Positions 1 to 64,000 of a stretch of 64,000 nucleotides of DNA are shown one piece after another (the stretch's first letter is position 1; the number at the start of each line of letters is the position of its first letter). Source of the DNA: Hyphomicrobium sp. CS1GBMeth3 (lineage in GTDB: Bacteria > Pseudomonadota > Alphaproteobacteria > Rhizobiales > Hyphomicrobiaceae). The stretch is from positions 744,001 through 808,000 of the forward strand of contig NZ_FPHO01000002.1 of NCBI RefSeq assembly GCF_900117455.1, read 5' to 3'. The notes beneath the pieces are model-generated. The model did not search any database and was not told the DNA's origin. It worked only from the letters and a program-made list of their open reading frames with translations. Both the position numbers and the translations under genes were made by a program.

Positions 1-281
1 CCTGGCGAGGCGGTGCGTTCCATCAGCTCAAGCAAACGCTCTTCGTCGGGATGCACGCCGGGCCGCAGCCATAGCGCCGCTCCCACGTATCCGTACGAAC
101 AGAAGGCACCGCCGTGCGCGAAAGCCGCGCCGCCAAACGCGCGGACGACCTTCGGCATAACCGTTATGTATTGGTGTGCCTCCGGCCAGACCCACCGCGT
201 CATTGGATCCCCACCAAAAGCAAGGATCACCGTAGCGATTACTTGATTTTCATCGTCCGGACTCGTGGTTCGCACCTTCAC
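1..281 (-). CDS. GNAT family N-acetyltransferase, C-terminus cut by window edge
   Basis: Reverse-strand translation runs unbroken to the left edge and matches the N-terminal part of a GNAT subfamily: an ILAFGGDPMTRWVWPE segment, then VVRAFGG, FAHGGAFCS and a GAALWLRPGVHPDEE stretch. These are the first strands and helices of the acetyl-CoA-dependent fold; the acetyl-CoA loop would lie outside the window. A GTG at 281 is preceded by GGAGG at a good distance. An in-frame ATG at 293 without a ribosome site is the alternative start. The substrate cannot be told. The frame is convincing; the family call rests on remembered conserved segments. Confidence 0.72.
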   Translation of the reverse strand, partial: MKVRTTSPDDENQVIATVILAFGGDPMTRWVWPEAHQYITVMPKVVRAFGGAAFAHGGAFCSYGYVGAALWLRPGVHPDEERLLELMERTASP

Positions 282-511
282 GCTATCCTCCATGATGCTG
301 GGCGCCCGAGTTCGTGGGCCATGTGGGAGTTTCACGAAGTTCGACGAAATAGCGCCTGACGGTGGCTTCGGGCCACTAGCGACCTAATCGGTCTTTTCTG
401 CCAGTGCGCCGCACAAAGGCGCACCGTCCCAGAAGCGGCCATCGCCGCGTTCGAAGTCGGCGCCCCCCGTGCGCACGCCGACTAAGTCTACTGATAGGTG
501 CAATGCAGCCA

Positions 512-1150
512 TCAGATGTCGATCTTCTCCGCGATCTCGATCGCATCGTCGACCTCGATACCGAGGTAACGCACCGTGCTCTCGATCTTTGAATGTCCGA
601 GCAGAAGCTGGACAGCTCTGAGGTTGCCGGTCCTCCGATAGATTAGCACTGCCTTTGTGCGTCGCAGCGAATGCGTGCCGAATTTCGCCGGATCAAGGCC
701 TATACTGGCAACCCACTCGTGGACGAGCCGGGCATACTGTCTCGTAGTCAGTCCGTGGAAGCCTCCGCCGCGACCAGCAAACAAGAATTGCCCGGATTTG
801 CGCCCGGTCATCCTTAGATAATCGTCGATGGCCAAGCGAGTTTGGTCCGTCAGCTCGAACCGCACGGGCCGGCCCGTCTTCTTCTGCCGGATTGTCGCTC
901 GATCCATCGCATAGCCGCTCGGCGCAACATCATCAACGCGGAGCGCGACAACGTCACAGCCTCGGAGCTTGCTGTCGATGGCCAAATTAAAAAGTGCTAG
1001 GTCCCGCTTCCGATCTGCCATCTGAAGCTTCGTTCTTATCGACCAAACGTGGCTTGGCCGCAGTGGCGGCTTTGCCCCGATAAGCTTTCCCTTGTTCCAA
1101 GGCTCGTTGCGGACAGGCTTCAGATTTTTAGTTTCGTGATTGTTGTCCAT
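512..1150 (-). CDS. Short tyrosine recombinase/integrase
   Basis: A 212-residue tyrosine-type site-specific recombinase made almost only of the catalytic domain. The expected active-site set is visible: R63 (KLRGCD), K91 (QKKTGRP), H160 and R163 (THSLRR), H186 (LLGHSKIES) and the nucleophile Y195 (VRYLG). There is no full N-terminal SAM-like core-binding domain; only about 40 residues precede the catalytic part, whereas phage integrases are usually 330-400 residues. Such short forms are common in Hyphomicrobiales accessory DNA. It stands at the edge of a region of small unknown genes, which fits a mobile or formerly mobile island. No att site or tRNA target was seen. Confidence 0.85.
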   Translation of the reverse strand: MDNNHETKNLKPVRNEPWNKGKLIGAKPPLRPSHVWSIRTKLQMADRKRDLALFNLAIDSKLRGCDVVALRVDDVAPSGYAMDRATIRQKKTGRPVRFELTDQTRLAIDDYLRMTGRKSGQFLFAGRGGGFHGLTTRQYARLVHEWVASIGLDPAKFGTHSLRRTKAVLIYRRTGNLRAVQLLLGHSKIESTVRYLGIEVDDAIEIAEKIDI

Positions 1151-1685
1151 GGTCTGTCTCCTTATTTGAGAGACAGATCAGCATGCGCCTGTACGAGCCG
1201 AGGAGCGAATGTCCCGACCGGATTCGGGCTCAAAATCTTCCGAAGCTGCTCAACCGGGGTTGTTTGTCGTTCGATGCATTGAGCGCGCCATGCTTGGCGG
1301 CATTGATGGCAGGCTCATGAAGGACAAGACTGAGGTTGCTCGTAGCGCTGGCCGCCGGCAGGACAGGCAGCCCCGTAAGGACCGTGCCGCGAAAAGGTCG
1401 GAGTACTGTCTTAAGAACCGTTCGCAATGGCACAGGCTCTTGATCATTCTCAGCATTATGGTCCTGGGCGAGCGTGTGTGCATCCGGCCGAGCGACGCGA
1501 CGACGTAGAATATTGTCGTCCGTCGTTTCTGGCTGATGTCGATAGTCCTAAAGACGGCGAAATCCACTGCGCAACCGTAGGGGTGGACTTTTGCGCCCCG
1601 GCACCCCATATCAGGCCTATCGCTGGCACGAATAGGCTCCAGCGGCTGAGAGATGCGAGTGCTCCCGCCAGATTGGAGCACAGTC
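1151..1685. other. Intergenic stretch without a supported gene
   Basis: Open frames exist on both strands (for example 1209-1508 plus and 1250-1780 minus), but their translations are Arg/Ser-rich, lack ribosome sites and resemble no family. I see no RNA gene or repeat here. The part near 1151-1200 must hold the integrase promoter. Confidence 0.4.
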
Positions 1686-2105
1686 ATGCCCTTTCCGCAG
1701 GATCCTCCCGGTTTTAGTCGCGACGCGGCCCGGCTCCTCGACATTGCAATGACGAGGGCGTGGATGGAACGCGTAGCCATTGGTGCGTCTCAAAGCGGCG
1801 CCGACGCGAATCTTTGCGCAACGTTATGGGGCAAAGTGGACCGCCTTGAGCGACTCCAGTCTGGCGAGCGCGGCGGCAAAAGAAAGGATCCAGCGAAACA
1901 GATGGCAGCGCATAGGTTCAAAGTCGGCCAGAGCGTGATCTTTCATTCTCCTCAGAGATCCGTTGGTCCATCCGTAGTCACCATCCTGCGTCTGCTACCA
2001 ATCGAGGGGCAAGATCTCACCTACAGGATCAAATCGACCGACGAGGGTTTTGAACGCGTGGCCAAGGAACGTGAACTTGCGAGCCTTCAGGAGGGAAATG
2101 CCTGA
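1686..2105 (+). CDS. Conserved hypothetical protein with small beta-barrel-like C-terminus
   Basis: A 139-residue protein. The start at 1686 is chosen because GGAG lies 8 bases upstream; an in-frame ATG at 1653 lacks this. The first 75 residues are helical and charged. The last 60 begin with FKVGQSVIF and contain YRIKSTDEGFERV, a pattern of short hypothetical proteins in Hyphomicrobiales that resembles a small SH3-like barrel. It is the first of a tight run of four small genes, and its TGA overlaps the next ATG by one base, so translation is probably coupled. The function is unknown. Confidence 0.6.
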   Translation: MPFPQDPPGFSRDAARLLDIAMTRAWMERVAIGASQSGADANLCATLWGKVDRLERLQSGERGGKRKDPAKQMAAHRFKVGQSVIFHSPQRSVGPSVVTILRLLPIEGQDLTYRIKSTDEGFERVAKERELASLQEGNA

Positions 2106-2377
2106 TGATCGAGGCATTCGACTACAGTGCTCCAGCAGAGTTGTTCCCGTCGAAGGGCAAGGGCTTTCGGCGTAAAATGGTTTCATATCGTCGCTTTGAG
2201 TCTGCGGCCGTCGCCATCCGCTATGCCATCGAGGAACTGGAACCCGACAAACTAGTCGGCGCCGTTCTCGAGATAGATGAGGATCGCTATGACGACGTCG
2301 CGATCCGCAATCTCTACGCGAGCGACGGGTACCCGCTGCCACGGCTCAACACCAATCAAGAAGGGAGCTTCGTGTGA
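2105..2377 (+). CDS. Conserved hypothetical protein, small
   Basis: A 90-residue acidic soluble protein. Segments such as VSYRRFESAAVAIRYAIEEL and LEIDEDRYDDVAIRNLY look like a family of small uncharacterised proteins seen in Bradyrhizobium and Methylobacterium relatives. Its start codon overlaps the stop of the preceding gene (TGATG) and its own stop overlaps the next start (GTGA), so it sits inside a translationally coupled unit. No catalytic or metal-binding motif is visible and no function can be given. Confidence 0.65.
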   Translation: MIEAFDYSAPAELFPSKGKGFRRKMVSYRRFESAAVAIRYAIEELEPDKLVGAVLEIDEDRYDDVAIRNLYASDGYPLPRLNTNQEGSFV

Positions 2378-2592
2378 AACGCGATTTCCAGGTCTTTCAA
2401 GGCGCCAATGATAATTGGGTCGTGTTGAGCCAGATAGGTATTCCCTTACTTGCTTCGCGACGCCAAGGTGTAGCCGAAGCCTTTGGCAAAGCTCTGGCAC
2501 ATCGTGCGAGCGTCGCGTTGATCGTTCACCATCACGGCGAGCCAAGCGCGCACTACTCCGGGCGCGACCTCACCTACGCGAACAGGCTCTAA
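2374..2592 (+). CDS. DUF2188-like small protein
   Basis: A 72-residue protein starting with GTG in a four-base overlap with the upstream gene. It begins DFQVFQGANDNWVV and has an alanine-rich helix followed by ALIVHHHGEPSAHYSG. That layout (strand, helix, then a hydrophobic strand with a turn) resembles DUF2188 proteins, but the conserved HxxDGxI core is only loosely present. It is part of the coupled run from 1686 to about 2592. The role is unknown. Confidence 0.55.
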   Translation: MKRDFQVFQGANDNWVVLSQIGIPLLASRRQGVAEAFGKALAHRASVALIVHHHGEPSAHYSGRDLTYANRL

Positions 2593-2606
2593 GACGGGAG
2601 CCGAGA

Positions 2607-2906
2607 TTGTTCAGACTGGCTGCTGGCTGGAACCCTATTGACCCACAATCCTCTTGCCTGGCGAGAGACGTCTATTTGGATGACACACTCGTGGGCCGCA
2701 TCGTCGACACGACGGCAGATGTCTATCTAACCAGTCCTTCCAACATTCGCATTTTCGAAGCAGATCTACTGCACAATGAGGTCTGGGAAACGGGTGACGA
2801 ACGGTTTACGGACGAGCGCAGTGCGTTGCGATCGCTCGAAAAGCGTCTGAGCGCGTCGCGGAGGGCTAGCGCAGCGCGCGGCGCCCACGATCCGCTGCCC
2901 AAATAA
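2607..2906 (+). CDS. Hypothetical protein, TTG start proposed
   Basis: The open frame reaches back to 2415, but that part overlaps the upstream gene out of frame. A TTG at 2607 with GGGAG six bases upstream gives a 99-residue product and is preferred. The protein has a beta-rich middle (DVYLDDTLVGRIVDTTADVYL) and a basic alanine/arginine C-terminus. No family was recognised. It lies 14 bases after the preceding stop and probably belongs to the same transcript. Confidence 0.45.
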   Translation: MFRLAAGWNPIDPQSSCLARDVYLDDTLVGRIVDTTADVYLTSPSNIRIFEADLLHNEVWETGDERFTDERSALRSLEKRLSASRRASAARGAHDPLPK

Positions 2907-2958
2907 CCCTTATCCGCCTGCGCGCAGAGAGTATCTTGACCACCAATTAGGAAGAGTC

Positions 2959-3171
2959 ATGCAACTTGGAACCGTAAAGTTCTATAATTCTGAAAGAGGC
3001 TTTGGTTTCATTCAGCCAGATGATGGCGGAAAGGACGTGTTCATCCACGCGACAGCCCTCGAGCGATCCGGTGCGCACATCCTCCTCAGTGAGGGGCAAA
3101 AGGTGACCTTCGATATCCAGGAGGATCGCCGGTCCGGAAGAATTTCTGTCTCGAACATTCGCACCGACTGA
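2959..3171 (+). CDS. Cold-shock protein, CspA family
   Basis: A 70-residue single cold-shock domain of the usual length. The RNP1-type segment (RGFGFIQPDDGG) and the RNP2-type segment (DVFIHATALERSG) that bind single-stranded RNA and DNA are both intact. The spacing GGAAGAGTC before the ATG gives a reasonable ribosome site. Such proteins act in the cytoplasm as RNA chaperones. A second, divergent copy on the other strand at 3849-4058 is about 60 percent alike, so these are paralogues and not a recent duplication. Confidence 0.93.
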   Translation: MQLGTVKFYNSERGFGFIQPDDGGKDVFIHATALERSGAHILLSEGQKVTFDIQEDRRSGRISVSNIRTD

Positions 3172-3306
3172 TTGCGCGCTCACGTGCCGGCAGCACTTCG
3201 CGGCATCGCCTGTCGCTGGAGTAGACGACGTCAGTCTCGGGTACGTCACGTACGTTAGAGTTCTTCGGCGTACCGGAAATGGTTCGATGCGCCCAGGAGC
3301 ATACTC

Positions 3307-3435
3307 GTGGCACCCGATCCCCGGCCGAACGATACGAGCGATTTTGCGGCGACCTCAGCGCTGATCCTGTTCGTCGCATTCGTCGCCTTAGTCCTTGCTG
3401 CCGGATACATTGGGCACATCATGGCAGGTCAATAA
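3307..3435 (+). CDS. Small single-pass membrane protein, 42 residues
   Basis: A short frame starting GTG at 3307 with AGGAG about seven bases upstream. A polar N-terminus (PDPRPNDTSDF) is followed by one hydrophobic helix, ALILFVAFVALVLAAGYIG, and a short tail. The clean ribosome site, the one-helix design and a similar small protein at 4850-4987 support it as real. The function is unknown. Confidence 0.45.
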   Translation: MAPDPRPNDTSDFAATSALILFVAFVALVLAAGYIGHIMAGQ

Positions 3436-3461
3436 CCAGCATCCGACGTTGACCATGGGCG

Positions 3462-3815
3462 TCAGTGGCTAGTCTGTTCACTAGTTCCGACAGGTCGGAG
3501 TTGTCCGGCAACGACTTGCGCCTGCCATTCGGGATCGAGAGCGATACCAAGAATCGTCCGGCACTGTTCGCACAGGAATTGGATGGCAGGCACGGTCCGC
3601 TTCGATCCCTCATCGCGTGCACGAAAATACTCGATGAGAACATGGGACTCCGCATTGCATTTTGGGCACTTCCCGCTCACGGCATTCTCCTGCTTCGCGT
3701 GATATTGGATGCGTTCGACGTATGATAATCCTCCAATGGGGAAGGTTAGACTCGTACGTTGGGACCCAACTTGCCGGCGCTCATGACCTATCGGGCAAGA
3801 TCCAAGCGCCGGCAT
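3462..3815 (-). CDS. Zinc-ribbon-like hypothetical protein
   Basis: The reliable part is the last 80 or so residues, which carry two CxxC pairs, CPKC and CEQC, about 35 residues apart, as in a small zinc-binding fold. The start is uncertain. The ATG at 3815 has no ribosome site, while a strong GGAGG near 3732 is followed by codons Tyr-Val-Glu-Arg but no ATG, GTG or TTG, so the native start may have mutated or be non-canonical. It lies convergent to the small membrane gene and beside a cold-shock gene on the same strand. A nucleic-acid-binding or structural role is possible; none can be shown. Confidence 0.55.
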   Translation of the reverse strand: MPALGSCPIGHERRQVGSQRTSLTFPIGGLSYVERIQYHAKQENAVSGKCPKCNAESHVLIEYFRARDEGSKRTVPAIQFLCEQCRTILGIALDPEWQAQVVAGQLRPVGTSEQTSH

Positions 3816-3848
3816 TTACGGTAAAGTGCCTGACGTGCGTGACTGCGT

Positions 3849-4058
3849 TCAGCTTACTTGAATATTTACGACGGCAGTCTTACCGGAACGCCGATCCTGT
3901 TCGGTATCGAAAGAGACCTTCTGTCCTTCCGTCAGGCTCGTCAGCCCGGCACGTTCGAGTGCACTCGCGTGGACAAACACATCGCTTCCTCCGTTGTCTG
4001 GCGCGATGAATCCGTAGCCTTTTTGTCCATTATAAAATTTGACTGTTCCCGTGTTCAT
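3849..4058 (-). CDS. Cold-shock protein, CspA family (second copy)
   Basis: A 69-residue cold-shock domain beginning [14 protein letters not shown]. The RNP1-like [10 protein letters not shown] and RNP2-like [13 protein letters not shown] are intact. The start at 4058 is chosen over the longer frame because the family starts there and TTGGAG lies just upstream. The region upstream contains a perfect small hairpin (4150-4166), which could belong to a 5' leader, as cold-shock messages often have structured leaders. Confidence 0.93.
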
Positions 4059-4410
4059 GATCACTCCAATCATTGATGCTAACGAGCCGGCGCACGCCGT
4101 GAGGTGCACGCCAGCTCTACGTTTCGATTTTTGGGGTATATGAACATACGCTCAGCGGCGCTGAGCACAGCGGCCCGTATTCCGGCCAAACTCGATGTGT
4201 TAAAGTAAGAGCAGCCCCCATTCATTGCAAGGGTTCATCCTCATCTGAGTAGTTTCCGAGGGTGCCTCGGCGGTCCATAGCCCGCTACCGTTCCGCAATC
4301 CACCATCGCAGGCATCGGCCATCGTCTCCCACTCTCCCGCACGTAGGAGCGGGCTCAAGCTCACAGCTTCCGGAGAAGCCCGCGCATTTGGGACGTAGGA
4401 GGAAATCAGA
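4059..4410. other. Intergenic region upstream of the minus-strand csp gene
   Basis: It contains a perfect 6-bp-stem hairpin at 4150-4166 (GCTCAG, CGGCG, CTGAGC) and is presumably the leader and promoter of the cold-shock gene. The frames across it look like noise. No other element was recognised. Confidence 0.35.
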
Positions 4411-4647
4411 ATGTCCATGCGGACACCGGAACAGATTGCCCAACGAATAATGGAACTGCTTGATCAAAGGCACACCAAGCCCGGCGAGCACGATATGTTT
4501 GGTGCCATAGCGGCGCGGCTCGCCAATGAGGAGATCATGGGGACCGAATTGAATGATGGCGTAGAATTTGGAGTGGCGAACGGCTGGTTCAGTTTGAGAG
4601 GTCCCCGAATTTGGCGGAGGTCCGCAAACTCGGGGCAGAAGACATGA
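4411..4647 (+). CDS. Hypothetical protein
   Basis: A 78-residue protein with a strong ribosome site (AGGAGG) before the ATG at 4411; a second Met two codons later is also possible. The first 60 residues form an amphipathic, acidic, probably helical domain (PEQIAQRIMELLDQRH, then FGAIAARLANEEIMG); the tail is basic. It stands alone between two untranslated stretches. No family was recognised. Confidence 0.6.
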   Translation: MSMRTPEQIAQRIMELLDQRHTKPGEHDMFGAIAARLANEEIMGTELNDGVEFGVANGWFSLRGPRIWRRSANSGQKT

Positions 4648-4849
4648 TTGCCCCACGGTGACGTTCCGCCCCGCAAGCCGTTGATGCCCCAGCATCTGTC
4701 CTTGTGTTCTGAGTAGATTCCGACACTAACGGGCAATGCCCTTCCATCCTATTGTCGGGTCTGACACGTGCGTCCGGATTTGAGCATGCATGGGCACTGT
4801 CGCCGTTCACAATGCGAGATTGAGTGCCAGAAACAAGGATTTTTCCCTT

Positions 4850-4987
4850 ATGAATGATCCGACTCCTCCCTTCGTTGCCGAGAAGACCGGCTGGCGGACG
4901 CTTGCGCCGTGGATTCCGTCATTGCTCGTTCCAATCGTGCTTGCACTGGTGCTCGTAGCATACGTGGTGTTCCAGGCCGCCAACTAG
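4850..4987 (+). CDS. Small single-pass membrane protein, 45 residues
   Basis: The start at 4850 is preferred to 4790 because the upstream part reads as non-coding and AAGGA lies about 11 bases before this ATG. The product has a proline-rich cytoplasmic start (NDPTPPFVAEKTGW) and one long hydrophobic helix, IPSLLVPIVLALVLVAYVV. Its design matches the 42-residue protein at 3307-3435. It ends 26 bases before the DUF1488 gene and could share its transcript. The function is unknown. Confidence 0.5.
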   Translation: MNDPTPPFVAEKTGWRTLAPWIPSLLVPIVLALVLVAYVVFQAAN

Positions 4988-5013
4988 AGCAAGGAGGAAG
5001 GTGACGTCACACA

Positions 5014-5277
5014 ATGACGCTGAGTTTTCCCAATCGGAGCCGCAGCTACGACGCACGCGGACGCCGCGTGCGCTTTTGGGGTTATGATGGTGCGCTCGAG
5101 ATCAGCTTCTTCCTTGATCAGCGCGCCTTCTCCCGCATGAGCCCAAATCCGAAGATGGACGAGACGGGAATTCTCATTGCGTTCGACCGCCATCGAGATC
5201 AAATCCTCGACGTCGCGTCGAAACTATATTCCGGGCGCCGCAGAGACGCCTACACACTGCAGGCATCAGACTTCTGA
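5014..5277 (+). CDS. DUF1488 family protein
   Basis: An 87-residue protein. The opening TLSFPNRSRSYD and the core VRFWGYDGALEISFFL, followed by LIAFDRHRDQILDVASKLY and a closing segment ending ASDF, match the DUF1488 family over its whole length. Family members are small soluble proteins of unknown function found widely in alphaproteobacteria. It converges on the large histidine kinase, whose stop is 14 bases away on the other strand. Confidence 0.85.
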   Translation: MTLSFPNRSRSYDARGRRVRFWGYDGALEISFFLDQRAFSRMSPNPKMDETGILIAFDRHRDQILDVASKLYSGRRRDAYTLQASDF

Positions 5278-5291
5278 TCGTGCGGGGCCGC

Positions 5292-7940
5292 TCAAGCCGC
5301 CGCGATCGCGATTCGGATCAAGGCGGGAAGCGACTTGGAGCCGGTCTTCCTCATAATGGCCGCCCGATGATTGTCCACGGTGCGTTGACTGATGCCAAGG
5401 TCGGCGGCAATGTTCTTGCTCGGATGTCCGGCCATGACGAGGTCCATGATCTGGCGTTGGCGTGCCGTCAGGCCTGCGACGAGAGAGATAGCCTGCTCTC
5501 GCGCCGCAGAGGGTCTGCCTCCATCGAGCTCGAATGCGCGCGCAATGCTCGCAAGCAGCTCCACGTGACCGACCGGCTTTTGAATAAAGTCGGAGGCACC
5601 CGCTTTCATCGCCTCGACGGCTAGAGCAATGTCTCCGTCGCCAGTTATCATGACTGTGGGCAGTGTACAGTTCTCCGCTCTGAGGCGCTCGATCAATTCG
5701 AGACCGGTCATGCCGGGCAATCGGGCGTCGATCAGCAGACAGCCATCGGATCGCTCGGCGTGCAGGAACTCCTCGCCATTTGTAAAGATTTCTACTGCAT
5801 AGCCATGCTCGTGGAGCAGATCCCGCATTGCCCTGAGGACAACGGCGTCATCGTCAACAACGAACACCCTCTGTACCGCGGAAGGATCCGCGGATGATGG
5901 CACGTCGGTCGCGGCGTCGGGTCTATTTTTCGTCGCCTTGACCAGAAGGTGCTGGATTAGGCTTATGAGCTGCTGCGATTTGACCGGCTTATTGAGCTGA
6001 ATGTGCCCCTGATCAGCAACAGCGCGCAACGTGATGGTCGCGATGTCACCCGTCAGGACGATGGCGGGGATGTCTCGGCCGAGCTGCTGTCGCAGGCCCG
6101 CGATGGCTTCGAGGCCGCTCGCCCCGCAAGACAGGTTATAGTCCGCGATCACGAGATCCAGTTCCGTAGCGTCTTTTCCCGCGATATCAAGTGCTGTAGC
6201 GACATCGCCTGCCACCGTCGCTCGATGTCCCTCCTGATCGAGAAGCATCTTGATCATATTCCGGACGATTGGATCGTCGTCGATGATCAGGATTGTGCCG
6301 ACAACGGGGACCGAGTTCTCCTGGACTGCGCGTATGGGCCGTGTCTCACCGCCTTCGCCCGCGTCACCGATCCGTACCTCTACCGCAAATGCCGACCCGT
6401 AGCCGGGGATCGAGCGGACATCGATCGAATGGCCGAGCAGATCTCCTATCCGCTTGACGATTGAAAGGCCGAGCCCAAGACCCAGACTGCTGTCGCGAGC
6501 TGGATTTGCGAGCTGGTGGAACTCATCGAATATTTTCCGAGCCTGCTCCATGGGTAGGCCGATGCCCGTGTCGAGCACCTCGATACGAATGATCCCCTCT
6601 CGCCGCCGACATCCCAGAAGCAGCTTGCCCTTGCTCGTGTATTTGACGGCATTCGAGATCAAATTGTGAAGCATTTGCCCAAGGAGCTTGGGATCACTTC
6701 GTGCAACGAGGCTGCAAGGGACCACGTGCCACTGCAGTCCCTTTTCCTCGGCAAGGTAGGCGAAATCGGCTTTCAGCCTTGCAAGCAGGCTGCTGATGGG
6801 GAAATTGACGATATTGGGCTGCACAACGCCGGCTTCGAGCTGGTTTATGTCGAGCAACTTGTCGAGCATGCTCGACATGGCACCAACCGTGTCGTCTAAG
6901 CGCTCGAGCAACTGAAGCGTATGTTCGTCGCGCGCACGTTTTTTCAATATCCCTTGCAGCAGATTGATAGTCTGTAAGGGCTGGCGCAGATCGTGACTGG
7001 CAGCGGCCAGGAACCGCGATTTGCCGATATTGGCATTCTCGGCAAGCGCCTTTGCGGCTGCCAGCGCCTTGCTCTCGCGCTTCGCGTCTGTGACGTCGAC
7101 GATCGACAGAAGCACGTTCAGATTTCCCAAGGGGCTGTCTCCGATGGCACGGGCGCTCACCATGAAGGACCGGACGCCGCACGTCGGCAATGTTAGCGTG
7201 ATTTCCGTATCAGCCACTCCTGCGCCGCTCGAAAGAAGCGCGGCAAGATACTTTTGCATCTCCGGCACATCGAGATGGGAGCCAAAGTCTAGGAGGTGGC
7301 GACCGACGATGGTTGCCGGTTCGATTTCGAATACCCGGTAGAAGGATGTCGAGGCAGAAACGACGCGAAGCTCTGTATCCAAGACGACGAGAGGTTGTTC
7401 GATCGTAGCAATGATACCTTCGGAATACGCGCGCGCGGATTGACTCTCTCTTTGGACTACCTTGACTTCGGAGATGTCTACAAAGGTGATGAGCACTCCA
7501 TCGACATGCTTCTCATCGCTGCGATAGGGCCGGACTCCGCAGATATAACAAGTCCCGTCATCGGTTTCGACTTCGCGCCGAATAGGAGCAACCGTATCGA
7601 AGACGGCATGCACGTCGCTCAGAATGTCGTCGGCCCTGAAGCGATGCGTGAGCTCGCCGAGCGGGCGCCCGATGTCGCTCGCCGTGACGTCGAACAGCGG
7701 CGTGATCGCCGGTGTGAAGAAGCGGATCCTCAAAGCCCGGTCGAGCACAACGATGGGCAGGTCGGAGCTGTTGAGGATGTTGTTGAGGTCGTCGGACGCC
7801 ACGCGCAAATGCTTCGCCCCCTCCGGAAGCTGACTGTTCGACACGGTGAGCTTCTCGCTGATGGTTTCGCGTTTCGGCGCGCACTCCCCGGACGGCAGCT
7901 TTCGGGATGCCTTCGGCGCACCAGGACGAGGCCCGGTCAT
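5292..7940 (-). CDS. Hybrid histidine kinase with two receiver domains and a FixJ-type DNA-binding domain
   Basis: An 882-residue signalling protein. Approximate order: a PAS domain (50-158) of the type found behind CheB-CheR modules, a second PAS (170-288), HisKA with the phospho-acceptor H316 in ASHDLRQPLQ, an HATPase domain (about 415-525; N-box at 426-430, DTGIGLP at 457, GLGLGL at 487), receiver 1 with D600, receiver 2 with D738, and a LuxR/FixJ helix-turn-helix (820-880, ending KTGSKSLPALIRIA). The protein can therefore sense, autophosphorylate, pass phosphate on and bind DNA in one chain. No transmembrane helix is visible, so it should be cytoplasmic. The first 45 residues resemble the linker that joins CheR to PAS in CheB-CheR-PAS-kinase fusions, but both chemotaxis domains are absent. 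No partner regulator lies nearby. The ligand and targets are unknown. Confidence 0.9.
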   Translation of the reverse strand: MTGPRPGAPKASRKLPSGECAPKRETISEKLTVSNSQLPEGAKHLRVASDDLNNILNSSDLPIVVLDRALRIRFFTPAITPLFDVTASDIGRPLGELTHRFRADDILSDVHAVFDTVAPIRREVETDDGTCYICGVRPYRSDEKHVDGVLITFVDISEVKVVQRESQSARAYSEGIIATIEQPLVVLDTELRVVSASTSFYRVFEIEPATIVGRHLLDFGSHLDVPEMQKYLAALLSSGAGVADTEITLTLPTCGVRSFMVSARAIGDSPLGNLNVLLSIVDVTDAKRESKALAAAKALAENANIGKSRFLAAASHDLRQPLQTINLLQGILKKRARDEHTLQLLERLDDTVGAMSSMLDKLLDINQLEAGVVQPNIVNFPISSLLARLKADFAYLAEEKGLQWHVVPCSLVARSDPKLLGQMLHNLISNAVKYTSKGKLLLGCRRREGIIRIEVLDTGIGLPMEQARKIFDEFHQLANPARDSSLGLGLGLSIVKRIGDLLGHSIDVRSIPGYGSAFAVEVRIGDAGEGGETRPIRAVQENSVPVVGTILIIDDDPIVRNMIKMLLDQEGHRATVAGDVATALDIAGKDATELDLVIADYNLSCGASGLEAIAGLRQQLGRDIPAIVLTGDIATITLRAVADQGHIQLNKPVKSQQLISLIQHLLVKATKNRPDAATDVPSSADPSAVQRVFVVDDDAVVLRAMRDLLHEHGYAVEIFTNGEEFLHAERSDGCLLIDARLPGMTGLELIERLRAENCTLPTVMITGDGDIALAVEAMKAGASDFIQKPVGHVELLASIARAFELDGGRPSAAREQAISLVAGLTARQRQIMDLVMAGHPSKNIAADLGISQRTVDNHRAAIMRKTGSKSLPALIRIAIAAA

Positions 7941-8177
7941 GATCCTGCTTTCTGTGCGCGCTCGCCCACAATGGGTAATGCAAGCGAATACATCCTAGCA
8001 CGTATTGTCCCGCCGCGGCCTGCGTTGACTCTGACAATGGGAACGCGTCGCAAAGCGTGATCAGATCGACGCGTACCTCCTCCAAGTGGCGGCGCCATAG
8101 GTACATTCCGAGTCTAAGCTTTGCCCGAACAGAGGAGCACTGTCGGCATGAACTGAACCATCAAACCGGTGACATTC

Positions 8178-8357
8178 ATGATCGACGACCAAACAAAAGC
8201 CTCTGACACTCCAATTGCCGCGGCACCCGATACCCCGACCGAGCCGTCTAAGACACCGACCGGAAGTCCGCCGACCGTCGGCGAGCCAGAAACGGTTGCC
8301 AATCCCGCCGTCAAGTCGGAGCAAAAGCCAGCGCCGCCCGCGCCGCAGAAGATCTAG
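8178..8357 (+). CDS. Short proline-rich hypothetical protein
   Basis: A 59-residue frame, low in complexity: alternating Pro, Thr, Glu and Ala with no hydrophobic core, so probably disordered. GGTGA lies just before the ATG at 8178; an in-frame GTG at 8169 is the other possible start. A strong hairpin follows at 8401-8427, in agreement with a transcribed small gene. No homologue was recognised, and the composition alone cannot exclude a chance frame. Confidence 0.35.
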   Translation: MIDDQTKASDTPIAAAPDTPTEPSKTPTGSPPTVGEPETVANPAVKSEQKPAPPAPQKI

Positions 8358-8400
8358 GTCAGCGCGCGACCGACGTCTCAAAACGGCTAGTCGCAGCGCC

Positions 8401-8427
8401 GAGCCAGTGCACCATGTGCACTGGCTC
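8401..8427. terminator. Perfect 11-bp stem hairpin, terminator-like
   Basis: GAGCCAGTGCA, loop CCATG, TGCACTGGCTC. The stem is perfect and lies between two plus-strand genes. The following bases are GCTCTTCGTTCGTT, a weak T-rich tail. It could end the transcript from 8178 or protect its 3' end. Confidence 0.55.
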
Positions 8428-8459
8428 GCTCTTCGTTCGTTCGGCAACGGAGCGCTCGT

Positions 8460-8666
8460 ATGAAAGCAGCCATATTGCCCTTTACGCTGGCGGCGATGGT
8501 GCTGGCCTCACCCGTTTGCGGACAGCAGCCGGCCCCCAAGCCTGAGATGCCCCCTTGGAACGGAGCCGTCTTCGCCAATACTGTGACTAGCGTGGCGATG
8601 CGCGCCCATGCCTGGCTCGTTCACAACTACATCCTTAGCCGTTCTTTGGAAAAGTGGAGACGATGA
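8460..8666 (+). CDS. Small secreted hypothetical protein
   Basis: A 68-residue frame with a good Sec signal peptide (KAAILPFTLAAMVLASPVCG then QQPAP), probably cut after residue 20-21. The mature part is short and ends in basic residues. Its TGA overlaps the next ATG by four bases (ATGA at 8663-8666), which supports both genes being translated together. No family was recognised. Confidence 0.45.
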   Translation: MKAAILPFTLAAMVLASPVCGQQPAPKPEMPPWNGAVFANTVTSVAMRAHAWLVHNYILSRSLEKWRR

Positions 8667-8959
8667 CGACGCGCACCACCCGATCGACTGCAGTGTTCAA
8701 TAGCGCCTTTACTCTCGGTGGCATCGACGGTGAGTTGCCCGCCGGCAGCTATCGAATCGAGTCCGAGGAAGAGCTGATTGAAGGTTTGTCCTTCGTGGCC
8801 TTTCGCCGAGTGGAAACCACCATCGAGCTTCCCGCAATCGGCTCTGTCAGTCACAAGAGACAGGTCGTCGCCATCGATCCACTCGATCTTGCCATGGCCC
8901 AGGAGCGTGATACCGCTCGTCCTCAAACGGCGCTACAGGTCGGCACGATACGACGCTAA
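8663..8959 (+). CDS. Conserved hypothetical protein, small
   Basis: A 98-residue protein; the start at 8663 is chosen for the ATGA overlap with the upstream gene (an in-frame GTG at 8654 is the alternative). The core FTLGGIDGELPAGSYRIESE, then EELIEGLSFVAFRRVETTI, matches a family of roughly 80-100-residue proteins repeatedly seen in Bradyrhizobium-like genomes, which have a beta-strand PAGxYxVE(T)DEE signature. The function is unknown. Confidence 0.65.
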   Translation: MTTRTTRSTAVFNSAFTLGGIDGELPAGSYRIESEEELIEGLSFVAFRRVETTIELPAIGSVSHKRQVVAIDPLDLAMAQERDTARPQTALQVGTIRR

Positions 8960-8980
8960 CACAAAAGAGTACCGGCCCGG

Positions 8981-9277
8981 CTAAGTGCGGAGCGCTCCAC
9001 CCTCATTCTCCCAACGATCGATGCTGGTGATATAGGACTTCCGACCAAGTCGCTCGACCTCGCTGTGCGCGTCTATCAACTGATCGCGCAGTCGTCGCAG
9101 ACGCACAACCAGTCCATCGCGTCCCGCAACTCCCGCGATCTCGATCGCCCGCGCCATGGAAAAGTTTGCATCCTCGTAGCAGTAAAGCGCGATCTGCCCA
9201 CTCGTTTTCCTCATGTCGGCGTAGGATCCGCCTGTCTCTTGAAAGAGACGATGTCGCGAGCGTTGTTCATCATGCAC
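8981..9277 (-). CDS. Conserved hypothetical protein, possibly frameshifted at the N-terminus
   Basis: The region from MRKTSGQIALYCYEDANFSM onward looks like a genuine helical protein (about 78 residues). Upstream the reading is unclear: a GTG at 9277 opens this frame, but the better-placed start is ATG at 9273 (GGAG eight bases upstream), whose frame reads MMNNARDIVSFKRQADP and stops at 9211. Removing one base near 9218 would join the two into a natural N-terminus. Either the GTG is used or a one-base shift has split the gene. It lies downstream of the PqqA-like gene and the large palindrome on the same strand. Confidence 0.5.
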   Translation of the reverse strand: MHDEQRSRHRLFQETGGSYADMRKTSGQIALYCYEDANFSMARAIEIAGVAGRDGLVVRLRRLRDQLIDAHSEVERLGRKSYITSIDRWENEGGALRT

Positions 9278-9308
9278 GTTTCTCCAATCGCGCTTTCAGC
9301 GTCACAAC

Positions 9309-9344
9309 GTGCAGTCGGCGCCCGTGCACGGGCGCCGACTGCAC
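9309..9344. terminator. 36-bp perfect palindrome behind the PqqA-like gene
   Basis: GTGCAGTCGGCGCCCGTG is followed directly by its exact reverse complement, with no mismatch. It begins 29 bases after the stop of the minus-strand PqqA-like peptide gene. As RNA it would fold into a very stable GC-rich hairpin. There is no clear T-run on the minus strand, so it may stabilise the 3' end of an abundant short message rather than end transcription. Confidence 0.6.
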
Positions 9345-9373
9345 TGATCGTCGCTCTATGGTACGAGATCGTG

Positions 9374-9463
9374 TTAGATGAGGTCGATCTCGGCCGGCAG
9401 ATAGCTCGTAACCTCGAGACCAACGGCCTGCTCGCGCACCTGCGGTGCGTTCCAAGTCCTCAT
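9374..9463 (-). CDS. pqqA: PqqA-like peptide, PQQ precursor candidate
   Basis: A 29-residue frame with GGAG six bases before the ATG at 9463. It has the PqqA layout: a Trp and Pro near the N-terminus (TWNAP), a Gly, then GLEVTSYLPAEID. The glutamate (E17) and tyrosine (Y21) are four residues apart, as in the pair that the radical SAM enzyme PqqE crosslinks to make pyrroloquinoline quinone. The EVTSY core is the same as in Methylobacterium PqqA. PQQ is the cofactor of methanol dehydrogenases. No pqqB, C, D or E gene is near, so this would be an orphan copy. The length and motif are seen directly; the function is inferred. Confidence 0.78.
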   Translation of the reverse strand: MRTWNAPQVREQAVGLEVTSYLPAEIDLI

Positions 9464-9625
9464 GGCTGTCTCCATTAATTTGGACGGATGCCCATTGCAC
9501 CAGTCACTGCAGAGGAGATGGGTATCTCCCGCGCGAAGCGCCAATCACGTTCGCGTTTTTCTTTCAATCAGCACTGTTCGCCGTGCGTTTTGGGCGGCCT
9601 GAGTAGTATCCGAATCTGACGCCGC

Positions 9626-9964
9626 ATGCATGCTGGCGCTAAGTTGGTTTGTACCATCCGTGTTTGTCGTGACGCACATAACGAAAGGATTATTTCCCTG
9701 TTCACATCTCATCATAACAGTTTCGTTGCCGCACTCGCTTTCGCCGTCTGCGCAATAATCTTAGCTTCGGTTCCGGCAAGCGGTCAGGGAAAGGCATCTG
9801 CGCCGGCCGCGGTTGCGCAGGAGTCCACCCTCGGGCTCGGCAATTACAGTCGAGCGACAAAAGCGGAGAAATTGGCCTCCTGCATGGCTCTGTGGGACCC
9901 TACAACGCACATGACCAAGAAGCGGTGGAGGACAGTGTGCAAGCGCGTTCAAACCGACGACTGA
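9626..9964 (+). CDS. Small secreted protein with CxxxWDxxTxM motif
   Basis: A 112-residue frame. The N-terminal 30 residues before the hydrophobic stretch are suspect, since no ribosome site precedes 9626; the true start is unresolved. A signal-peptide-like segment (FVAALAFAVCAIILASVPASG) is followed by about 55 residues ending with CMALWDPTTHMTKKRWRTVC. The same pattern, Cys-x3-Trp-Asp-x2-Thr-x-Met-x-Lys-x2-aromatic-Arg-x2-Cys, recurs in the secreted protein at 62368-62688. The two cysteines probably pair in the periplasm. The function is unknown. Confidence 0.55.
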   Translation: MHAGAKLVCTIRVCRDAHNERIISLFTSHHNSFVAALAFAVCAIILASVPASGQGKASAPAAVAQESTLGLGNYSRATKAEKLASCMALWDPTTHMTKKRWRTVCKRVQTDD

Positions 9965-10022
9965 GCTGACGGGTGATAGCTTGTAAACGAACTTACGACG
10001 TGCGTATCAGGGGATCGAAGGG

Positions 10023-10244
10023 ATGAGGACGCTCTATAAAAAGGCGAAGCTCATCACAGAAGCTGAGGCCCGGTACATCATCGCTCACGGGACCGCTTCA
10101 CCCAGTGAATGGGTCGTCGTCCAGTATATGGACCAGTGGTTCGACATACGTGGCATGACAAAAGCAGAGATCACGGAGCATATCGAGTATCTGGATCGGA
10201 AATTGGCTGCCGACCTTGCGGCCGGCATCGAAAGCCCGCACTAA
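10023..10244 (+). CDS. Hypothetical protein
   Basis: A 73-residue protein starting at ATG 10023, with AGGGG about nine bases upstream. It is mostly helical with a central aromatic segment (SEWVVVQYMDQWFDIRGM). No signal peptide or known motif is visible. It precedes the GcrA-like gene by 44 bases and could share its transcript. No family was recognised. Confidence 0.55.
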   Translation: MRTLYKKAKLITEAEARYIIAHGTASPSEWVVVQYMDQWFDIRGMTKAEITEHIEYLDRKLAADLAAGIESPH

Positions 10245-10288
10245 GTGTTCATAAGTTCGTGCGGCATACTTCTCAGCGAGAGTCTTCC

Positions 10289-10540
10289 ATGTATCCAAAC
10301 AAGAAGTCGATCGACTCGACACCGCTACAAGATCCCGTCATTCCCGTTGGCCAGAGAAAAACGATGGAGGCGCTCATGGCGAACGACTGCCGTTGGCCGA
10401 TCGGAGATCCGCAAGTGTCCGGCTTCCACTTCTGCGGCAGCCGTAAGGTCGACGGGCATCCGTACTGCGATTTCCATCTTCGTCGTGCGTTCCAGCCGGT
10501 GAGGCCTCGCGCAGTGACCTATCCAAACCTCGTGTCGTAG
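10289..10540 (+). CDS. GcrA C-terminal-domain-like mini-protein
   Basis: An 83-residue protein whose second half, CRWPIGDPQVSGFHFCGS then GHPYCDFHLRRAFQP, matches the conserved C-terminal end of GcrA, the alphaproteobacterial cell-cycle regulator that binds RNA polymerase and methylated DNA. The Cys/Cys/Cys/His set probably binds a metal. The N-terminal helix-turn-helix of GcrA (which normally gives about 170 residues) is absent; only about 30 unrelated residues precede the domain. It may compete with or modulate full-length GcrA, or be a remnant. The start is at 10289; a Met at 10364 just before the domain is an alternative. Confidence 0.7.
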   Translation: MYPNKKSIDSTPLQDPVIPVGQRKTMEALMANDCRWPIGDPQVSGFHFCGSRKVDGHPYCDFHLRRAFQPVRPRAVTYPNLVS

Positions 10541-10590
10541 AGGCATACAGTCCTCTGTCTGGGGCGACATGCGCGAAATGCACGCGGACA

Positions 10591-10794
10591 ATGGAGCGAT
10601 CACGTCGAATGACTGAGTGTCTTGAGGTTGCCCATGAGCTCGATCGCTTAATCACATTAGGCCATCAGGATGCCAGCCTTTTGACAGCACTGCAGCGCAA
10701 GTTTCCTGGTTTGACGCAGGCCGACCTTGAGGCAGCTTTCCATAAGGTTATTGCCGACCGTGGGCTCAAACTCGATCCCGAAAAGCCCCTTTGA
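10591..10794 (+). CDS. Hypothetical protein
   Basis: A 67-residue frame, or 61 residues if the second Met at 10609 (GGAG 12 bases upstream) is used. The protein is helical, with LEVAHELDRLITLGHQD and FPGLTQADLEAAFHKVIADRG suggesting a small two- to three-helix bundle. No family was recognised. It is the last of the small-gene run before a 500-base gap. Confidence 0.45.
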   Translation: MERSRRMTECLEVAHELDRLITLGHQDASLLTALQRKFPGLTQADLEAAFHKVIADRGLKLDPEKPL

Positions 10795-11299
10795 GCGCTT
10801 CAAATCGAGCTGTTCACGTCCGGTGCCGAAGACGCTTGCCGATGGCGTTGGCCTGATACGCATTGCCGCCTTGATCACTAAGGCACACGTGGTGCGGCCA
10901 TTCACGGTACAGTGTCCCCAACACGCTCAAGTCTTTCCGGGTTTGGGCGGACGAGATCGCGAACCCCTGAGGCCAAATAGACATCTTGGACCGACGCGCC
11001 TTTAATTGGGAGCGTGCGGAGCCTTGTCTAGATGCTTGCTTTTTTTTGCGAGCACGCCGGATGATTGCCAATTGACGGCCTCCATTCTCTCGTGTGGCCA
11101 CTCCGTCAGCGAGCAATGTCTGCTGCTCGAGGCGCTACCGTCACGGCCGAAAGAGTCAGTCGGCACCTCGACGCCATCGGACCAATGTCCGCTTTCTCGG
11201 CATCGCGTCGATCTGATCTCCCTGAAGGTCGAGATGCTCGACGTCCGAGTTGGGTCATTATTGCAGACGCATGTCCCGACGCAGAGACGCCCATCGTTG
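10795..11299. other. Intergenic stretch without a supported gene
   Basis: A minus frame at 10814-11116 and overlapping plus frames have basic, unstructured translations and no ribosome sites. Nothing else was recognised: no tRNA, no repeat and no clear terminator for the radical SAM gene that ends at 11300. Confidence 0.35.
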
Positions 11300-12898
11300 C
11301 TACGCCGCGTCGCCCATCGTCACGATGGAGGGCGTACTGAATTGGCCTGAGTCAATTTCGTCAATGGCTGCCCGAATATCGCTGGCGACCTTCTGAGCGT
11401 AGGTTCCGAGATGAAGATAGATCGCCAGCAAGGCCACGACCTGGCGCACGGCTGCTGGGTTGATTTTGTAGCACCGCGCAAAGGTCGCGGTGAGCTGTTC
11501 CTTTAGATCCGGCCGGCAATTGATAACCCGCTCGACTGCCTCGATGTCCTTTCGCCTGCGCGGATCACCTACCGGAAATTGATGCGGGCTCCGCGCCCAG
11601 CTCAATCTGGCAACCATCGCTTCAACTCTGCCGAGATAGGCATCGGGCTCGTATATTCGCGTGACCACGCGGTGATAATCTTCAAGGATGCTCCGACGGT
11701 CGCGCGCGGTGATGAAGTTCAGGCCCCGGCTGCATTGATCGCCGGAATTCTCTGGATGGGTATCGAAGCCCTCGAAAAGGCGACGTTCGCCAGTCAGCCG
11801 ACGCGTGAGCTGGGTGTTGGGTAGCGCATAAAGCAGCCCAACCATGGCGACCGGTATGGCGGCTTTCTCGATCAGCTCGATCATCGGGTCCGCGACGGAT
11901 CCGGTTTCGCTGTCAAAGCCAAGAATGAATCCGGCCGTGACGAACATCCCGTAGTCGTAGAGGAGATGGATGTTCTCAACGAGGTTCCGCCGCGTGTTCT
12001 GCTTCTTTCGTATCGCGGCGAGCGTTACAGGATCCGGGCTCTCGATGCCGACGAACAAGGCAAAGAAGTTGCACGCCTTCATCGCCGACAGGAGGTCCTC
12101 ATGGTCTGCGATGTTGATGGACGCTTCGGTCGAGAACATGAAGGGAAAGCCATGCGCCTCCTGCCAGGCCTGGAGATGGGGCAGGAAGGCACGCACCGCT
12201 TTTTTGTTACCGATGAGATTATCGTCGACGAAGTCGACGTGACCACGGTAGCCGAGTTGGTAGAGAGCCTCGAGCTCCGCCAACATCTGCAGCGGCGTCT
12301 TCGTGCGCGGAACTCGACCGTAGAGCTCGATGATGTCGCAGAACTCGCAGGTAAACGGGCAGCCGCGGGAAAACTGCACGCCGACGTGAAGATAATCTTC
12401 GAACTTCAATAAATCGAACCGCGGCACAGGTGACATCGAGACGTCTGCCTTGAACTTCTGGGCAGAGAAATCTCCTCGCCGTTGGCCGTCATTCCACGCT
12501 TGGACGAACCTATCGATGATACCTTCGGCTTCACCCAGCACGCGAAAATCCGCTTCGGCGTAAACATGCGGACTGGATGTGGCGTCCGGTCCGCCGACCA
12601 CTGTTGGCTTCTCGAACGATTTTGCGAGCCTCAATATTTTCAACGTGTCCACTTGCTGGAACAGCATGCCGCCGGTCATTACAACGTCGGCCCATGCCAA
12701 ATCTTCGTCGGACAAAGCTTCCGTGTTTCGGTTGATCAAGCGGATGGCCCATTCTGCGGGCAGTAATGCAGCAAGTGTGATAAGCCCTAACGGTATCGTG
12801 GGATAGCGAGCGCCAAGCACCTCTGCCGTCACGGAATAATTCCAAAAGGATGCCTCTTCGAAGCGCGGATAGACCAGCAAGACATTGCATGGCTGCAT
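11300..12898 (-). CDS. B12-binding-domain radical SAM protein with DUF4070
   Basis: A 532-residue enzyme. A cobalamin-binding-type Rossmann domain fills about residues 5-150 (PLGLITLAALLP, VVGGPDATSSP, FRVLGEAEG). A radical SAM barrel follows with the [4Fe-4S]-binding CxxxCxxC as C180, C184 and C187 (RGCPFTCEFC), and a C-terminal DUF4070 region from about 370. The start at 12898 follows AAAGGAGG; a further upstream Met is not preferred. It belongs to the same broad class as the hopanoid methylase HpnP, but its conserved segments (LLYALPNTQLTRRL) match the uncharacterised DUF4070 group better. A cobalamin-dependent radical methylation or rearrangement is likely; the substrate is unknown. It stands alone on the minus strand. 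Confidence 0.88.
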   Translation of the reverse strand: MQPCNVLLVYPRFEEASFWNYSVTAEVLGARYPTIPLGLITLAALLPAEWAIRLINRNTEALSDEDLAWADVVMTGGMLFQQVDTLKILRLAKSFEKPTVVGGPDATSSPHVYAEADFRVLGEAEGIIDRFVQAWNDGQRRGDFSAQKFKADVSMSPVPRFDLLKFEDYLHVGVQFSRGCPFTCEFCDIIELYGRVPRTKTPLQMLAELEALYQLGYRGHVDFVDDNLIGNKKAVRAFLPHLQAWQEAHGFPFMFSTEASINIADHEDLLSAMKACNFFALFVGIESPDPVTLAAIRKKQNTRRNLVENIHLLYDYGMFVTAGFILGFDSETGSVADPMIELIEKAAIPVAMVGLLYALPNTQLTRRLTGERRLFEGFDTHPENSGDQCSRGLNFITARDRRSILEDYHRVVTRIYEPDAYLGRVEAMVARLSWARSPHQFPVGDPRRRKDIEAVERVINCRPDLKEQLTATFARCYKINPAAVRQVVALLAIYLHLGTYAQKVASDIRAAIDEIDSGQFSTPSIVTMGDAA

Positions 12899-13206
12899 GG
12901 GGGCCTCCTTTGACCGGCTAAGCTCCAACGTGCGAGGCGCGCTTTTGTTTGGAGCGCCATCGTCAGAACGATATCCGCCATGCAGCGATTATCTCGTGGC
13001 AAATCGTCAAACGTGTGGAGACCGTCGGAGGGACGAAACCGGCTTTGATCCGGAGATTCACAGCCATGCGTCTGCGGCTATCCGCATCGGCTCCATGTCG
13101 TCTTCAACCTCCCCACCATTCCGGTTCTGCTGCTCGTGAACGCCGCGTAATAGATATGGCCTGGGCTTCGCGATCCGGGCAATCGCGGGCTTGCGTTGTT
13201 TGGTCT
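12899..13206. other. Intergenic region between cytochrome b561 and radical SAM genes
   Basis: About 308 bases, which must contain the promoter of the radical SAM gene. A plus frame crosses it but has no ribosome site and runs antisense into the cytochrome gene. No RNA gene or repeat was seen. Confidence 0.35.
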
Positions 13207-13800
13207 TCACGCGATGTCGTGGCCTTCGGGGCGGCGCTTACGGCCCGTGACCATGGCCCGCACCAAATTCTCGTGGTGGCGTACGCTTGCAAGCATGACA
13301 CCGCCGATGTGGAGCAACACGAGGCCCAGCATGACGTTTGCCGTAACCTCGTGCACTTCCTCCAATACCTTGGAATGCCAATAGGCGGGCGTGGTCATCA
13401 GAAGGCCCGTTACGCTCAGCACGACGAGCATAGCGAGCAGCACAGCGACCATGGCGCCGCCCGCTGGATTGTGTCCGACACACCGCGCCTCACGGCCGGC
13501 CGCGATGTCGAGCATATAGCGCAGCACCGCTGCAGGTGATTTGACGAATTGCGTGAAGCGCGCGTACCTCGGCCCGATAAGCCCCCAGACAAGGCGCAGT
13601 GTGACGAGGCCTGCGGCGGCATAGCCGGCCCAGATATGCAGGGTTTCCATCTCGTCGCCCGTTAGGAATGCGACTGTGAAGCCCACCACCAAGCTCCAGT
13701 GAAAGACACGTACGAATAGATCCCACACTTTCACAGATGCGGACGGTGTTGCAGCAGAGCTCGGGTCCCGAGCTGTCTCCTGCGGGATTTGCATTGTCAT
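13207..13800 (-). CDS. Cytochrome b561/Ni-Fe hydrogenase-type b cytochrome
   Basis: A 197-residue membrane protein. After a polar 25-residue start it shows four hydrophobic helices with the histidines expected for two b hemes: VFHWSLVVGF in helix 1, TLHIWAGYAA in helix 2, and EEVHEVTANVMLGLVLLHIGGV in the last pair. The start at 13800 is chosen because GGAG lies seven bases upstream; the open frame extends to 13896 without support. Such proteins carry electrons between quinones and periplasmic partners. No diheme or c-type partner gene is adjacent, so the redox partner is unknown. Confidence 0.88.
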   Translation of the reverse strand: MTMQIPQETARDPSSAATPSASVKVWDLFVRVFHWSLVVGFTVAFLTGDEMETLHIWAGYAAAGLVTLRLVWGLIGPRYARFTQFVKSPAAVLRYMLDIAAGREARCVGHNPAGGAMVAVLLAMLVVLSVTGLLMTTPAYWHSKVLEEVHEVTANVMLGLVLLHIGGVMLASVRHHENLVRAMVTGRKRRPEGHDIA

Positions 13801-13892
13801 GGTCGGTCTCCGGTTGTGGTTCGGATGCCAACCTAAGACTTTGAACCTGACACGCTGCTGAGAAGGGCCCTGACGCAGATCAACGTGTTCGG

Positions 13893-15320
13893 TCACTCGC
13901 CGCAGCCGGAGATGGCTTTGACCTCAAGGTATTCCTCGAGGCCGAAGCGGCCCCATTCGCGGCCGTTGCCGGACTGCTTCATGCCGCCGAAGGGCGCGCG
14001 CCGCTCGTTCATGGCGCTGTTCAGATTGACGTTGCCGGCGCGGATGCGGCGCGCAACGCGACGCGCGCGCTCGATGTCGCCGGATGAGACGTAGCCCGCC
14101 AGCCCGTAGGGCGTGTCGTTGGCAATGCGCACGGCGTCGTCCTCGTCCTTGTATGCGATGATCGACAGCACGGGGCCGAAAATTTCCTCGCGCGCGATCG
14201 TCATCTCGGGCGTGACGTTGGCAAACACTGTCGGGCGCACGTAAAAGCCTTTGTTCAATCCCTGCGGCCGGCCTGGGCCGCCGGCGGCGAGCGTCGCGCC
14301 TTCGGCGACGCCGCTATCGATTAGGCGCTGGATCTTCTCCCACTGCGTGCGGTTCACGACCGGGCCCAGGTCGGTCTCCTTGGCGCGCGGGTCTCCGACG
14401 CGGAGGCCGTCGGCAACGCACGCCGCGATGCTTGCAGCTTCATCCATGCGCGCGGCCGGTACCAGCATGCGCGTCGGCGCGTTGCACGACTGGCCCGAGT
14501 TGCCGAAGCAGTGGCGCGCTCCGCCCGCGATGGCCTTCTCGAAATTGGCGTCCTCCAGGATGATGTTCGCCGATTTGCCGCCGAGTTCCTGCGTCACGCG
14601 CTTCACGGTCGGCGCGGCGCGGATCGCAACGTCGATGCCGGCGCGCGTCGAGCCGGTGAACGAGATCATGTCGAGGTCAGGATGGGCGGAGAGCGCGGCG
14701 CCCACGTCGGGCCCGTCGCCGTTCACGAGATTGAACACGCCCGGCGGCACGCCTGCCTCGTGCAGGATCTCGGCGACGAGCAGCGCGGAGCGCGGCGTGT
14801 ACTCCGAGGGTTTCAGCACCATCGTGCAGCCGGCCGCGAGGGCGGGTGCCACCTTGCAGGCGATCTGATTCATCGGCCAGTTCCACGGCGTGATCTGGCC
14901 CGCGACGCCGATCGGCTCGCGCACGACCATGGCGGAGCCGATGCGCTCTTCGAAGGGATAAGTCTTGAGCACTTCCTGCGTGGAGATGAAATGGCCGAGG
15001 CCGGCGCCCGCCTGTGCACGCTCGGCGAAGGTCAGCGGCGCGCCCATCTCGTCCGAAACCGCGGCGCCGATCTCGCGCAGACGCTTGGCAAAGATCTCCA
15101 TGATGCGGGTGAAAAGCGCCAAGCGCTCCTCGCGGCTCGTCTCCGCGTAGGCGGGCCAGGCGGCGCGGGCAGCCGCGACGGCGGCGTCGACATCAGCGGC
15201 AGTGCCGAGCGCCACCTCGTAGAGCGTCTCCTCGGTGGCGGGGTTGACGACCGGTACGGTGCGCGGCGCCGCGGGCGCGACCCACTCGCCGCCAATATAG
15301 AATTTGTTCAGATCCGCCAT
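13893..15320 (-). CDS. Aldehyde dehydrogenase family protein
   Basis: A 475-residue NAD(P)+-dependent aldehyde dehydrogenase of normal length. The catalytic residues are visible: N146 in TPWNWP, E245 in VTQELGGKSAN, and the nucleophile C279 in GNSGQSCNAP. Downstream are the conserved EEIFGPVLSII and PFGGMKQSGNGREWG segments near the C-terminus. It oxidises an aldehyde to the carboxylic acid in the cytoplasm; the exact aldehyde cannot be read from the sequence. It marks the return to GC-rich core DNA and points away from the repeat-protein gene. No operon partner is adjacent. Confidence 0.93.
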   Translation of the reverse strand: MADLNKFYIGGEWVAPAAPRTVPVVNPATEETLYEVALGTAADVDAAVAAARAAWPAYAETSREERLALFTRIMEIFAKRLREIGAAVSDEMGAPLTFAERAQAGAGLGHFISTQEVLKTYPFEERIGSAMVVREPIGVAGQITPWNWPMNQIACKVAPALAAGCTMVLKPSEYTPRSALLVAEILHEAGVPPGVFNLVNGDGPDVGAALSAHPDLDMISFTGSTRAGIDVAIRAAPTVKRVTQELGGKSANIILEDANFEKAIAGGARHCFGNSGQSCNAPTRMLVPAARMDEAASIAACVADGLRVGDPRAKETDLGPVVNRTQWEKIQRLIDSGVAEGATLAAGGPGRPQGLNKGFYVRPTVFANVTPEMTIAREEIFGPVLSIIAYKDEDDAVRIANDTPYGLAGYVSSGDIERARRVARRIRAGNVNLNSAMNERRAPFGGMKQSGNGREWGRFGLEEYLEVKAISGCGE

Positions 15321-15482
15321 CTCGCCGTCGTGGCCTCCCTAGCCCGCTCTCTACGTCGTTCGATCCGGCTTTCTCTTGGCATGCAAGCGTGAGCGAGGCC
15401 AGCCCGCAGGCTCGCTCGTCTTGCGCCGACATCCCCAAATCGGGAAAGAAAAAAGTAACCGTATTTGCTGGGTATTTTTTCA

Positions 15483-15500
15483 TTTCCGAATTCCCGGAAA
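15483..15500. promoter_or_regulatory. Inverted repeat in AT-rich leader of the repeat-protein gene
   Basis: TTTCCG and CGGAAA face each other across six bases in an AT-rich stretch about 80 bases before the ATG at 15578. The GC-rich surroundings make this segment stand out, and it probably belongs to the promoter or an operator. No regulator can be named. Confidence 0.3.
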
Positions 15501-15577
15501 AAGTCCCGTCAATAGATAAAATTTTAGGTTCCCGCGCGCATAGTCGGATCAAAGACTTATTTCATGGAGTTTCCGTC

Positions 15578-16435
15578 ATGCGTACCGCAACTCTGGCGGC
15601 AGGGGTGCTTGCGGCGGCCCTCGTCCCCTTATCGATCGATCGCCATCCTTCCAATGCAACCGAGGCCTCCGTGCGGGCGACGCTCGACGCCGTGACGGTG
15701 GAGGCCATCAAGTCGTCGCTGTTCACCGCCCAAAGAAATCTCGAAATCGACCGCTCGCTCCGTCGGTCGGCTGAGGTGCGCGAACGGGCGTTCATCGCGA
15801 CGCGAAATCACGAGATCTTTGCGTCGATGTGGGCCAGCGCGAACGCGCGTCCCGCCCTGCTCGCCGAGGCTCGCGTCACCGAACTCAAGGTCCAGACCGC
15901 GGCGCGCGATGTGTACGCGCCGTCGTTCATCGCCGCGCGCAAGGCGGAGGCCGAGCGTTCGCTCGCGGCTTCGGCGCGCGCGCGCGCGGCGCTGCAGATC
16001 GCCGCCCACAATCGCGCGGTCGAGCAGTCGATGGCGCGCTCGTCGGTTGCCCGTACTCAGGCGTTTGCCGCCGCCCGTAACCGCGAGGTCGCGCTTTCGC
16101 TGGCTGCCTACGACGCGGCGCGTCCGGCGCTCTTCGTCGCGGCGCGCAGGATGGAGAGCGAGCGCTCGCTCGCCGCTTCCGCTCGGGCACGTGAGATCTT
16201 GCAGATCGCGGCCCGCAACCGCGAGATCGACCACGCGATGGCCCGCTCCGCAGCTGGCCGCGCCGACGCCTTCGCCGCAGCCCGCAATCGCGAGATCGCG
16301 GCGAGCCTCAAGCGCGTCGCGCACGACCGCTTCCTTACCATTGCGGCGGCGTTCCGGCTCCGGGCGATCCAGACGATCGAGACCGGGGCCATCGAGACTG
16401 GCAGCATTGCGGCGCCCGTGCCCGCCTGCCGCTGA
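15578..16435 (+). CDS. Secreted alpha-helical repeat protein with 23-residue repeats
   Basis: A 285-residue protein starting at ATG 15578 (GGAG eight bases upstream). A Sec-like hydrophobic start (ATLAAGVLAAALVPL) suggests export, although the cut site is unclear. Residues 49 to about 254 are nine tandem copies of a 23-residue unit, roughly F-x-A-A-R-N-R-E-x-x-x-S-L/M-A-x-S-A-x-A-R-x-x-x, strongly predicted to be helical. A three-unit super-repeat of 69 residues (ERSLAASARAR, then QIAAxNR, then FAAARNRE) occurs twice. The tail (TIETGAIETGSIAAP) is unlike the repeats. No family was recognised. A helical rod or solenoid in the periplasm is likely; the function is unknown. Confidence 0.7.
   Translation: MRTATLAAGVLAAALVPLSIDRHPSNATEASVRATLDAVTVEAIKSSLFTAQRNLEIDRSLRRSAEVRERAFIATRNHEIFASMWASANARPALLAEARVTELKVQTAARDVYAPSFIAARKAEAERSLAASARARAALQIAAHNRAVEQSMARSSVARTQAFAAARNREVALSLAAYDAARPALFVAARRMESERSLAASARAREILQIAARNREIDHAMARSAAGRADAFAAARNREIAASLKRVAHDRFLTIAAAFRLRAIQTIETGAIETGSIAAPVPACR
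15722..16342 (+). repeat. Nine degenerate 69-bp tandem repeats inside the coding sequence
   Basis: Each unit codes 23 residues; the third copy has 22. The repeats are conserved mainly at protein level (AARNRE and SLAASARAR). The best-preserved DNA similarity is between the blocks starting near 15926 and 16133, about 207 bases apart. Confidence 0.7.
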
Positions 16436-16539
16436 CCACCGGGCGGCACTCGGCCGCAGTCTTTTCGGCTCCGGCCCCCACGTATAGAGTTCCTGAGGCT
16501 GCCCCGCCGGGCGGCCTCGTTCGTTTCAGGAGACCCCTC

Positions 16540-16776
16540 ATGCCCATGAACCCGACCGAGATCACGGATCTGATCAAGGCCAAGTTTCCGGATGCCACGG
16601 TCGAGATCCAGGATCTGGCCGGCGACGGCGACCATTACGCGGCACGCGTTCAGACGAGCGCGTTCAAGGGCAAGACCCGGGTGCAGCAGCACCAGATGGT
16701 CTACGAGGCGCTCGGTGGCCGCATGGGCGGCGTGCTGCATGCGCTGGCGCTGACCACGAGTGCCCCGCCAGATTGA
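16540..16776 (+). CDS. BolA family protein
   Basis: A 78-residue BolA-like protein of the short IbaG/BolA3 type. The class II KH-like fold is seen in ITDLIKAKFPDATVEIQDLAGDGDHY, and the signature FKGKTRVQQHQMVYEALGGRMG near the C-terminus contains the conserved His used with monothiol glutaredoxins to bind a [2Fe-2S] cluster. It lies 181 bases upstream of a CGFS glutaredoxin in the same direction, the usual partner pair for iron-sulfur handling and iron sensing. CAGGAGACC precedes the start. Confidence 0.93.
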   Translation: MPMNPTEITDLIKAKFPDATVEIQDLAGDGDHYAARVQTSAFKGKTRVQQHQMVYEALGGRMGGVLHALALTTSAPPD

Positions 16777-16957
16777 CGGAGAGGGCCTGGGAACCGCATT
16801 GACAATGCCGTGAGCGACGCCACATCTACGGGGCGCGCGTGAGCGGGCCGGCCCTCCGGGAGATGGCTTGGCGAGCAGTTGACAGGTGCCCCAGCGGACG
16901 AGCCGCTGACATAGCGGAAGACTTGGGCCAAAGGCACCCCTAGGAGGAGAGGTTCGG

Positions 16958-17299
<342 letters not shown>

Positions 17300-17449
17300 G
17301 TTCAGCCTAGATTGGCCCCCTCACCCGGAGCCGATCTCGTGATCAGCTCCGATCTCTCCCCCGCTGTGCGCGGACAAAGTTTTGCCGTCCGCGGGCCTTC
17401 TACTCGGGCGAGTGATTGCGGCTGGGCGTAGCGGGGCGTGGGCAGTGCG

Positions 17450-18574
17450 ATGCGGTTGGGTGGCCGGCGTTTCCTGTTGAGCCTCGCGATCCTCAGCGCC
17501 GCCGTGTGCCTGGCGCTCGGCATCTCGCTGCCGATCATCAGCCTTACCAAGTACGTGTTCTGGACGACGGAACACTCGCTCTTGTCGACGGTCAACGTGC
17601 TGATCCGCGACGGGCAGACGTTCCTCGGGCTCACGGTACTTGTGTTCTCGATCGTGCTGCCGATCCTGAAGCTACTCTATCTGCTTCTCGTCTCGACGCT
17701 GCCCGCGGCCGAGCTCACACGCCAGCATCACCGCCTCAAGGCGCTCGAATGGCTCGGCAAGTGGTCCATGCACGACGTGCTGGTGCTGGCGCTCACGATC
17801 TTCTTCATCAAGGCGCAGGGCGTCTACGACGCTGCCAGCTTGCACGGGGTCTATTACTTCACGGCTGCCGTGGTGCTGATGATCCTTTCCTACGCGTGGC
17901 TGAGGACCGAGGGTCTCGCGGCGCGGCCCGTCGACGAGCCGACGACGCAGACGCTGCTCGCGCGCCGGATCTCGCCGTTCCGCAACTTCGTGTTGTCGTT
18001 CCTGATCATCCTGGCGACGGTGTTCTTCGCGCTCGGCATCATCCTGCCGGTCATCCGCTTCACCACCATCTACGTGTGGACCAATGAGCACTCGATCGCG
18101 ACCATCATCTGGGCGCTGTTCGAGAACGAGGAGTATTTCCTGACCGTCGTGCTGTTCCTGTTCTCAATCTTCTTTCCGTTCCTCAAGCTGTTCTACCTGC
18201 TGACGCTCGTGACCTCGCCGGACATTCCGCCCGAGTTCCGCAAGCGCTCGATCTCGACCATGGAATGGCTCGGCCGCTATTCGATGACCGACGTCATGGT
18301 GCTGGCGCTCCTGATCTTCTACGTGAACTCGTCGGGATACACGGAGGCAACCGTGCTGCCCGGCGTCTACTTCTTCGCGGCATCCGCGATCATCACGATG
18401 CTGGCCTACGGCTGGGCGAACACGGTGCCCGTTGCGCGCCGCGCACCCGCGGCCTCGACCGATCCCACCGGCCCGCCGTCGCCGCCCGCACCACCACCGC
18501 GTGGCGCGGACGACGCCACCTCGCACGTCATCACGCTGCCGACCAATCCGGCGCGGCGCCACCGGCCGGCGTGA
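17450..18574 (+). CDS. PqiA-like membrane protein with two tandem domains
   Basis: About 374 residues from ATG 17450 (GTG 17438 in frame is the other start). Two homologous halves, roughly residues 8-165 and 185-340, each hold four membrane helices and repeated signatures: LPIISLTKYVFWTTEHSLLS against LPVIRFTTIYVWTNEHSIAT, and LEWLGKWSMHDVLVLALTIF against MEWLGRYSMTDVMVLALLIF. These match the PqiA domain of paraquat-inducible membrane proteins, which work with MCE-domain proteins in lipid transport. The CxxC pairs of E. coli PqiA are absent and no pqiB/MCE gene follows. The C-terminal 45 residues are Pro/Ala-rich and probably disordered. Confidence 0.85.
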   Translation: MRLGGRRFLLSLAILSAAVCLALGISLPIISLTKYVFWTTEHSLLSTVNVLIRDGQTFLGLTVLVFSIVLPILKLLYLLLVSTLPAAELTRQHHRLKALEWLGKWSMHDVLVLALTIFFIKAQGVYDAASLHGVYYFTAAVVLMILSYAWLRTEGLAARPVDEPTTQTLLARRISPFRNFVLSFLIILATVFFALGIILPVIRFTTIYVWTNEHSIATIIWALFENEEYFLTVVLFLFSIFFPFLKLFYLLTLVTSPDIPPEFRKRSISTMEWLGRYSMTDVMVLALLIFYVNSSGYTEATVLPGVYFFAASAIITMLAYGWANTVPVARRAPAASTDPTGPPSPPAPPPRGADDATSHVITLPTNPARRHRPA

Positions 18575-18692
18575 TAGCGCGACGCGCGGCGGGCATGGTC
18601 CCCACGTTGCAATAAATTGAGCGCGTCCGCGCCGATAACCTGCTTCAATGGCGCGCGAACGCAATCGAGGTGCCACACGCTGTGAGGACGCC

Positions 18693-20354
18693 ATGTCCGA
18701 ACGTTGGTCGACGCACGAGGTCCTGAACCAGCCACCGCCTTTCGAGAACGTGAATCTGTTCACGTCCGACACCGTGCTCAAGGAGACGGTTTTGCGCGAG
18801 GCGGGTGGCGAAGCCGGCGCAGAGCTGGCCGCCTTCGGCGCGCTATGCGGAAGCGCGGAGCGCCTCGAGCAGGGGCGCCTCGCCAATGCGTTCCCGCCGT
18901 GGCTCGAGACACACGACGCGCAGGGCCGGCACGCGGATCTCGTCCTCTATCACCCAGCATATCATGCCTGTATGGCGACGAGCATGGGAGCGGGGCTGCA
19001 TGCGGCGCCGTGGGAGCATCTCGCGCGTCGCGGCACGGAGCCCAGCGTCGGGGCGTGCGTTGCGCGCGCGGCCGGCTTCTACATGGCCGCGCAAATGGAG
19101 CCCGGCCACTGCTGCCCGATCACCATGACGAATGCGGGCGTGCCGCTGCTGCTCAAGCGACCCGACCTGGCCAAGGACTGGCTGCCGAAGGTGCTTTCGC
19201 GCACTTACGATGCGCGTTTTGCGCCCCTGGATCAGAAACAGTCCGTCACCTTCGGCATGGGCATGACCGAGAAACAAGGCGGCACGGACGTGCGCGCGAA
19301 CACCACGCGTGCCGAACCCGACGGTCCGGACGGCAGTTATATCCTCACGGGGCATAAATGGTTTCTCTCGGCGCCCATGTCGGATGCGTTCTTCGTTCTG
19401 GCGCAGGCCCCCGCCGGCCTCTCCTGCTTCTTCATGCCTCGCTTCCTGCCCGACGGGTCGGTCAACGCCGTCCATCTCATGCGGCTCAAGGACAAGCTCG
19501 GCAACCGCTCGAATGCGTCGTCCGAGGTCGAGCTTGACGGAGCCGTCGCGTGGCTCGTTGGCGACGAAGGCCGGGGCGTCGCGACAATCCTCGACATGGT
19601 GACGTGGACGCGGCTCGACTGCGCCCTCTCCTCGGCGGGGCTCATGCGATCGGCGCTGGCCCATGCCGTTCACCACGCGGAGGCGCGCCGCGTGTTCGGC
19701 AAGCCGCTCGCTGCGCACCCCTTGATGCGTCACGTGCTGGCGGATCTCGCGCTCGACGTGGAAGCCGCGACTGTGCTCGCGTTCCGGCTCGCGCGGACCT
19801 TCGCGGCCGCAGGCGACGCACTCTCCGCCGCGTGGCGCCGCCTCATGACGCCAGTCACGAAATACTGGGTTTGCAAGACCGCGCCGCAGTTCGCCTACGA
19901 GGCCATGGAGTGCCTCGGCGGCAACGGGTACACCGAGGCGTTCCCCCTCGCCCGCATCTATCGGGAATCGCCCGTCAACGCCATCTGGGAAGGCTCCGGG
20001 AACGTCATGGCGCTTGACGTGGTGCGCGTGCTGGGGCGCGAGCCGGAGGCGGCGCGCCTCGTGCTCGACGCTCTTGGCGAGGCCGGCAAGGGCGACGCGC
20101 GGGTTGCCGCCGCATATGCACGTCTCGTTGCCCTGCTGGACGATGCGTCTGCGCGGGAGCTGCACGCCCGCATGCTCACTGAGCAGCTCGCGCTCCTGGC
20201 CGCGGCCGTGCTGCTTTATGCGCACGCGCCGACGCCGGTCGCCGAGGCGTTCGCACGAACGCGGCTGGGGGGCGGACTAAGGTACACCTACGGTCAGGGT
20301 CTCGACCCGGCCGAGGCTGACGCCATTCTCGAGCGTGCGCGGCCCGTGCACTAA
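18693..20354 (+). CDS. aidB: AidB-like acyl-CoA dehydrogenase
   Basis: A 553-residue protein of the AidB branch of flavin acyl-CoA dehydrogenases, which in E. coli bind DNA and belong to the alkylation response. Seen: the N-terminal HEVLNQPPPFENVNLF typical of AidB, the FAD-binding segment SVTFGMGMTEKQGGTDVRAN, and the C-terminal ECLGGNGYTEAFPLARIYRE followed by VNAIWEGSGNVMALDV. The start at 18693 is chosen because GAGG lies upstream and AidB begins near here. It stands alone, converging on the GGDEF-EAL gene. Whether it acts in damage response or in acyl-CoA metabolism is not decided by the sequence. Confidence 0.92.
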   Translation: MSERWSTHEVLNQPPPFENVNLFTSDTVLKETVLREAGGEAGAELAAFGALCGSAERLEQGRLANAFPPWLETHDAQGRHADLVLYHPAYHACMATSMGAGLHAAPWEHLARRGTEPSVGACVARAAGFYMAAQMEPGHCCPITMTNAGVPLLLKRPDLAKDWLPKVLSRTYDARFAPLDQKQSVTFGMGMTEKQGGTDVRANTTRAEPDGPDGSYILTGHKWFLSAPMSDAFFVLAQAPAGLSCFFMPRFLPDGSVNAVHLMRLKDKLGNRSNASSEVELDGAVAWLVGDEGRGVATILDMVTWTRLDCALSSAGLMRSALAHAVHHAEARRVFGKPLAAHPLMRHVLADLALDVEAATVLAFRLARTFAAAGDALSAAWRRLMTPVTKYWVCKTAPQFAYEAMECLGGNGYTEAFPLARIYRESPVNAIWEGSGNVMALDVVRVLGREPEAARLVLDALGEAGKGDARVAAAYARLVALLDDASARELHARMLTEQLALLAAAVLLYAHAPTPVAEAFARTRLGGGLRYTYGQGLDPAEADAILERARPVH

Positions 20355-20391
20355 GGCCGGCGCGGCGGCGAAGCTGCAAACCGATGGGGAT

Positions 20392-22257
20392 TCAAGCCGC
20401 TGACGTGGTGTGCGCGCGACATCCCGACAGAACCGCGTCGACGTCAGCGGCGGGAACCGGCTGGCTGAAATAGTAGCCCTGGACCTCGTCGCACCCGGCC
20501 GCCAGCGCTGTGTTGATCTGATCGAGCGTTTCGATGCCTTCAGCCACTGTCGTCATGCGCATCGTTTTTGCAAGGGCGGATACGGCGTTGATGATGGCAA
20601 TGCAATCGAGACGCGATGACCCATCGAGGTCCCGGAAAAACGAGCGATCGATCTTGATCTTGTCGAAGGGGAAGCTGCGCAAGTAACTCAAAGATGCATA
20701 GGCGGTGCCAAAATCGTCGAGCGCGATGCTGACGCCGAGATCGCGCAGCCGGTGCAAGATCTCGTGCGTTCTAGCCTCGTCCCTGAGAAGGACGCCTTCG
20801 GTGATTTCCAGCTCGAGACGATGCGGCGCCAGCCCCGAGCCGTCGAGTGCCTTCTTCACGGCTTGTAACAGATCGCCCCGTTCGAACTGGACCGGAGAGA
20901 GATTGACCGTGACCCTCACGTCCTGCGGCCATTCCGCAGCTTTCCGGCACGCCTCCTCGAGCGCCCAAGCGCCCATCTCGACGATGATCCCCATCTCCTC
21001 GGCAATGAAGATGAAGTCGCTGGGCGAGATAAGGCCTTGCTCGGGATGATGCCAGCGCATCAACGCCTCGAAGCTCGTAACCTCGTTGCGCTTCGGATCG
21101 ACAATCGGCTGATAGTAAAGCTCCAGCTGCCCACGCTTAAGAGCGCTCCTGAGGTCCGTCTCGAAGTGCTGCCGATGTTCCAGCTGGGGGGCCTGATCGG
21201 GTCGAAATACGCAATACCTGGCACGCCCCAACGACTTCGCCTGATAAAGCGCGTGATCGGCCCGTTGAATAATCCCGTCCGGGTCCGATCCATGTTGGGG
21301 CGCGATGGCGATACCTACGCTGGCGCCTACGCTCACGTTGTGGCCGAGGAGACGGTGCGGCTCGCTTACGATCTTGATCAAGCGGTTCGCCAACGTGCAG
21401 GCCTGAGCCTCGCTGGTGACGCCGGTTTGAATGATTGCGAATTCATCGCCGCCCAGCCGCGCTGCGAAATCCGCGCCGCGCAAAAGGCCTCGCAGCCGTC
21501 TCGCCACGCTCTTGAGCAGAGCGTCTCCAACTGGATGGCCAAGCGTGTCGTTGACCTCCTTGAACCGATCCAGATCGATCCAATGAACCGCAAACGGTTC
21601 ATTCTTGCTCAAGCGATCGAGTCCCGCTTCCAGTTGCTCGCGGAAGTGGAAGCGGTTTGCAAGCTCCGTCAACGTATCGTGACGCGCGAGCCAGGATATC
21701 TGGTGCTCGGCCTTGCGCTTCTCCGTGACGTCCTCTTGGAGGTCGACCCATCCCCCGCACGGCAACGGCTGATTGGTGACAAGAATGGTGCGACCATCCT
21801 TCAACTGCCGCGTGCTAGTGAACGAATTCCCGCGCGCGAGCTCTGCGACGTGGCTCGCGATCCACTTCTGCTGTTTCGCGAGCTCCTCGGGGGCATCGCA
21901 CCCCGTTTCTTTCCAGACGTGGTAACGGACGATGTCTGCGAAGTGCGTCCCAGCCTGGGTCAACGCTTCCGGCAGATCGAAGATCTCACGGTAGAGCGTG
22001 TTGCACACGATGAGCCGATGATCGGCATCAAACATCGAAAGGCCGCGCCCCATATTGTTCAGCGCGACGTCAAACCATTTTTCGAGCTGCCGCGTCTTTC
22101 CTTTTTTGCGGCGTCGGCCGTCGGTTGCGCCCTGGAGGGTGTGCAGGCTCAAGGTCGGCGTCGTGGTCAGGGCTTCATCGGTGAGTACGGACATTGCCCC
22201 GACGCCGTTTGCCGTCGAGGAATGTGCGGTTCTCGTTCCTTCCGATCCCCGTTTCAT
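20392..22257 (-). CDS. PAS-GGDEF-EAL protein, cyclic di-GMP turnover
   Basis: A 621-residue protein. The N-terminal 60 residues are low complexity, followed by a PAS_7-like domain (about 60-180), a GGDEF domain with an intact RLGGDEFAI active loop (diguanylate cyclase), and an EAL domain with FEALMRW and the metal-binding ELEITEG, DDFGTAYASLSYLRSFPFDKIKID and AEGIET motifs (phosphodiesterase). Both catalytic sites look active, so the net sign of its effect on cyclic di-GMP is unknown. No membrane helix is visible. The start at 22257 follows GGGAGGG; the open frame reaches 22320. Confidence 0.93.
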   Translation of the reverse strand: MKRGSEGTRTAHSSTANGVGAMSVLTDEALTTTPTLSLHTLQGATDGRRRKKGKTRQLEKWFDVALNNMGRGLSMFDADHRLIVCNTLYREIFDLPEALTQAGTHFADIVRYHVWKETGCDAPEELAKQQKWIASHVAELARGNSFTSTRQLKDGRTILVTNQPLPCGGWVDLQEDVTEKRKAEHQISWLARHDTLTELANRFHFREQLEAGLDRLSKNEPFAVHWIDLDRFKEVNDTLGHPVGDALLKSVARRLRGLLRGADFAARLGGDEFAIIQTGVTSEAQACTLANRLIKIVSEPHRLLGHNVSVGASVGIAIAPQHGSDPDGIIQRADHALYQAKSLGRARYCVFRPDQAPQLEHRQHFETDLRSALKRGQLELYYQPIVDPKRNEVTSFEALMRWHHPEQGLISPSDFIFIAEEMGIIVEMGAWALEEACRKAAEWPQDVRVTVNLSPVQFERGDLLQAVKKALDGSGLAPHRLELEITEGVLLRDEARTHEILHRLRDLGVSIALDDFGTAYASLSYLRSFPFDKIKIDRSFFRDLDGSSRLDCIAIINAVSALAKTMRMTTVAEGIETLDQINTALAAGCDEVQGYYFSQPVPAADVDAVLSGCRAHTTSAA

Positions 22258-22577
22258 ACATTCCCTCCCGCGTCTGGGAATTCTTATAGTTTGGGGATCC
22301 AGATTATGAGAATGCCCCATTAGGCAATCACCAATTGCTTCATAAAAATTTTATGCAATCGACCGCCTGACGGGCACCGGCGGTCCGATGGCTTGCTTTT
22401 TTGCCGTGCCGGAATTCGGACGTCGCGGATCGCTGACGTCGCGTGCCGGGCACGTTCCTACACTTGCGCTTATTCTCTGTGCACCGATCGCGGTGTGATG
22501 CCGTGACGCCCTAGTCGCGATGTTTCCATGCCACGACGCGTCCCGTCGCATTGCACCCCATCGCTTGAGATGTTTCT
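22258..22577. other. Divergent promoter region between the GGDEF-EAL and PAS genes
   Basis: An AT-richer stretch near 22320-22360 (CATAAAAATTTTATGC, a small inverted repeat) probably carries promoter or operator sequence for the GGDEF-EAL gene. No gene or RNA was recognised. Confidence 0.35.
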
Positions 22578-22622
22578 GTGACGCGACTTGGCTCCCCACG
22601 ATCACAGAGCGGACAATCTTCG

Positions 22623-23045
22623 ATGGGCGTATCTTCGGACGGTGAGGTTCCCTTTTTCGAAAGCGTGCTCGGGCGCATGAATGGATTTCTTTATCGGTGC
22701 CATGCCGACAAGGAATTCACGATGCTCGAGCTGACCTCGGGCTTCGAGCGTTGCTTCGGATTTCCCGCGGACGATATTCTGAGGAACAGCGTGCGCACCT
22801 TCGCGTCGCTCATCCATCCCGACGACTCGCTTGCCGTGGACGAAGCCGTCGTCAAAGGGCTCGAGCAGCGGCGGAACTGGACGATCAATTACCGCCTGCG
22901 GCACGCGGCGGGACATCACGTCTGGGTGCACGAGGACGGCGGCGGCGTATGGAACGATCAGGACGTGTTGATCTATCTAGAAGGCGCGGTGTTTGACATG
23001 AACAGCCTCTACTTCAGCCTGCAGTCGCAGTTCGCCGAGGCATAA
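22623..23045 (+). CDS. Stand-alone PAS-domain protein
   Basis: About 140 residues from ATG 22623 (a GTG at 22578 is in frame). A single PAS fold-3 domain fills most of it: FESVLGRMNGFLYRCHADKE, FGFPADDIL, FASLIHPDD, then YRLRHAAGHHVWVHEDGGGVW and a final strand. There is no output domain, so it must act by binding a partner or a ligand. Its divergent position next to a GGDEF-EAL protein suggests, but does not prove, a link to cyclic di-GMP signalling. A hairpin follows directly. Confidence 0.82.
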   Translation: MGVSSDGEVPFFESVLGRMNGFLYRCHADKEFTMLELTSGFERCFGFPADDILRNSVRTFASLIHPDDSLAVDEAVVKGLEQRRNWTINYRLRHAAGHHVWVHEDGGGVWNDQDVLIYLEGAVFDMNSLYFSLQSQFAEA

Positions 23046-23047
23046 AG

Positions 23048-23075
23048 CCGGACGCGATCGGGAGATCACGTCCGG
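23048..23075 (+). terminator. Hairpin after the PAS gene
   Basis: CCGGACGCGATC, loop GGGA, GATCACGTCCGG pairs over about 12 positions with one mismatch, starting two bases after the stop codon. No T-run follows, so it may act as a 3' stabiliser or a Rho-assisted end. Confidence 0.5.
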
Positions 23076-23119
23076 CGGAGCTTTCCGATGCTTCGAGGTT
23101 CGAGCGAAGCGGGCGCTGC

Positions 23120-23668
23120 TTATTCGCAGGCCACCGAGAGGGTCGCACCGATGGCCGGGAAGAACTTCTTGCAGGTGCCGCTTTCGTCATCGTCTTTGGC
23201 GCCGGCCGCCGCCGTCGTGGCGTCGTCCACCGGCTGCTGAGCCTCTTCCTGCTGTGTCTCTTCCTGCCGGGCCTCCTGCAGCTGCGACTGCATCAGAGCC
23301 GAGCTGCCCGTCAGTCGCGATGCGTCCTCGGTCGTGGTCTCTGCAACGTCCTTCTCGGCAGGGGCGGCCGGCGGCGGCGTCTCAACCTTCTCGGCGGTCA
23401 CCTTATTGGGTGCCGTCTTGGCTTTCTGAGGCGTGCTCTTCGCCACCTGCTGGCTCTTCGCAGGGCTCGGCTTGGCGGGCGCCGCCTTACGCGCGACGGT
23501 CGCCTTCTTCTGCTGCTGCGGCCGCTTGGCGTGCATCGGCTTCTTGTTCACCTGGGTGTTCACCACCTCCGGCGTGTAGTTGCACGAGATGCAGGCTTGC
23601 GCGGCTGTTCCGAGGAACGAGAGGGCGCCAAACAGGAAAGCGGCGGTTGTCAAAATGGTCCGGGTCAC
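23120..23668 (-). CDS. Secreted Lys/Ala/Pro-rich hypothetical protein
   Basis: A 182-residue protein with a clear signal peptide (RTILTTAAFLFGALSFLGTAAQA) followed by CISC. The middle, residues 40-120, is very rich in Lys, Ala, Pro and Gln, and is probably disordered and basic. The C-terminal part is acidic and ends with a Cys-containing hydrophobic stretch (CKKFFPAIGATLSVAC). The four cysteines at the two ends could pair in the periplasm. No family was recognised. It is next to rpsD but separated from it by a terminator. Confidence 0.65.
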   Translation of the reverse strand: MTRTILTTAAFLFGALSFLGTAAQACISCNYTPEVVNTQVNKKPMHAKRPQQQKKATVARKAAPAKPSPAKSQQVAKSTPQKAKTAPNKVTAEKVETPPPAAPAEKDVAETTTEDASRLTGSSALMQSQLQEARQEETQQEEAQQPVDDATTAAAGAKDDDESGTCKKFFPAIGATLSVACE

Positions 23669-23796
23669 GTTCGTCTCCCACGTGCGACTTATGCCTAAGG
23701 CCTACTGCCTTGATCCCCTGAGACCGATAGTACGTGCAGAGATAGCATAGTTCTGTTCCGCCCGGAACAAACCGGGGGCAGACATAGAAAATACGA

Positions 23797-23828
23797 AAAA
23801 AGGCCGGCTCGCGGGAGCCGGCCTTTTC
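23797..23828 (-). terminator. Rho-independent terminator of rpsD, possibly bidirectional
   Basis: AAAAGGCCGGCTC, loop GCGG, GAGCCGGCCTTTT: a perfect 13-bp stem with A- and T-runs on both sides. It begins 26 bases after the rpsD stop on the minus strand. Confidence 0.88.
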
Positions 23829-23853
23829 AAAATTCTCAAGCTTCCAGAGCGGA

Positions 23854-24471
23854 TTAGCGCGAGTAGAACTCGACCACCAGGTTCGGCTCCATGGTCACCG
23901 GATAGGGCACGTCCGACAGAGCCGGGACGCGGGTCAGCTTGGCGCTGAGCTTGTTCTGGTCGACATCGAGGTAATCCGGGATGTCGCGCTCGGCGCTTTT
24001 CAGGGCCTCGAGAACCAGCGGAAGCTGGCGGGCCTTCTCACGCACCTCGACCACGTCGTTGATACGCAGACGGTAGCTCGGAATGGTCACGCGGCGACCG
24101 TTCACCGTCACGTGGCCGTGCGAGACGAACTGGCGGGCAGCGAACACGGTCGGCACGAACTTGGCGCGGTAGATGAGCGCGTCGAGACGGCGCTCCAGCA
24201 GGCCGATCAGGTGCTCGGAGGTCGAGCCCTTGGCGCGGCTGGCCTCTACGTAGAGGCGGTGGAACTGACGCTCGGACAGATTTGCGTAGTAGCCCTTGAG
24301 CTTCTGCTTGGCGCGGAGCTGCTGGCCGAAGTCCGACAGCTTCGAGACGCGGCGCTCGCCGTGCTGGCCGGGACGGCTCTGGCGCTTGTTGAGCGGGCTC
24401 TTCGGGCGGCCCCAGACGTTTTCGCTGAGGCGGCGGTCGATCTTGTGCTTAGCGCGGATGCGCTTGGTCAT
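23854..24471 (-). CDS. rpsD: 30S ribosomal protein S4
   Basis: A 205-residue S4 protein of exactly the usual alphaproteobacterial length, starting [20 protein letters not shown] and containing the S4 RNA-binding domain ([20 protein letters not shown] and [13 protein letters not shown]). It binds 16S rRNA early in small-subunit assembly. The start at 24471 is fixed by the family; the open frame runs on to 24651 without meaning. It is a single gene here, as is usual in alphaproteobacteria, and ends in a strong terminator. Confidence 0.98.
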
Positions 24472-24821
24472 GGTAACGGCACTCCAAGAGTTGCTTATGC
24501 TTGTTTCGGGGACTAACCGTGCCGTCGAGGCGAGCGCGCTCGCGTCTTCGACGATCAGGACCCGGGTTTGGAGCGCCCCCTCCTCTGCCCTGCCCTTGCG
24601 GACGGGACCGACAGGCCAACCCAGGTTTCCGGGCGTGCCGCGGGTGCGCAAATGGAACGCGGGCCTCGTCTCGCCGTGCTTCTTGCCGGAAAACCGCGTT
24701 GCACTTTTCCGGAAGCACGGGCTTGGCCCGCGAAGCGCTTCCTTTAGTCGAGGCGGCGGGCGCCGTCAATGGCACCCGTTAACCAGCCCTGCGGACTGGC
24801 CCTCTCAGGCCATCGGAACTC
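24472..24821. other. rpsD leader and upstream region
   Basis: About 350 bases separate rpsD from the next gene on the same strand. It must carry the rpsD promoter and leader. Open frames on both strands are compositional. No defined S4 operator structure could be drawn by eye. Confidence 0.35.
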
Positions 24822-25439
24822 TTATTTCGGCTCGACAGTCCCGGTGGCTGCCGGGCTGGCCGCGCCGCGCTCGTTGGAGGCAAGGGCCGGGCCAGTCTTC
24901 ACATAGGCCGCGATCAAATCGCGAACCTTCTGCTTCTGCTCCTCGGTGCAGGACTGCTGCGGTGCCTGCTTCTCGTCAACGACGACCTCCTTGTCGCCGT
25001 CCTTCTCGACCAGCTTGATCTTGCCGGTGAGCAGCATGACGGTCGTGAGGTGCAGCTGATTGATGTAGAGTTCCTGCTGATCGCTCCACTTCTTCTTCTC
25101 GATCTCGCGGCGCATCAGCGAGCGATGGTTCATGGTCTGCTCTTCGGGCAGGTTGCAGGCCTGGGCGTGGGCCGAGAGCCGCCCGACGCGGACAACTTCG
25201 CGCGCAATGTCGAGGGGCACCAGCGCCTGGTCGGGCTTCTGCTTGTCGACCATGATCACCGTGCCGTCCTTTTTCGAATACTGCGCCGGCGTCAGCGTCC
25301 AGGCGTATTCCATGATGACCTGAACGGACCGTTCGCTAAGCTCACCTTCGGCTGCGGAGCCCACCGATGCCCAGGCCATCACGCCCCCCAGCATGGCTGC
25401 ACAGACACATGCTCGTTTTGCCATGATCATTCGTGTCAT
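24822..25439 (-). CDS. Secreted conserved hypothetical protein
   Basis: A 205-residue protein. The N-terminal KRACVCAAMLGGVMAWASVGSA is a signal peptide, probably cut after AxA near residue 29. The mature protein is helical with three spaced cysteines, and contains VIMEYAWTLTPAQYSKKDG and REVVRVGRLSAHAQACNL. The look is that of periplasmic proteins conserved in Hyphomicrobium-like genomes, though no named family was recognised. The tail is alanine-rich. It lies upstream of rpsD on the same strand, 350 bases apart. Confidence 0.65.
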   Translation of the reverse strand: MTRMIMAKRACVCAAMLGGVMAWASVGSAAEGELSERSVQVIMEYAWTLTPAQYSKKDGTVIMVDKQKPDQALVPLDIAREVVRVGRLSAHAQACNLPEEQTMNHRSLMRREIEKKKWSDQQELYINQLHLTTVMLLTGKIKLVEKDGDKEVVVDEKQAPQQSCTEEQKQKVRDLIAAYVKTGPALASNERGAASPAATGTVEPK

Positions 25440-25565
25440 TGCCCCTGCCTGCGCTCCTGTTTCTGATTATGTTCGCCACGAGCCTACGCTCGGTCGCCGC
25501 CGGGCGCTTCTCAAGCTTAGTTTGTGGGCATCGCTCAGCTCAAAACCTGGCAAGATCATGGCGAC

Positions 25566-26843
25566 CTATGTGGACGACTTCCGGCCTGCCCCTTTGCCAT
25601 GGGCGAGCGTGGCAACAATACCACGAAGGGTTCGCACCTCCTGCCGGGTGAGGGTCATGCGCGTAAACATAGTCCTCAAGTTTTGGACCACAGAAGGGCG
25701 TTTCTCGATCGGTTTGAAGAAACCGAGACGTTCGAGCTCGGATTCGAGGTGATCGAAAAATCCGAACAGGTCTTCCTTGTTCGCCAAAGCGTCCCCGTCA
25801 AGATTGAGACCGCTCGTAACCGGGCTCTCGTAAGTAGTTACGCGGCCAAGCGTTCCTTTGCCGCTTTCCCGCATCCACGTGTAGCCCAGCAACAGCACCG
25901 CCTGGGCAAGGTTAAGGGAGGCGAAGCGCGAGTTAACCGGAATCAGGATCAAGGCGTCGGCGTTCGCGATCTCGCTGGTCTCGAGGCCGTTGCGCTCGCG
26001 CCCAAAGAGGATACCGCAGCGCACACCGCGCGCGATGCGCTGGCTCAGCTCGGAAATTGCCTCCTCCGGCGTCAGGACTGGCTTCTTCAGCGGGCGCTGA
26101 CGGGCGGTCGTGGCGACGACGTACGTAAGATCCCCGAGCGCGGCGTCGAGGGACGGATAGGCGGCCGCGTCGTCGATGACGAAGTTGGCGCCGGAGGCCG
26201 CGATCCTCGCCTTCTCGTTGGGCCAGCCGTCGCGCGGGGCCACGAGGCGCAGGTCGTCAAGCCCGAAGTTGGCCATGGCGCGCGCCACCATGCCGATGTT
26301 GTCGGCAAGCTGGGGCTCGACCAGGATCACGGACGGCGTTTCCCCCGGCGGGGCGGCAGCCTCGCCCGCGATGTGGGCGCGGCGGATGCCGTGGCGCAGC
26401 TTGCGCAATACGCGACGCGCCCAGAACCAATAGTTCTCGCCCGACCAGGTCTTTTCCAGCGCGGCGAGCGCCGGGGTGGATATGGTCTCCGTGCCCTGGC
26501 CCAGCAGGCGCACGGCGCCGTCGCCGACCACGATCTCGCGATGGCGCGCGATGAAGTCGTCGAGCGACGCGATGCCCTGCACCTCCGTGCGGCGCTTGCA
26601 ACCGGGGCAGGTCGCGGCGTCGGATTCGCAGCGCAGCTCCGCGCAATAGGTCAGGATGCGGTCGAGAGCGGCGCGGTCGATGGCGGCGGCGCCGACGGCG
26701 GCAAGCCCCTCGTCGATTGTCTTCTCGTGGCAGGCGTGCACGAGCCTGGCCACCGGCATGCCGGTGCCGGCGACGACGGGCACGCGTGTGCCCGCCTGAT
26801 CGGCGATCTCGACGTCTCGGGTGGGTGTGGTCACGGCGGACAT
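25566..26843 (-). CDS. TrmJ-type tRNA/rRNA 2'-O-methyltransferase with Cys-rich N-terminal extension
   Basis: A 425-residue protein. Residues from about 168 on are a SPOUT (SpoU/TrmJ) methyltransferase: VILVEPQLADNIGMVARAMA (motif 1), FGRERNGLE (motif 2), and IPVNSRFASLNLAQAVLLLG (motif 3, trefoil knot). TrmJ methylates tRNA position 32 using S-adenosylmethionine. The first 160 residues are extra. They contain GTRVPVVAGTGMPVARLV, resembling a DUF433-type helical domain, a cysteine cluster (C67, C72, C79, C82; CPGC) that could bind zinc, and a basic helix (NYWFWARRVLRKLRHGIRR). Ordinary TrmJ is about 250 residues. The extension may help bind RNA. The start at 26843 is chosen over 26933, which overlaps non-coding sequence. 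Confidence 0.87.
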   Translation of the reverse strand: MSAVTTPTRDVEIADQAGTRVPVVAGTGMPVARLVHACHEKTIDEGLAAVGAAAIDRAALDRILTYCAELRCESDAATCPGCKRRTEVQGIASLDDFIARHREIVVGDGAVRLLGQGTETISTPALAALEKTWSGENYWFWARRVLRKLRHGIRRAHIAGEAAAPPGETPSVILVEPQLADNIGMVARAMANFGLDDLRLVAPRDGWPNEKARIAASGANFVIDDAAAYPSLDAALGDLTYVVATTARQRPLKKPVLTPEEAISELSQRIARGVRCGILFGRERNGLETSEIANADALILIPVNSRFASLNLAQAVLLLGYTWMRESGKGTLGRVTTYESPVTSGLNLDGDALANKEDLFGFFDHLESELERLGFFKPIEKRPSVVQNLRTMFTRMTLTRQEVRTLRGIVATLAHGKGAGRKSST

Positions 26844-26988
26844 GGGCCACGCCTTAGCACTGTTGCCAGCCGATGTCCCAGGCCCCTCGCAGGACACGTG
26901 GCGTCGGGTTAACTCTACCGCCACACTCGGCAAATTTGAGCGTCTGGTGCGTTAGGCTTGCGTGGACGAAACGTCTAAGGAGTACAGC

Positions 26989-27552
26989 ATGCAGCAGCGC
27001 GATGTCCCCCCACCCGCCTCGGACGCCGCGGCTGTCGTCACGTTCTGGCGGCAAGCCGGGCCGGACCGCTGGTTCGCCAAGGATGAAGCCTTCGACAGGC
27101 GATTTCGCGCGCATTGCCTGGACTTGCACGAGGCTGCGGCACGCGGAGAGCTTACGTCCTGGCTCGCCGAGCCGGAAAGCGCGCTCGCCCTCGTGCTGCT
27201 GCTCGACCAGTTTCCACGCAACTGTTTCCGGGACACGCCGCGCATGTTCGCGACGGACGCGGCAGCCCGCGCGGCTGCGACAACGGCCATCGCGGCGGGC
27301 CACGACCGGACGGTCGATCCCGAGCTGCGCGCCTTTTTCTACCTGCCGTTCGAGCATTCCGAGGATCTCGCCGATCAGGAGCGTTCCGTCGCTCTGGCGC
27401 AACCGCTCAGCGAGGAATACCGCTCGTATGCCGAGTTGCATCGCGACATCATCCGGCGCTTCGGGCGCTTCCCCCACCGCAACGCCATCCTTGGCAGAGA
27501 AACGACGCCAGAGGAGCTGCGTTTCCTCGATGACGGCGGCTTCGCCGGATGA
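26989..27552 (+). CDS. DUF924 family protein
   Basis: A 187-residue helical protein of the DUF924 family: VVTFWRQAGPDRWFAKDEAFD near the start, LVLLLDQFPRNCFRDTPRMFA in the middle, then FFYLPFEHSEDLADQ and HRDIIRRFGRFPHRNAILGR, which together form the family signature. The fold is TPR-like; the function is not known. AAGGAG lies six bases before ATG 26989, so the upstream GTG at 26962 is not used. It precedes icd by about 105 bases. Confidence 0.9.
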   Translation: MQQRDVPPPASDAAAVVTFWRQAGPDRWFAKDEAFDRRFRAHCLDLHEAAARGELTSWLAEPESALALVLLLDQFPRNCFRDTPRMFATDAAARAAATTAIAAGHDRTVDPELRAFFYLPFEHSEDLADQERSVALAQPLSEEYRSYAELHRDIIRRFGRFPHRNAILGRETTPEELRFLDDGGFAG

Positions 27553-27657
27553 CACTGTCCTTCCTCCCTTGGTAGGGCCATCTGCCGCCGGTGCTTGTTG
27601 CAGCGCACGCGCGCGGATAAGGTTCGGGCAACTTTCATCCCACCCGAAGGCGCTTTC

Positions 27658-28875
27658 ATGCAGAAGATCAAGGTGACCGGCACTGTCGTCGAGCTCGACG
27701 GCGATGAGATGACTCACATCATCTGGAAGCTCATCAAGGACAAGCTGATCCACCCCTATCTCGATATCGATCTCGAGTACTACGACCTCGGCATTGAAAG
27801 CCGCGACAAGACCAACGACCAGATCACCGTCGACGCGGCCAACGCCATCAAGAAGCACGGCGTCGGCGTCAAGTGCGCGACCATCACACCCGACGAAGCG
27901 CGCGTCAAAGAGTTCGATCTCAAGGAGATGTGGAAGAGCCCCAACGGCACCATCCGCAACATCCTGGGCGGCGTGATTTTTCGTGAGCCCATCATCGCCA
28001 AGAACGTGCCGAGGCTCGTGCCGGGCTGGACGCAGCCGATCGTGATCGGCCGCCATGCCTACGGCGACCAGTACCGCGCCACCGACTTCAAATTCCCCGG
28101 CAAGGGCCGCCTCACGATCCGCTTCGAGGGCGAGGACGGCAACGTCATCGAGCGCGAGGTGTTCAAGGCGCCGGATGCGGGCGTGGCGCTCGCCATGTAC
28201 AATCTCGACGAGAGCATCCGCGAGTTCGCGCGCGCGTCCCTCAATTACGGGCTCAACCGCGGCTTCCCCGTCTACCTCTCGACCAAGAACACCATCCTCA
28301 AGGCCTACGACGGGCGCTTCAAGGATCTCTTCCAGGAGGTGTTCGATGCCGAGTTCAAGGACGACTTCGCGAAGAAGAAGATCACCTACGAGCATCGCCT
28401 GATCGACGACATGGTGGCCTCTGCGCTCAAATGGAGCGGCGGCTACGTTTGGGCGTGCAAGAACTACGACGGCGACGTGCAGTCCGATACGGTTGCGCAG
28501 GGCTTCGGCTCGCTCGGTCTCATGACCAGCGTGCTGATGACGCCGGACGGCAAGACGGTTGAGGCGGAAGCCGCGCACGGCACGGTAACGCGCCATTACC
28601 GCGAGCATCAGAAGGGTAAGGAAACCTCGACCAACTCGATCGCGTCGATCTTCGCGTGGTCGCGCGGGCTCGCGCACCGGGCCAAGCTCGACGACAACGC
28701 GGAGCTGGCGCGCTTTGCGAGCACGCTCGAGACGGTGTGCGTCGATACCGTCGAATCCGGTTTCATGACCAAGGATCTGGCATTGCTCGTCGGCCCTGAC
28801 CAGAAGTGGCTGTCGACGACGGGCTTCCTCGACAAGATCGACACCAACCTCAAGGCAGCGATGGCGAAGGCGTAA
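27658..28875 (+). CDS. icd: NADP-dependent isocitrate dehydrogenase
   Basis: A 405-residue enzyme of the eukaryote-like type II isocitrate dehydrogenases usual in alphaproteobacteria. It converts isocitrate and NADP+ to 2-oxoglutarate, CO2 and NADPH in the TCA cycle. Visible: [18 protein letters not shown] at the start, the substrate-loop [12 protein letters not shown], the Arg of PRLVPGW, and the metal-binding Asp region [20 protein letters not shown]. The N-terminal start at 27658 matches the family; the longer frame from 27595 has no ribosome site. It is a single gene, as is common. Confidence 0.97.
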
Positions 28876-28920
28876 CGGCCAAAAATAGTCTGACGCCGAA
28901 CTCTAGCGCGGGAGATGCCA

Positions 28921-29265
28921 ATGCCGAGCCGCGAGGATTTACTTCGCTACTTGTGGACCGATATCATAGATGTTCACGGTCGCGACGAGGGGCTGGACAA
29001 CCTGATCGCCAACTGCGCGCGCGATCCAAACGCAGCCTTCAGCGACGCGGGGCCAGCGGTCGAGAGACTTCTTGCCGCCGGCGCATCCCGACGCGATCTT
29101 TGCGTTGTTCTGCGCTCTACAGCCTACGACGCGGTTTTCGGCACTCTCTACGCGCTCGACGATCCAGGCGTCGCCGATGGCGAAAGCGTGCTCATGCTGC
29201 ATGAAGAGCTGTTGACGGCAGATCCAAGCGGACGCGAAGGCAGGCCGGATTCGCAGGCCACTTAG
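28921..29265 (+). CDS. Hypothetical protein
   Basis: A 114-residue soluble protein starting at ATG 28921, with GGGAG six bases upstream (an ATG six bases earlier lies too near to it). It is acidic and helical, with YLWTDIIDVHGRDEGLDNLI and VVLRSTAYDAVFGTLYALDD. No motif points to a function. It follows icd by 45 bases in the same direction and could be read through from it. Confidence 0.6.
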   Translation: MPSREDLLRYLWTDIIDVHGRDEGLDNLIANCARDPNAAFSDAGPAVERLLAAGASRRDLCVVLRSTAYDAVFGTLYALDDPGVADGESVLMLHEELLTADPSGREGRPDSQAT

Positions 29266-29364
29266 AACGCAACTAAACGGAACGGGCAAATATTCTACGA
29301 GGCCTTTCGATTGCCGGATTGATGTTCTCCGCGATCTCAGTCCTGATGCTGCACGGAGACTGAT

Positions 29365-30123
29365 GTGCGCTTCCTTCGTTTCCTCTTTACCGGTCTTGGC
29401 TTGATCACCTCGACTCGCGCGCTCGCGGGTCCGGGAGATCCACCGGCCTATGCGGCCGCGTTCGACAAGGCGTTCGAGCCTGGATTCGCCGTTACGACGC
29501 GCGATGCCTACAAGGGTGAGACGCGCGTCGAGACGGTGCCGTTCAAGATCGTCGAAGCGGGATCGGTCAAGCTGCCGAGTGGGGCGATCTGCGCCGCCGA
29601 CCCGTTCATCGCGTTGACCGACGCCAAGCCCTTCGCGCAGCGTACGCCGACCGGCACATTTCCGGTTCGGCTTGCGGTCGCGGATTTTCCATCCGGCGGC
29701 GTGCGCGTCGCATTCGCCCGCGTCGATTTCACGTCGCGCCCCATCGCACGCTGGTCGATGGCCGTGGTCGAGGGGCAGGATATCGCGACGCTGAAGCCAA
29801 ACGAGATGTTCGGCTATGGGGTCGACGCCGGTACGGGATCGTTCTTCGATCCTGTCGCGGGCAAGGAAGCCGCCAAGCTCCTCGATGCCAATCCCGACGC
29901 GTGGGAAGACTGGCAAACCGAGGGCGAAGCGAACGGGCCGAAGCTGATCGGGCCCTATTCCTTCCTGCTCGATCTCAAGCTCGGCGACGCCAACGCCATC
30001 ATGTTCCATAGCGGCTGGGGCGACGGCTTCTACGCGTCCTGGTTCGGCTACGATGCGGACGGAAATGTCGCAGCGCTGGTGACGGACTTCCAGACCATTA
30101 ACTGGGAGACGGCCACCTGGTAG
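29365..30123 (+). CDS. Secreted DUF4241 family protein
   Basis: A 252-residue protein with a GTG start and a signal-peptide-like N-terminus (LRFLFTGLGLITSTRALA). The mature part fits DUF4241: LPSGAICAADPFIA, FPVRLAVADFPSGGVRVAFARV, FGYGVDAGTGSFFD and MFHSGWGDGFYASWFGYD. The last glycine-rich aspartate segment is the most conserved part of the family, whose function is unknown. Here it seems to be exported, which is not the rule for the family. It precedes the GDPD gene by 86 bases and may be co-transcribed with it. Confidence 0.85.
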   Translation: MRFLRFLFTGLGLITSTRALAGPGDPPAYAAAFDKAFEPGFAVTTRDAYKGETRVETVPFKIVEAGSVKLPSGAICAADPFIALTDAKPFAQRTPTGTFPVRLAVADFPSGGVRVAFARVDFTSRPIARWSMAVVEGQDIATLKPNEMFGYGVDAGTGSFFDPVAGKEAAKLLDANPDAWEDWQTEGEANGPKLIGPYSFLLDLKLGDANAIMFHSGWGDGFYASWFGYDADGNVAALVTDFQTINWETATW

Positions 30124-30209
30124 GGGCGCGCGACGGTCCGCGGCCTTTCGATCGCCGGATTCGTCGGCTCCGTTCGGCTCCACGACGCCCAGCCGCTGGA
30201 GAGCCTGTT

Positions 30210-31187
30210 TTGCGATTTGGACGTTTCCTGCTTGCCGCCGTGGCGCTGTTCGCCGTCGGCGTCTTCCTCTTCAACACAAACCTCCTTGCGCCAGCGGCGG
30301 GCGGGCGACCGACCTTGCTCGCCCATCGCGGGCTCGCCCAAACGTTCCCGCCCGAGGGCATCGAGAACGATACCTGCACGGCGACGCGCATCCGCACGCC
30401 GGAGCACGAGTTCCTGGAGAATACCATTGCCTCGATGCGGGGGGCGTTCGCCGCCGGCGCGGACATCGTCGAATTCGACGTGCATCCGACCAGCGACGGG
30501 CATTTCGCCGTGTTCCACGACTGGACGCTCGACTGCCGCACCAACGGCCGCGGTGTCACGCGCGAAAAATCGCTCGCGGAGCTCAAGGCCCTCGACATCG
30601 GCTATGGGTATACGTCGGACGGCGGGGTGACCTTTCCGTTCCGCGGCACGGGCGTCGGGCTCATGCCCTCTCTCGACGAGGTGCTCGAAGCGTTTCCCGA
30701 CAAGCGCTTTCTGATCAACGTCAAAAGTCGGGACGCCGACGAAGGACGCAAGCTCGCAGCACGCCTTGGGCAACTATCAGACGATCAGCGCGCGCGGCTC
30801 GCCGTCTATGGCGGTAACGAGCCGGTCAAAGCTCTGCGAACTGCTTTGCCCGACGTTCGCGCCATGAGCCGCGAGAGCTTCAAGAGCTGTCTCCTGACCT
30901 ACATCGGCGTTGGGTGGACGAGCGTTGTTCCTGCGGCTTGCCACAACACGGTGCTGCTCGTGCCCGTCAATTACGCCTGGGCCCTTTGGGGATGGCCAAA
31001 TCGCTTCGTCGCGCGCATGCGAGAGGCGGGCACAGAGGTTTACGTGATAGGGCCGTACACGGGCGGCGACTTCACGACCGGCGTCGATACGGCTGTGGAC
31101 GTGGCACAGCTGCCGAGCGGCTACAGCGGCGGCATCTGGACCAACCGCATTCACGCCATCGCGCCGCTCGTCGCCGGGAGCCGCTAG
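30210..31187 (+). CDS. Glycerophosphodiester phosphodiesterase family protein
   Basis: A 325-residue protein with a TTG start and an N-terminal hydrophobic anchor or signal (LLAAVALFAVGVFLF). The GDPD active-site set is visible: LLAHRG (catalytic His and Arg), then ENT, ADIVEFDVHPTSDG (metal-binding Glu and Asp), and AVFHDWTLD with the second catalytic His. It hydrolyses glycerophosphodiesters to glycerol-3-phosphate and an alcohol, probably at the periplasmic face. There is an insertion (about 20 residues, ENDTCTATRIRTPEHE) between the first motif and ENT that is longer than usual. It converges on the ABC exporter gene. Confidence 0.87.
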   Translation: MRFGRFLLAAVALFAVGVFLFNTNLLAPAAGGRPTLLAHRGLAQTFPPEGIENDTCTATRIRTPEHEFLENTIASMRGAFAAGADIVEFDVHPTSDGHFAVFHDWTLDCRTNGRGVTREKSLAELKALDIGYGYTSDGGVTFPFRGTGVGLMPSLDEVLEAFPDKRFLINVKSRDADEGRKLAARLGQLSDDQRARLAVYGGNEPVKALRTALPDVRAMSRESFKSCLLTYIGVGWTSVVPAACHNTVLLVPVNYAWALWGWPNRFVARMREAGTEVYVIGPYTGGDFTTGVDTAVDVAQLPSGYSGGIWTNRIHAIAPLVAGSR

Positions 31188-31197
31188 CTCGCGCGGT

Positions 31198-33042
31198 CTA
31201 GTTCAGCGAGATGCCGGCCGGCGGCGCGTCCTCATCGGCATCCGAGAGGAGCTGGGCGTGCACGAGGCGCGCATAGGCTCCGCCGCGCGCCAACAGCTCA
31301 GCGTGCGTGCCGCTCTCGATCAGCGCGCCTTGCTCCATGACGCAGATCACGTCGGCGTTCTGCACCGTCGACAGGCGGTGCGCGATGACGATCGTCGTGC
31401 GCTCGCGTGTGAACTCGGCGAGCGCCTGCTGCACGAGACGCTCGGAATGGGTGTCGAGCGCGCTCGTTGCCTCGTCGAGCAGCAGGATCGGCGCATTTCT
31501 GAGAATGGCCGACGCCAGCGCGAGCCGCTGGCGCTGCCCGCCCGAGATCCTGACGCCGCGGTCGCCGATCACGGTGTCGTAACCCTGCGGCTGGGCAAGG
31601 ATGAACTCGTGAGCCGCCGCCGCCTTGGCCGCCGCCACGATCTCGTCCTCGCTGGCGCCGAGGCGGCCCAGCGCGATGTTGGCGCGGATGGTGTCGTCGA
31701 ACAGCGTCACGTCCTGGCTGACGAGCGCGATCTGTCCGCGCAGCGACCCTAAGGTCACCTCGCGGATGTCCTGGCCGTCGACGCGGATAGCGCCGTCGGT
31801 GACGTCGAAGAGGCGCGGCACGAGATTGACGATGGTCGACTTGCCGGCGCCGGAGCGGCCGACCAAGGCCACCGTCTGCCCGCCCTTGACCTCGAGGTTG
31901 AAATCGGTGATCGCCGGGATGCTCTCGTCGCCGTAGTGGAACGAGACGTGATCGAAGCTCACGGCGCCCTGGCTGATCGCGAGCGGCTTGGCGCCGGGCC
32001 GATCGGTGATCGTGGGCTTCTCGTCGAGCAACCCATAGATGCTTTCGAGCGCCGCCAGCGCTTCCTGGATGCGAGCCGTGAGGCCGCCGACGGCACGCAA
32101 CGGCTGCGCCGCCATCAACAGCGCGGCGGTAAGCCCCATGAAGTCGCCCACCGTGGCCGCGCCACTCGAAATGCGCCAATAGGCGACCCAGATGACGCCG
32201 GCAACGGCCGCGCCGCCCAGTGCCTCGAGCAGGGATTCGAGGCGGGCCTTCACCGCGACGCCCTTGAGTCGCAGCCGGTAGACCTCCTCGAAGCTGCGGC
32301 TCATGCGATCGCCGGCATACTCCTCGAGGCGGAATGTCTTGATCAGGCGCGTGGCGCCGAGCTTCTCCGTCAGCAACGACGTCATGCCGCCGAGTTCGGC
32401 CTGCGTGCGCGTCGAGTTGCGGCGGACGCGGCGGGCGATGGTCGCGATCGGCAGGATGGCGAACGGATAGACGCCGAGCACGACGAGCGAGATCATCCAG
32501 TCCAGGTAAAGCATGGAGCCGACCAGCGCCACGACCGAGAGCGTGTCGCGCATCAGCGAGTTCATCGAGGCGAGCGTCGCCTGCTGGATGAACTGGATAT
32601 CGTTGGTCAGCTTCGACATCAGCCGGCCCGGCGTGTCACGCGTCAGGCGGGCGTAATCGGAGCCGATCAGGTGGTCGAAGGTGGTGCGCTGCATGTCGGC
32701 CGTGAGCCGGAGCACGATACGCTGCGTCGCCACCGTCTGCAGGTAGAGAAAGACGCTGCGAGCGAGCGTGATGGTAATGATGGCCACAAGCACCCACGGG
32801 AGCCATGAGACATCGCCTTCAAGCAGGCTGTCGAACGAGAACTTGATGACCATCGGATAGGCGCCGGTCGCGAGCGCAAGCGCGCCGGTCAGCGCCAGGG
32901 CGACCAGAAGCTCCCGCCAGCGCGGCCAGATCCATTCCGAAAGGAAACGCCCCAGCAAACGGCGGGAGGCGGCGTCGAGGGCCTTCTTTTCCGGCCGCGC
33001 GCGCCGCGGCTCGCTAGCCGCCTTGTCCCCTGCACTCGACAT
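31198..33042 (-). CDS. MsbA-like ABC exporter, fused permease and ATPase
   Basis: A 614-residue half-transporter. The N-terminal 340 residues hold six membrane helices (from LLVALALTGALALATGAYPM). The ATPase domain has Walker A GRSGAGKST, the signature SGGQRQRLALA, Walker B ILLLDEATSALD and the switch His in VIAHRLSTV. It would work as a homodimer in the inner membrane. The pattern and length fit lipid A/lipid flippases of the MsbA type, but substrate assignment by sequence alone is not safe. The DUF4170 gene lies upstream on the same strand, 78 bases away, a neighbour arrangement that suggests one transcript. Confidence 0.92.
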   Translation of the reverse strand: MSSAGDKAASEPRRARPEKKALDAASRRLLGRFLSEWIWPRWRELLVALALTGALALATGAYPMVIKFSFDSLLEGDVSWLPWVLVAIITITLARSVFLYLQTVATQRIVLRLTADMQRTTFDHLIGSDYARLTRDTPGRLMSKLTNDIQFIQQATLASMNSLMRDTLSVVALVGSMLYLDWMISLVVLGVYPFAILPIATIARRVRRNSTRTQAELGGMTSLLTEKLGATRLIKTFRLEEYAGDRMSRSFEEVYRLRLKGVAVKARLESLLEALGGAAVAGVIWVAYWRISSGAATVGDFMGLTAALLMAAQPLRAVGGLTARIQEALAALESIYGLLDEKPTITDRPGAKPLAISQGAVSFDHVSFHYGDESIPAITDFNLEVKGGQTVALVGRSGAGKSTIVNLVPRLFDVTDGAIRVDGQDIREVTLGSLRGQIALVSQDVTLFDDTIRANIALGRLGASEDEIVAAAKAAAAHEFILAQPQGYDTVIGDRGVRISGGQRQRLALASAILRNAPILLLDEATSALDTHSERLVQQALAEFTRERTTIVIAHRLSTVQNADVICVMEQGALIESGTHAELLARGGAYARLVHAQLLSDADEDAPPAGISLN

Positions 33043-33120
33043 TCCCGCGCCCCCTCGATCCGTCCGCTCGCTTATTCTATGGTCTTTTGTGGCTGTAAAC
33101 GGACGCTCGTGATCAGGGCC

Positions 33121-33378
33121 CTAGGCGCTGACCGTCGGGCTGGCGATGTCGGGCTCGAGCAATCGGTGCATGTGCACGATGAAATAGCGCACGGTGGCGT
33201 TGTCGACGGACTTTTGCGCCGCCGCTTTCCAGGCCGCGAACGCCTCCGCGTAATTGGGGTAAATACCGACGATATCGAGCTCTTTGAGGTTGCGGAACTC
33301 GATGCCGTCCAGGTCGCGGAGCTCCCCGCCGAAAACAAGGTGCAATAGCTGCTTGGGGGCCATCTCGCGCTCACTCAT
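33121..33378 (-). CDS. DUF4170 family protein
   Basis: An 85-residue protein beginning at ATG 33378 (GAGG eight bases upstream). The segments LLHLVFGGELRDLDGIEFRN, IVGIYPNYAEAFAAWKAAAQ and YFIVHMHRLLEP match DUF4170 over its full length. The family is restricted to alphaproteobacteria and its function is unknown. It often sits near envelope or LPS genes, and here it lies just before the MsbA-like exporter. Confidence 0.88.
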   Translation of the reverse strand: MSEREMAPKQLLHLVFGGELRDLDGIEFRNLKELDIVGIYPNYAEAFAAWKAAAQKSVDNATVRYFIVHMHRLLEPDIASPTVSA

Positions 33379-33719
33379 CCTTAGTGTCCTCGCCGTCTCT
33401 TCGGCTCCCACGGAGCCCATGTCCATCTTCCTGCCCCAGACTGGGGAGCGGTTCAAGGTGGCGGGGCGCTGCAGCCCCTCGCGTTCACCCAGCAAATCCG
33501 GGGCCAAGGGCGTCCGGCGGCCGCCTTCGCTCATCAAGCGTTAAGCAAGCTTCTTAAGGAGATCTCCAACTTACCGTGGCATGCTTCTGGGATAGCCGCT
33601 CAGCGGCAGCTCGGAAGTCGACAGGGACGACCATAGGACCGGCGCGGGCAAGGGGGAAACCTTTCCGCGCCGAAGTCATATCCGGCGGTCGCGGCATCTC
33701 GCTCGGGACCAGGTCGCGC
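33379..33719. other. Intergenic stretch
   Basis: About 340 bases. An open frame upstream of the DUF4170 start is the non-coding extension of that gene. I see no RNA gene, repeat or terminator here. Confidence 0.35.
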
Positions 33720-33800
33720 CTAAAGCAATAACCACGGCGCCATGAGGAGCATCAGCGCAACTACCCACAGCGCGATGCTCTCGAAGTTGGGTTTCGTCAT
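33720..33800 (-). CDS. 26-residue single-pass membrane peptide
   Basis: The ATG at 33800 follows GGGAAGGTGAAA. The peptide starts TKPNFES and continues as one hydrophobic helix (IALWVVALMLLMAPWLLL) to the stop. The ribosome site and the clean N-in transmembrane design support it; the short length means that chance cannot be excluded. It is divergent from the acyl-CoA synthetase gene. Confidence 0.45.
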   Translation of the reverse strand: MTKPNFESIALWVVALMLLMAPWLLL

Positions 33801-34024
33801 TTTCACCTTCCCTTGCCAAGAAGGACTCTGACGGCTTGCGCGTGTAAAGCTTATCGGGATGCCCGGCTTATTTGAAGCGTTATTGGGCGCTAATCCTGTT
33901 CCATTGCGCATCGATTTGCCCAAAGCGTTGGCAACACGCCTCTCTACCGCCCGCTGTTCGCGATTGCCGCCACACGCCTGCTTCGGTAGAAAACAATCAA
34001 AATCATAAATCCAAAAAGATCCTG

Positions 34025-35653
34025 ATGAGCCAGAACCCTTATTCCATCGGCCTCGATAAAAACCCGGCAAACTATCAGCCGCTGACGCCTATCGGCTTCC
34101 TCGAGCGAGCGGCGAAGGTCTACCCTCAGCATACGGCCATCATCCATGGCCGGCAGCGGGCGAGCTATGCCGAGTTCTATGCGCGCAGCCGGCGCCTCGC
34201 CTCGTTCCTGGCGAGCCGCAGCATTCGGCCGGGCGATACCGTGTCGGTGATGCTCCCCAATACGCCGGCTATGCTGGAGGCGCACTACGGCGTGCCGATG
34301 ACCGGCGCGGTGCTGCACTGTCTGAACACGCGTCTCGACGCTCCTATTCTGGCCTTCCAGCTCGACCACGCCGATACCAAGGTGCTGATTGTCGACCGCG
34401 AGTTCTCCGGCCTGATGAAACAGGCGCTGGCTCTCGCCAAGGTGCGCCCGCTCATCGTCGACTACGACGATCTCGAATTCCCGCAGCGCGGCGAGCCTCT
34501 TTCGGGCATCGACTACGAGGACGTACTGGCGCAAGGCGATCCCGAATTCCGCTGGCGCCGTCCCGATGACGAGTGGGAGGCGATCAGCCTCAACTACACT
34601 TCCGGCACCACGGGCAATCCCAAGGGCGTCGTGTACCACCACCGCGGCGCGACGCTGATGTGCTACGCGAACATGCACGCCACGGGCATGACGCGGTTTC
34701 CCGTCTACCTGTGGACGCTGCCGATGTTCCACTGCAACGGCTGGTGCTTCCCGTGGACGCTGTCGCTGGTTGTCGGCACGCACGTCTGCCTCCGCTGGGT
34801 GCGCGCCAAGGCCATGTACGACGCCATCGTCGAGCACAAGGTGACGAACCTTTCGGGCGCGCCGATCGTCATGGCGACGCTGCTTAACGCCAAGGATGAC
34901 GAGCGCCGCGAGATCACGCACCGGGTCGCGTTTAACCACGCGGCGGCGCCTCCGCCGGAGCAAGTGCTGGCGCGCATGAGCGAAGCCGGCTTCGAGCTGA
35001 CGCATCTCTACGGCCTGACCGAGACCTATGGCCCCGCGACGCTCAACGAATGGCACAGCGTCTGGGACGCGCTGCCCGATGACGAACGCGTCGGCAAGCG
35101 GGCACGCCAGGGTGTGCGCTATGCCGCCCTCGAGGGTCTCACCGTCATGGACCCGACGACGATGCAACAAGTGCCGGCCGACGGTGAGACGCTTGGGGAG
35201 GTCATGTTCCGCGGCAACATCGTCATGAAGGGCTACCTCAAGAACGCCGAGGCGACGGCGGAAGCCTTCGCCGGCGGCTGGTTCCACTCCGGCGACCTCG
35301 GCGTGCTGCATCCCGACGGCTACATCCAACTCAAGGACCGCTCGAAGGACATCATCATCTCGGGTGGCGAGAACATCTCCTCGATCGAGGTCGAGGACGT
35401 GCTCTACAAGCATCCGGCGGTGGCGGTCGCGGCCGTCGTTGCGAAGCCGGACGAGAGGTGGGGCGAGACGCCGTGCGCCTTCGTCGAGTTGAAGCCCGGC
35501 ACGACTGCGTCCGAGGAAGAGATCATCGCCTGGTGCCGCCAACACCTCGCCCACTTCAAGACGCCGCGCGCTGTGGTGTTCGCCGAGGTGCCGAAGACCT
35601 CGACCGGCAAGATCCAGAAATTCAAGCTGCGCGAGCTGGCCAAAAGCGCGTGA
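34025..35653 (+). CDS. AMP-dependent acyl-CoA synthetase, DmdB-like
   Basis: A 542-residue adenylating enzyme. The core motifs are visible: the phosphate-binding YTSGTTGNPKG, the YGLTETYGP loop, GWFHSGDLGVLHPDGYIQLKDR with the catalytic Asp and Arg, and a C-terminal KTSTGKIQKFKL that carries the adenylation Lys. The N-terminus (NPANYQPLTPIGFLERA) and MFHCNGWCFPW are those of medium-chain and 3-methylmercaptopropionate-CoA ligases of the DmdB type. It turns a free acid into its CoA ester with ATP. The exact acid is not known. The start at 34025 matches the family; the long upstream frame does not. Confidence 0.92.
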   Translation: MSQNPYSIGLDKNPANYQPLTPIGFLERAAKVYPQHTAIIHGRQRASYAEFYARSRRLASFLASRSIRPGDTVSVMLPNTPAMLEAHYGVPMTGAVLHCLNTRLDAPILAFQLDHADTKVLIVDREFSGLMKQALALAKVRPLIVDYDDLEFPQRGEPLSGIDYEDVLAQGDPEFRWRRPDDEWEAISLNYTSGTTGNPKGVVYHHRGATLMCYANMHATGMTRFPVYLWTLPMFHCNGWCFPWTLSLVVGTHVCLRWVRAKAMYDAIVEHKVTNLSGAPIVMATLLNAKDDERREITHRVAFNHAAAPPPEQVLARMSEAGFELTHLYGLTETYGPATLNEWHSVWDALPDDERVGKRARQGVRYAALEGLTVMDPTTMQQVPADGETLGEVMFRGNIVMKGYLKNAEATAEAFAGGWFHSGDLGVLHPDGYIQLKDRSKDIIISGGENISSIEVEDVLYKHPAVAVAAVVAKPDERWGETPCAFVELKPGTTASEEEIIAWCRQHLAHFKTPRAVVFAEVPKTSTGKIQKFKLRELAKSA

Positions 35654-35764
35654 CGTGCGCGAGCAGCCCGATCAGTCGTTTTTCGGAAGCAGACATCCAG
35701 AAATGAAAACGGCCGCTGCTGCGGCCGGCAATCTATGGGATTTGGGGTTGGATCTGCGTCCCCT

Positions 35765-35806
35765 GAGCTGCGATAGCAGCCGCGGGGGCGGCTGCGCTCG
35801 CAGCTC
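35765..35806 (-). terminator. Composite hairpin after the minus-strand DUF465 gene
   Basis: Outer arms GAGCTGCGA and TCGCAGCTC enclose an inner stem of GCAGCCGC and GCGGCTGC. It lies 12 bases beyond the DUF465 stop. No T-run is present, but the fold should be very stable. Confidence 0.5.
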
Positions 35807-35817
35807 CGCGGAAGACG

Positions 35818-35994
35818 TCAGTGTCGTGTGGCGGTTTCGAGTTTGTAGATTTCGTCCTTGAGCTTCAGTTTTTCTTGCTTAAGCCGGCGGATCGCTAGGT
35901 CGTCCGAACCGGGTCTTGCCGTCTCCTCTTCAATCCGACGCTCGAGTTGCCGGTGCTTCTCTGAGAGTTCCTGAAGATGAGCCGAAAGCGCCAT
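35818..35994 (-). CDS. DUF465/YdcH-like coiled-coil protein
   Basis: A 58-residue protein. TAGGAGG is placed well before ATG 35994. The sequence is a typical YdcH/DUF465 two-helix hairpin: ALSAHLQELSEKHRQLERRI, a turn at PGSDDL, then IRRLKQEKLKLKDEIYKLE. The family is widespread in alphaproteobacteria with no known biochemical role. A second copy on the plus strand at 36262-36468 faces away from it; the 268 bases between them hold both promoters. Confidence 0.85.
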   Translation of the reverse strand: MALSAHLQELSEKHRQLERRIEEETARPGSDDLAIRRLKQEKLKLKDEIYKLETATRH

Positions 35995-36261
35995 CCTGAC
36001 CTCCTATAGAGAGTTGAAGACGGAGTCATTGTCACAGATTTGCAACGGGCTGTCCATCGGCGCGCGGACGAAGGGCGCAAGTTTTCGATCTGACCCACAG
36101 CGTTAACGGCATGCTAAGCATCAGTTTATGCAAGAATTTTTTCGTTAACGTGGCCCGACTTGCTTGCCTCGCCAAGAAAATGCGACGATAGTCCGGCCTG
36201 CTCGGCAGGAAAGCATTTACCGTTGCAGTGACCCGGGCCTGCGGCTTTCAAAGAGAGCGAC

Positions 36262-36468
36262 ATGCAACGCCAGAATGACAGGGAGCTTCGGGAGGAGCTG
36301 GTCAAGCTTCGCGCCGAGCACCGTCAGTTGGACGACGAGATCCTCGCCCTCGAATCGGCTGGGACGGCCGACCAGCTCACGATCCGCCGACTGAAGAAAC
36401 GGAAGCTCGCCCTCAAGGATCAGATCACGACCATCGAGGATCAGCTTCTGCCGGATATTATAGCGTAG
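36262..36468 (+). CDS. DUF465/YdcH-like coiled-coil protein (second copy)
   Basis: A 68-residue protein with a helix-turn-helix-hairpin layout like its neighbour: LVKLRAEHRQLDDEILALES, then DQLTIRRLKKRKLALKDQIT. About half of the positions match the minus-strand copy in the KHRQLE/EHRQLD and IRRLK..KLxLKD segments. The N-terminus is slightly longer. AGAGAGCGAC precedes the start. It is followed by a short tandem repeat. Confidence 0.85.
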   Translation: MQRQNDRELREELVKLRAEHRQLDDEILALESAGTADQLTIRRLKKRKLALKDQITTIEDQLLPDIIA

Positions 36469-36480
36469 CATGCCTCCGGC

Positions 36481-36532
36481 GTGACTTTGCCTCGCACGCC
36501 TTCGACGTGACTTTGCCTCGCACGCCTTCGAC
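36481..36532 (+). repeat. Two exact tandem copies of a 26-bp unit
   Basis: The unit starts GTGACTTTGCCTCGCACGCC and ends TTCGAC; two identical copies stand head to tail, with a few further matching bases after the second. It lies between the DUF465 gene and the exonuclease gene. Confidence 0.9.
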
Positions 36533-36623
36533 GTGACAGCCGGTCCAGATTGCCGTTGAAACTCCGGCCCATGACTCCGGCCTACGAGTGGCGTCGCCCC
36601 GGCCGAAAACCTATCTAAGTTGC

Positions 36624-37637
36624 ATGTCTGCTTCCGGACTGGACCAGTGGCTCTACCCGACAGAGCGCGGGCTCTACTGCGAGCCGGCGGGTGCCTACAT
36701 CGACCCTGCCCGCGCTGTGCCGCGCGCCATCATCACCCACGGCCATAGCGACCATGCGCGCCCCGGGCACGGCGCCGTGCTGGCGACGCCCGAGACCAAC
36801 GCGGTGATGAAGCTCAGGCTCGGAGAAGATGGTGCCGGGCGCTTCGAGGACGCCGTGACAGGGCACACGCTTTCGATCAACGGCGTGTCGGTGCGGCTGG
36901 TGCCGGCGGGGCATATTCTCGGGTCGGCGCAGGTGGTGCTGGAGTGGAACGGGCAGCGTGCGGTGGTCTCAGGCGACTACAAGCGCAGCGCCGACCCCAC
37001 CTGCGCTGCGTTCGAGCCCATCGCGTGCGATGTGTTCGTGACGGAAGCAACGTTTGCCCTCCCCGTCTTCCGGCACGAGCCCGCCGTGCGCGAGGTGGCG
37101 CGGCTGCTCGCCTCCCTTCGGCGCAACCCCAATCGCGCGCATCTCGTGGGGGCCTACGGGCTCGGCAAGTGTCAGCGCATCATCCGTCTGGCGCGCGACG
37201 CCGGCTATGATGCGCCGATCTATCTGCACGGGGCCATGATGGCCATGACGGAGCTCTATCAGGAGCTCGGCGTCGATCTCGGAGACATCCGGCTGGTGCC
37301 GGACGTGAAACCCGCCGAGTTCGCGGGCGCGCTCGTGCTGTGTCCGCCGTCTGCCGTGACCGACCGCTGGTCGCGGCGTTTCCCGGACCCGGTCACCGCG
37401 TTCGCGTCGGGGTGGATGCGCATCAAGGGTCGCGTGCGCCAAAGCGGCGTCGAGCTGCCGCTCGTGGTTTCGGATCACGCCGACTGGCCGGAGCTGATCG
37501 CGACCGTGCTCGAGACCGGCGCCGAGGATGTCTGGGTCACGCACGGGCGCGACGACGCTCTCGTCTATGAGCTGTCGCGGCGTGGGCTCAAGGCGCGCGC
37601 GCTGGCACTCGTCGGCTTCGAGGACGAGGGGGAATAG
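36624..37637 (+). CDS. DNA ligase-associated exonuclease, metallo-beta-lactamase fold
   Basis: A 337-residue metallo-beta-lactamase/beta-CASP-type nuclease of the ligase-associated group. The metal-binding motif is ITHGHSDHARPG; further on are VPAGHILGSAQVVLEW and SGDYKRSADPTCAAFEPI, both typical of the family. In related bacteria this protein is encoded with an ATP-dependent DNA ligase, Lhr-type helicase and phosphoesterase in a DNA-repair cassette. Here the ligase gene follows one base after the stop. The start at 36624 matches the family beginning (LDQWLYPTERGLYCEP). Confidence 0.93.
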   Translation: MSASGLDQWLYPTERGLYCEPAGAYIDPARAVPRAIITHGHSDHARPGHGAVLATPETNAVMKLRLGEDGAGRFEDAVTGHTLSINGVSVRLVPAGHILGSAQVVLEWNGQRAVVSGDYKRSADPTCAAFEPIACDVFVTEATFALPVFRHEPAVREVARLLASLRRNPNRAHLVGAYGLGKCQRIIRLARDAGYDAPIYLHGAMMAMTELYQELGVDLGDIRLVPDVKPAEFAGALVLCPPSAVTDRWSRRFPDPVTAFASGWMRIKGRVRQSGVELPLVVSDHADWPELIATVLETGAEDVWVTHGRDDALVYELSRRGLKARALALVGFEDEGE

Positions 37638-37638
37638 C

Positions 37639-39294
37639 GTGGAGGCATTCGCCCTTTTGCTCGACACCCTGTCCACGACGCCGTCGCGCAACGGTAAGCT
37701 GTCGCTGCTCACCGACTATTTTCGCACGGCGCCGGACCCCGATCGCGGCTTCGCGCTCGCGGCGCTGACCGACGGCCTCTTCCCGCGCCTACCGCTGCGG
37801 CGCAGCCTCACGTCGCTGCTCGAGACGCGCGTCGACCCCGTGCTCTATACGCTCTCGCGCGACTACGTGGGCGATACTGCCGAGACTGTCGCTCTCATGT
37901 GGCCTGAGCCCGAGCTTCGCGAGCCGGCGCCGCAGCTCGCCGAGACGGTGGCGATGCTTGCGACCGCCGAGCCCAGCGAGGTGGCGCCACGCCTCGGGCA
38001 TCTGCTCGACCGGCTCGACGTGCGCGGCCGGTGGGCGCTTCTGAAACTCGTCGGCGGTGCGCTGCGCGTCGGCGTGTCGGCGCGTCTCGCCAAGACCGCC
38101 CTCGCCGACATGAGCGGGCACGACGTGGCCGACATCGAGGAGGTCTGGCACGCGCTCACGCCGCCCTACCTCGACCTTTTCCAGTGGCTCGACGGCAAGG
38201 GGCCACGCCCCGATGCAGCCGGCAAGCCCGTGTTCCGGCCCTTGATGCTGGCGCACGCCATCGAGGAGCAGGACTGGACCGGCTTCGATCCCGCTGACTT
38301 CGCCGCCGAGTGGAAGTGGGACGGCATCCGCGTGCAGATCGCGGCGCACGGCGCGCACGTGCGCATCTTCTCACGCACGGGCGACGACATCTCGCGCACG
38401 TTCCCGGACGTCGTCGCCGCCTTCGACGGCCGCGACGTGCTGCTCGACGGCGAGCTATTGGTCGCTCGCCGCGGCGTCGTGGCGCCGTTCAACGATCTGC
38501 AGCAGCGCCTCAACCGCAAGGTCGTGACGGGGCGCATGCTGCGCGAGCATCCAGCGCATGTTCGCCTCTACGACATCCTGATCGCCGGTGGCGAAGACCT
38601 GCGCGACCTCACGTTTCGCGAGCGTCGTGTGCGTCTCGAGACTTGGCACGCCGCGCATACGCCGCCGCTCACCGACGTCAGCCCGCTGGTGCCGTTCGCA
38701 ACGCGCGACGAGCTCGATGCGCTGTGGACCGGCGCCCGCCAGGAGGGTATCGAGGGGCTGATGCTCAAGCGCTGGTCGAGCCCCTACCTCTCGGGACGGC
38801 CGCGCGGGCATTGGTTCAAGTGGAAGCGCGCGGCGCTGACACTCGACTGCGTTCTGATGTACGCCCAGCGCGGCTCCGGCAAGCGCTCGTCCTTTTATTC
38901 AGATTACACGTTCGGTGTGTGGCGTGAGATCGAGCAGCCGACGCTCGAAGGGCCACGCGGCGATATCTTCCCGGGCCATGAGCTGGTGCCGGTTGGCAAG
39001 GCCTACTCGGGTATGACGGACGCCGAGCTCCTCGAAATCGACCGCTTCGTGCGCACGCACACGGTCGATCAGTTCGGCCCCGTGCGCGCGGTCGAGCCGC
39101 GGCTCGTGCTCGAGATCGCGTTCGATGCGATCTTCTCCTCGACGCGGCACAAATCCGGGCTTGCCATGCGCTTCCCGCGCATTCATCGCATTCGCTGGGA
39201 CAAGCCTCCGCAAGAGGCCGACAGGCTCGAAGCCGCACGGCGCCTCATAAGCGGAGCGGCGGCGTCCGACGCCCTTGCCTCGAATAACGGCTAA
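37639..39294 (+). CDS. ATP-dependent DNA ligase (exonuclease-associated type)
   Basis: A 551-residue ligase. The AMP-accepting lysine is K226 in AAEWKWDGIRVQ; later motifs include DVLLDGELLV (motif III), EGIEGLMLKRWSSPYL (motif IV) and WFKWKRAALTLDCVLMYAQ (motif V). An N-terminal DNA-binding domain of about 200 residues precedes it. The GTG start at 37639 lies one base after the exonuclease stop, so the two are surely translated together, and should be repair partners. Neither an Lhr helicase nor a phosphoesterase gene is next to the pair, unlike the larger cassette. Confidence 0.93.
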   Translation: MEAFALLLDTLSTTPSRNGKLSLLTDYFRTAPDPDRGFALAALTDGLFPRLPLRRSLTSLLETRVDPVLYTLSRDYVGDTAETVALMWPEPELREPAPQLAETVAMLATAEPSEVAPRLGHLLDRLDVRGRWALLKLVGGALRVGVSARLAKTALADMSGHDVADIEEVWHALTPPYLDLFQWLDGKGPRPDAAGKPVFRPLMLAHAIEEQDWTGFDPADFAAEWKWDGIRVQIAAHGAHVRIFSRTGDDISRTFPDVVAAFDGRDVLLDGELLVARRGVVAPFNDLQQRLNRKVVTGRMLREHPAHVRLYDILIAGGEDLRDLTFRERRVRLETWHAAHTPPLTDVSPLVPFATRDELDALWTGARQEGIEGLMLKRWSSPYLSGRPRGHWFKWKRAALTLDCVLMYAQRGSGKRSSFYSDYTFGVWREIEQPTLEGPRGDIFPGHELVPVGKAYSGMTDAELLEIDRFVRTHTVDQFGPVRAVEPRLVLEIAFDAIFSSTRHKSGLAMRFPRIHRIRWDKPPQEADRLEAARRLISGAAASDALASNNG

Positions 39295-39561
39295 CGCGCC
39301 TCACGCCAGCTCGGCAACTCTCCGTCCTTGCAGGGTGGCAGAAGTGCTGTTCCGCATTCCGAAACGCCGATCTGAGACGTATTACACGTAAGTAATCCAC
39401 AGTTTAAAACGCGCAACTCGAGATCGACATGATGCTGAGCTTCCTCGGCAATTCGGCAGATGGCAACAATGTGCGCCGCTATACACGTTCCCTAAGATAT
39501 TGAAGCACCGTCGGCTAGGCGCTCAATTGGATGGCCTTGCCAAAAGAGAAGGGTAGCTCTC

Positions 39562-39954
39562 ATGCCACGCAATGAAATGCTTGCCGCTGCTCTCACAAAA
39601 CTGGCTCATGCGATCGAAGTGAGCTCGTCCGCCCCTGTCATCGGTATGCAAGTTATAGCTTCGAACGATGGCACTAGTCGCAATGTCACCGGCGTTTCGA
39701 TCAATGTGACCGCCGGGCCAGGATCCGGCAGCGTAACTGGAATGAGCGTTTCGGTCACTTCAGGACAAAACACGCTTGAGAAAAACCTCATTCGGGAACT
39801 TCTCGAGGCGGCCACCGCTGTGCGCGAAGGAAAAGCTGCCAAGTCTTGGATCGACTCCCTACTCTTACGCGTCAGAGATTTGGGAAACAGGGCGCTAGAC
39901 AGTGCAGTGGAAGGGGCGGCAGCGGCGGCTACTGCCATCTTCATTGGAGCTTAG
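39562..39954 (+). CDS. Hypothetical protein with short beta repeats and alanine-rich tail
   Basis: A 130-residue protein in a lower-GC segment. Residues 26-68 hold three 16-residue repeats based on V-I/T-G-M/V-x-V/I: VIGMQVIASNDG, NVTGVSINVTAG and SVTGMSVSVTSG. A helical part follows, then the tail ALDSAVEGAAAAATAIFIGA, which could lie in or at a membrane. GGGTAG lies before the start. No family was recognised. Its setting beside an apparently inserted metal-resistance module suggests accessory DNA. Confidence 0.55.
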   Translation: MPRNEMLAAALTKLAHAIEVSSSAPVIGMQVIASNDGTSRNVTGVSINVTAGPGSGSVTGMSVSVTSGQNTLEKNLIRELLEAATAVREGKAAKSWIDSLLLRVRDLGNRALDSAVEGAAAAATAIFIGA

Positions 39955-39984
39955 ATTGTGCTGTTCATCCGCAGGCTAGCTTGC

Positions 39985-40119
39985 GGATGTGTACTTGATC
40001 TGCGCGGCAGCTCGCCGAAGCATTGGCCGTTCTCACGCACGACGCGCGCGAGCTGCATTCTCGCTTACCAGCGACTGGCAGGCGACCTTGAGCCATCGCG
40101 CCGTAGCTACGTTGCGTTT
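39985..40119 (-). pseudogene. Decayed 3' fragment of the gene family at 41305-41919
   Basis: Reverse-strand reading gives VATARWLKVACQSLVSE and then, after a shift of frame, QLARVVRENGQCFGELPR. The full-length protein at 41305-41919 contains VRVAQGLEVVCQNLVS and QLVRVVRENGKCFREVLSP. The agreement spans about 35 codons, with a frameshift between the halves and no proper end. It overlaps the last bases of the cation transporter gene. Confidence 0.72.
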
Positions 40120-40799
40120 TGCACATCGATGGGTCGACGGTTTGGGCCTCGCGTCCGCCATTCCCGCCAGGCCTGAAGCAATATTTGAGTGGCGGAGTTC
40201 ACGAAGAGCGCCGCCATGATGCCGGCAACGATGAGATCCGGCCATGCGGAAGCGGTAGCCCATACGCCCACAGCAGCAAGCATGACGGCGACGTTGCCGA
40301 CGGCATCGTTGCGCGAGCACAGCCAGACCGAGCGGACATTGGCGTCGCCATCCTTGTAGCGCATCAGGAGAACGACGCTTGCGAGGTTCGCAGCAAGAGC
40401 CAGAAAACCGATGGCTCCCATGACCTCGGCTCGCGGTAGGCCGAGGATCAAGACGTGATAGATCGTGCTGCCGAAGACGAACACTCCCATCAGAAGCAGA
40501 CTGATGCCCTTGGCCAACGCAGCAGCCGACCTCAATGCCAGCGTGCGGCCGATCACCGCCACACTGATACCGTAAGTCAGAGTGTCGCCCAGGAAATCCA
40601 GAGCATCGGCCTGCAGTGCCTGGGAGCCCGCCATCTGGCCGGCCGCCATTTCGACAACGAACATGCTCGCGTTTAGGGCGATAACAGCCCACAGCACGCG
40701 GATATACGCGGGATCCATGCCGTCAAACGTCGGCGTCCCGCAACACCCGCATGAGACCGAGCCGCTGCCGTCGCCCGATGGTGCAATTTTGCTGCTCAT
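40107..40799 (-). CDS. CDF-type cation transporter
   Basis: A 230-residue membrane protein of the cation diffusion facilitator family, exporting divalent metal ions in exchange for protons. The metal-site aspartates are in ADALDFLGDTLTY (helix 2) and SRNDAVGNVAV (helix 5). The cytoplasmic C-terminal domain of longer CDF proteins is missing, as in some short forms. The N-terminus has a CGCC motif (SVSCGCCGTPTFDG) that could bind the metal. A MerR regulator is divergent from it, with a MerR-type promoter between. The start at 40799 stands directly after GGAGG, and the predicted transcript start is nearly there, so the message may be leaderless; MDPAYIRVLW at 40718 is an alternative start. Confidence 0.88.
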   Translation of the reverse strand: MSSKIAPSGDGSGSVSCGCCGTPTFDGMDPAYIRVLWAVIALNASMFVVEMAAGQMAGSQALQADALDFLGDTLTYGISVAVIGRTLALRSAAALAKGISLLLMGVFVFGSTIYHVLILGLPRAEVMGAIGFLALAANLASVVLLMRYKDGDANVRSVWLCSRNDAVGNVAVMLAAVGVWATASAWPDLIVAGIMAALFVNSATQILLQAWREWRTRGPNRRPIDVQNAT

Positions 40800-40805
40800 C
40801 CTCCA

Positions 40806-40836
40806 GATATAGAAGCTCTAGCGACTAGAGGAGCAA
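40806..40836 (-). promoter_or_regulatory. MerR-regulated promoter with 19-bp spacer
   Basis: On the minus strand TTGCTC (-35) and TATATC (-10) are separated by exactly 19 bases containing the perfect dyad CTCTAG-TCG-CTAGAG (40816-40830). The overlong spacer and the dyad in it are the mark of promoters activated by DNA distortion by MerR-type regulators. It drives the cation transporter; the regulator gene begins nine bases beyond the -35 side. Confidence 0.85.
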
Positions 40837-40844
40837 GTGGGCGA

Positions 40845-41261
40845 ATGAGGACAGAAATTCCCATCGGGGGTCTGGCGCGAGCGACCGGCGTCAAGGTCCC
40901 CACCATTCGCTATTACGAGAGCATCGGGTTGCTGTCGGAGCCGCCGCGGAGTGAGGGCAATCGGCGCCTTTATGATGCTTCCGCCCTGGAGCGGCTACGG
41001 CTCATTCGCCATGCGCGAGAACTCGGCTTCGAGGTTGATGCGATACGCGAATTGCTGGCTTTGGCCGAGCAGCCTCAGCGTTCCTGCGCCAAGGTCGACG
41101 CCTTGGCGCGCGAGCACCTTGCAGCGGTCAGCGCACGCATCGCGCGCCTGACCGCGCTCAAGGCCGAGCTTGAAACGATGATCCGCTCCTGCGCGAAAGG
41201 GCGGATCGCCCAATGCCACATCCTCGAAGCATTGGCGAGCAGCCCGCCCTCTCGCTCATGA
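40845..41261 (+). CDS. MerR family heavy-metal-responsive regulator
   Basis: A 138-residue MerR regulator. The N-terminal winged helix (IGGLARATGVKVPTIRYYES, IGLLSEPPRSEGNRRLYD) is complete and a coiled-coil dimerisation helix follows. Three cysteines fit the metal-binding set of the CadR/PbrR/ZntR type: one in QRSCAKVDAL and two in RSCAKGRIAQCHILEAL. It should repress and, with metal bound, activate the divergent transporter through the 19-bp-spacer promoter. The metal (Zn, Cd, Pb or Co) cannot be told by eye. GAGGAG about 12 bases upstream overlaps the -35 box of the divergent promoter. Confidence 0.92.
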   Translation: MRTEIPIGGLARATGVKVPTIRYYESIGLLSEPPRSEGNRRLYDASALERLRLIRHARELGFEVDAIRELLALAEQPQRSCAKVDALAREHLAAVSARIARLTALKAELETMIRSCAKGRIAQCHILEALASSPPSRS

Positions 41262-41304
41262 TCATAACCCCTTCCGGAACCGCGATCGGCCGTCCGGACT
41301 CATC

Positions 41305-41919
41305 TCAGCCCGCGGCCGTGCACTTGGTCTCGCACGGCACCTCATCGCGCTTGTCGACGGTTCCTCGCATCGGCGACAGCACCTCGCGGAAGCATTTGCC
41401 GTTCTCGCGCACGACACGCACGAGCTGGGTCTTGCTCACGAGGTTCTGGCAGACGACCTCGAGGCCCTGCGCGACCCGCACGCTGCGCGGTCCGGCCACC
41501 GTATCGGCGCGCGCCGCACCGATCAGGAGGTCGATGATCCCAGATGGCGGCGGCGCCTCGCCTGGCTTCTGAAGCTGGTTGTAGGCGATCCACTCGTAGG
41601 TCGCCTTGCCGTCGTCGGTCGAGACCTTGAGCGAAATGTCGCCGGTCTCCTCGCAGGCGCCGGCGTCGATCTTCGTGCCTTCGGCGGTCGACAGCGCCTT
41701 GTATTCGATCGGGCAGTCGATGTTGCGCTCCCAGATCTCGTATTGCGCAAGGCGGTGCGAGACCTGCGTAAAGGGAACCTTGTACTGCCAGGCGTGGTAC
41801 GCCGTGATGGCCGTCGGAACGGCGCCCACGATGGTCACCCCCAGGGCTGCGGTTTTGAGAAGCGAAACGACGCGGCCCGCGGGGCCATGATGCTCGTTGC
41901 CCAGAGCTCTGTCTGTCAT
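41305..41919 (-). CDS. Hypothetical membrane-anchored protein with paired cysteines
   Basis: A 204-residue protein with one N-terminal membrane helix (LLKTAALGVTIVGAVPTAITAY) and a large soluble domain, probably periplasmic, carrying six cysteines (for example ERNIDCPIEY, AGACEETGD, CETKC). The closing segment VRVAQGLEVVCQNLVSKTQL-VRVVRENGKCF is repeated in decayed form at 39985-40119, beyond the metal-resistance pair. No family was recognised. Confidence 0.65.
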   Translation of the reverse strand: MTDRALGNEHHGPAGRVVSLLKTAALGVTIVGAVPTAITAYHAWQYKVPFTQVSHRLAQYEIWERNIDCPIEYKALSTAEGTKIDAGACEETGDISLKVSTDDGKATYEWIAYNQLQKPGEAPPPSGIIDLLIGAARADTVAGPRSVRVAQGLEVVCQNLVSKTQLVRVVRENGKCFREVLSPMRGTVDKRDEVPCETKCTAAG

Positions 41920-42210
41920 CGGTGTTCCCTCGAATTGTCATTGCCTCGGACGTCGCCATGTCCCCGCGGCTCGTTTACGGATTGAGACTGTGCCGCGTCA
42001 TGCCACACCCCGTCTGAACCGCGCTTGAGCGGATAGTTCATGCGCCATTCAGAAGGCCGTGGGACGTCGTATCGAAATTAGCGCCGCAATGATCCGGTGA
42101 CCATGACGATTACTTCGCCGTAATGGATCTTGTTGGCGCACGGCGGGCCACATACGTCCTGCCGTGAGGGGGGAAGTCCTGGTCCGCCAGTCTCGGCGGT
42201 GGAGTGCCCC

Positions 42211-42741
42211 ATGAAAAAATCCCTTATCCTCGCGGGCCTTGCCCTTGTCGCAGCCAGCGTCTCAGCCCTGGCCGCGCCAGATCCCTCCCCCTCGCCTGTC
42301 GGCGATCCGAAAGTCGCCTCCTCCGAAGATGGGAAGTACTTCGATGCCTCGGGCAACCCGACTTACCACATCGGCCCCAACGATAATGTCGACTGGTACA
42401 CCTTCTCGGGCTATCGCCGCTTCAACGGTGCATGCGAGGTATGTCACGGCTTCGACGGCTCAGGATCGAGCTTCGCGCCCGATCTCACCCAGTCGCTCAA
42501 GACCATGGGCTACGCCGACTTTCAAAACATTGTCATCAACGGCAAGCAGTCCGTGAACACGGCCGAAAGCCTGGTCATGCCCGGGTTCGGCACCAATAAA
42601 AACGTGATGTGCTACCTCGACGATATCTACGTGTACCTCAGGGCGCGCGCGGATGGCGCGCAGGGGCCCGGCCGGCCGACGTCGCACGAGGACAAGCCTG
42701 CGGCGGCTACGGCGAATGAAAACGACTGTATGGGACCATAG
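42211..42741 (+). CDS. Four-cysteine c-type cytochrome, methanol-metabolism-related (c-553I type)
   Basis: A 176-residue periplasmic cytochrome. The signal peptide ends near ALAAP. Heme c is bound at C75-x2-C78-H79 (CEVCHG); M123 in VMPGFG is the likely axial ligand. Two further cysteines, C134 and C173, give the four-cysteine pattern of the methanol-metabolism-related family (cytochrome c-553I of Paracoccus). Other family segments are VDWYTFSGYRRF, KTMGYADFQNIV and CYLDDIYVYLRARAD. It is thought to carry electrons in methanol or C1 oxidation. Here it is not next to methanol dehydrogenase genes. The start at 42211 fits the signal peptide; GGAG lies ten bases upstream. Confidence 0.9.
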   Translation: MKKSLILAGLALVAASVSALAAPDPSPSPVGDPKVASSEDGKYFDASGNPTYHIGPNDNVDWYTFSGYRRFNGACEVCHGFDGSGSSFAPDLTQSLKTMGYADFQNIVINGKQSVNTAESLVMPGFGTNKNVMCYLDDIYVYLRARADGAQGPGRPTSHEDKPAAATANENDCMGP

Positions 42742-43020
42742 CTCGTGCGCTCTGACAGGCTTGCATCGTACCACGCGTCTGCGCGGCGGCCCGTCGGAAC
42801 AAGTCCTTAGGGCGATTACAACAGCATAACGTATTCATATCGGTCGATTTTCATCCTCTTCAAGAAGCGCGTTTGCGTAATGGTGCACCCTTACGCAAAC
42901 GACCGAATTTCACGGCCGGACCCTTCTCCTAAGTTCGTTGCAATCGCTGCGCCGGCGCCGGCCGACACTCATCGGCGCCGATGACGCGGCGGGAGAAACT
43001 AGCACTCAAGGAGAGGAAGC

Positions 43021-43326
43021 ATGACAGTCATCAAAGTCTCGAAACTCGCCATCGCCGCCGTTCTGATCGCGACACCGGCGGCCGCGCTCACGATCGACAA
43101 CCAGGATGCCGCCGAGCTCAAAGTCGGCATCGATGAGGGCGAAACGGAGCACGTCGAAACCATTGCGGCCGGCAAGGCGGGCGATCTATCCGCCAAGTGC
43201 AAGGACGGCTGCGGCCTGACAGGACCGTGGGGTTTCTCTTGGATGGCGGAAACCGGCGACAAGCTCACCTTCAAGGACGGTAAGCTGAACGGAGCCTCGA
43301 CGGTCGTCGGCACCATTACGCAGTAA
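43021..43326 (+). CDS. Small secreted hypothetical protein
   Basis: A 101-residue protein with a signal peptide (KVSKLAIAAVLIATPAAA) and an acidic, beta-rich mature part: TIDNQDAAELKVGIDEGETE and CKDGCGLTGPWGFSW, the latter with two cysteines in a CxxxC pattern. AAGGAGAGGAAGC precedes the ATG. It resembles small periplasmic proteins of Hyphomicrobiales, but I cannot name a family. A hairpin follows at 43337-43359. Confidence 0.65.
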   Translation: MTVIKVSKLAIAAVLIATPAAALTIDNQDAAELKVGIDEGETEHVETIAAGKAGDLSAKCKDGCGLTGPWGFSWMAETGDKLTFKDGKLNGASTVVGTITQ

Positions 43327-44105
43327 ATCGCGATCCCTTCCAGCTCTCACGGCTGGAAGTGCTACCCGCGCTTCGGGTCCCCCCTTGAGACCCCGAGCGC
43401 GCAGCCGCGTGCCCCCCGCGCGGCTCTGGGGCCGGGAGCCCGGCGTATGGGTCCCTGGTGCCGGCCCCCGGCCCCGCTTTCCCAATCCATGCTACGAAAA
43501 AAATTGAGCCCCGTCGCGCTGTCCGGCGACCGGGGCTCTTTGTCATCGGTAACCTGCCCAGCTGAGCCGGGCTTATGAGGCGAGGCTCTGGCGAACCGGC
43601 CCAGATCTTGGCCGAGCTTCCGCCCTCGCATGACGCTCTACAATGATGTGTTTTGATGGGCTCGGGTACGCGAAGCTTGAGCTGCAGCAGCTCGCGCTAG
43701 CCAAGCCTGGACCCCACTTCAGCGCAGGATCCAAGTGAACGACCGGGTGGCGTCATCCTTCCTCCATTGCTGTTGTTCCGGGACCGTGATCGCAACAGTG
43801 CGCCGATCGTACGCAACCGCCGCGATCACGGCTATTGATGACAACCGTCCTCACAACCGGGGGGTGCTGCGGCCAAACGGGCGAGGTGCGGACCCCGCTC
43901 AAAAATGACGTCGGCAGCGACGGTCATCTCTTTCAGAGTTGGTCCAAGGGACGTTTCTGTCAAGCCCGTTCGAGGCCCCTACGTGATGACGCGTGGTCTC
44001 GTTTGCGGCGCAAAGCGTTGTTGTATCACCCTAAAGCGCCCCGAGGTTAAGCCGCCGTTACGAAAACCTGTCGAACAGCGTTGCGCTTCCCGTTATGGAG
44101 GCGCC
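43327..44105. other. Long intergenic region with two hairpins
   Basis: About 780 bases without a supported gene. A hairpin at 43337-43359 (CTTCCAGC, GCTGGAAG) stands behind the small secreted gene, and a stronger one follows at 43506-43541. A very GC-rich block between them (43380-43490) could fold but matched no RNA known to me. The last 100 bases lead into the RNA methyltransferase and must carry its promoter. Confidence 0.4.
43506..43541. terminator. Terminator-like hairpin with A- and T-tracts
   Basis: GAGCCCCG-TCGC pairs with GCGACCGGGGCTC (one bulge). An A-run stands before and a short T-run (TTTG) after, so it could end transcription from either side. It lies about 180 bases after the stop at 43326, beyond a GC-rich stretch that could itself be transcribed. 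Confidence 0.6.
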
Positions 44106-45227
44106 ATGGCAAAGGGCGACGATTTCGAGATTTTCCTGGCGACGGCACCGGGCCTGGAGTCCGTGCTGTGCGACGAAGTCAAAGCGAACGGGTTTCGCGC
44201 GCCCAAAGCCGTCCCAGGTGGCGTCACCATCGAGGGGCGCTGGCACGACGTCTGGCGCGCCAATCTCGTGATCCGCGGCGCGAGCCGCGTCATCGCCCGC
44301 TTCGCCACGTTTCGCACGACCGAGCTCGCGGATCTCGAGAAACGTGCCCGCGCGCTGCCGTGGGCGAAGGTCTTGCGCGCCGATCGGCCGTTCCGGGTGG
44401 AGGCGACGTGCTCCCGCTCGCGCATCTATCATTCGGGTGCCGCGGCAGAGCGCATTCAGACTGCCATTCAAAGCATTCTCGGCACGCGTTCCGCCGATGA
44501 TGCGTCCGTCACCATCAAAGTCCGTATCGAAAACAATCTCTGCGCCCTCAGCATCGACACGTCGGGCGAGCTTCTGCACAAGCGCGGCTTCAAGGAGGCT
44601 GTCAGCAAGGCGCCGATGCGGGAGACTCTGGCGGCGCTGTTTCTGCGTCAGTGCGGCTTCGGCGGCCACGAGCCCGTGATCGATCCGATGTGCGGCTCGG
44701 GGACGTTCGTCATCGAGGCGGCCGAGATCGCAGCTCGTCTTCCGCCGGGACGAGCGCGCCGGTTCGCCTTCGAAGAGCTGGCGACGTTCGATGCTGACGC
44801 CTGGCAGCAGCTCCGCTCGGCGAGAGTGGCGGGTGCCGTCATGCCTGCCGATCGCTACTTCGGCAGCGATCGCGATGCGGGCGCGGTGGCCATGAGCCGG
44901 GAGAATGCCGAGCGCGCGGGTGTCGCCGCCTTCACGGAGTTCCGGCAATGCGCGGTGAGCGGCCTCGCGGCGCCCGCCGGCCGACCTGGGCTCGTCATCG
45001 TCAATCCGCCCTATGGGGCGCGCATCGGTGACAAGGCGAAGCTCATCGCGCTCTATCGCTCGCTCGGGCAGACGGTGCGCGAACGATTTGCAGGCTGGCG
45101 GGTGGGGCTCATCACGATCGATGCTTCGCTTGCGAAGGCGACGGGCTTGCCATTCGCGCCGCCAGGCCCTCCGGTTGCACATGGCGGCCTGCGCGTAACG
45201 CTGTTCCGGGCAGGCCGCCTTTCATGA
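44106..45227 (+). CDS. THUMP-containing RNA methyltransferase, RlmL/TrmN type
   Basis: A 373-residue enzyme. The N-terminal 160 residues are an NFLD/THUMP RNA-binding module (FLATAPGLESVLCDEVKANG is its usual start). The class I methyltransferase domain has VIDPMCGSGTFVIEAAEIA (S-adenosylmethionine site), and the catalytic NPPYGARIGD, which marks N-methylation of a base, as in RlmL (23S rRNA G2445) and TrmN/Trm14 (tRNA G6). Which RNA is methylated is open. The start at 44106 follows GGAGG. The longer frame to 43905 has no support. Confidence 0.9.
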   Translation: MAKGDDFEIFLATAPGLESVLCDEVKANGFRAPKAVPGGVTIEGRWHDVWRANLVIRGASRVIARFATFRTTELADLEKRARALPWAKVLRADRPFRVEATCSRSRIYHSGAAAERIQTAIQSILGTRSADDASVTIKVRIENNLCALSIDTSGELLHKRGFKEAVSKAPMRETLAALFLRQCGFGGHEPVIDPMCGSGTFVIEAAEIAARLPPGRARRFAFEELATFDADAWQQLRSARVAGAVMPADRYFGSDRDAGAVAMSRENAERAGVAAFTEFRQCAVSGLAAPAGRPGLVIVNPPYGARIGDKAKLIALYRSLGQTVRERFAGWRVGLITIDASLAKATGLPFAPPGPPVAHGGLRVTLFRAGRLS

Positions 45228-45327
45228 GCCATCCGGGGCCCGCTGCGCGCAGATGGCGCAGGCTCATCATGGAACCATTCGCGACACTTTCTATTTGATA
45301 GCGCTCCAAAAAAGGGAGCTACCCTCA

Positions 45328-46083
45328 ATGCTCAAACAGATTGCAACCGCATCGCTCGGCGAGGAACGCGCGCGCCAGCTCAAGCACCACCTGCACGCAC
45401 GCCTACAGACCGCGCGCAAGCCGCTGCACGTTGTAAACCGCTATTTTGCTGCCCCTTTGCATCGCGCGGTGGTCAATCCGATCAACCGCGCGCGTCACGA
45501 GGGACGCACGGATCGCAAGCTCGAAATCGGTCCCGGCTCGGATGTGCTCGACGGCTTCGAGACACTCGACGTGATCACCGGCAGCAACGTCACCTACGTC
45601 GGGCAGGCCCTTTCGCTCCCTTTTCGCGATGATACTTTCCAAGTCGTGTACGCCAGCCACATCATAGAACACGTACCCTGGTACCAGGTTCCGATGGCGC
45701 TCAAGGAATGGGTGCGCGTGTTGCAGCCCGGCGGGCAGCTCAAGGTGTGGACGCCGGACGGGCTCAAGATCGCCAAGGCCTTCGTCGAAGCGGAGGAGAG
45801 CGGCGAGACCGATTTTCACAAGGATGGATGGTGGCGCTTCAACGAAGGGCACGATCCGTGCGTATGGGCGTCCGGGCGCTGCTTCTCCTACGGCGATGGC
45901 ACCGGGCGCAACGATCATCCCAACTGGCACCGCGCTCTCTTCTCGCCGCGCTATCTGAAGCAGCTCTTCCGCGGCGCGGGGCTGGTCGAGATCCGGGAGA
46001 TGGACCGGTCGGAGGTTCTCGGTCACGACCACGGGTGGATCAACCTCGGCGTCTGCGGCACGAAACCGAAGCTCGAGGGCTGA
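45328..46083 (+). CDS. SAM-dependent methyltransferase domain protein
   Basis: A 251-residue protein with a class I methyltransferase core: KLEIGPGSDVLDGFETLDV, then LPFRDDTFQVVYASHIIEHV and LKEWVRVLQPGGQLKVWTPD. The first 60 residues are basic and helical. The pattern EIGxG and SHxIEHV is that of the methyltransferases acting on sugars, lipids or small molecules, often in polysaccharide clusters. The substrate is unknown. The start at 45328 is set by GGGAG upstream. It follows the RNA methyltransferase by 100 bases and could be on the same transcript. Confidence 0.85.
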   Translation: MLKQIATASLGEERARQLKHHLHARLQTARKPLHVVNRYFAAPLHRAVVNPINRARHEGRTDRKLEIGPGSDVLDGFETLDVITGSNVTYVGQALSLPFRDDTFQVVYASHIIEHVPWYQVPMALKEWVRVLQPGGQLKVWTPDGLKIAKAFVEAEESGETDFHKDGWWRFNEGHDPCVWASGRCFSYGDGTGRNDHPNWHRALFSPRYLKQLFRGAGLVEIREMDRSEVLGHDHGWINLGVCGTKPKLEG

Positions 46084-46242
46084 TCAACGCGACGCGCTCC
46101 GGCCCAAAACATCCATCTCCGCCAGGATCGGATCGGGAAGATCCTGGCGCGCACGCTACGCCATCGATCCGTCGACGCACTGACATCATTCTGATAGATT
46201 GAGCATGCGAGGGGCGCGCAGGGAAAAACGGGGGGAAATGAG

Positions 46243-46887
46243 ATGACAACCGGGCTTCGCATGTTGGCCGCCGCGATCGGGTGGTTTGCCGTCGGCCTTC
46301 AGTACTGGCTCGTCGTGACCGGCGACATCGGCCCCGATCCGGTCAATCGCACGATCAACTTCTTCAGCTACTTCACGATCCTGACCAACATCATCGCGGC
46401 CCTCGCCATGACCGTGCCGCTCGTCGCGCCCGGCTCCATCCTTGGCCGCTTCTTCAATGCCCCGTCGATCCGCACCGCCATCGCCACCTACATCATCGTC
46501 GTCGGCGTCGTGTATCATCTAGTTTTGCGCGATCTCTGGGATCCGCAAGGCTGGCAGTGGATCGCCGACATGAGCCTGCATTACGTGACACCTGTGCTCT
46601 TCGCGCTGGACTGGCTGCTGTTCGTGCCGAAGCGCTCCGTACCGTGGGCCACGGCCATGCACGCCCTCGCCTATCCGATCGCCTATATGGGCTGGACGCT
46701 GTGGCACGGCTCCTGGAGCGGTTTCTATCCGTATCCGTTCGTCGACGTGTCGCAGATCGGGCTCGACAAGACGCTGCAGAACGCCGCCGGGATGACGGTT
46801 GCGTTCCTCGTCCTGTGTCTGGTCCTGATCGCCGTCGGGCGCCTCCTCGGCCTCTTGCAACCCAGCGCCCGACCCACCGCAGCCTAG
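46243..46887 (+). CDS. Pr6Pr family membrane protein
   Basis: A 214-residue integral membrane protein with six hydrophobic helices. The sequence RTINFFSYFTILTNIIAALA and the later YPIAYMGWTLWHGSWSGFYPYPF and DWLLFVP segments fit the Pr6Pr family, a bacterial relative of the FAR-17a/AIG1 proteins. The eukaryotic relatives hydrolyse fatty-acid esters of hydroxy fatty acids; the bacterial function is not known. GGGGGAAATGAG lies before the start. It is followed 57 bases later by a secreted lipase, so both could handle lipids. Confidence 0.87.
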   Translation: MTTGLRMLAAAIGWFAVGLQYWLVVTGDIGPDPVNRTINFFSYFTILTNIIAALAMTVPLVAPGSILGRFFNAPSIRTAIATYIIVVGVVYHLVLRDLWDPQGWQWIADMSLHYVTPVLFALDWLLFVPKRSVPWATAMHALAYPIAYMGWTLWHGSWSGFYPYPFVDVSQIGLDKTLQNAAGMTVAFLVLCLVLIAVGRLLGLLQPSARPTAA

Positions 46888-46944
46888 AGCCGGCTTTCCG
46901 CCGCGATGTGATACGCTCCGGGCACGAAGCGCTAGTAGACCCCA

Positions 46945-48120
46945 ATGCCTGCGATCCTCGGACTCATCCTGCTCACTTCGTTGGCTCTGCTCGCGACCGC
47001 GCCGGCGGTCGTGGCAGCAGATGCACATGTCCCAGCCGAGGAGCTTCGGTCGGCGAAGCCCGGCAGCATCTTGCGCCTGTGGCCGCTCGAGGGTGGCGTT
47101 CCATCCGACTACAAAGGCTTCCGCATCCTGTACCGGTCCACCGGGCACGATAACGAACCGATCGCGGTGACCGGCGCCCTGATGTTTCCCGAGGACGCGG
47201 GTTCGGGGCCGCCGCGCGCCGTGGTCGCGTGGGCGCATCCGACCTCGGGCGTGGTAACGCGCTGCGCGCCGACGCTGATGCCTGATCTCGCCGGCACCGT
47301 TCAGGGCATCGATTACTTCACCGACGCCGGCTATGTCGTCGTCGCCACCGATTACCCCGGTCTCGGCGGGCCTGGACATCACCCCTACCTGGTCGGGGCC
47401 AGCGCGGCGCGGGCGGTGCTCGATTCCGTTCGCGCGGCCCGGCAGCTCAAGTCCGCACATGCCGGAGACAGATTCGTCGTCTGGGGTCATTCGCAGGGCG
47501 GCCACGCGGCGCTGTTCACGGGGATCGAGGCGGCAAGCTATGCGCCGGAGCTGAAGCTTCTCGGCGTGGCCGCGGCGGCTCCGGCGACCAATCTCGTCGA
47601 TCTGTTCGAAGCGGATAAGAACACGAGCAGCGGGCGCAGCCTGACGTCGATGGCGCTCTATTCGTGGTCGCGCGTGTTCGGCTTCCCGGAGTCGCGCTTC
47701 GTCGTGCCGCGGGCCGAGAAAGCCTTTGCGCGGCTTGCCGGCGATTGCATCCTCTCGCTCGCCGATTTCATGCGCGAAGACGAGGACGAGAAGGCTCTGG
47801 CGCGGGACTTCCTGGTGTCCGATCCGGCGACGGACCCGACCATTCTCGAGATCATGACGCAAAACACTCCGGGGCCGACACCACGCCACATCCCAGTGTT
47901 CATTGCGCAGGGCACCGCCGACGAACTCGTTCGGCCGAACATCACGCGCGCCTACGCGCGCGAGATCTGCCGGCAGGGTGGCACCGTGACGTTCCATTCG
48001 CTCCCCGGCGGCACGCACCTCTTCGCTGGGCGGGACGGCGCCTATGCGGCTTACGAGTGGATGGGCCTCTTGTTCGCCGGTCGGACGCCGAAGAACGACT
48101 GCGCGGCTGCCACCGAGTGA
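46945..48120 (+). CDS. Secreted lipase family alpha/beta hydrolase
   Basis: A 391-residue protein with a signal peptide (ILGLILLTSLALLATAPAVVAA). The catalytic triad can be placed: Ser in VVWGHSQGGHAAL, Asp in IAQGTADELV and His in PGGTHLFAG. The segment VVATDYPGLGG and the length fit the secretory lipase (LIP) family, which attacks esters outside the cytoplasm. It stands between the Pr6Pr and TonB receptor genes. Confidence 0.9.
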   Translation: MPAILGLILLTSLALLATAPAVVAADAHVPAEELRSAKPGSILRLWPLEGGVPSDYKGFRILYRSTGHDNEPIAVTGALMFPEDAGSGPPRAVVAWAHPTSGVVTRCAPTLMPDLAGTVQGIDYFTDAGYVVVATDYPGLGGPGHHPYLVGASAARAVLDSVRAARQLKSAHAGDRFVVWGHSQGGHAALFTGIEAASYAPELKLLGVAAAAPATNLVDLFEADKNTSSGRSLTSMALYSWSRVFGFPESRFVVPRAEKAFARLAGDCILSLADFMREDEDEKALARDFLVSDPATDPTILEIMTQNTPGPTPRHIPVFIAQGTADELVRPNITRAYAREICRQGGTVTFHSLPGGTHLFAGRDGAYAAYEWMGLLFAGRTPKNDCAAATE

Positions 48121-48213
48121 CAGCTCAAAGCGCTCAATCATCCTGACTCTCAGCGCACTTTTTCCCATTATAGCTGTGCACGGATCTTTTCGCGCGCTGT
48201 TGCTCCGCTCTCG

Positions 48214-48241
48214 TTGCTCACCCGCAACACATTTCTATACT
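48214..48241 (+). promoter_or_regulatory. Sigma-70-like promoter of the TonB receptor gene
   Basis: TTGCTC and TATACT are separated by 16 bases. The predicted transcript would begin about 65 bases before the receptor ATG at 48313, leaving room for a short leader. No Fur- or regulator-type dyad was clearly seen. Confidence 0.5.
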
Positions 48242-48312
48242 CACACCGTAGACATTTTGCGCGATACGGGTTTAGACGTGGAGGCAGGATCGGGGCGTAC
48301 CGGGGAAAGCGA

Positions 48313-50558
48313 ATGTCTAGCTTCAAGTTCAGTGTGTCGGCGTTCGCGCTGATTGCGGCGACTGCCTTTGCACCGTCCGCGTTTGCCCAAGATGCACAAG
48401 AGGCATCTCAAGAGGTCTCATCAGAGTCCGTAGAACTGCCGGGCGTGATCGTCGAGGCCGCGCCTGCGAAACGCAACGTGCGGAAAGCGAAGCTGCGCAA
48501 GAGCGCGCCGCAGCAGGCTAGCCAGCCCGTTCTCGATCAGCAGGTGGTGCAGGGTGAGAAGTTTCTGCGCACGGTGCGCGATACGACGACCAGCGTCGGC
48601 ATCGTGACTGGGCAGGAGATTGAAGATCGCCAGATCCGCGACATGAAGGAGGCGATCCGGCAGACCGCCAATGTCGTGACAACCGATAACAGCACGGGAT
48701 TTGCTGTCCGCGGTTTGAATTCGGAGGGGCAAACGGGGCTGCAGCACATTTCCGGAGTACCGCTTATTGGCGTTGTCATCGATGGTGTGACGCAGAATCC
48801 GGATGCGGTGAGACGCGGCGCTCGAGCGCTTTGGGATGTCGAGCAAGTGGAAGTGTTGCGCGGCCCGCAATCGACGCTGCAGGGCCGTAACGCGCTCGGC
48901 GGCACGGTCGTCGTCAAGACCAACGACCCGACCTACAAGCTCGGCGCAGTTGTCGAAGGCACGATCGGCACCAATGATCTTTACGGTACAGGTTTCGTCG
49001 TCAATTCACCGATCGTGGCAAGACAGTCAGCGTTTCGCATTTCCGGCTACAAGACCGGGACCGAAAAAGGCATCGACTTCGCGGATGCTCGCAACCACCC
49101 GATGGGGGAAGATGAATATTCGACACTGCGCGGAAAGTTGCTCATCGAGCCCGACAGCCTTCCCGGCTTCAGTGCGCTTTTCACCATCGCGCACACCGAA
49201 GACGCGCCCGGCAGCGCCCAGGTATCGGGCCCAAACTTTTTTGACCGGGAATTTGCGTACGGCGCCGCATTCACTGATTTCCGCGATGCCACAGCCGACA
49301 ATTATGCGTCAGACATCTCCTACGAGTTCATACCTGGGCTGACCATCCGCAGTGTGACAGGCTATGGCGAAACGGAAACCGTCATCAAAACGCCGGCCGG
49401 TGCGGCATTCGTGCGGGATGGTGACCACACCGACGGCAAGGACTTCACCCAGGATATCACGCTCGAGATAGACAATCGGGGCAACGGTCTTTCCGGCGTG
49501 GTCGGTCTGTTCTACGGCTCGTTCCAGCGAGACAACCTATCCAACCAGACAGCCAACCTCGGCTACTTCTTCGGCGGCCCGGACAATTTCGTACCGTATT
49601 ACAACGGTACTTTCTCGGCCGAAACCACTAGCATCGCAGCCTACGCCGATCTTCGCTACCGCTGGGATAGATGGGCGTTTCTCGCTGGCGGCCGGCTCCT
49701 TCGTGATACCGTCGAAACGGACGAGGTGAGCACGCTTCTCGATACCGAGACGTTCACTTACGTTTTCGCGGACGAGCACAACAAGGCGACGTTCAACGAG
49801 TTTCTGCCGAAACTCGGCATCACTTATGATTTGACCGACAATCAAACAGTGGGCTTCACCTTCAACAAGGGTATCGCACCGGCTTCGAGCGGCGCGGCGC
49901 GGATAACACTCTCGCGACTGTCGCGCCAGAGTATCTCGATGCGTATGAAATTTCCTATCGCTCGAACTGGCTGAACAGGACGCTCGATTTCAACGCCAAC
50001 GCCTTCTATTACGACTATACTGATCAGCAGGTCGCCGTTCTGAATGACACGTATGGAGTTGCCGAGATCTTCAACGCCGGCAGCTCGCACGCCTATGGCG
50101 CCGAATTCGAAGCGCGCTGGAGGCCCATTCCGCCGCTGCAGATCTTTGCCTCGCTCGGCCTTCTGCAAACCGAGTTCGACGAGATGTTCTATCAGGGCGC
50201 CGATCGTGCGGGGAACGAGTTTCCTGAAGCCCCTTCCTACACGTTCGCGGCAGGCGCGATGTATCGCTCTGAGGCTGGCTGGTTCTTAGGAGCCAATGTG
50301 CGTCGCATCGACGGCTACTACTCAACCGGAGACATCACGAACAACAAGCAGCGTTTTGGGGTCGATGCCTATACCGTCGTCGACGCGCAGGCCGGCTATA
50401 CGTGGGATCATTATACGCTCACGCTGTTTGCCAAGAATCTGTTCGACGAGGAGTACATCACTGCGGTGGACCGTCGACATGAGCCTCCGCTTTCTCCCTC
50501 CTACGCTTTCATCGGTGAAGAGCGCACGTTTGGGCTGACGCTGACCGGGAAATTCTAG
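48313..50558 (+). pseudogene. TonB-dependent outer-membrane receptor, split by a one-base frameshift
   Basis: The first frame, from ATG 48313 to a stop at 49974, has a signal peptide, a TonB-box-like ELPGVIVEA, the plug domain (SVGIVTGQEIEDRQIRDMKE, then VEVLRGPQSTLQGRNALGG) and most of the barrel. At 49868-49873 the typical barrel motif NKGYRTGFERRG is broken: the bases read AAGGGTATC where one further G would keep the frame. The second frame continues to 50558 with LATVAPEYLDAYEISYRS, AKNLFDEEYITAVD and a final strand ending in Phe (TLTGKF). A full barrel of about 748 residues would form without the lesion. A sequencing error in the G-run is as possible as a true mutation. The substrate (iron-siderophore, cobalamin or metal) is unknown. 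Confidence 0.85.
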
Positions 50559-50679
50559 CGCTATTGCCGCTTGCAACTGCTCGACGGGCCGTGGCCGATC
50601 TCGCATAGTGCGAAGCAAGCTGCGGCCCGTTTGCATTTCCGCGCAGAATGCGGGCCGCCGGATCTGCGAGAGGCGTGCC

Positions 50680-51189
50680 ATGAGCCAATCCATCGCTTCG
50701 CTATTCCAGCGCCTGACGCAGGGCGTTTACGTGATCGGCGTTGCCGATGGCGAGACGACGAACGCCTTTACCGCCGCCTGGGTGATGCAGGTGTCGTTCG
50801 ACCCGCTGCTGCTGGCCCTCAGCATCAATTCCAACCACGCGTCGTATGCGGTGCTCTCGCGGGGACGCGTTTTCAGCGTCAACGTGCTCGGCAAGGATCA
50901 GCTCGCGGTGGCCGCCCATTTCGGCCAGCCGGCCGGCGCTCGGAAACTGGCCACGACGGCGTGGACGACCGGACAGACCGGCGCGCCGCTGCTCGCGGAC
51001 GCGGTTGCCTGGTTCGACTGCACGGTGACCGACCAGCATCCGGCTGGCGATCACGTGCTGGTGGTGGGGCGCGTCGTCGATGGGAGGCTTTTGGATCCGG
51101 ACGCGACGCCCCTCAGCTACCGGGACACCGGTGCCCTGGACGGCGCCGCGGCACTGTTCCCCGCCACGTTCGGGAACGGGAGCCGGTAG
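50680..51189 (+). CDS. Flavin reductase family protein
   Basis: A 169-residue FMN-binding split-barrel protein of the flavin-reductase-like group: FQRLTQGVYVIGVADGETTNAFTAAWVMQVSFDPLLLALSIN, then the RVFSVNVLGKDQLAVAAHFG segment and DHVLVVGRVVDGRLLD near the end. Such proteins reduce FMN or FAD with NAD(P)H, often for a monooxygenase partner, or act as pyridoxamine-phosphate-oxidase-like proteins. No monooxygenase gene is adjacent. The start at 50680 matches the fold. Confidence 0.87.
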   Translation: MSQSIASLFQRLTQGVYVIGVADGETTNAFTAAWVMQVSFDPLLLALSINSNHASYAVLSRGRVFSVNVLGKDQLAVAAHFGQPAGARKLATTAWTTGQTGAPLLADAVAWFDCTVTDQHPAGDHVLVVGRVVDGRLLDPDATPLSYRDTGALDGAAALFPATFGNGSR

Positions 51190-51375
51190 CGGCTCGCTGT
51201 GAACCGTTGCGCTCGCTGATCCGTATTCAGCGGGCCCAGGATGAAACCCCGGCAGGGGACCGTCGGCCTGGAAACCCGACGTGGAACCTCTTATATCCCG
51301 CCGTCCACGTTCTTATTTCGCCCCGCGCCGTTGGGTTGCATTGCCGCCGCCGGGGCGTCGCGCTACCTAGGCCCC

Positions 51376-54399
<3,024 letters not shown>

Positions 54400-54478
54400 C
54401 CTTCGCCCACCCTTGAGGGGAAGGTCGGAGACGATTGAGTATCGCCTCCGGCTGAGGGGCGTCTTCTCCTGCGCGCCG

Positions 54479-54667
54479 TCAGGCGAGCTTGTCGCGAATG
54501 TAGATCGCGATCGCGCACGACAGCAGCCAGAAGCCGCCGCCTATGCCGAGGACGCCGTATTCGACCGGCGTGCCGCCGCCGAACAGCTTCACGAGGGCCA
54601 TCGCGAAACCGACGAGCCCGCCCAGAAGCAGCACCCAGACGATGAAATCGAGCACCGATTTATGCAT
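54479..54667 (-). CDS. Small two-helix membrane protein
   Basis: A 62-residue protein with two hydrophobic helices (FIVWVLLLGGLVGFAMALV and VLGIGGGFWLLSCAIAIYI) joined by a polar turn (GGGTPVEYG), with charged ends. CAAGGG lies before the ATG. It stands between uvrA and the K+ channel gene, divergent from the channel. No family was recognised. Confidence 0.6.
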   Translation of the reverse strand: MHKSVLDFIVWVLLLGGLVGFAMALVKLFGGGTPVEYGVLGIGGGFWLLSCAIAIYIRDKLA

Positions 54668-54886
54668 CCCTTGTCCTCCCAGGTTCTCGTCTTCTTTTTA
54701 TCCCTCGCACACTAGCCACTTTGTGCCGCGCACGGAATAGGTGCGCGCAGTGGCGCTTGCCTTCTGGGCCGCCCGCATCGCGGCGGCCGGTCAGGCGCCA
54801 GGGCCGCGCGCTTTCAAAGCGGGGCGGAACGTGTTTGAGTGCGGCCCGACCGCATCGACCCACAACGGACGGCCCCCGCGACGCCC

Positions 54887-55684
54887 ATGGCACGACAAGC
54901 AGCACAAACGGCCGGTCCGCCGGGCCTTCTGGACACCCTGCGCCACTACTACGAATCCGACACGGCCGAGGCGCACCGCTTCCGCTACGCGCTGCTGGCG
55001 TTCGATATCGTCACCGTGGCCTTCATTGTCGCGACGTCGTTCGTCCCGCGCAGCGACCTCATCGAATGGCTCGACGTCTTTTTCGGCCTCGTGATCCTCG
55101 CCGACTTCGTGGCCCGCTTCGCCATCAGCCGCCGCCGCCTGCGCGACCTCGCGCATCCGGCGACCTGGGCCGACGTCGCCGCCATCATCTCGTTCCTGGC
55201 TCCGGTGGTCGGCGAGGCCGGCGGCTTCCTGCGCATCCTGCGCACGGTGCGCCTGCTCGCCACCTATCAACTACTCTGGCGGCTGCGCCAGGACAGCGCC
55301 TGGTTCCGCCGCAACGAGGACGTGGTCATCGCCGCCGTGCACCTTGCCGTGTTCGTCTTCATCATGACGGGCCTCGTCTACGAGACGCAGCATGCCATCA
55401 ACCCGCTGATCAACAACTACGCCGACGCGCTCTATTTCACGGTTTCCTCGCTGACCACGACGGGCTACGGCGACATCGTGCTCAATGGCACACCGGGCCG
55501 GCTGCTCTCGGTCGTGGTCATGATCCTCGGCGTGACGCTGTTTCTCAATCTGGCGCGTGCGGTGCTGCAGCCGAGCAAGGTCCGTTTCCGCTGCCCGAAG
55601 TGCAGCCTCATGCGCCACGACTATGACGCCGTGCACTGCAAGGCCTGCGGCGAAGCGTTGAACATCCCCAACGAGGGGCTTTAG
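54887..55684 (+). CDS. Voltage-gated-type K+ channel with C-terminal zinc ribbon
   Basis: A 265-residue ion channel of the six-helix type. S1-S4 lie between residues 30 and 150, with an S4-like RILRTVRLLATYQLLWRLR carrying regularly spaced arginines. The pore loop holds the selectivity filter TTTGYGD. After S6 (VVVMILGVTLFLNLA) comes a short zinc ribbon: CPKC and CKAC about 16 residues apart. K+ selectivity is clear from the filter. The zinc ribbon may sense metal or redox state or drive assembly. The start at 54887 (ARQAAQTAG) is the best of three possible. Confidence 0.9.
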   Translation: MARQAAQTAGPPGLLDTLRHYYESDTAEAHRFRYALLAFDIVTVAFIVATSFVPRSDLIEWLDVFFGLVILADFVARFAISRRRLRDLAHPATWADVAAIISFLAPVVGEAGGFLRILRTVRLLATYQLLWRLRQDSAWFRRNEDVVIAAVHLAVFVFIMTGLVYETQHAINPLINNYADALYFTVSSLTTTGYGDIVLNGTPGRLLSVVVMILGVTLFLNLARAVLQPSKVRFRCPKCSLMRHDYDAVHCKACGEALNIPNEGL

Positions 55685-55701
55685 GGCGAGAGGGGGCGCG
55701 T

Positions 55702-55727
55702 CCGAGGACGTGGCGGCGGTGAAGGAG
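55702..55727 (+). repeat. 26-base exact copy of the uvrA 3' end
   Basis: CCGAGGACGTGGCGGCGGTG continues to GAAGGAG, identical to 54242-54267 inside uvrA, in the same orientation. It lies 18 bases after the channel stop. It codes nothing here. Confidence 0.9.
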
Positions 55728-55772
55728 CGTTACGCGCAAGCCATCGTGGCCGCTCATGACCCCAAGCGGACT

Positions 55773-56630
55773 TCAGTCTTCTTCAAGACCAAAGACGGCT
55801 CTTATGCTGAAAGCAAGACGCCTGGCAGCGGTCGGCGCCGAAGAACTCTCCACCAGCTGATATTCGAAATCAGGTAACGCTGGTAGGCCGAGAGGGCCCG
55901 ATACGATCTGAAGAGGCGATACCACACTACGGGCCGCCATCACTGAAACGCCTAGACCAGCTTCAGTCGCGGTTACTAGACCAGATACTCCGCTGCTGCT
56001 CAGCGCAAGGACCCAACTTCGCTCAGCGCGCTCGAGGGCGTCCAAGGCGAGCCTCCTCCATGAGCAAGTCGGCGGGAAGAGAACTAGCGGCAAGGGTTTT
56101 TCGGCTTCGAAGGTAAACTCTTGGCCGGAGACCCAGACACGCTTGTCTCGGCTTAGTACGGTGCCCAAGTTTTCCCCTACCTCAACATTTACGATCGCGA
56201 CATCTAAGGCGCCTGAGTCTACCAGCGCCCTGACTTCGGGTCCCAGACTGATAGTAACCTCGAGCGAGACAGCAGGATGCTGGCGACGAAATTGAGCGAG
56301 CAGCAACGCCAGTATCTTATTGTCAAAGTATTCAGGCGCGCCAAAGCGTACGGTTCCGGAAACATTGGCTGTCGAGAGAAGCCCCTCAGCTTCCCTGTGC
56401 AGGGAAAGAATTTTGCGAGCAAATCCGAGAAGGAGTTCGCCGTCGGCGGTGAGTTCAACCTTGCGTGACGGTCCGCGCTCAATGAGTTTTCGACCGACTT
56501 GGTCCTCCAAGCGCTTAATCTGAAGACTGATGGCAGGTTGTGTAAGGTTTACCAATGAAGCTGCGCGGGTGAAGCTGCTGGTTTCTGCCACAGCAACAAA
56601 GCTTCGTAGCTGGCTGGTGTCGAGGATCAA
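55773..56630 (-). CDS. LysR family transcriptional regulator
   Basis: A 285-residue LysR regulator. The winged helix-turn-helix fills residues 1-60 (LRSFVAVAETSSFTRAASLV, then QPAISLQIKRLEDQVG), followed by a linker helix and an effector-binding domain of the type 2 periplasmic-binding fold. The coinducer is unknown. It is the last gene of a three-gene minus-strand unit after DUF1326 and DUF2182 (73 bases after DUF2182), so it may regulate that unit. Base composition is lower in GC than uvrA or the helicase gene, in agreement with transfer. Confidence 0.9.
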   Translation of the reverse strand: MILDTSQLRSFVAVAETSSFTRAASLVNLTQPAISLQIKRLEDQVGRKLIERGPSRKVELTADGELLLGFARKILSLHREAEGLLSTANVSGTVRFGAPEYFDNKILALLLAQFRRQHPAVSLEVTISLGPEVRALVDSGALDVAIVNVEVGENLGTVLSRDKRVWVSGQEFTFEAEKPLPLVLFPPTCSWRRLALDALERAERSWVLALSSSGVSGLVTATEAGLGVSVMAARSVVSPLQIVSGPLGLPALPDFEYQLVESSSAPTAARRLAFSIRAVFGLEED

Positions 56631-56703
56631 TGAACTACCTCTGTTACTCGTGTCGACCCAGCTGGGGTGCCCTCGCGCTGAATGGTAACGTGGCCCATTC
56701 CGC

Positions 56704-57486
56704 TCAGGCGGACCAGCCGCAAATGGAAGACATCAAGTCGAAATAGTACGCAGTATCGTCTGCACCCAAACTTATCTGGGCAACGCCGAGAACAGTGAAG
56801 GCAATCCCTGCCGCTCTGGCAACCCATAAGCCTTTTGGCATTGTCTTTTCCGCGACGACCAAGGTGGTCAGCAGGGCCATCCAAACCAGATTCATCATGC
56901 CGCCAGACCAAACGAGCAGCATGAGTAGCCAGCAGCATCCAATGCAGAACAGTGCATGTCGAACCCCCACTTGAAAGGCACCAGCAAGACCTGGCTCATA
57001 ATAACCGATAAGGAAGCCGAGCGGCGATCTGCACTTGCTTAGACAAGCGTGTTTTGCGCCGCTCCATTGAAAGAGCCCCGCACATATCAGAAAGATACCG
57101 CTGATAGCCGGCACTGCAAATTTCATCTGGTCGTCAATGATCATCAGTGTTCGCATCGTATCCTGCAGAAAGGCCGCGACGACGGCGTAGCCTCCCCATA
57201 CGATCAAATAAGCAACTCCGAACACGATCGTTGGTGTTGATTGCTTCGATGATTGATCGAGGTCCGTGCTCAGGCGATGGAACGTCTTCACCATTGGAAT
57301 GGCCGAAGGAGCCATCATCCCGATTGTCATAAGTATCCAGAGCGCGACTTCGTCCGTGAACTCCCCCCCAGCATGCGAAGTCCAATGGATCGATAGTACC
57401 AAGGCCCATGCCAGGACCGTAGTGATGATAAGAGTGGAGAGTACGGCATTGGGACTTGCCAGACCCGTGAGATAGGCTGTTCGCAT
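56704..57486 (-). CDS. DUF2182 integral membrane protein
   Basis: A 260-residue membrane protein with about six helices. DUF2182 signatures are ALWILMTIGMMAPSAIPMVK, the Cys-rich loop GAKHACLSKCRSPLGFL, and RHALFCIGCCWLLMLL with CxxCC, followed by a GMMNLVWMALLTTLVVAEK stretch. The cysteines and methionines make metal binding likely, and the family is described as a predicted metal-binding membrane protein. It lies nine bases after the DUF1326 gene, a pairing seen elsewhere; the two should work together. Confidence 0.92.
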   Translation of the reverse strand: MRTAYLTGLASPNAVLSTLIITTVLAWALVLSIHWTSHAGGEFTDEVALWILMTIGMMAPSAIPMVKTFHRLSTDLDQSSKQSTPTIVFGVAYLIVWGGYAVVAAFLQDTMRTLMIIDDQMKFAVPAISGIFLICAGLFQWSGAKHACLSKCRSPLGFLIGYYEPGLAGAFQVGVRHALFCIGCCWLLMLLVWSGGMMNLVWMALLTTLVVAEKTMPKGLWVARAAGIAFTVLGVAQISLGADDTAYYFDLMSSICGWSA

Positions 57487-57495
57487 CGCTGGCTC

Positions 57496-58200
57496 TTAGG
57501 CACTTTGATACGTGAAGGGACTGTAGCCGCCTGCCCGACCCGAGAACTTCCAGTTCCATTCATAATCTTTCAACACCACTTCGTCGGATTTGGCGGCCAC
57601 GAGTGGCTCTCCGGGGGCGAGTCCAAGCGGCTGTCCGACGATCGTTGTCTCACCGCCCTTTTGGCCGACGATGGCCTTGATTGTCGCCTTCAGGACACCG
57701 GGAATGTCGACGCTTCTTTTTTTGCCCTCTCCTTCGAAGGAAATCGGAACTTGACGCACGCCGATAAAGCGCTCGAAGAAACTAGCTAGCGCTGCAGGAT
57801 GCCCTCCCGCCTTTCCTGTAAAAATTGATTCTAGAGCCGCGTATTGGTCTGGGGTGGCCTTGCTGTCGATGTAGAGCGCGGCGAGCCATTTGACTTGCTG
57901 CATGTGACCGTCCGCTCTAGCGGCAAGCGCAACGTTGAGCCCGTCCAGTGAAACATCTCTGTAGTGGCCAGTGCGGACCGTCCACGCATAGATGACGTTG
58001 CAGTCTCCATGGCTTGGTGCACTTTCAAAAATGCACGGGCAGACGGTTTCGCAACTGCAGGCTTCAAAATAGTTTCCGTGAAGCCGCCACGTCGACGCGT
58101 TGGCGGCTTCCGCTGCTTGAGCGGCATGCTCACTAATTTTTAGGAGCGCCGCCGCACCTGCCGTCATCAATGTTTTCTGAAGGATCTCTCGCCGATTCAT
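57496..58200 (-). CDS. DUF1326 protein with Tat-like signal
   Basis: A 234-residue protein. The N-terminus NRREILQKTLMTAGAAALL looks like a Tat signal (twin Arg followed by a hydrophobic stretch). The DUF1326 core starts at about residue 38 with RLHGNYFEACSCETVCPCIF, whose cysteines C48, C50, C54 and C56 form a probable metal site. Later are WAALYIDSKATPDQYAALESIF-type segments and a final basic stretch. Function is unknown in the family. Export by Tat would mean that folding or metal loading occurs in the cytoplasm before transport. It begins the DUF1326-DUF2182-LysR unit. Confidence 0.9.
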   Translation of the reverse strand: MNRREILQKTLMTAGAAALLKISEHAAQAAEAANASTWRLHGNYFEACSCETVCPCIFESAPSHGDCNVIYAWTVRTGHYRDVSLDGLNVALAARADGHMQQVKWLAALYIDSKATPDQYAALESIFTGKAGGHPAALASFFERFIGVRQVPISFEGEGKKRSVDIPGVLKATIKAIVGQKGGETTIVGQPLGLAPGEPLVAAKSDEVVLKDYEWNWKFSGRAGGYSPFTYQSA

Positions 58201-59151
58201 AAGCTACCTCAGCAGAATGAAGATTGCCTCCGTACATCGCACAACAAGTTGGGACCGATAAAATGAAGAGTTGTTATCGCAGGCATTTGCCGACGTTATT
58301 GGCAGTGTTTGGATATTGTTCCGTATACGCCTTAAACCGATAACATCTCGTTGTCGGGTATCGTCCATTGATGATCCCCTTGCAGCATGCTCGTGAGCAT
58401 ACCCGGCCCAGTCGCATGCTTTTCAAGGAGCGGCAGGCAAACGATGTCCGCTCATGGCCCGGGGCGGACGTCCCCCGCTGAACTTATCCCCGCCCTCTCC
58501 ACTCGCCCTACCCTCTCCGCATCCCGCCTGGACACGAGGGCCGCTCTCGCGAGGCGTCGCTTTTGAGGCAGGCGGGAGCAGGTCGGGGTATGGCCACGCA
58601 GCCATACATCCCGAGGCTTCGCCGACACGCCCGGGTGAAATTCCCCGGCACCGTGAAAGGATGAGAAAGTCGGGTATGCCAACAATCCTGCGCGGGGCGG
58701 TGTGGACGCCGCCAGCAAAAAACACATAGACGCGGTGCCCTCATCGCCCCGCCCCCTCGTGACCTCGAACGGTAAGCATCGCGCCGCGCCGGTCGCATAC
58801 GCACGTCCGCTCTTCGAGCCTGCTCGGACGGTTTCGCCTGCGCAATGCGTTGCGGCTAGCCTCGCGTGGCGGCATAAGAGCGGCTCAGGCGTGCGCGCCG
58901 AAGGTCAAACCCGGCACCAAGTTGCCGTGGCGCACAGCGGCAGCGGGATATGCGAGTCCGCATCCCGGTTTGTTTCACGGCCTCGTTGTCCCGCTCCCCG
59001 CGCTTTCGTTCTGCTCTTTGAACCGATGCGAACACACACCGACGAGGCCAACCGCCTCGCGGCTATTCCCGCACACAGTCGAGCCCCGCAGGCACCACGG
59101 CCGTTGATCCACAGGGTCGACGCTCCCCCGTCGGCCAGTTAGATTGACGCC
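58201..59151. other. Long stretch without a convincing protein gene, partly structured
   Basis: About 950 bases. The part next to 58200 must carry the promoter of the DUF1326 operon; TGCTCGTGAGCA near 58390 is a small inverted repeat. Frames at 58452-58729 (both strands) and 58702-59142 are open but have low-complexity translations and no ribosome sites. The part 58440-58740 looks like structured RNA (separate entry). Confidence 0.4.
58440..58740. ncRNA. Possible structured RNA element, unidentified
   Basis: Several stems can be drawn: GGG-GTATGGC / GCCATAC-CCC (58585-58612, loop CACGCA), CCGGGTG / CCCCGG around 58630-58650, and GGCGG-TGTGGA-CGCCGCC near 58700, followed by an A-run (AAAAAACACA). 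The stems and the absence of a good coding frame suggest an RNA. It does not show the conserved cores of RNase P RNA, tmRNA, SRP RNA or the cobalamin riboswitch that I know. The strand is uncertain. Confidence 0.3.
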
Positions 59152-59427
59152 ATGAGCAACACCAAGACCAAAGCGCGCCCAGGCGAGACGATCGAGGGCG
59201 GGACCGTTCACGCACTGCCGCCGGAATTGCAAAAGGCGCTGCAGACAAACAAAGCCGCGCTCGCCACCTGGCGTGACATCACCCCGTTGGCCCGTAACGA
59301 GTGGATTTGCTGGATCCAATCTGCCAAGAAGGCCGAGACGCGGGAGCGGCGCATTATCTGGGGCTGCGAAAATCTCGAAGCCGGCAAGAGGCGGCCGTGC
59401 TGCTGGCCGGGTTGCAAGCACCGGTAA
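59152..59427 (+). CDS. YdeI/OmpD-associated-like protein
   Basis: A 91-residue protein. LPPELQKALQTNKAALATWRDITPLARNEWICWIQSAKKAETRERRI fits the bacteriocin-protection YdeI/OmpD-associated domain, which is usually found at the end of longer proteins but also alone. An unusual cysteine-rich C-terminus follows (RRPCCWPGCKHR), which could bind a metal. The role is unknown. It precedes phnA by 81 bases. Confidence 0.8.
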   Translation: MSNTKTKARPGETIEGGTVHALPPELQKALQTNKAALATWRDITPLARNEWICWIQSAKKAETRERRIIWGCENLEAGKRRPCCWPGCKHR

Positions 59428-59508
59428 GGCAGACCGCGACAGACGTGCTATAGCGCGCTGCCTTCCTGCCCCGCGTCGGAATCGAACGACCACACACGGA
59501 CCACATCA

Positions 59509-59853
59509 ATGAGCACCCTTCCGCCCTGCCCGAAATGCAAGTCCACGTTCACCTACGAGGATGGCAGCCTCTTCGTCTGTCCGGAGTGCGCGCACGAATG
59601 GAGCGCCGCACCTGCACTTGAGACAGAAGGCTCGGATGACGGCGTGATCCGGGACTCGGCCGGAAACATCCTGCAGGATGGCGACACCATCACCGTGATC
59701 AAAGACCTGAAGCTCAAAGGCTCATCGAAGGTCATCAAGATGGGGACGAAGGTGAAGAACATCCGCCTCGTCGGCGGCGATCACGACATCGACTGCAAGA
59801 TCGACGGTATCGGCGCCATGAGCCTCAAATCCGAGTTCGTGAAGAAGGCGTGA
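59509..59853 (+). CDS. phnA: PhnA/YjdM zinc-ribbon protein
   Basis: A 114-residue protein beginning with a zinc ribbon (CPKC at residues 7-10, CPEC at 24-27), then [32 protein letters not shown], a small SH3-like domain. The family is called alkylphosphonate utilisation protein PhnA (YjdM), but it is not required for phosphonate use in E. coli; the name should not be taken as function. No phosphonate genes are near. Confidence 0.93.
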
Positions 59854-59967
59854 TCGCGGAAGACCGCCGCACGCTGAAACGCGCCTTATCCCGCGTCGCC
59901 AATCGATTGCAGCTATCTTTCCGCTTCGACCCACAGCAGGCCGTCCACGCGGGATGAAAGCCGATGC

Positions 59968-61974
59968 CTAGGTCTGGGGGGCCGCGCGATGCTTCTTCTT
60001 ATGGGCATATTTCGATACAGGCTTGTGCGCGCCGTGTGATTTTGGCGAACCGGCGTGAGGCCTTGGAGCCTTAGGATGGCTTCTCGGCGCCTCACCCTTG
60101 CGATGGGGATGACCGCCGGTCTTGCCGTTCTTTCGATCTCGCCACGGCGTCTTGGCGCGGACGTCCGGTTGACGGTCGGACGACGCGGTGGCGGTTCTGG
60201 GCTCTCCATCTTTGCGCGCCGGGGCCGCGTGGGCCGGATTGCTCCGCATCCCAGCATCGTCCCCCATGGATGCGCCGATGCGCGTGATCCGCCCTTCGTT
60301 GGGCTTCATGGAGCGCGCGGTCTCCGCGAACTTGTCCGCGAATTCGGCGGCGATCTGGAAGCGCGTGTCGCGGTCGAAGATCTTGATGGCGCCGATCTCG
60401 GACTTCGTCACGTCGCCGGCGCGGCAGAGGAGCGGAAGCAGCCAGCGGGGATCGGCTTTGCGCTCACGGCCGATATCGACGCGGAACCACACCATCTCGC
60501 GGCCGTGGTCCCGCACCGGGCGCGGGGGGCGGCTGTCGCGCGGGCTCGCGCCGTTGTCGCGATCCTGCGGCGCGTGACTGCGAGCTTCGCGTGCATGATC
60601 TGGCCGATGTCTGGACCGCTCCCGCGGTGCCGGCGAACGGGCATCGCGCCGAGGCGGCGGACCGGTATCCTCGGCCAGATCTTCCGGGGCAGGAAGCCCG
60701 GCGCGATGCACTCGGGCAAGAGCGAGAGCGATCTCGTCCGCGGTGCGTCCGGCCTTAAGGGCCTCTGCGAGCTTGATGTCCTCCTCGGTTGCGGGGTCCG
60801 TGAAAATGGCGCTGGCGAGAAGCCGCTCCTGGTCGCGCGCACGGATCTCTTCGGCAGTCGGCGCGGGGCCCCACGTGACCTTCAGCTTGGCACCGGCCAG
60901 CAGCGCATCTGCCTTGCGCCGGCGATTGAACGGCACGATCACCATGCACAGGCCCTTGTTGCCGGCCCGGCCCGTGCGGCCTGAGCGGTGAAGGAGCGTC
61001 TCGGCATCATTGGGGAGATCGGCGTGTATGACGAGCGCGAGGGCCGGCAAGTCGAGCCCGCGCGCCGCCACATCCGTCGCCACGAGAACACGGGCGCGGC
61101 CATCCCGCAGAGCTTGCAGCGCATGCGCGCGCTCGTTCTGGGTCAACTCTCCCGAAAGCGCCACGGCGGAGAAGCCCCGCTCCACGAGGCGCGCGTGCAT
61201 CCGCTTCACGGCTTCGCGCGTGGAGCAGAACACGATCGCGGCAGCCGCCTCATAAAATCGTAGCACGTTGACGACTGCGTTCTCCGTATCGCCCGGCACG
61301 ACGCGAATGGCCCGATAGTCGATATCCGCATGCTGCTCGTTGCGCCTCAGCGTCTCGATGCGAACGGCGTCGCGCTGGTAGCGCCCCGCCAGCGCTGCGA
61401 TCTCGCGTGGCATGGTGGCGGAGAACAGCAGCGTCTGGCGGCTTTCCGGTGACGCATCGAGAATGAATTCCAGATCCTCGCGGAAGCCGAGATCGAGCAT
61501 CTCGTCGGCTTCGTCGAGCACGACGGCGGCGAGCTTGCTCAGATCGAGGCGCTGCCGCTCCAGGTGGTCACGCAGACGCCCGGGCGTGCCGACGACGATA
61601 TGGGCGCCGTAGCCGAGCTGGCGGGCCTCTGCGCGCGCATCCATGCCGCCGACGCAGGCCACGACACGCGCGCCGGTGTCCTTGTAGAGCCAGTCGAGCT
61701 CGCGCTGCACTTGGAGCGCCAGCTCTCGCGTTGGTGCGATGATCAGGGCCAGCGGCTCGGCGGCCTGCGGCAGACGTTCCGCGTCTCCGAGCAGCGTGGG
61801 GGCGATGGCCAATCCAAAGGCTACCGTTTTCCCCGAGCCGGTCTGGGCCGAGACCAGCAGATCGCGTGCTGCCGTGTTGGCTTCAAGGACCGCCAGCTGC
61901 ACTGCCGTTGGGATCGAGTAGCCGCGCGCGGCAAGGGCGCGCCCGAGCGCGGGATGAGCTAACGGGAAGGTCAT
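59968..61974 (-). CDS. DEAD-box RNA helicase with DbpA-type RNA-binding domain
   Basis: A 668-residue helicase. Q motif GYSIPTAVQLAVLE, Walker A SAQTGSGKT, PTRELA, VLDEADEMLDLG, SAT, and HRSGRTGRAGNKG are all present in the two RecA-like domains (residues 1-370). A charged linker and then a DbpA/CsdA-type RNA-binding domain (FRVDIGRERKADPRWLLPLL, IGAIKIFDRDTRFQIAAEFA) lie at about 505-575. The last 90 residues are basic, rich in Lys, His, Pro and Arg. Such proteins remodel ribosomal or messenger RNA, notably in the cold. No Shine-Dalgarno is clear before ATG 61974; the family start fits. Confidence 0.95.
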   Translation of the reverse strand: MTFPLAHPALGRALAARGYSIPTAVQLAVLEANTAARDLLVSAQTGSGKTVAFGLAIAPTLLGDAERLPQAAEPLALIIAPTRELALQVQRELDWLYKDTGARVVACVGGMDARAEARQLGYGAHIVVGTPGRLRDHLERQRLDLSKLAAVVLDEADEMLDLGFREDLEFILDASPESRQTLLFSATMPREIAALAGRYQRDAVRIETLRRNEQHADIDYRAIRVVPGDTENAVVNVLRFYEAAAAIVFCSTREAVKRMHARLVERGFSAVALSGELTQNERAHALQALRDGRARVLVATDVAARGLDLPALALVIHADLPNDAETLLHRSGRTGRAGNKGLCMVIVPFNRRRKADALLAGAKLKVTWGPAPTAEEIRARDQERLLASAIFTDPATEEDIKLAEALKAGRTADEIALALARVHRAGLPAPEDLAEDTGPPPRRDARSPAPRERSRHRPDHAREARSHAPQDRDNGASPRDSRPPRPVRDHGREMVWFRVDIGRERKADPRWLLPLLCRAGDVTKSEIGAIKIFDRDTRFQIAAEFADKFAETARSMKPNEGRITRIGASMGDDAGMRSNPAHAAPARKDGEPRTATASSDRQPDVRAKTPWRDRKNGKTGGHPHRKGEAPRSHPKAPRPHAGSPKSHGAHKPVSKYAHKKKHRAAPQT

Positions 61975-62367
61975 GATGAGAAACGCTTTTCGAATGAAGG
62001 CGGCACTAGTGGCTCCCCTTGGGGAGCCGACGGCGCACACTGCCTGGGATCTCGCGATTTGCGATGCCTAGCCGGTTTTCGGCGTTCTCACCAGCGGACA
62101 CGTTGGCTCGCCTCCCTGGCAGGGCCACAACGTCATGGGCAGGCGGCGCCGCGTGCCTTCCCCTCGCTCGCTAAGGCTCGAGTTGTGTAGGCCGCTTCAC
62201 CCTCCTGGCATCGCGATAGTTACCATGTCACCGCGCCGGTCTTGAAATCCTGCGCCGCGCCACCTTCACTCCGAGAAAGGCGTTTCAGGACGTCGCGGCC
62301 GGCATTGGGTGGGCACCGAACCGTTGCGTTCTCGGTTCAGCGTAGATCCCAGCCATGGAGCCTCGGC

Positions 62368-62688
62368 ATGCGCGTGCGTTCAGCCTCTCTCGCCCTCTCA
62401 ACCGTGACAATTGTATTAGGCGTTGTCTGCGGCCACGCCGCAGCAGCACAGCTCTGGCCCTCGCCCCCCGTGCTCACGCTCGTGCAGGACGACGGCGAGC
62501 CGGAGCCCACGCCCGCCCCGGCTGAGCCCGACCCCGGCAACGTGTTCGAGCCCAAGACCTATCCGGCCACGCCCGAGGATGTTGAGGCGTGCATGAAGAC
62601 CTGGGATGCGCAGACCGGCATGAGCAAGGAAGAGTACCGAAGATCCTGCCAGCAGACGCTCAAGTATTTCCCCGAGCAGCCGAACTGA
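62368..62688 (+). CDS. Small secreted protein with CxxxWDxxTxM motif (second copy)
   Basis: A 106-residue protein from ATG 62368 (GGAG nine bases upstream). The signal peptide (SLALSTVTIVLGVVCGHAAAA) is followed by a Pro/Glu-rich linker and a short domain with CMKTWDAQTGMSKEEYRRSC. This shares the pattern Cys-x3-Trp-Asp-x2-Thr-x-Met-x-Lys-x2-aromatic-Arg-x2-Cys with the protein at 9626-9964. The domain is probably held by one disulfide in the periplasm. The function is unknown. Confidence 0.65.
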   Translation: MRVRSASLALSTVTIVLGVVCGHAAAAQLWPSPPVLTLVQDDGEPEPTPAPAEPDPGNVFEPKTYPATPEDVEACMKTWDAQTGMSKEEYRRSCQQTLKYFPEQPN

Positions 62689-62828
62689 TACCCGGCCAGA
62701 TCGGAGAAGCCCGATAGATCTGGATTGTGCCTGTGTCTCAAGGCGATGCGTTACGCCGGAAACAATTCGGCTAACTGAGCGTTTGCAAGCGCGCCAACAC
62801 TGAGAAGCCCCCGACAAAGGAGGAGCCC

Positions 62829-63083
62829 ATGTCCATAACAAAAGTTGGCCTCGCCCTCGCCGGCACCCTCGTCCTCATGACCACAAACGCCAACGCCGCC
62901 ATCGTCTGCAACGAGGAGGGCGACTGCTGGCGCGTCAAGGAGCGCTACGAATACAAGCCCGAGTTCCGCCTCCACGTCTACGAAGACGACTGGCGGTGGC
63001 CGGACGCCGAGGGCCACCGGTACCGCTGGCGCGAGGGCCGCGGCCGCGGCTACTGGCGCAACGGCGTCTGGATCGAGTTCTGA
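62829..63083 (+). CDS. Small secreted aromatic/basic protein
   Basis: An 84-residue protein with a signal peptide (VGLALAGTLVLMTTNANA) and a mature part with two cysteines (IVCNEEGDCWRV) and many Trp, Arg, Tyr and Asp residues in the second half (DDWRWPDAEGHRYRWRE, GRGYWRNGVWIEF). The AAAGGAGGAGCCC before the ATG is a strong ribosome site. Proteins of this type are common in Hyphomicrobiales; no function is known. Confidence 0.75.
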   Translation: MSITKVGLALAGTLVLMTTNANAAIVCNEEGDCWRVKERYEYKPEFRLHVYEDDWRWPDAEGHRYRWREGRGRGYWRNGVWIEF

Positions 63084-63319
63084 TCCACACGTGACGTGAA
63101 GCTGTTTGGTGGTGGCTCGCGCCGGCATGTGCCGAGGCTCGGCGTCGGGCGGTGCTGTCGCGTGTATGCCGGGACGGTGCGGCGGGCTCGCTCGGACTCT
63201 TGATTTGCCGTGCGTTGTCCACAGGTCATTAACATGGCCAGGAACACGGCCGCGGGCGACTCTGGCATCCAGAGACTGGCTGCATCCTCCGTGCGCGTCG
63301 CGGCCGGGAGAAGCACCTC

Positions 63320-63568
63320 ATGCTTGGCTTCCTCGCGATCTTTGCGGCGTCCGTCGCCGGCTATGCCGACGTGGGTCTGTGGACCATCGCCGCGTGCGCT
63401 ATCGCGCTCGCATCCGCGTCGTATGCAGAGCATTACACGCTCTACAAGCGCGGCCAGGAGCTTGGCCTGACCGACACATTGCGCGGGGCGGTGCTACGCA
63501 GTTTCGGGAACGGGTTGATCGCTGCCGGAGCTGCCTACTTCTGCGGTTGGTTTTTGCGGCTGATTTGA
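63320..63568 (+). CDS. Small membrane protein, two to three helices
   Basis: An 82-residue membrane protein: LGFLAIFAASVAGYADVGLW, TIAACAIALASASYAEHYTL, then a cytoplasmic turn with charged residues and a last helix (GNGLIAAGAAYFCGWFLRL). GGGAGAAGC lies before the ATG. The 3' end overlaps the opposite-strand partial gene by 75 bases. No family was recognised. Confidence 0.65.
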   Translation: MLGFLAIFAASVAGYADVGLWTIAACAIALASASYAEHYTLYKRGQELGLTDTLRGAVLRSFGNGLIAAGAAYFCGWFLRLI

Positions 63569-64000
63569 TTTGGCGGGCGATGGCGGCAACCAGGCGGTAT
63601 CGTAGATGCCGGAGCGCTGTGCACGCTGAACCCGCTCTCGGCCCTCGCGTATCAGCCGCCGCAAACGGCTCGTGGATCGTCCAACCTGCCAGCGCTTTTT
63701 TCTAATGGCGAGAAGCGCGGCCTGATACGCGGCGTCGGCATCTTTCAAGTGCGTGGGTGCTGCTCGCACAAATCCGAGCGAGTTTGCTAACGCCGCCGAG
63801 AAATAATCCATGTCGCCCTTCTCCACCCACTCCCAGGGTTGCAAGGGCTGGCAGCGCTCCATAAGTGCGATCGGTCCGGGCGCATATTGGCTTCCTTCGA
63901 GGCCTGCGCGCATTATTTGAAAGGCGATGAGCGGCCTAGTGTCTAATTCGGCTAGGTACCGTTTGGCTCGCGCAGTGACGATATCTCGCTCGCGCTCGGA
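63494..64000 (-). CDS. Hypothetical protein, N-terminus cut by window edge
   Basis: The minus-strand frame stays open to the right edge, giving at least 168 residues. It reads SERERDIVTARAKRYLAELD at the edge, then AFQIMRAGLEGSQYAPGPIA and DMDYFSAALANSLGFVRAAP, with a helical centre and a disordered Pro/Ser tail. An internal Met at 63913 is not the start. The last 75 bases of coding overlap the membrane gene on the other strand, mostly the disordered tail. No family was recognised. Confidence 0.6.
   Translation of the reverse strand, partial: SERERDIVTARAKRYLAELDTRPLIAFQIMRAGLEGSQYAPGPIALMERCQPLQPWEWVEKGDMDYFSAALANSLGFVRAAPTHLKDADAAYQAALLAIRKKRWQVGRSTSRLRRLIREGRERVQRAQRSGIYDTAWLPPSPAKSNQPQKPTAEVGSSGSDQPVPETA

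Follow-up and report, generated by a model that had tools for sequence, protein, structure and literature searches.

PQQ is the redox cofactor of methanol dehydrogenases, and PqqA is its peptide precursor. Methylovorus sp. MP688 reportedly carries multiple pqqA genes; Methylovorus and the Methylophilaceae are Betaproteobacteria, unlike Hyphomicrobium sp. CS1GBMeth3, the host of the stretch of 64,000 nucleotides analysed here (the window), and Methylobacterium extorquens belongs to a different family from this host. Five pqqA genes were reported for Hyphomicrobium denitrificans FJNU-6, two in operons and three separate, with high expression of pqqA1 and pqqA3 (PMC9851590). The pqqA of Methylosinus was missed by annotation, lies apart from pqqBCDE and is very highly expressed (PMC3615186), and the Methylophilaceae were found to carry 3 to 12 pqqA copies (PMC4109929). 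The orphan pqqA2 and pqqA3 of M. extorquens were related to the lanthanide source, in a direction that differs between the results and the discussion of the paper in the passages drawn on here (PMC11317620). An additional pqqA in Hyphomicrobium belongs to a pqqAED-puuD-serC-pyrD cluster of denitrifiers (PMC12423496), and related literature includes PMC6520949 and PMC13158751. Ge et al. (2015), cited in PMC11317620, reportedly found precursor availability to be rate-determining for PQQ.

The pqqA gene of the window belongs to a known kind, since solitary extra pqqA genes have been published for H. denitrificans (PMC9851590). Like pqqA3-5 of FJNU-6, whose expression varies by copy, it lies apart from pqqABCDE in a member of the same genus, a likeness of setting rather than of compared sequences or positions; the parts of that report drawn on here, however, mention no island or upstream box (PMC9851590). 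Methylovorus sp. MP688 and the Methylophilaceae, like the probably methylotrophic host, have several pqqA genes, as a rule beside one set only of the remaining pqq genes, and their pqqA copies reportedly differ in how they react to environmental conditions, the parallel being one of gene content and not of compared sequences (PMC4109929). The pqqA2 and pqqA3 of M. extorquens AM1 are likewise solitary and are separately regulated, but respond to the lanthanide source, and here too the likeness is one of arrangement, apart from any sequence comparison (PMC11317620). The pqqA of the pqqAED-puuD-serC-pyrD cluster has its own pqqE and pqqD, whereas that of the window is solitary (PMC12423496). What our work adds is a distinct class of the gene, an upstream box, a linked kinase and an accessory location: a precursor gene found in accessory DNA without its enzymes. 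Judged by titles, the beginnings of abstracts and selected passages, the literature covered, mostly full texts outside subscription journals, contains no description of a pqqA that lies in a genomic island or has a kinase linked to it.

The solitary pqqA occupies positions 9374 to 9463 on the minus strand (29 codons and a stop) and encodes MRTWNAPQVREQAVGLEVTSYLPAEIDLI. The original prediction, which proposed a 29-codon frame here with Glu and Tyr four residues apart, was right on both counts: the frame is on the minus strand, and the peptide of 29 amino acids holds Glu-x3-Tyr within E-V-T-S-Y. Its length and motif had also been said to fit PqqA, and the peptide indeed scores above the cut-offs of both families, with 29.8 bits against Pfam PqqA (PF08042; cut-off 21.1) and 24.5 bits against NCBIfam TIGR02107 (cut-off 20). 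A six-frame search of the host genome (G000; 4.03 Mb in three contigs) with PF08042 returned six PqqA genes, of which the window copy scores lowest (28.0 bits, E 1.9e-5); the same search gave no PqqA match in any of 14 control genomes. The other five peptides follow the pattern MK[IT]W[ITVM]KP[AS]VREQEVGLEVTSYLPAEIDII, from which the window copy departs in its first half (RTWNAPQVREQAV), reading WNAPQVREQAV against W.KP.VREQEV in all five, while the core GLEVTSYLPAEID is kept. The profile search and comparison of copies that had been proposed thus yielded six genes and, in the window peptide, a core identical to that of the copy linked to pqqBCDE.

Two PqqE genes exceed the family cut-off in this genome, at C2:1105860 and C2:435742, and a third radical SAM match in that search was weak and under the cut-off. 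PqqE was sought genome-wide; PqqB, PqqC and PqqD were identified only beside the first PqqE (C2:1105860, L063), which they adjoin with scores over the NCBIfam cut-offs and which has a pqqA just upstream. The genome therefore encodes the PqqB, C, D and E needed to use a PqqA peptide. The window pqqA is on the same contig, at C2:753401, separated from pqqABCDE by about 350 kb and from the second PqqE by 317 kb, so that the linkage to pqqBCDE that is usual in the PqqA family, though not defining, is absent. The statement that no pqqBCDE is within reach holds in this sense, both full PqqE genes being outside the window and PqqE alone having been sought over the whole genome. At least 12 matches to PQQ alcohol dehydrogenases, weak ones included, were found in the same genome.

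The diverged N-terminal half could be taken to mean that another maturase acts on the peptide and turns it into a different modified product, as the original prediction had offered as its second option. A radical SAM gene indeed lies 1.8 kb from pqqA (11300-12928), and no pqqA-like frame was found in the 19 kb around the second PqqE (C2:435742). However, the core GLEVTSYLPAEID is the same as that of the operon-linked copy, and the radical SAM neighbour is a DUF4070 protein (Pfam), has no SPASM match and stands beyond position 11203, where similarity to G007 and G004 ends. A Pfam scan of nine ORFs chosen between 4285 and 15320 revealed neither a SPASM maturase nor a PqqD-like protein. Besides the operon-borne and FEVTAYVY-linked enzymes, the related genomes G001, G004, G005 and G006 have a third full PqqE that seems to correspond to the second PqqE of the host; it is absent from G007, which bears a pqqA of the window class. 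We consider a different maturase very improbable, and this second option found no support. The second PqqE was itself considered as a partner of the window pqqA and was rejected, since the two are distributed differently across the genomes. As a separate observation, this second PqqE (G000:C2:435742-436800; L062, with L116-L118) has no recognisable pqqA in the stretch taken around it; proteins 84-91% identical to it are present in G004, G005 and G006, and in G022 (L120) and G023 (L121) a PqqE about 71-72% identical follows ORFs sized like pqqB, C and D.

In eight genomes of the genus, the host included, we counted 6, 8, 6, 5, 6, 7, 6 and 7 PqqA matches, 51 in total, and Glu-x3-Tyr is kept in every copy. 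We compared 44 stretches, 43 of them taken around pqqA genes and the last around the second PqqE, and put loci in one group when two or more neighbouring ORFs were common to them; for the short contigs L084, L086 and L088 and for the window, a single common ORF, the peptide type or a comparison of loci decided the placement. Four loci recur in all eight genomes: the pqqBCDE-linked one, one labelled 'cup' after a cupin neighbour recognised by eye, a KIW/KVW-type and a tandem pair, both members of which occur in seven genomes, while in G004 only one was seen, close to the end of a contig. Several pqqA loci that differ in their leaders are thus maintained in constant settings throughout the eight genomes. 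Three further classes are patchy: the window class in four of the eight genomes (G000, G001, G004, G007), the TAPEV class in three and the FEVTAYVY class in five. The FEVTAYVY class has a PqqE nearby and is probably the pqqAED cluster of the denitrifiers, an equation made by arrangement rather than by comparing the sequences of that paper (PMC12423496); no FEVTAYVY-type pqqA with a nearby PqqE was found in the host genome. The TAPEV class (MKIWTAPEVREQNVGLEVTSYLPADID[IL]I) has its own locus (L073, L074, L091). The tandem pair lies at G000:C3:1853366 and 1853957 in the host (L066); in the tandem loci L066, L072, L075, L079, L092, L098 and L102 the two PqqA peptides are identical or nearly so, about 590-740 bp apart, and in all seven GGGCTGGCGGCCCGCTG precedes the ribosome site of the 5' copy.

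When the four pqqA genes of the window class are aligned, the frame, the Glu and the Tyr are intact in all, and 22 of 87 coding columns vary, distributed over codon positions 1, 2 and 3 as 2/4/16. With four sequences, the resulting values (pS 0.40, pN 0.055, pN/pS 0.137) are rough. This is, as read from the alignment, the pattern of a translated, constrained gene under purifying selection, and it supports translation of the window pqqA. Together with the genome-wide E value, the empty control genomes and the intact frame, Glu and Tyr, the codon-position pattern makes a chance frame very unlikely. These results confirm, at the level of sequence, that 9374-9463 (minus strand) is a real, selected and extra pqqA gene.

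On the same strand, at 5292-7940, lies a gene for a hybrid histidine kinase of 882 amino acids with PAS, HisKA and HATPase domains, two receivers and a LuxR-type DNA-binding end. Orthologues of nearly full length accompany the class in the other three genomes (77% identity in G001, 93% in G004, 68% in G007); of the four genomes without the class, two had nothing that matched at E 1e-60, and the other two had matches of 33-35%. The kinase is a candidate, though a speculative one, for a regulator of the window pqqA, and the joint occurrence of the two genes may be plain linkage because they share the region. Downstream of pqqA, a small hypothetical ORF (8981-9277, minus strand), whose true start may make it shorter, matches nothing in Pfam or NCBIfam; it is beside pqqA in L069 and L105 too and is absent from L086 and L164. 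The nearby ORF 8654-8959 (plus strand), also hypothetical and without NCBIfam match, is 75% identical in G004, 77% in G001 (with one internal stop) and 93% in G007 at a region without pqqA. The divergent small ORF 9626-9964 (plus strand), with an N-terminus that resembles an export signal by eye, is 59% identical in G001, 62% in G004 and 89% in the same pqqA-less region of G007, and has no match in Pfam or NCBIfam. A role outside PQQ synthesis, for instance in lanthanide uptake, has been suggested for PqqA of M. extorquens: its two orphan copies, pqqA2 and pqqA3, vary according to which source of lanthanide is given, and an alternative function in uptake is brought up by the authors in the passages drawn on here (PMC11317620). 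No lanthanide-related gene was recognised among the scanned ORFs, however, and the window peptide retains the Glu and Tyr that PQQ synthesis requires, so that we give such a role almost no credence here.

The gene sits in an accessory region of low GC content, whose part within the window (1-11203) we delimited by GC bins and by the similarity of relatives. The GC content is 0.56-0.59 in the seven 2-kb bins of 744001-758000 (to about window position 14000) and 0.58-0.61 in the three bins to the left of the window, low GC beginning near C2:738000; bins beyond this stretch mostly range from 0.62 to 0.70. GC alone is weak evidence because values as low are met elsewhere, with 0.58 both at C2:714001 and at window 56001-60000. 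Similarity of the region to both G007 and G004 stops at 11203. Within it, at 512-1150 on the minus strand, is a short phage-type integrase gene reduced to the catalytic domain, whose DNA is 84.5% identical in G007, about 11.5 kb from the class pqqA of that genome. The left part of the low-GC region further holds a PP2C phosphatase and protein kinase protein beside an MFS transporter (L166:15547-17256, C2:739547-741256).

Among named relatives, the best matches in a contig search were L047, from a Hyphomicrobiales MAG, and L048, from Hyphomicrobium sp. LHD-15. The stretch L164 of G007 matches the region in pieces 80-94% identical, with a mean of 86.8%, against 74-79% between G000 and G007 at the four core pqqA loci, and L047 matches it with a mean of 87.7%. 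By its sequence, L047 probably comes from the same genome as G004, the kinase being carried from the same base in contig C411 of G004 and in L047. The contig L086 of G004 is 79% identical to the region, and G001 is 77% identical, inside the 74-80% range of its core loci; the pqqA locus L105 of G007 matches that of G001 over 8.0 kb at 78.5%. The loci of G001 and L105 therefore appear to be vertically inherited, and only the L164 and L047 stretches point to lateral transfer. The region may be mobile, judging from these traits. As no tRNA was found in the window or in the 60 kb to its left, we propose no attachment site, and none was found for the low-GC region; when 401 bases spanning the window pqqA were searched against plasmids, nothing matched.

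Gene order around the window class differs between relatives. G001 keeps the kinase, the ORFs and pqqA in the same order with more DNA between kinase and pqqA. In G004, pqqA and neighbours on either side are kept, the small ORF 8981-9277 is absent, and the kinase is on a separate contig, which ends just upstream of it. L164 matches the window to 8915 and resumes at 9599, so that about 683 bp comprising the small ORF, pqqA and the box are missing, and its kinase is incomplete, with matches to residues 447-882 only. G007 keeps the class pqqA about 15 kb away (G007:C1:1030513), together with the box, a weakly similar small ORF (41%) and a kinase of nearly full length (68%). The original prediction had looked to a similar peptide at the same place in relatives, and this held for G001 and G004, whereas in the closest G007 region it is deleted and the class kept about 15 kb off. 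G007 was accordingly rejected as a simple syntenic holder, since its most window-like region lacks pqqA and its class pqqA stands in a locus that matches that of G001. At 10914-10916 of the window, L086 and L164 have about 1.8 kb of extra DNA that the window lacks.

Such a loss raises the question of whether the window pqqA is a redundant passenger, an accessory-region paralogue that gives little or no PQQ and is heading to loss. The deletion of about 683 bp from the closest G007 region would fit, as would the restriction of the class to four of eight genomes, a weak ribosome site (-6.4 kcal/mol) and, in the parts of the report on FJNU-6 drawn on here, the far lower expression of pqqA copies other than pqqA1 and pqqA3 (PMC9851590). 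The purifying selection at the protein level, the conserved upstream box and the retention of the same class elsewhere in G007 speak against it, and we regard a passenger as unlikely.

The signals around the gene are mixed. A Shine-Dalgarno-like GGAGA (9469-9473, minus strand) stands just ahead of the ATG; the duplex energy of the site ATGGAGAC, -6.4 kcal/mol, compares with -8.6 to -11.8 kcal/mol in the other five copies, computed with an assumed anti-Shine-Dalgarno string. To call this a good ribosome site was thus generous, its pairing being the weakest of the six pqqA copies of the genome. Upstream, the alignment of the class members revealed a conserved box of 23 bp at a distance of 72 nt from the ATG (AAACGCGAACGTGATTGGCGCTT; 9536-9558, minus strand), conspicuous against diverged intergenic DNA and forming, by eye, an imperfect dyad. 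It has one match per genome in all four genomes with the class (three exact, one with one mismatch) and none in the four without it when three mismatches are allowed, and the reversed pattern, used as a control, gave no match in any of the eight. The box is a candidate operator or promoter element. In 9200-9720, a simple consensus scan found no sigma-70-like promoter and a terminator scan made no call, not even of a perfect 16-bp hairpin after pqqA (9309-9344, minus strand; fold z -5.4, no T run). This hairpin is a candidate transcript end and is only partly conserved in the aligned relatives. Folding of the 60-nt leaders of all 51 pqqA copies gave z values of only -0.65 to -2.8 for the window class, and a leader RNA structure was dropped as too weakly supported.

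On balance, we are fairly confident that the window holds a genuine extra pqqA that is separately transcribed, serves as a substrate of PqqD and PqqE and supplies extra precursor, probably under a condition of its own. The gene would be transcribed on its own, and the PqqD and PqqE encoded elsewhere in the genome would bind the peptide and cross-link Glu17 and Tyr21, as the known pathway and the identical core lead us to infer. Because one PqqA is spent per PQQ, an extra copy would add precursor without extra enzymes. Since the N-terminal half, the leader, the weaker ribosome site and the patchy low-GC location all differ from those of the other five copies, this precursor would probably be made under its own condition, with the kinase-LuxR protein of the region as a speculative controller. 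The weak ribosome site, the lack of a sigma-70-like promoter in the scan, the absence of the class from four of eight genomes and the loss in G007 count against this reading. In its favour stand the upstream box and the nearly full-length kinase orthologues of the genomes with the class, the 5-8 PqqA matches in every genome of the genus sample, the correlation with dehydrogenase numbers across the family and the precedents in H. denitrificans and Methylosinus. An extra precursor copy in a methylotroph, the first option of the original prediction, gains support from the family match, the five other pqqA genes, the pqqABCDE set, the dehydrogenases and the purifying selection; the role in dosage would follow from these, and the host is presumably methylotrophic, given its pqq and PQQ dehydrogenase genes and its Hyphomicrobium relative. 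With the window copy and its box, pqqA multiplicity becomes testable as separate regulation versus mere dosage. A bolder version, which we hold to be possible but rather doubtful, is a mobile booster of PQQ that consists of the precursor only: an accessory pqqA with its own operator and a kinase-LuxR switch, answering to a signal that the five core copies ignore. If so, the host would raise its PQQ supply without moving any PQQ enzyme.

Across the family, PqqA occurs in 78 of 103 genomes, and 65 of them encode two or more. The number of PqqA correlates with that of PQQ alcohol dehydrogenase matches (TIGR03075) with a Spearman coefficient of 0.71 over the 103 genomes when kinship is ignored, these dehydrogenase counts including weak matches and, in some genomes, at most 12 candidates scored. 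The coefficient is 0.73 for the 79 genomes at least 90% complete, chosen by completeness whatever their contamination, and 0.64 for the medians of their 23 genera. One exception to this trend is G020, with seven PqqA and three dehydrogenase matches. Clusters of three or four pqqA genes spanning about 1 kb were also seen in family members outside the genus (G020:C109, G029:C7, G116:C50, G118:C2 and G119:C12).
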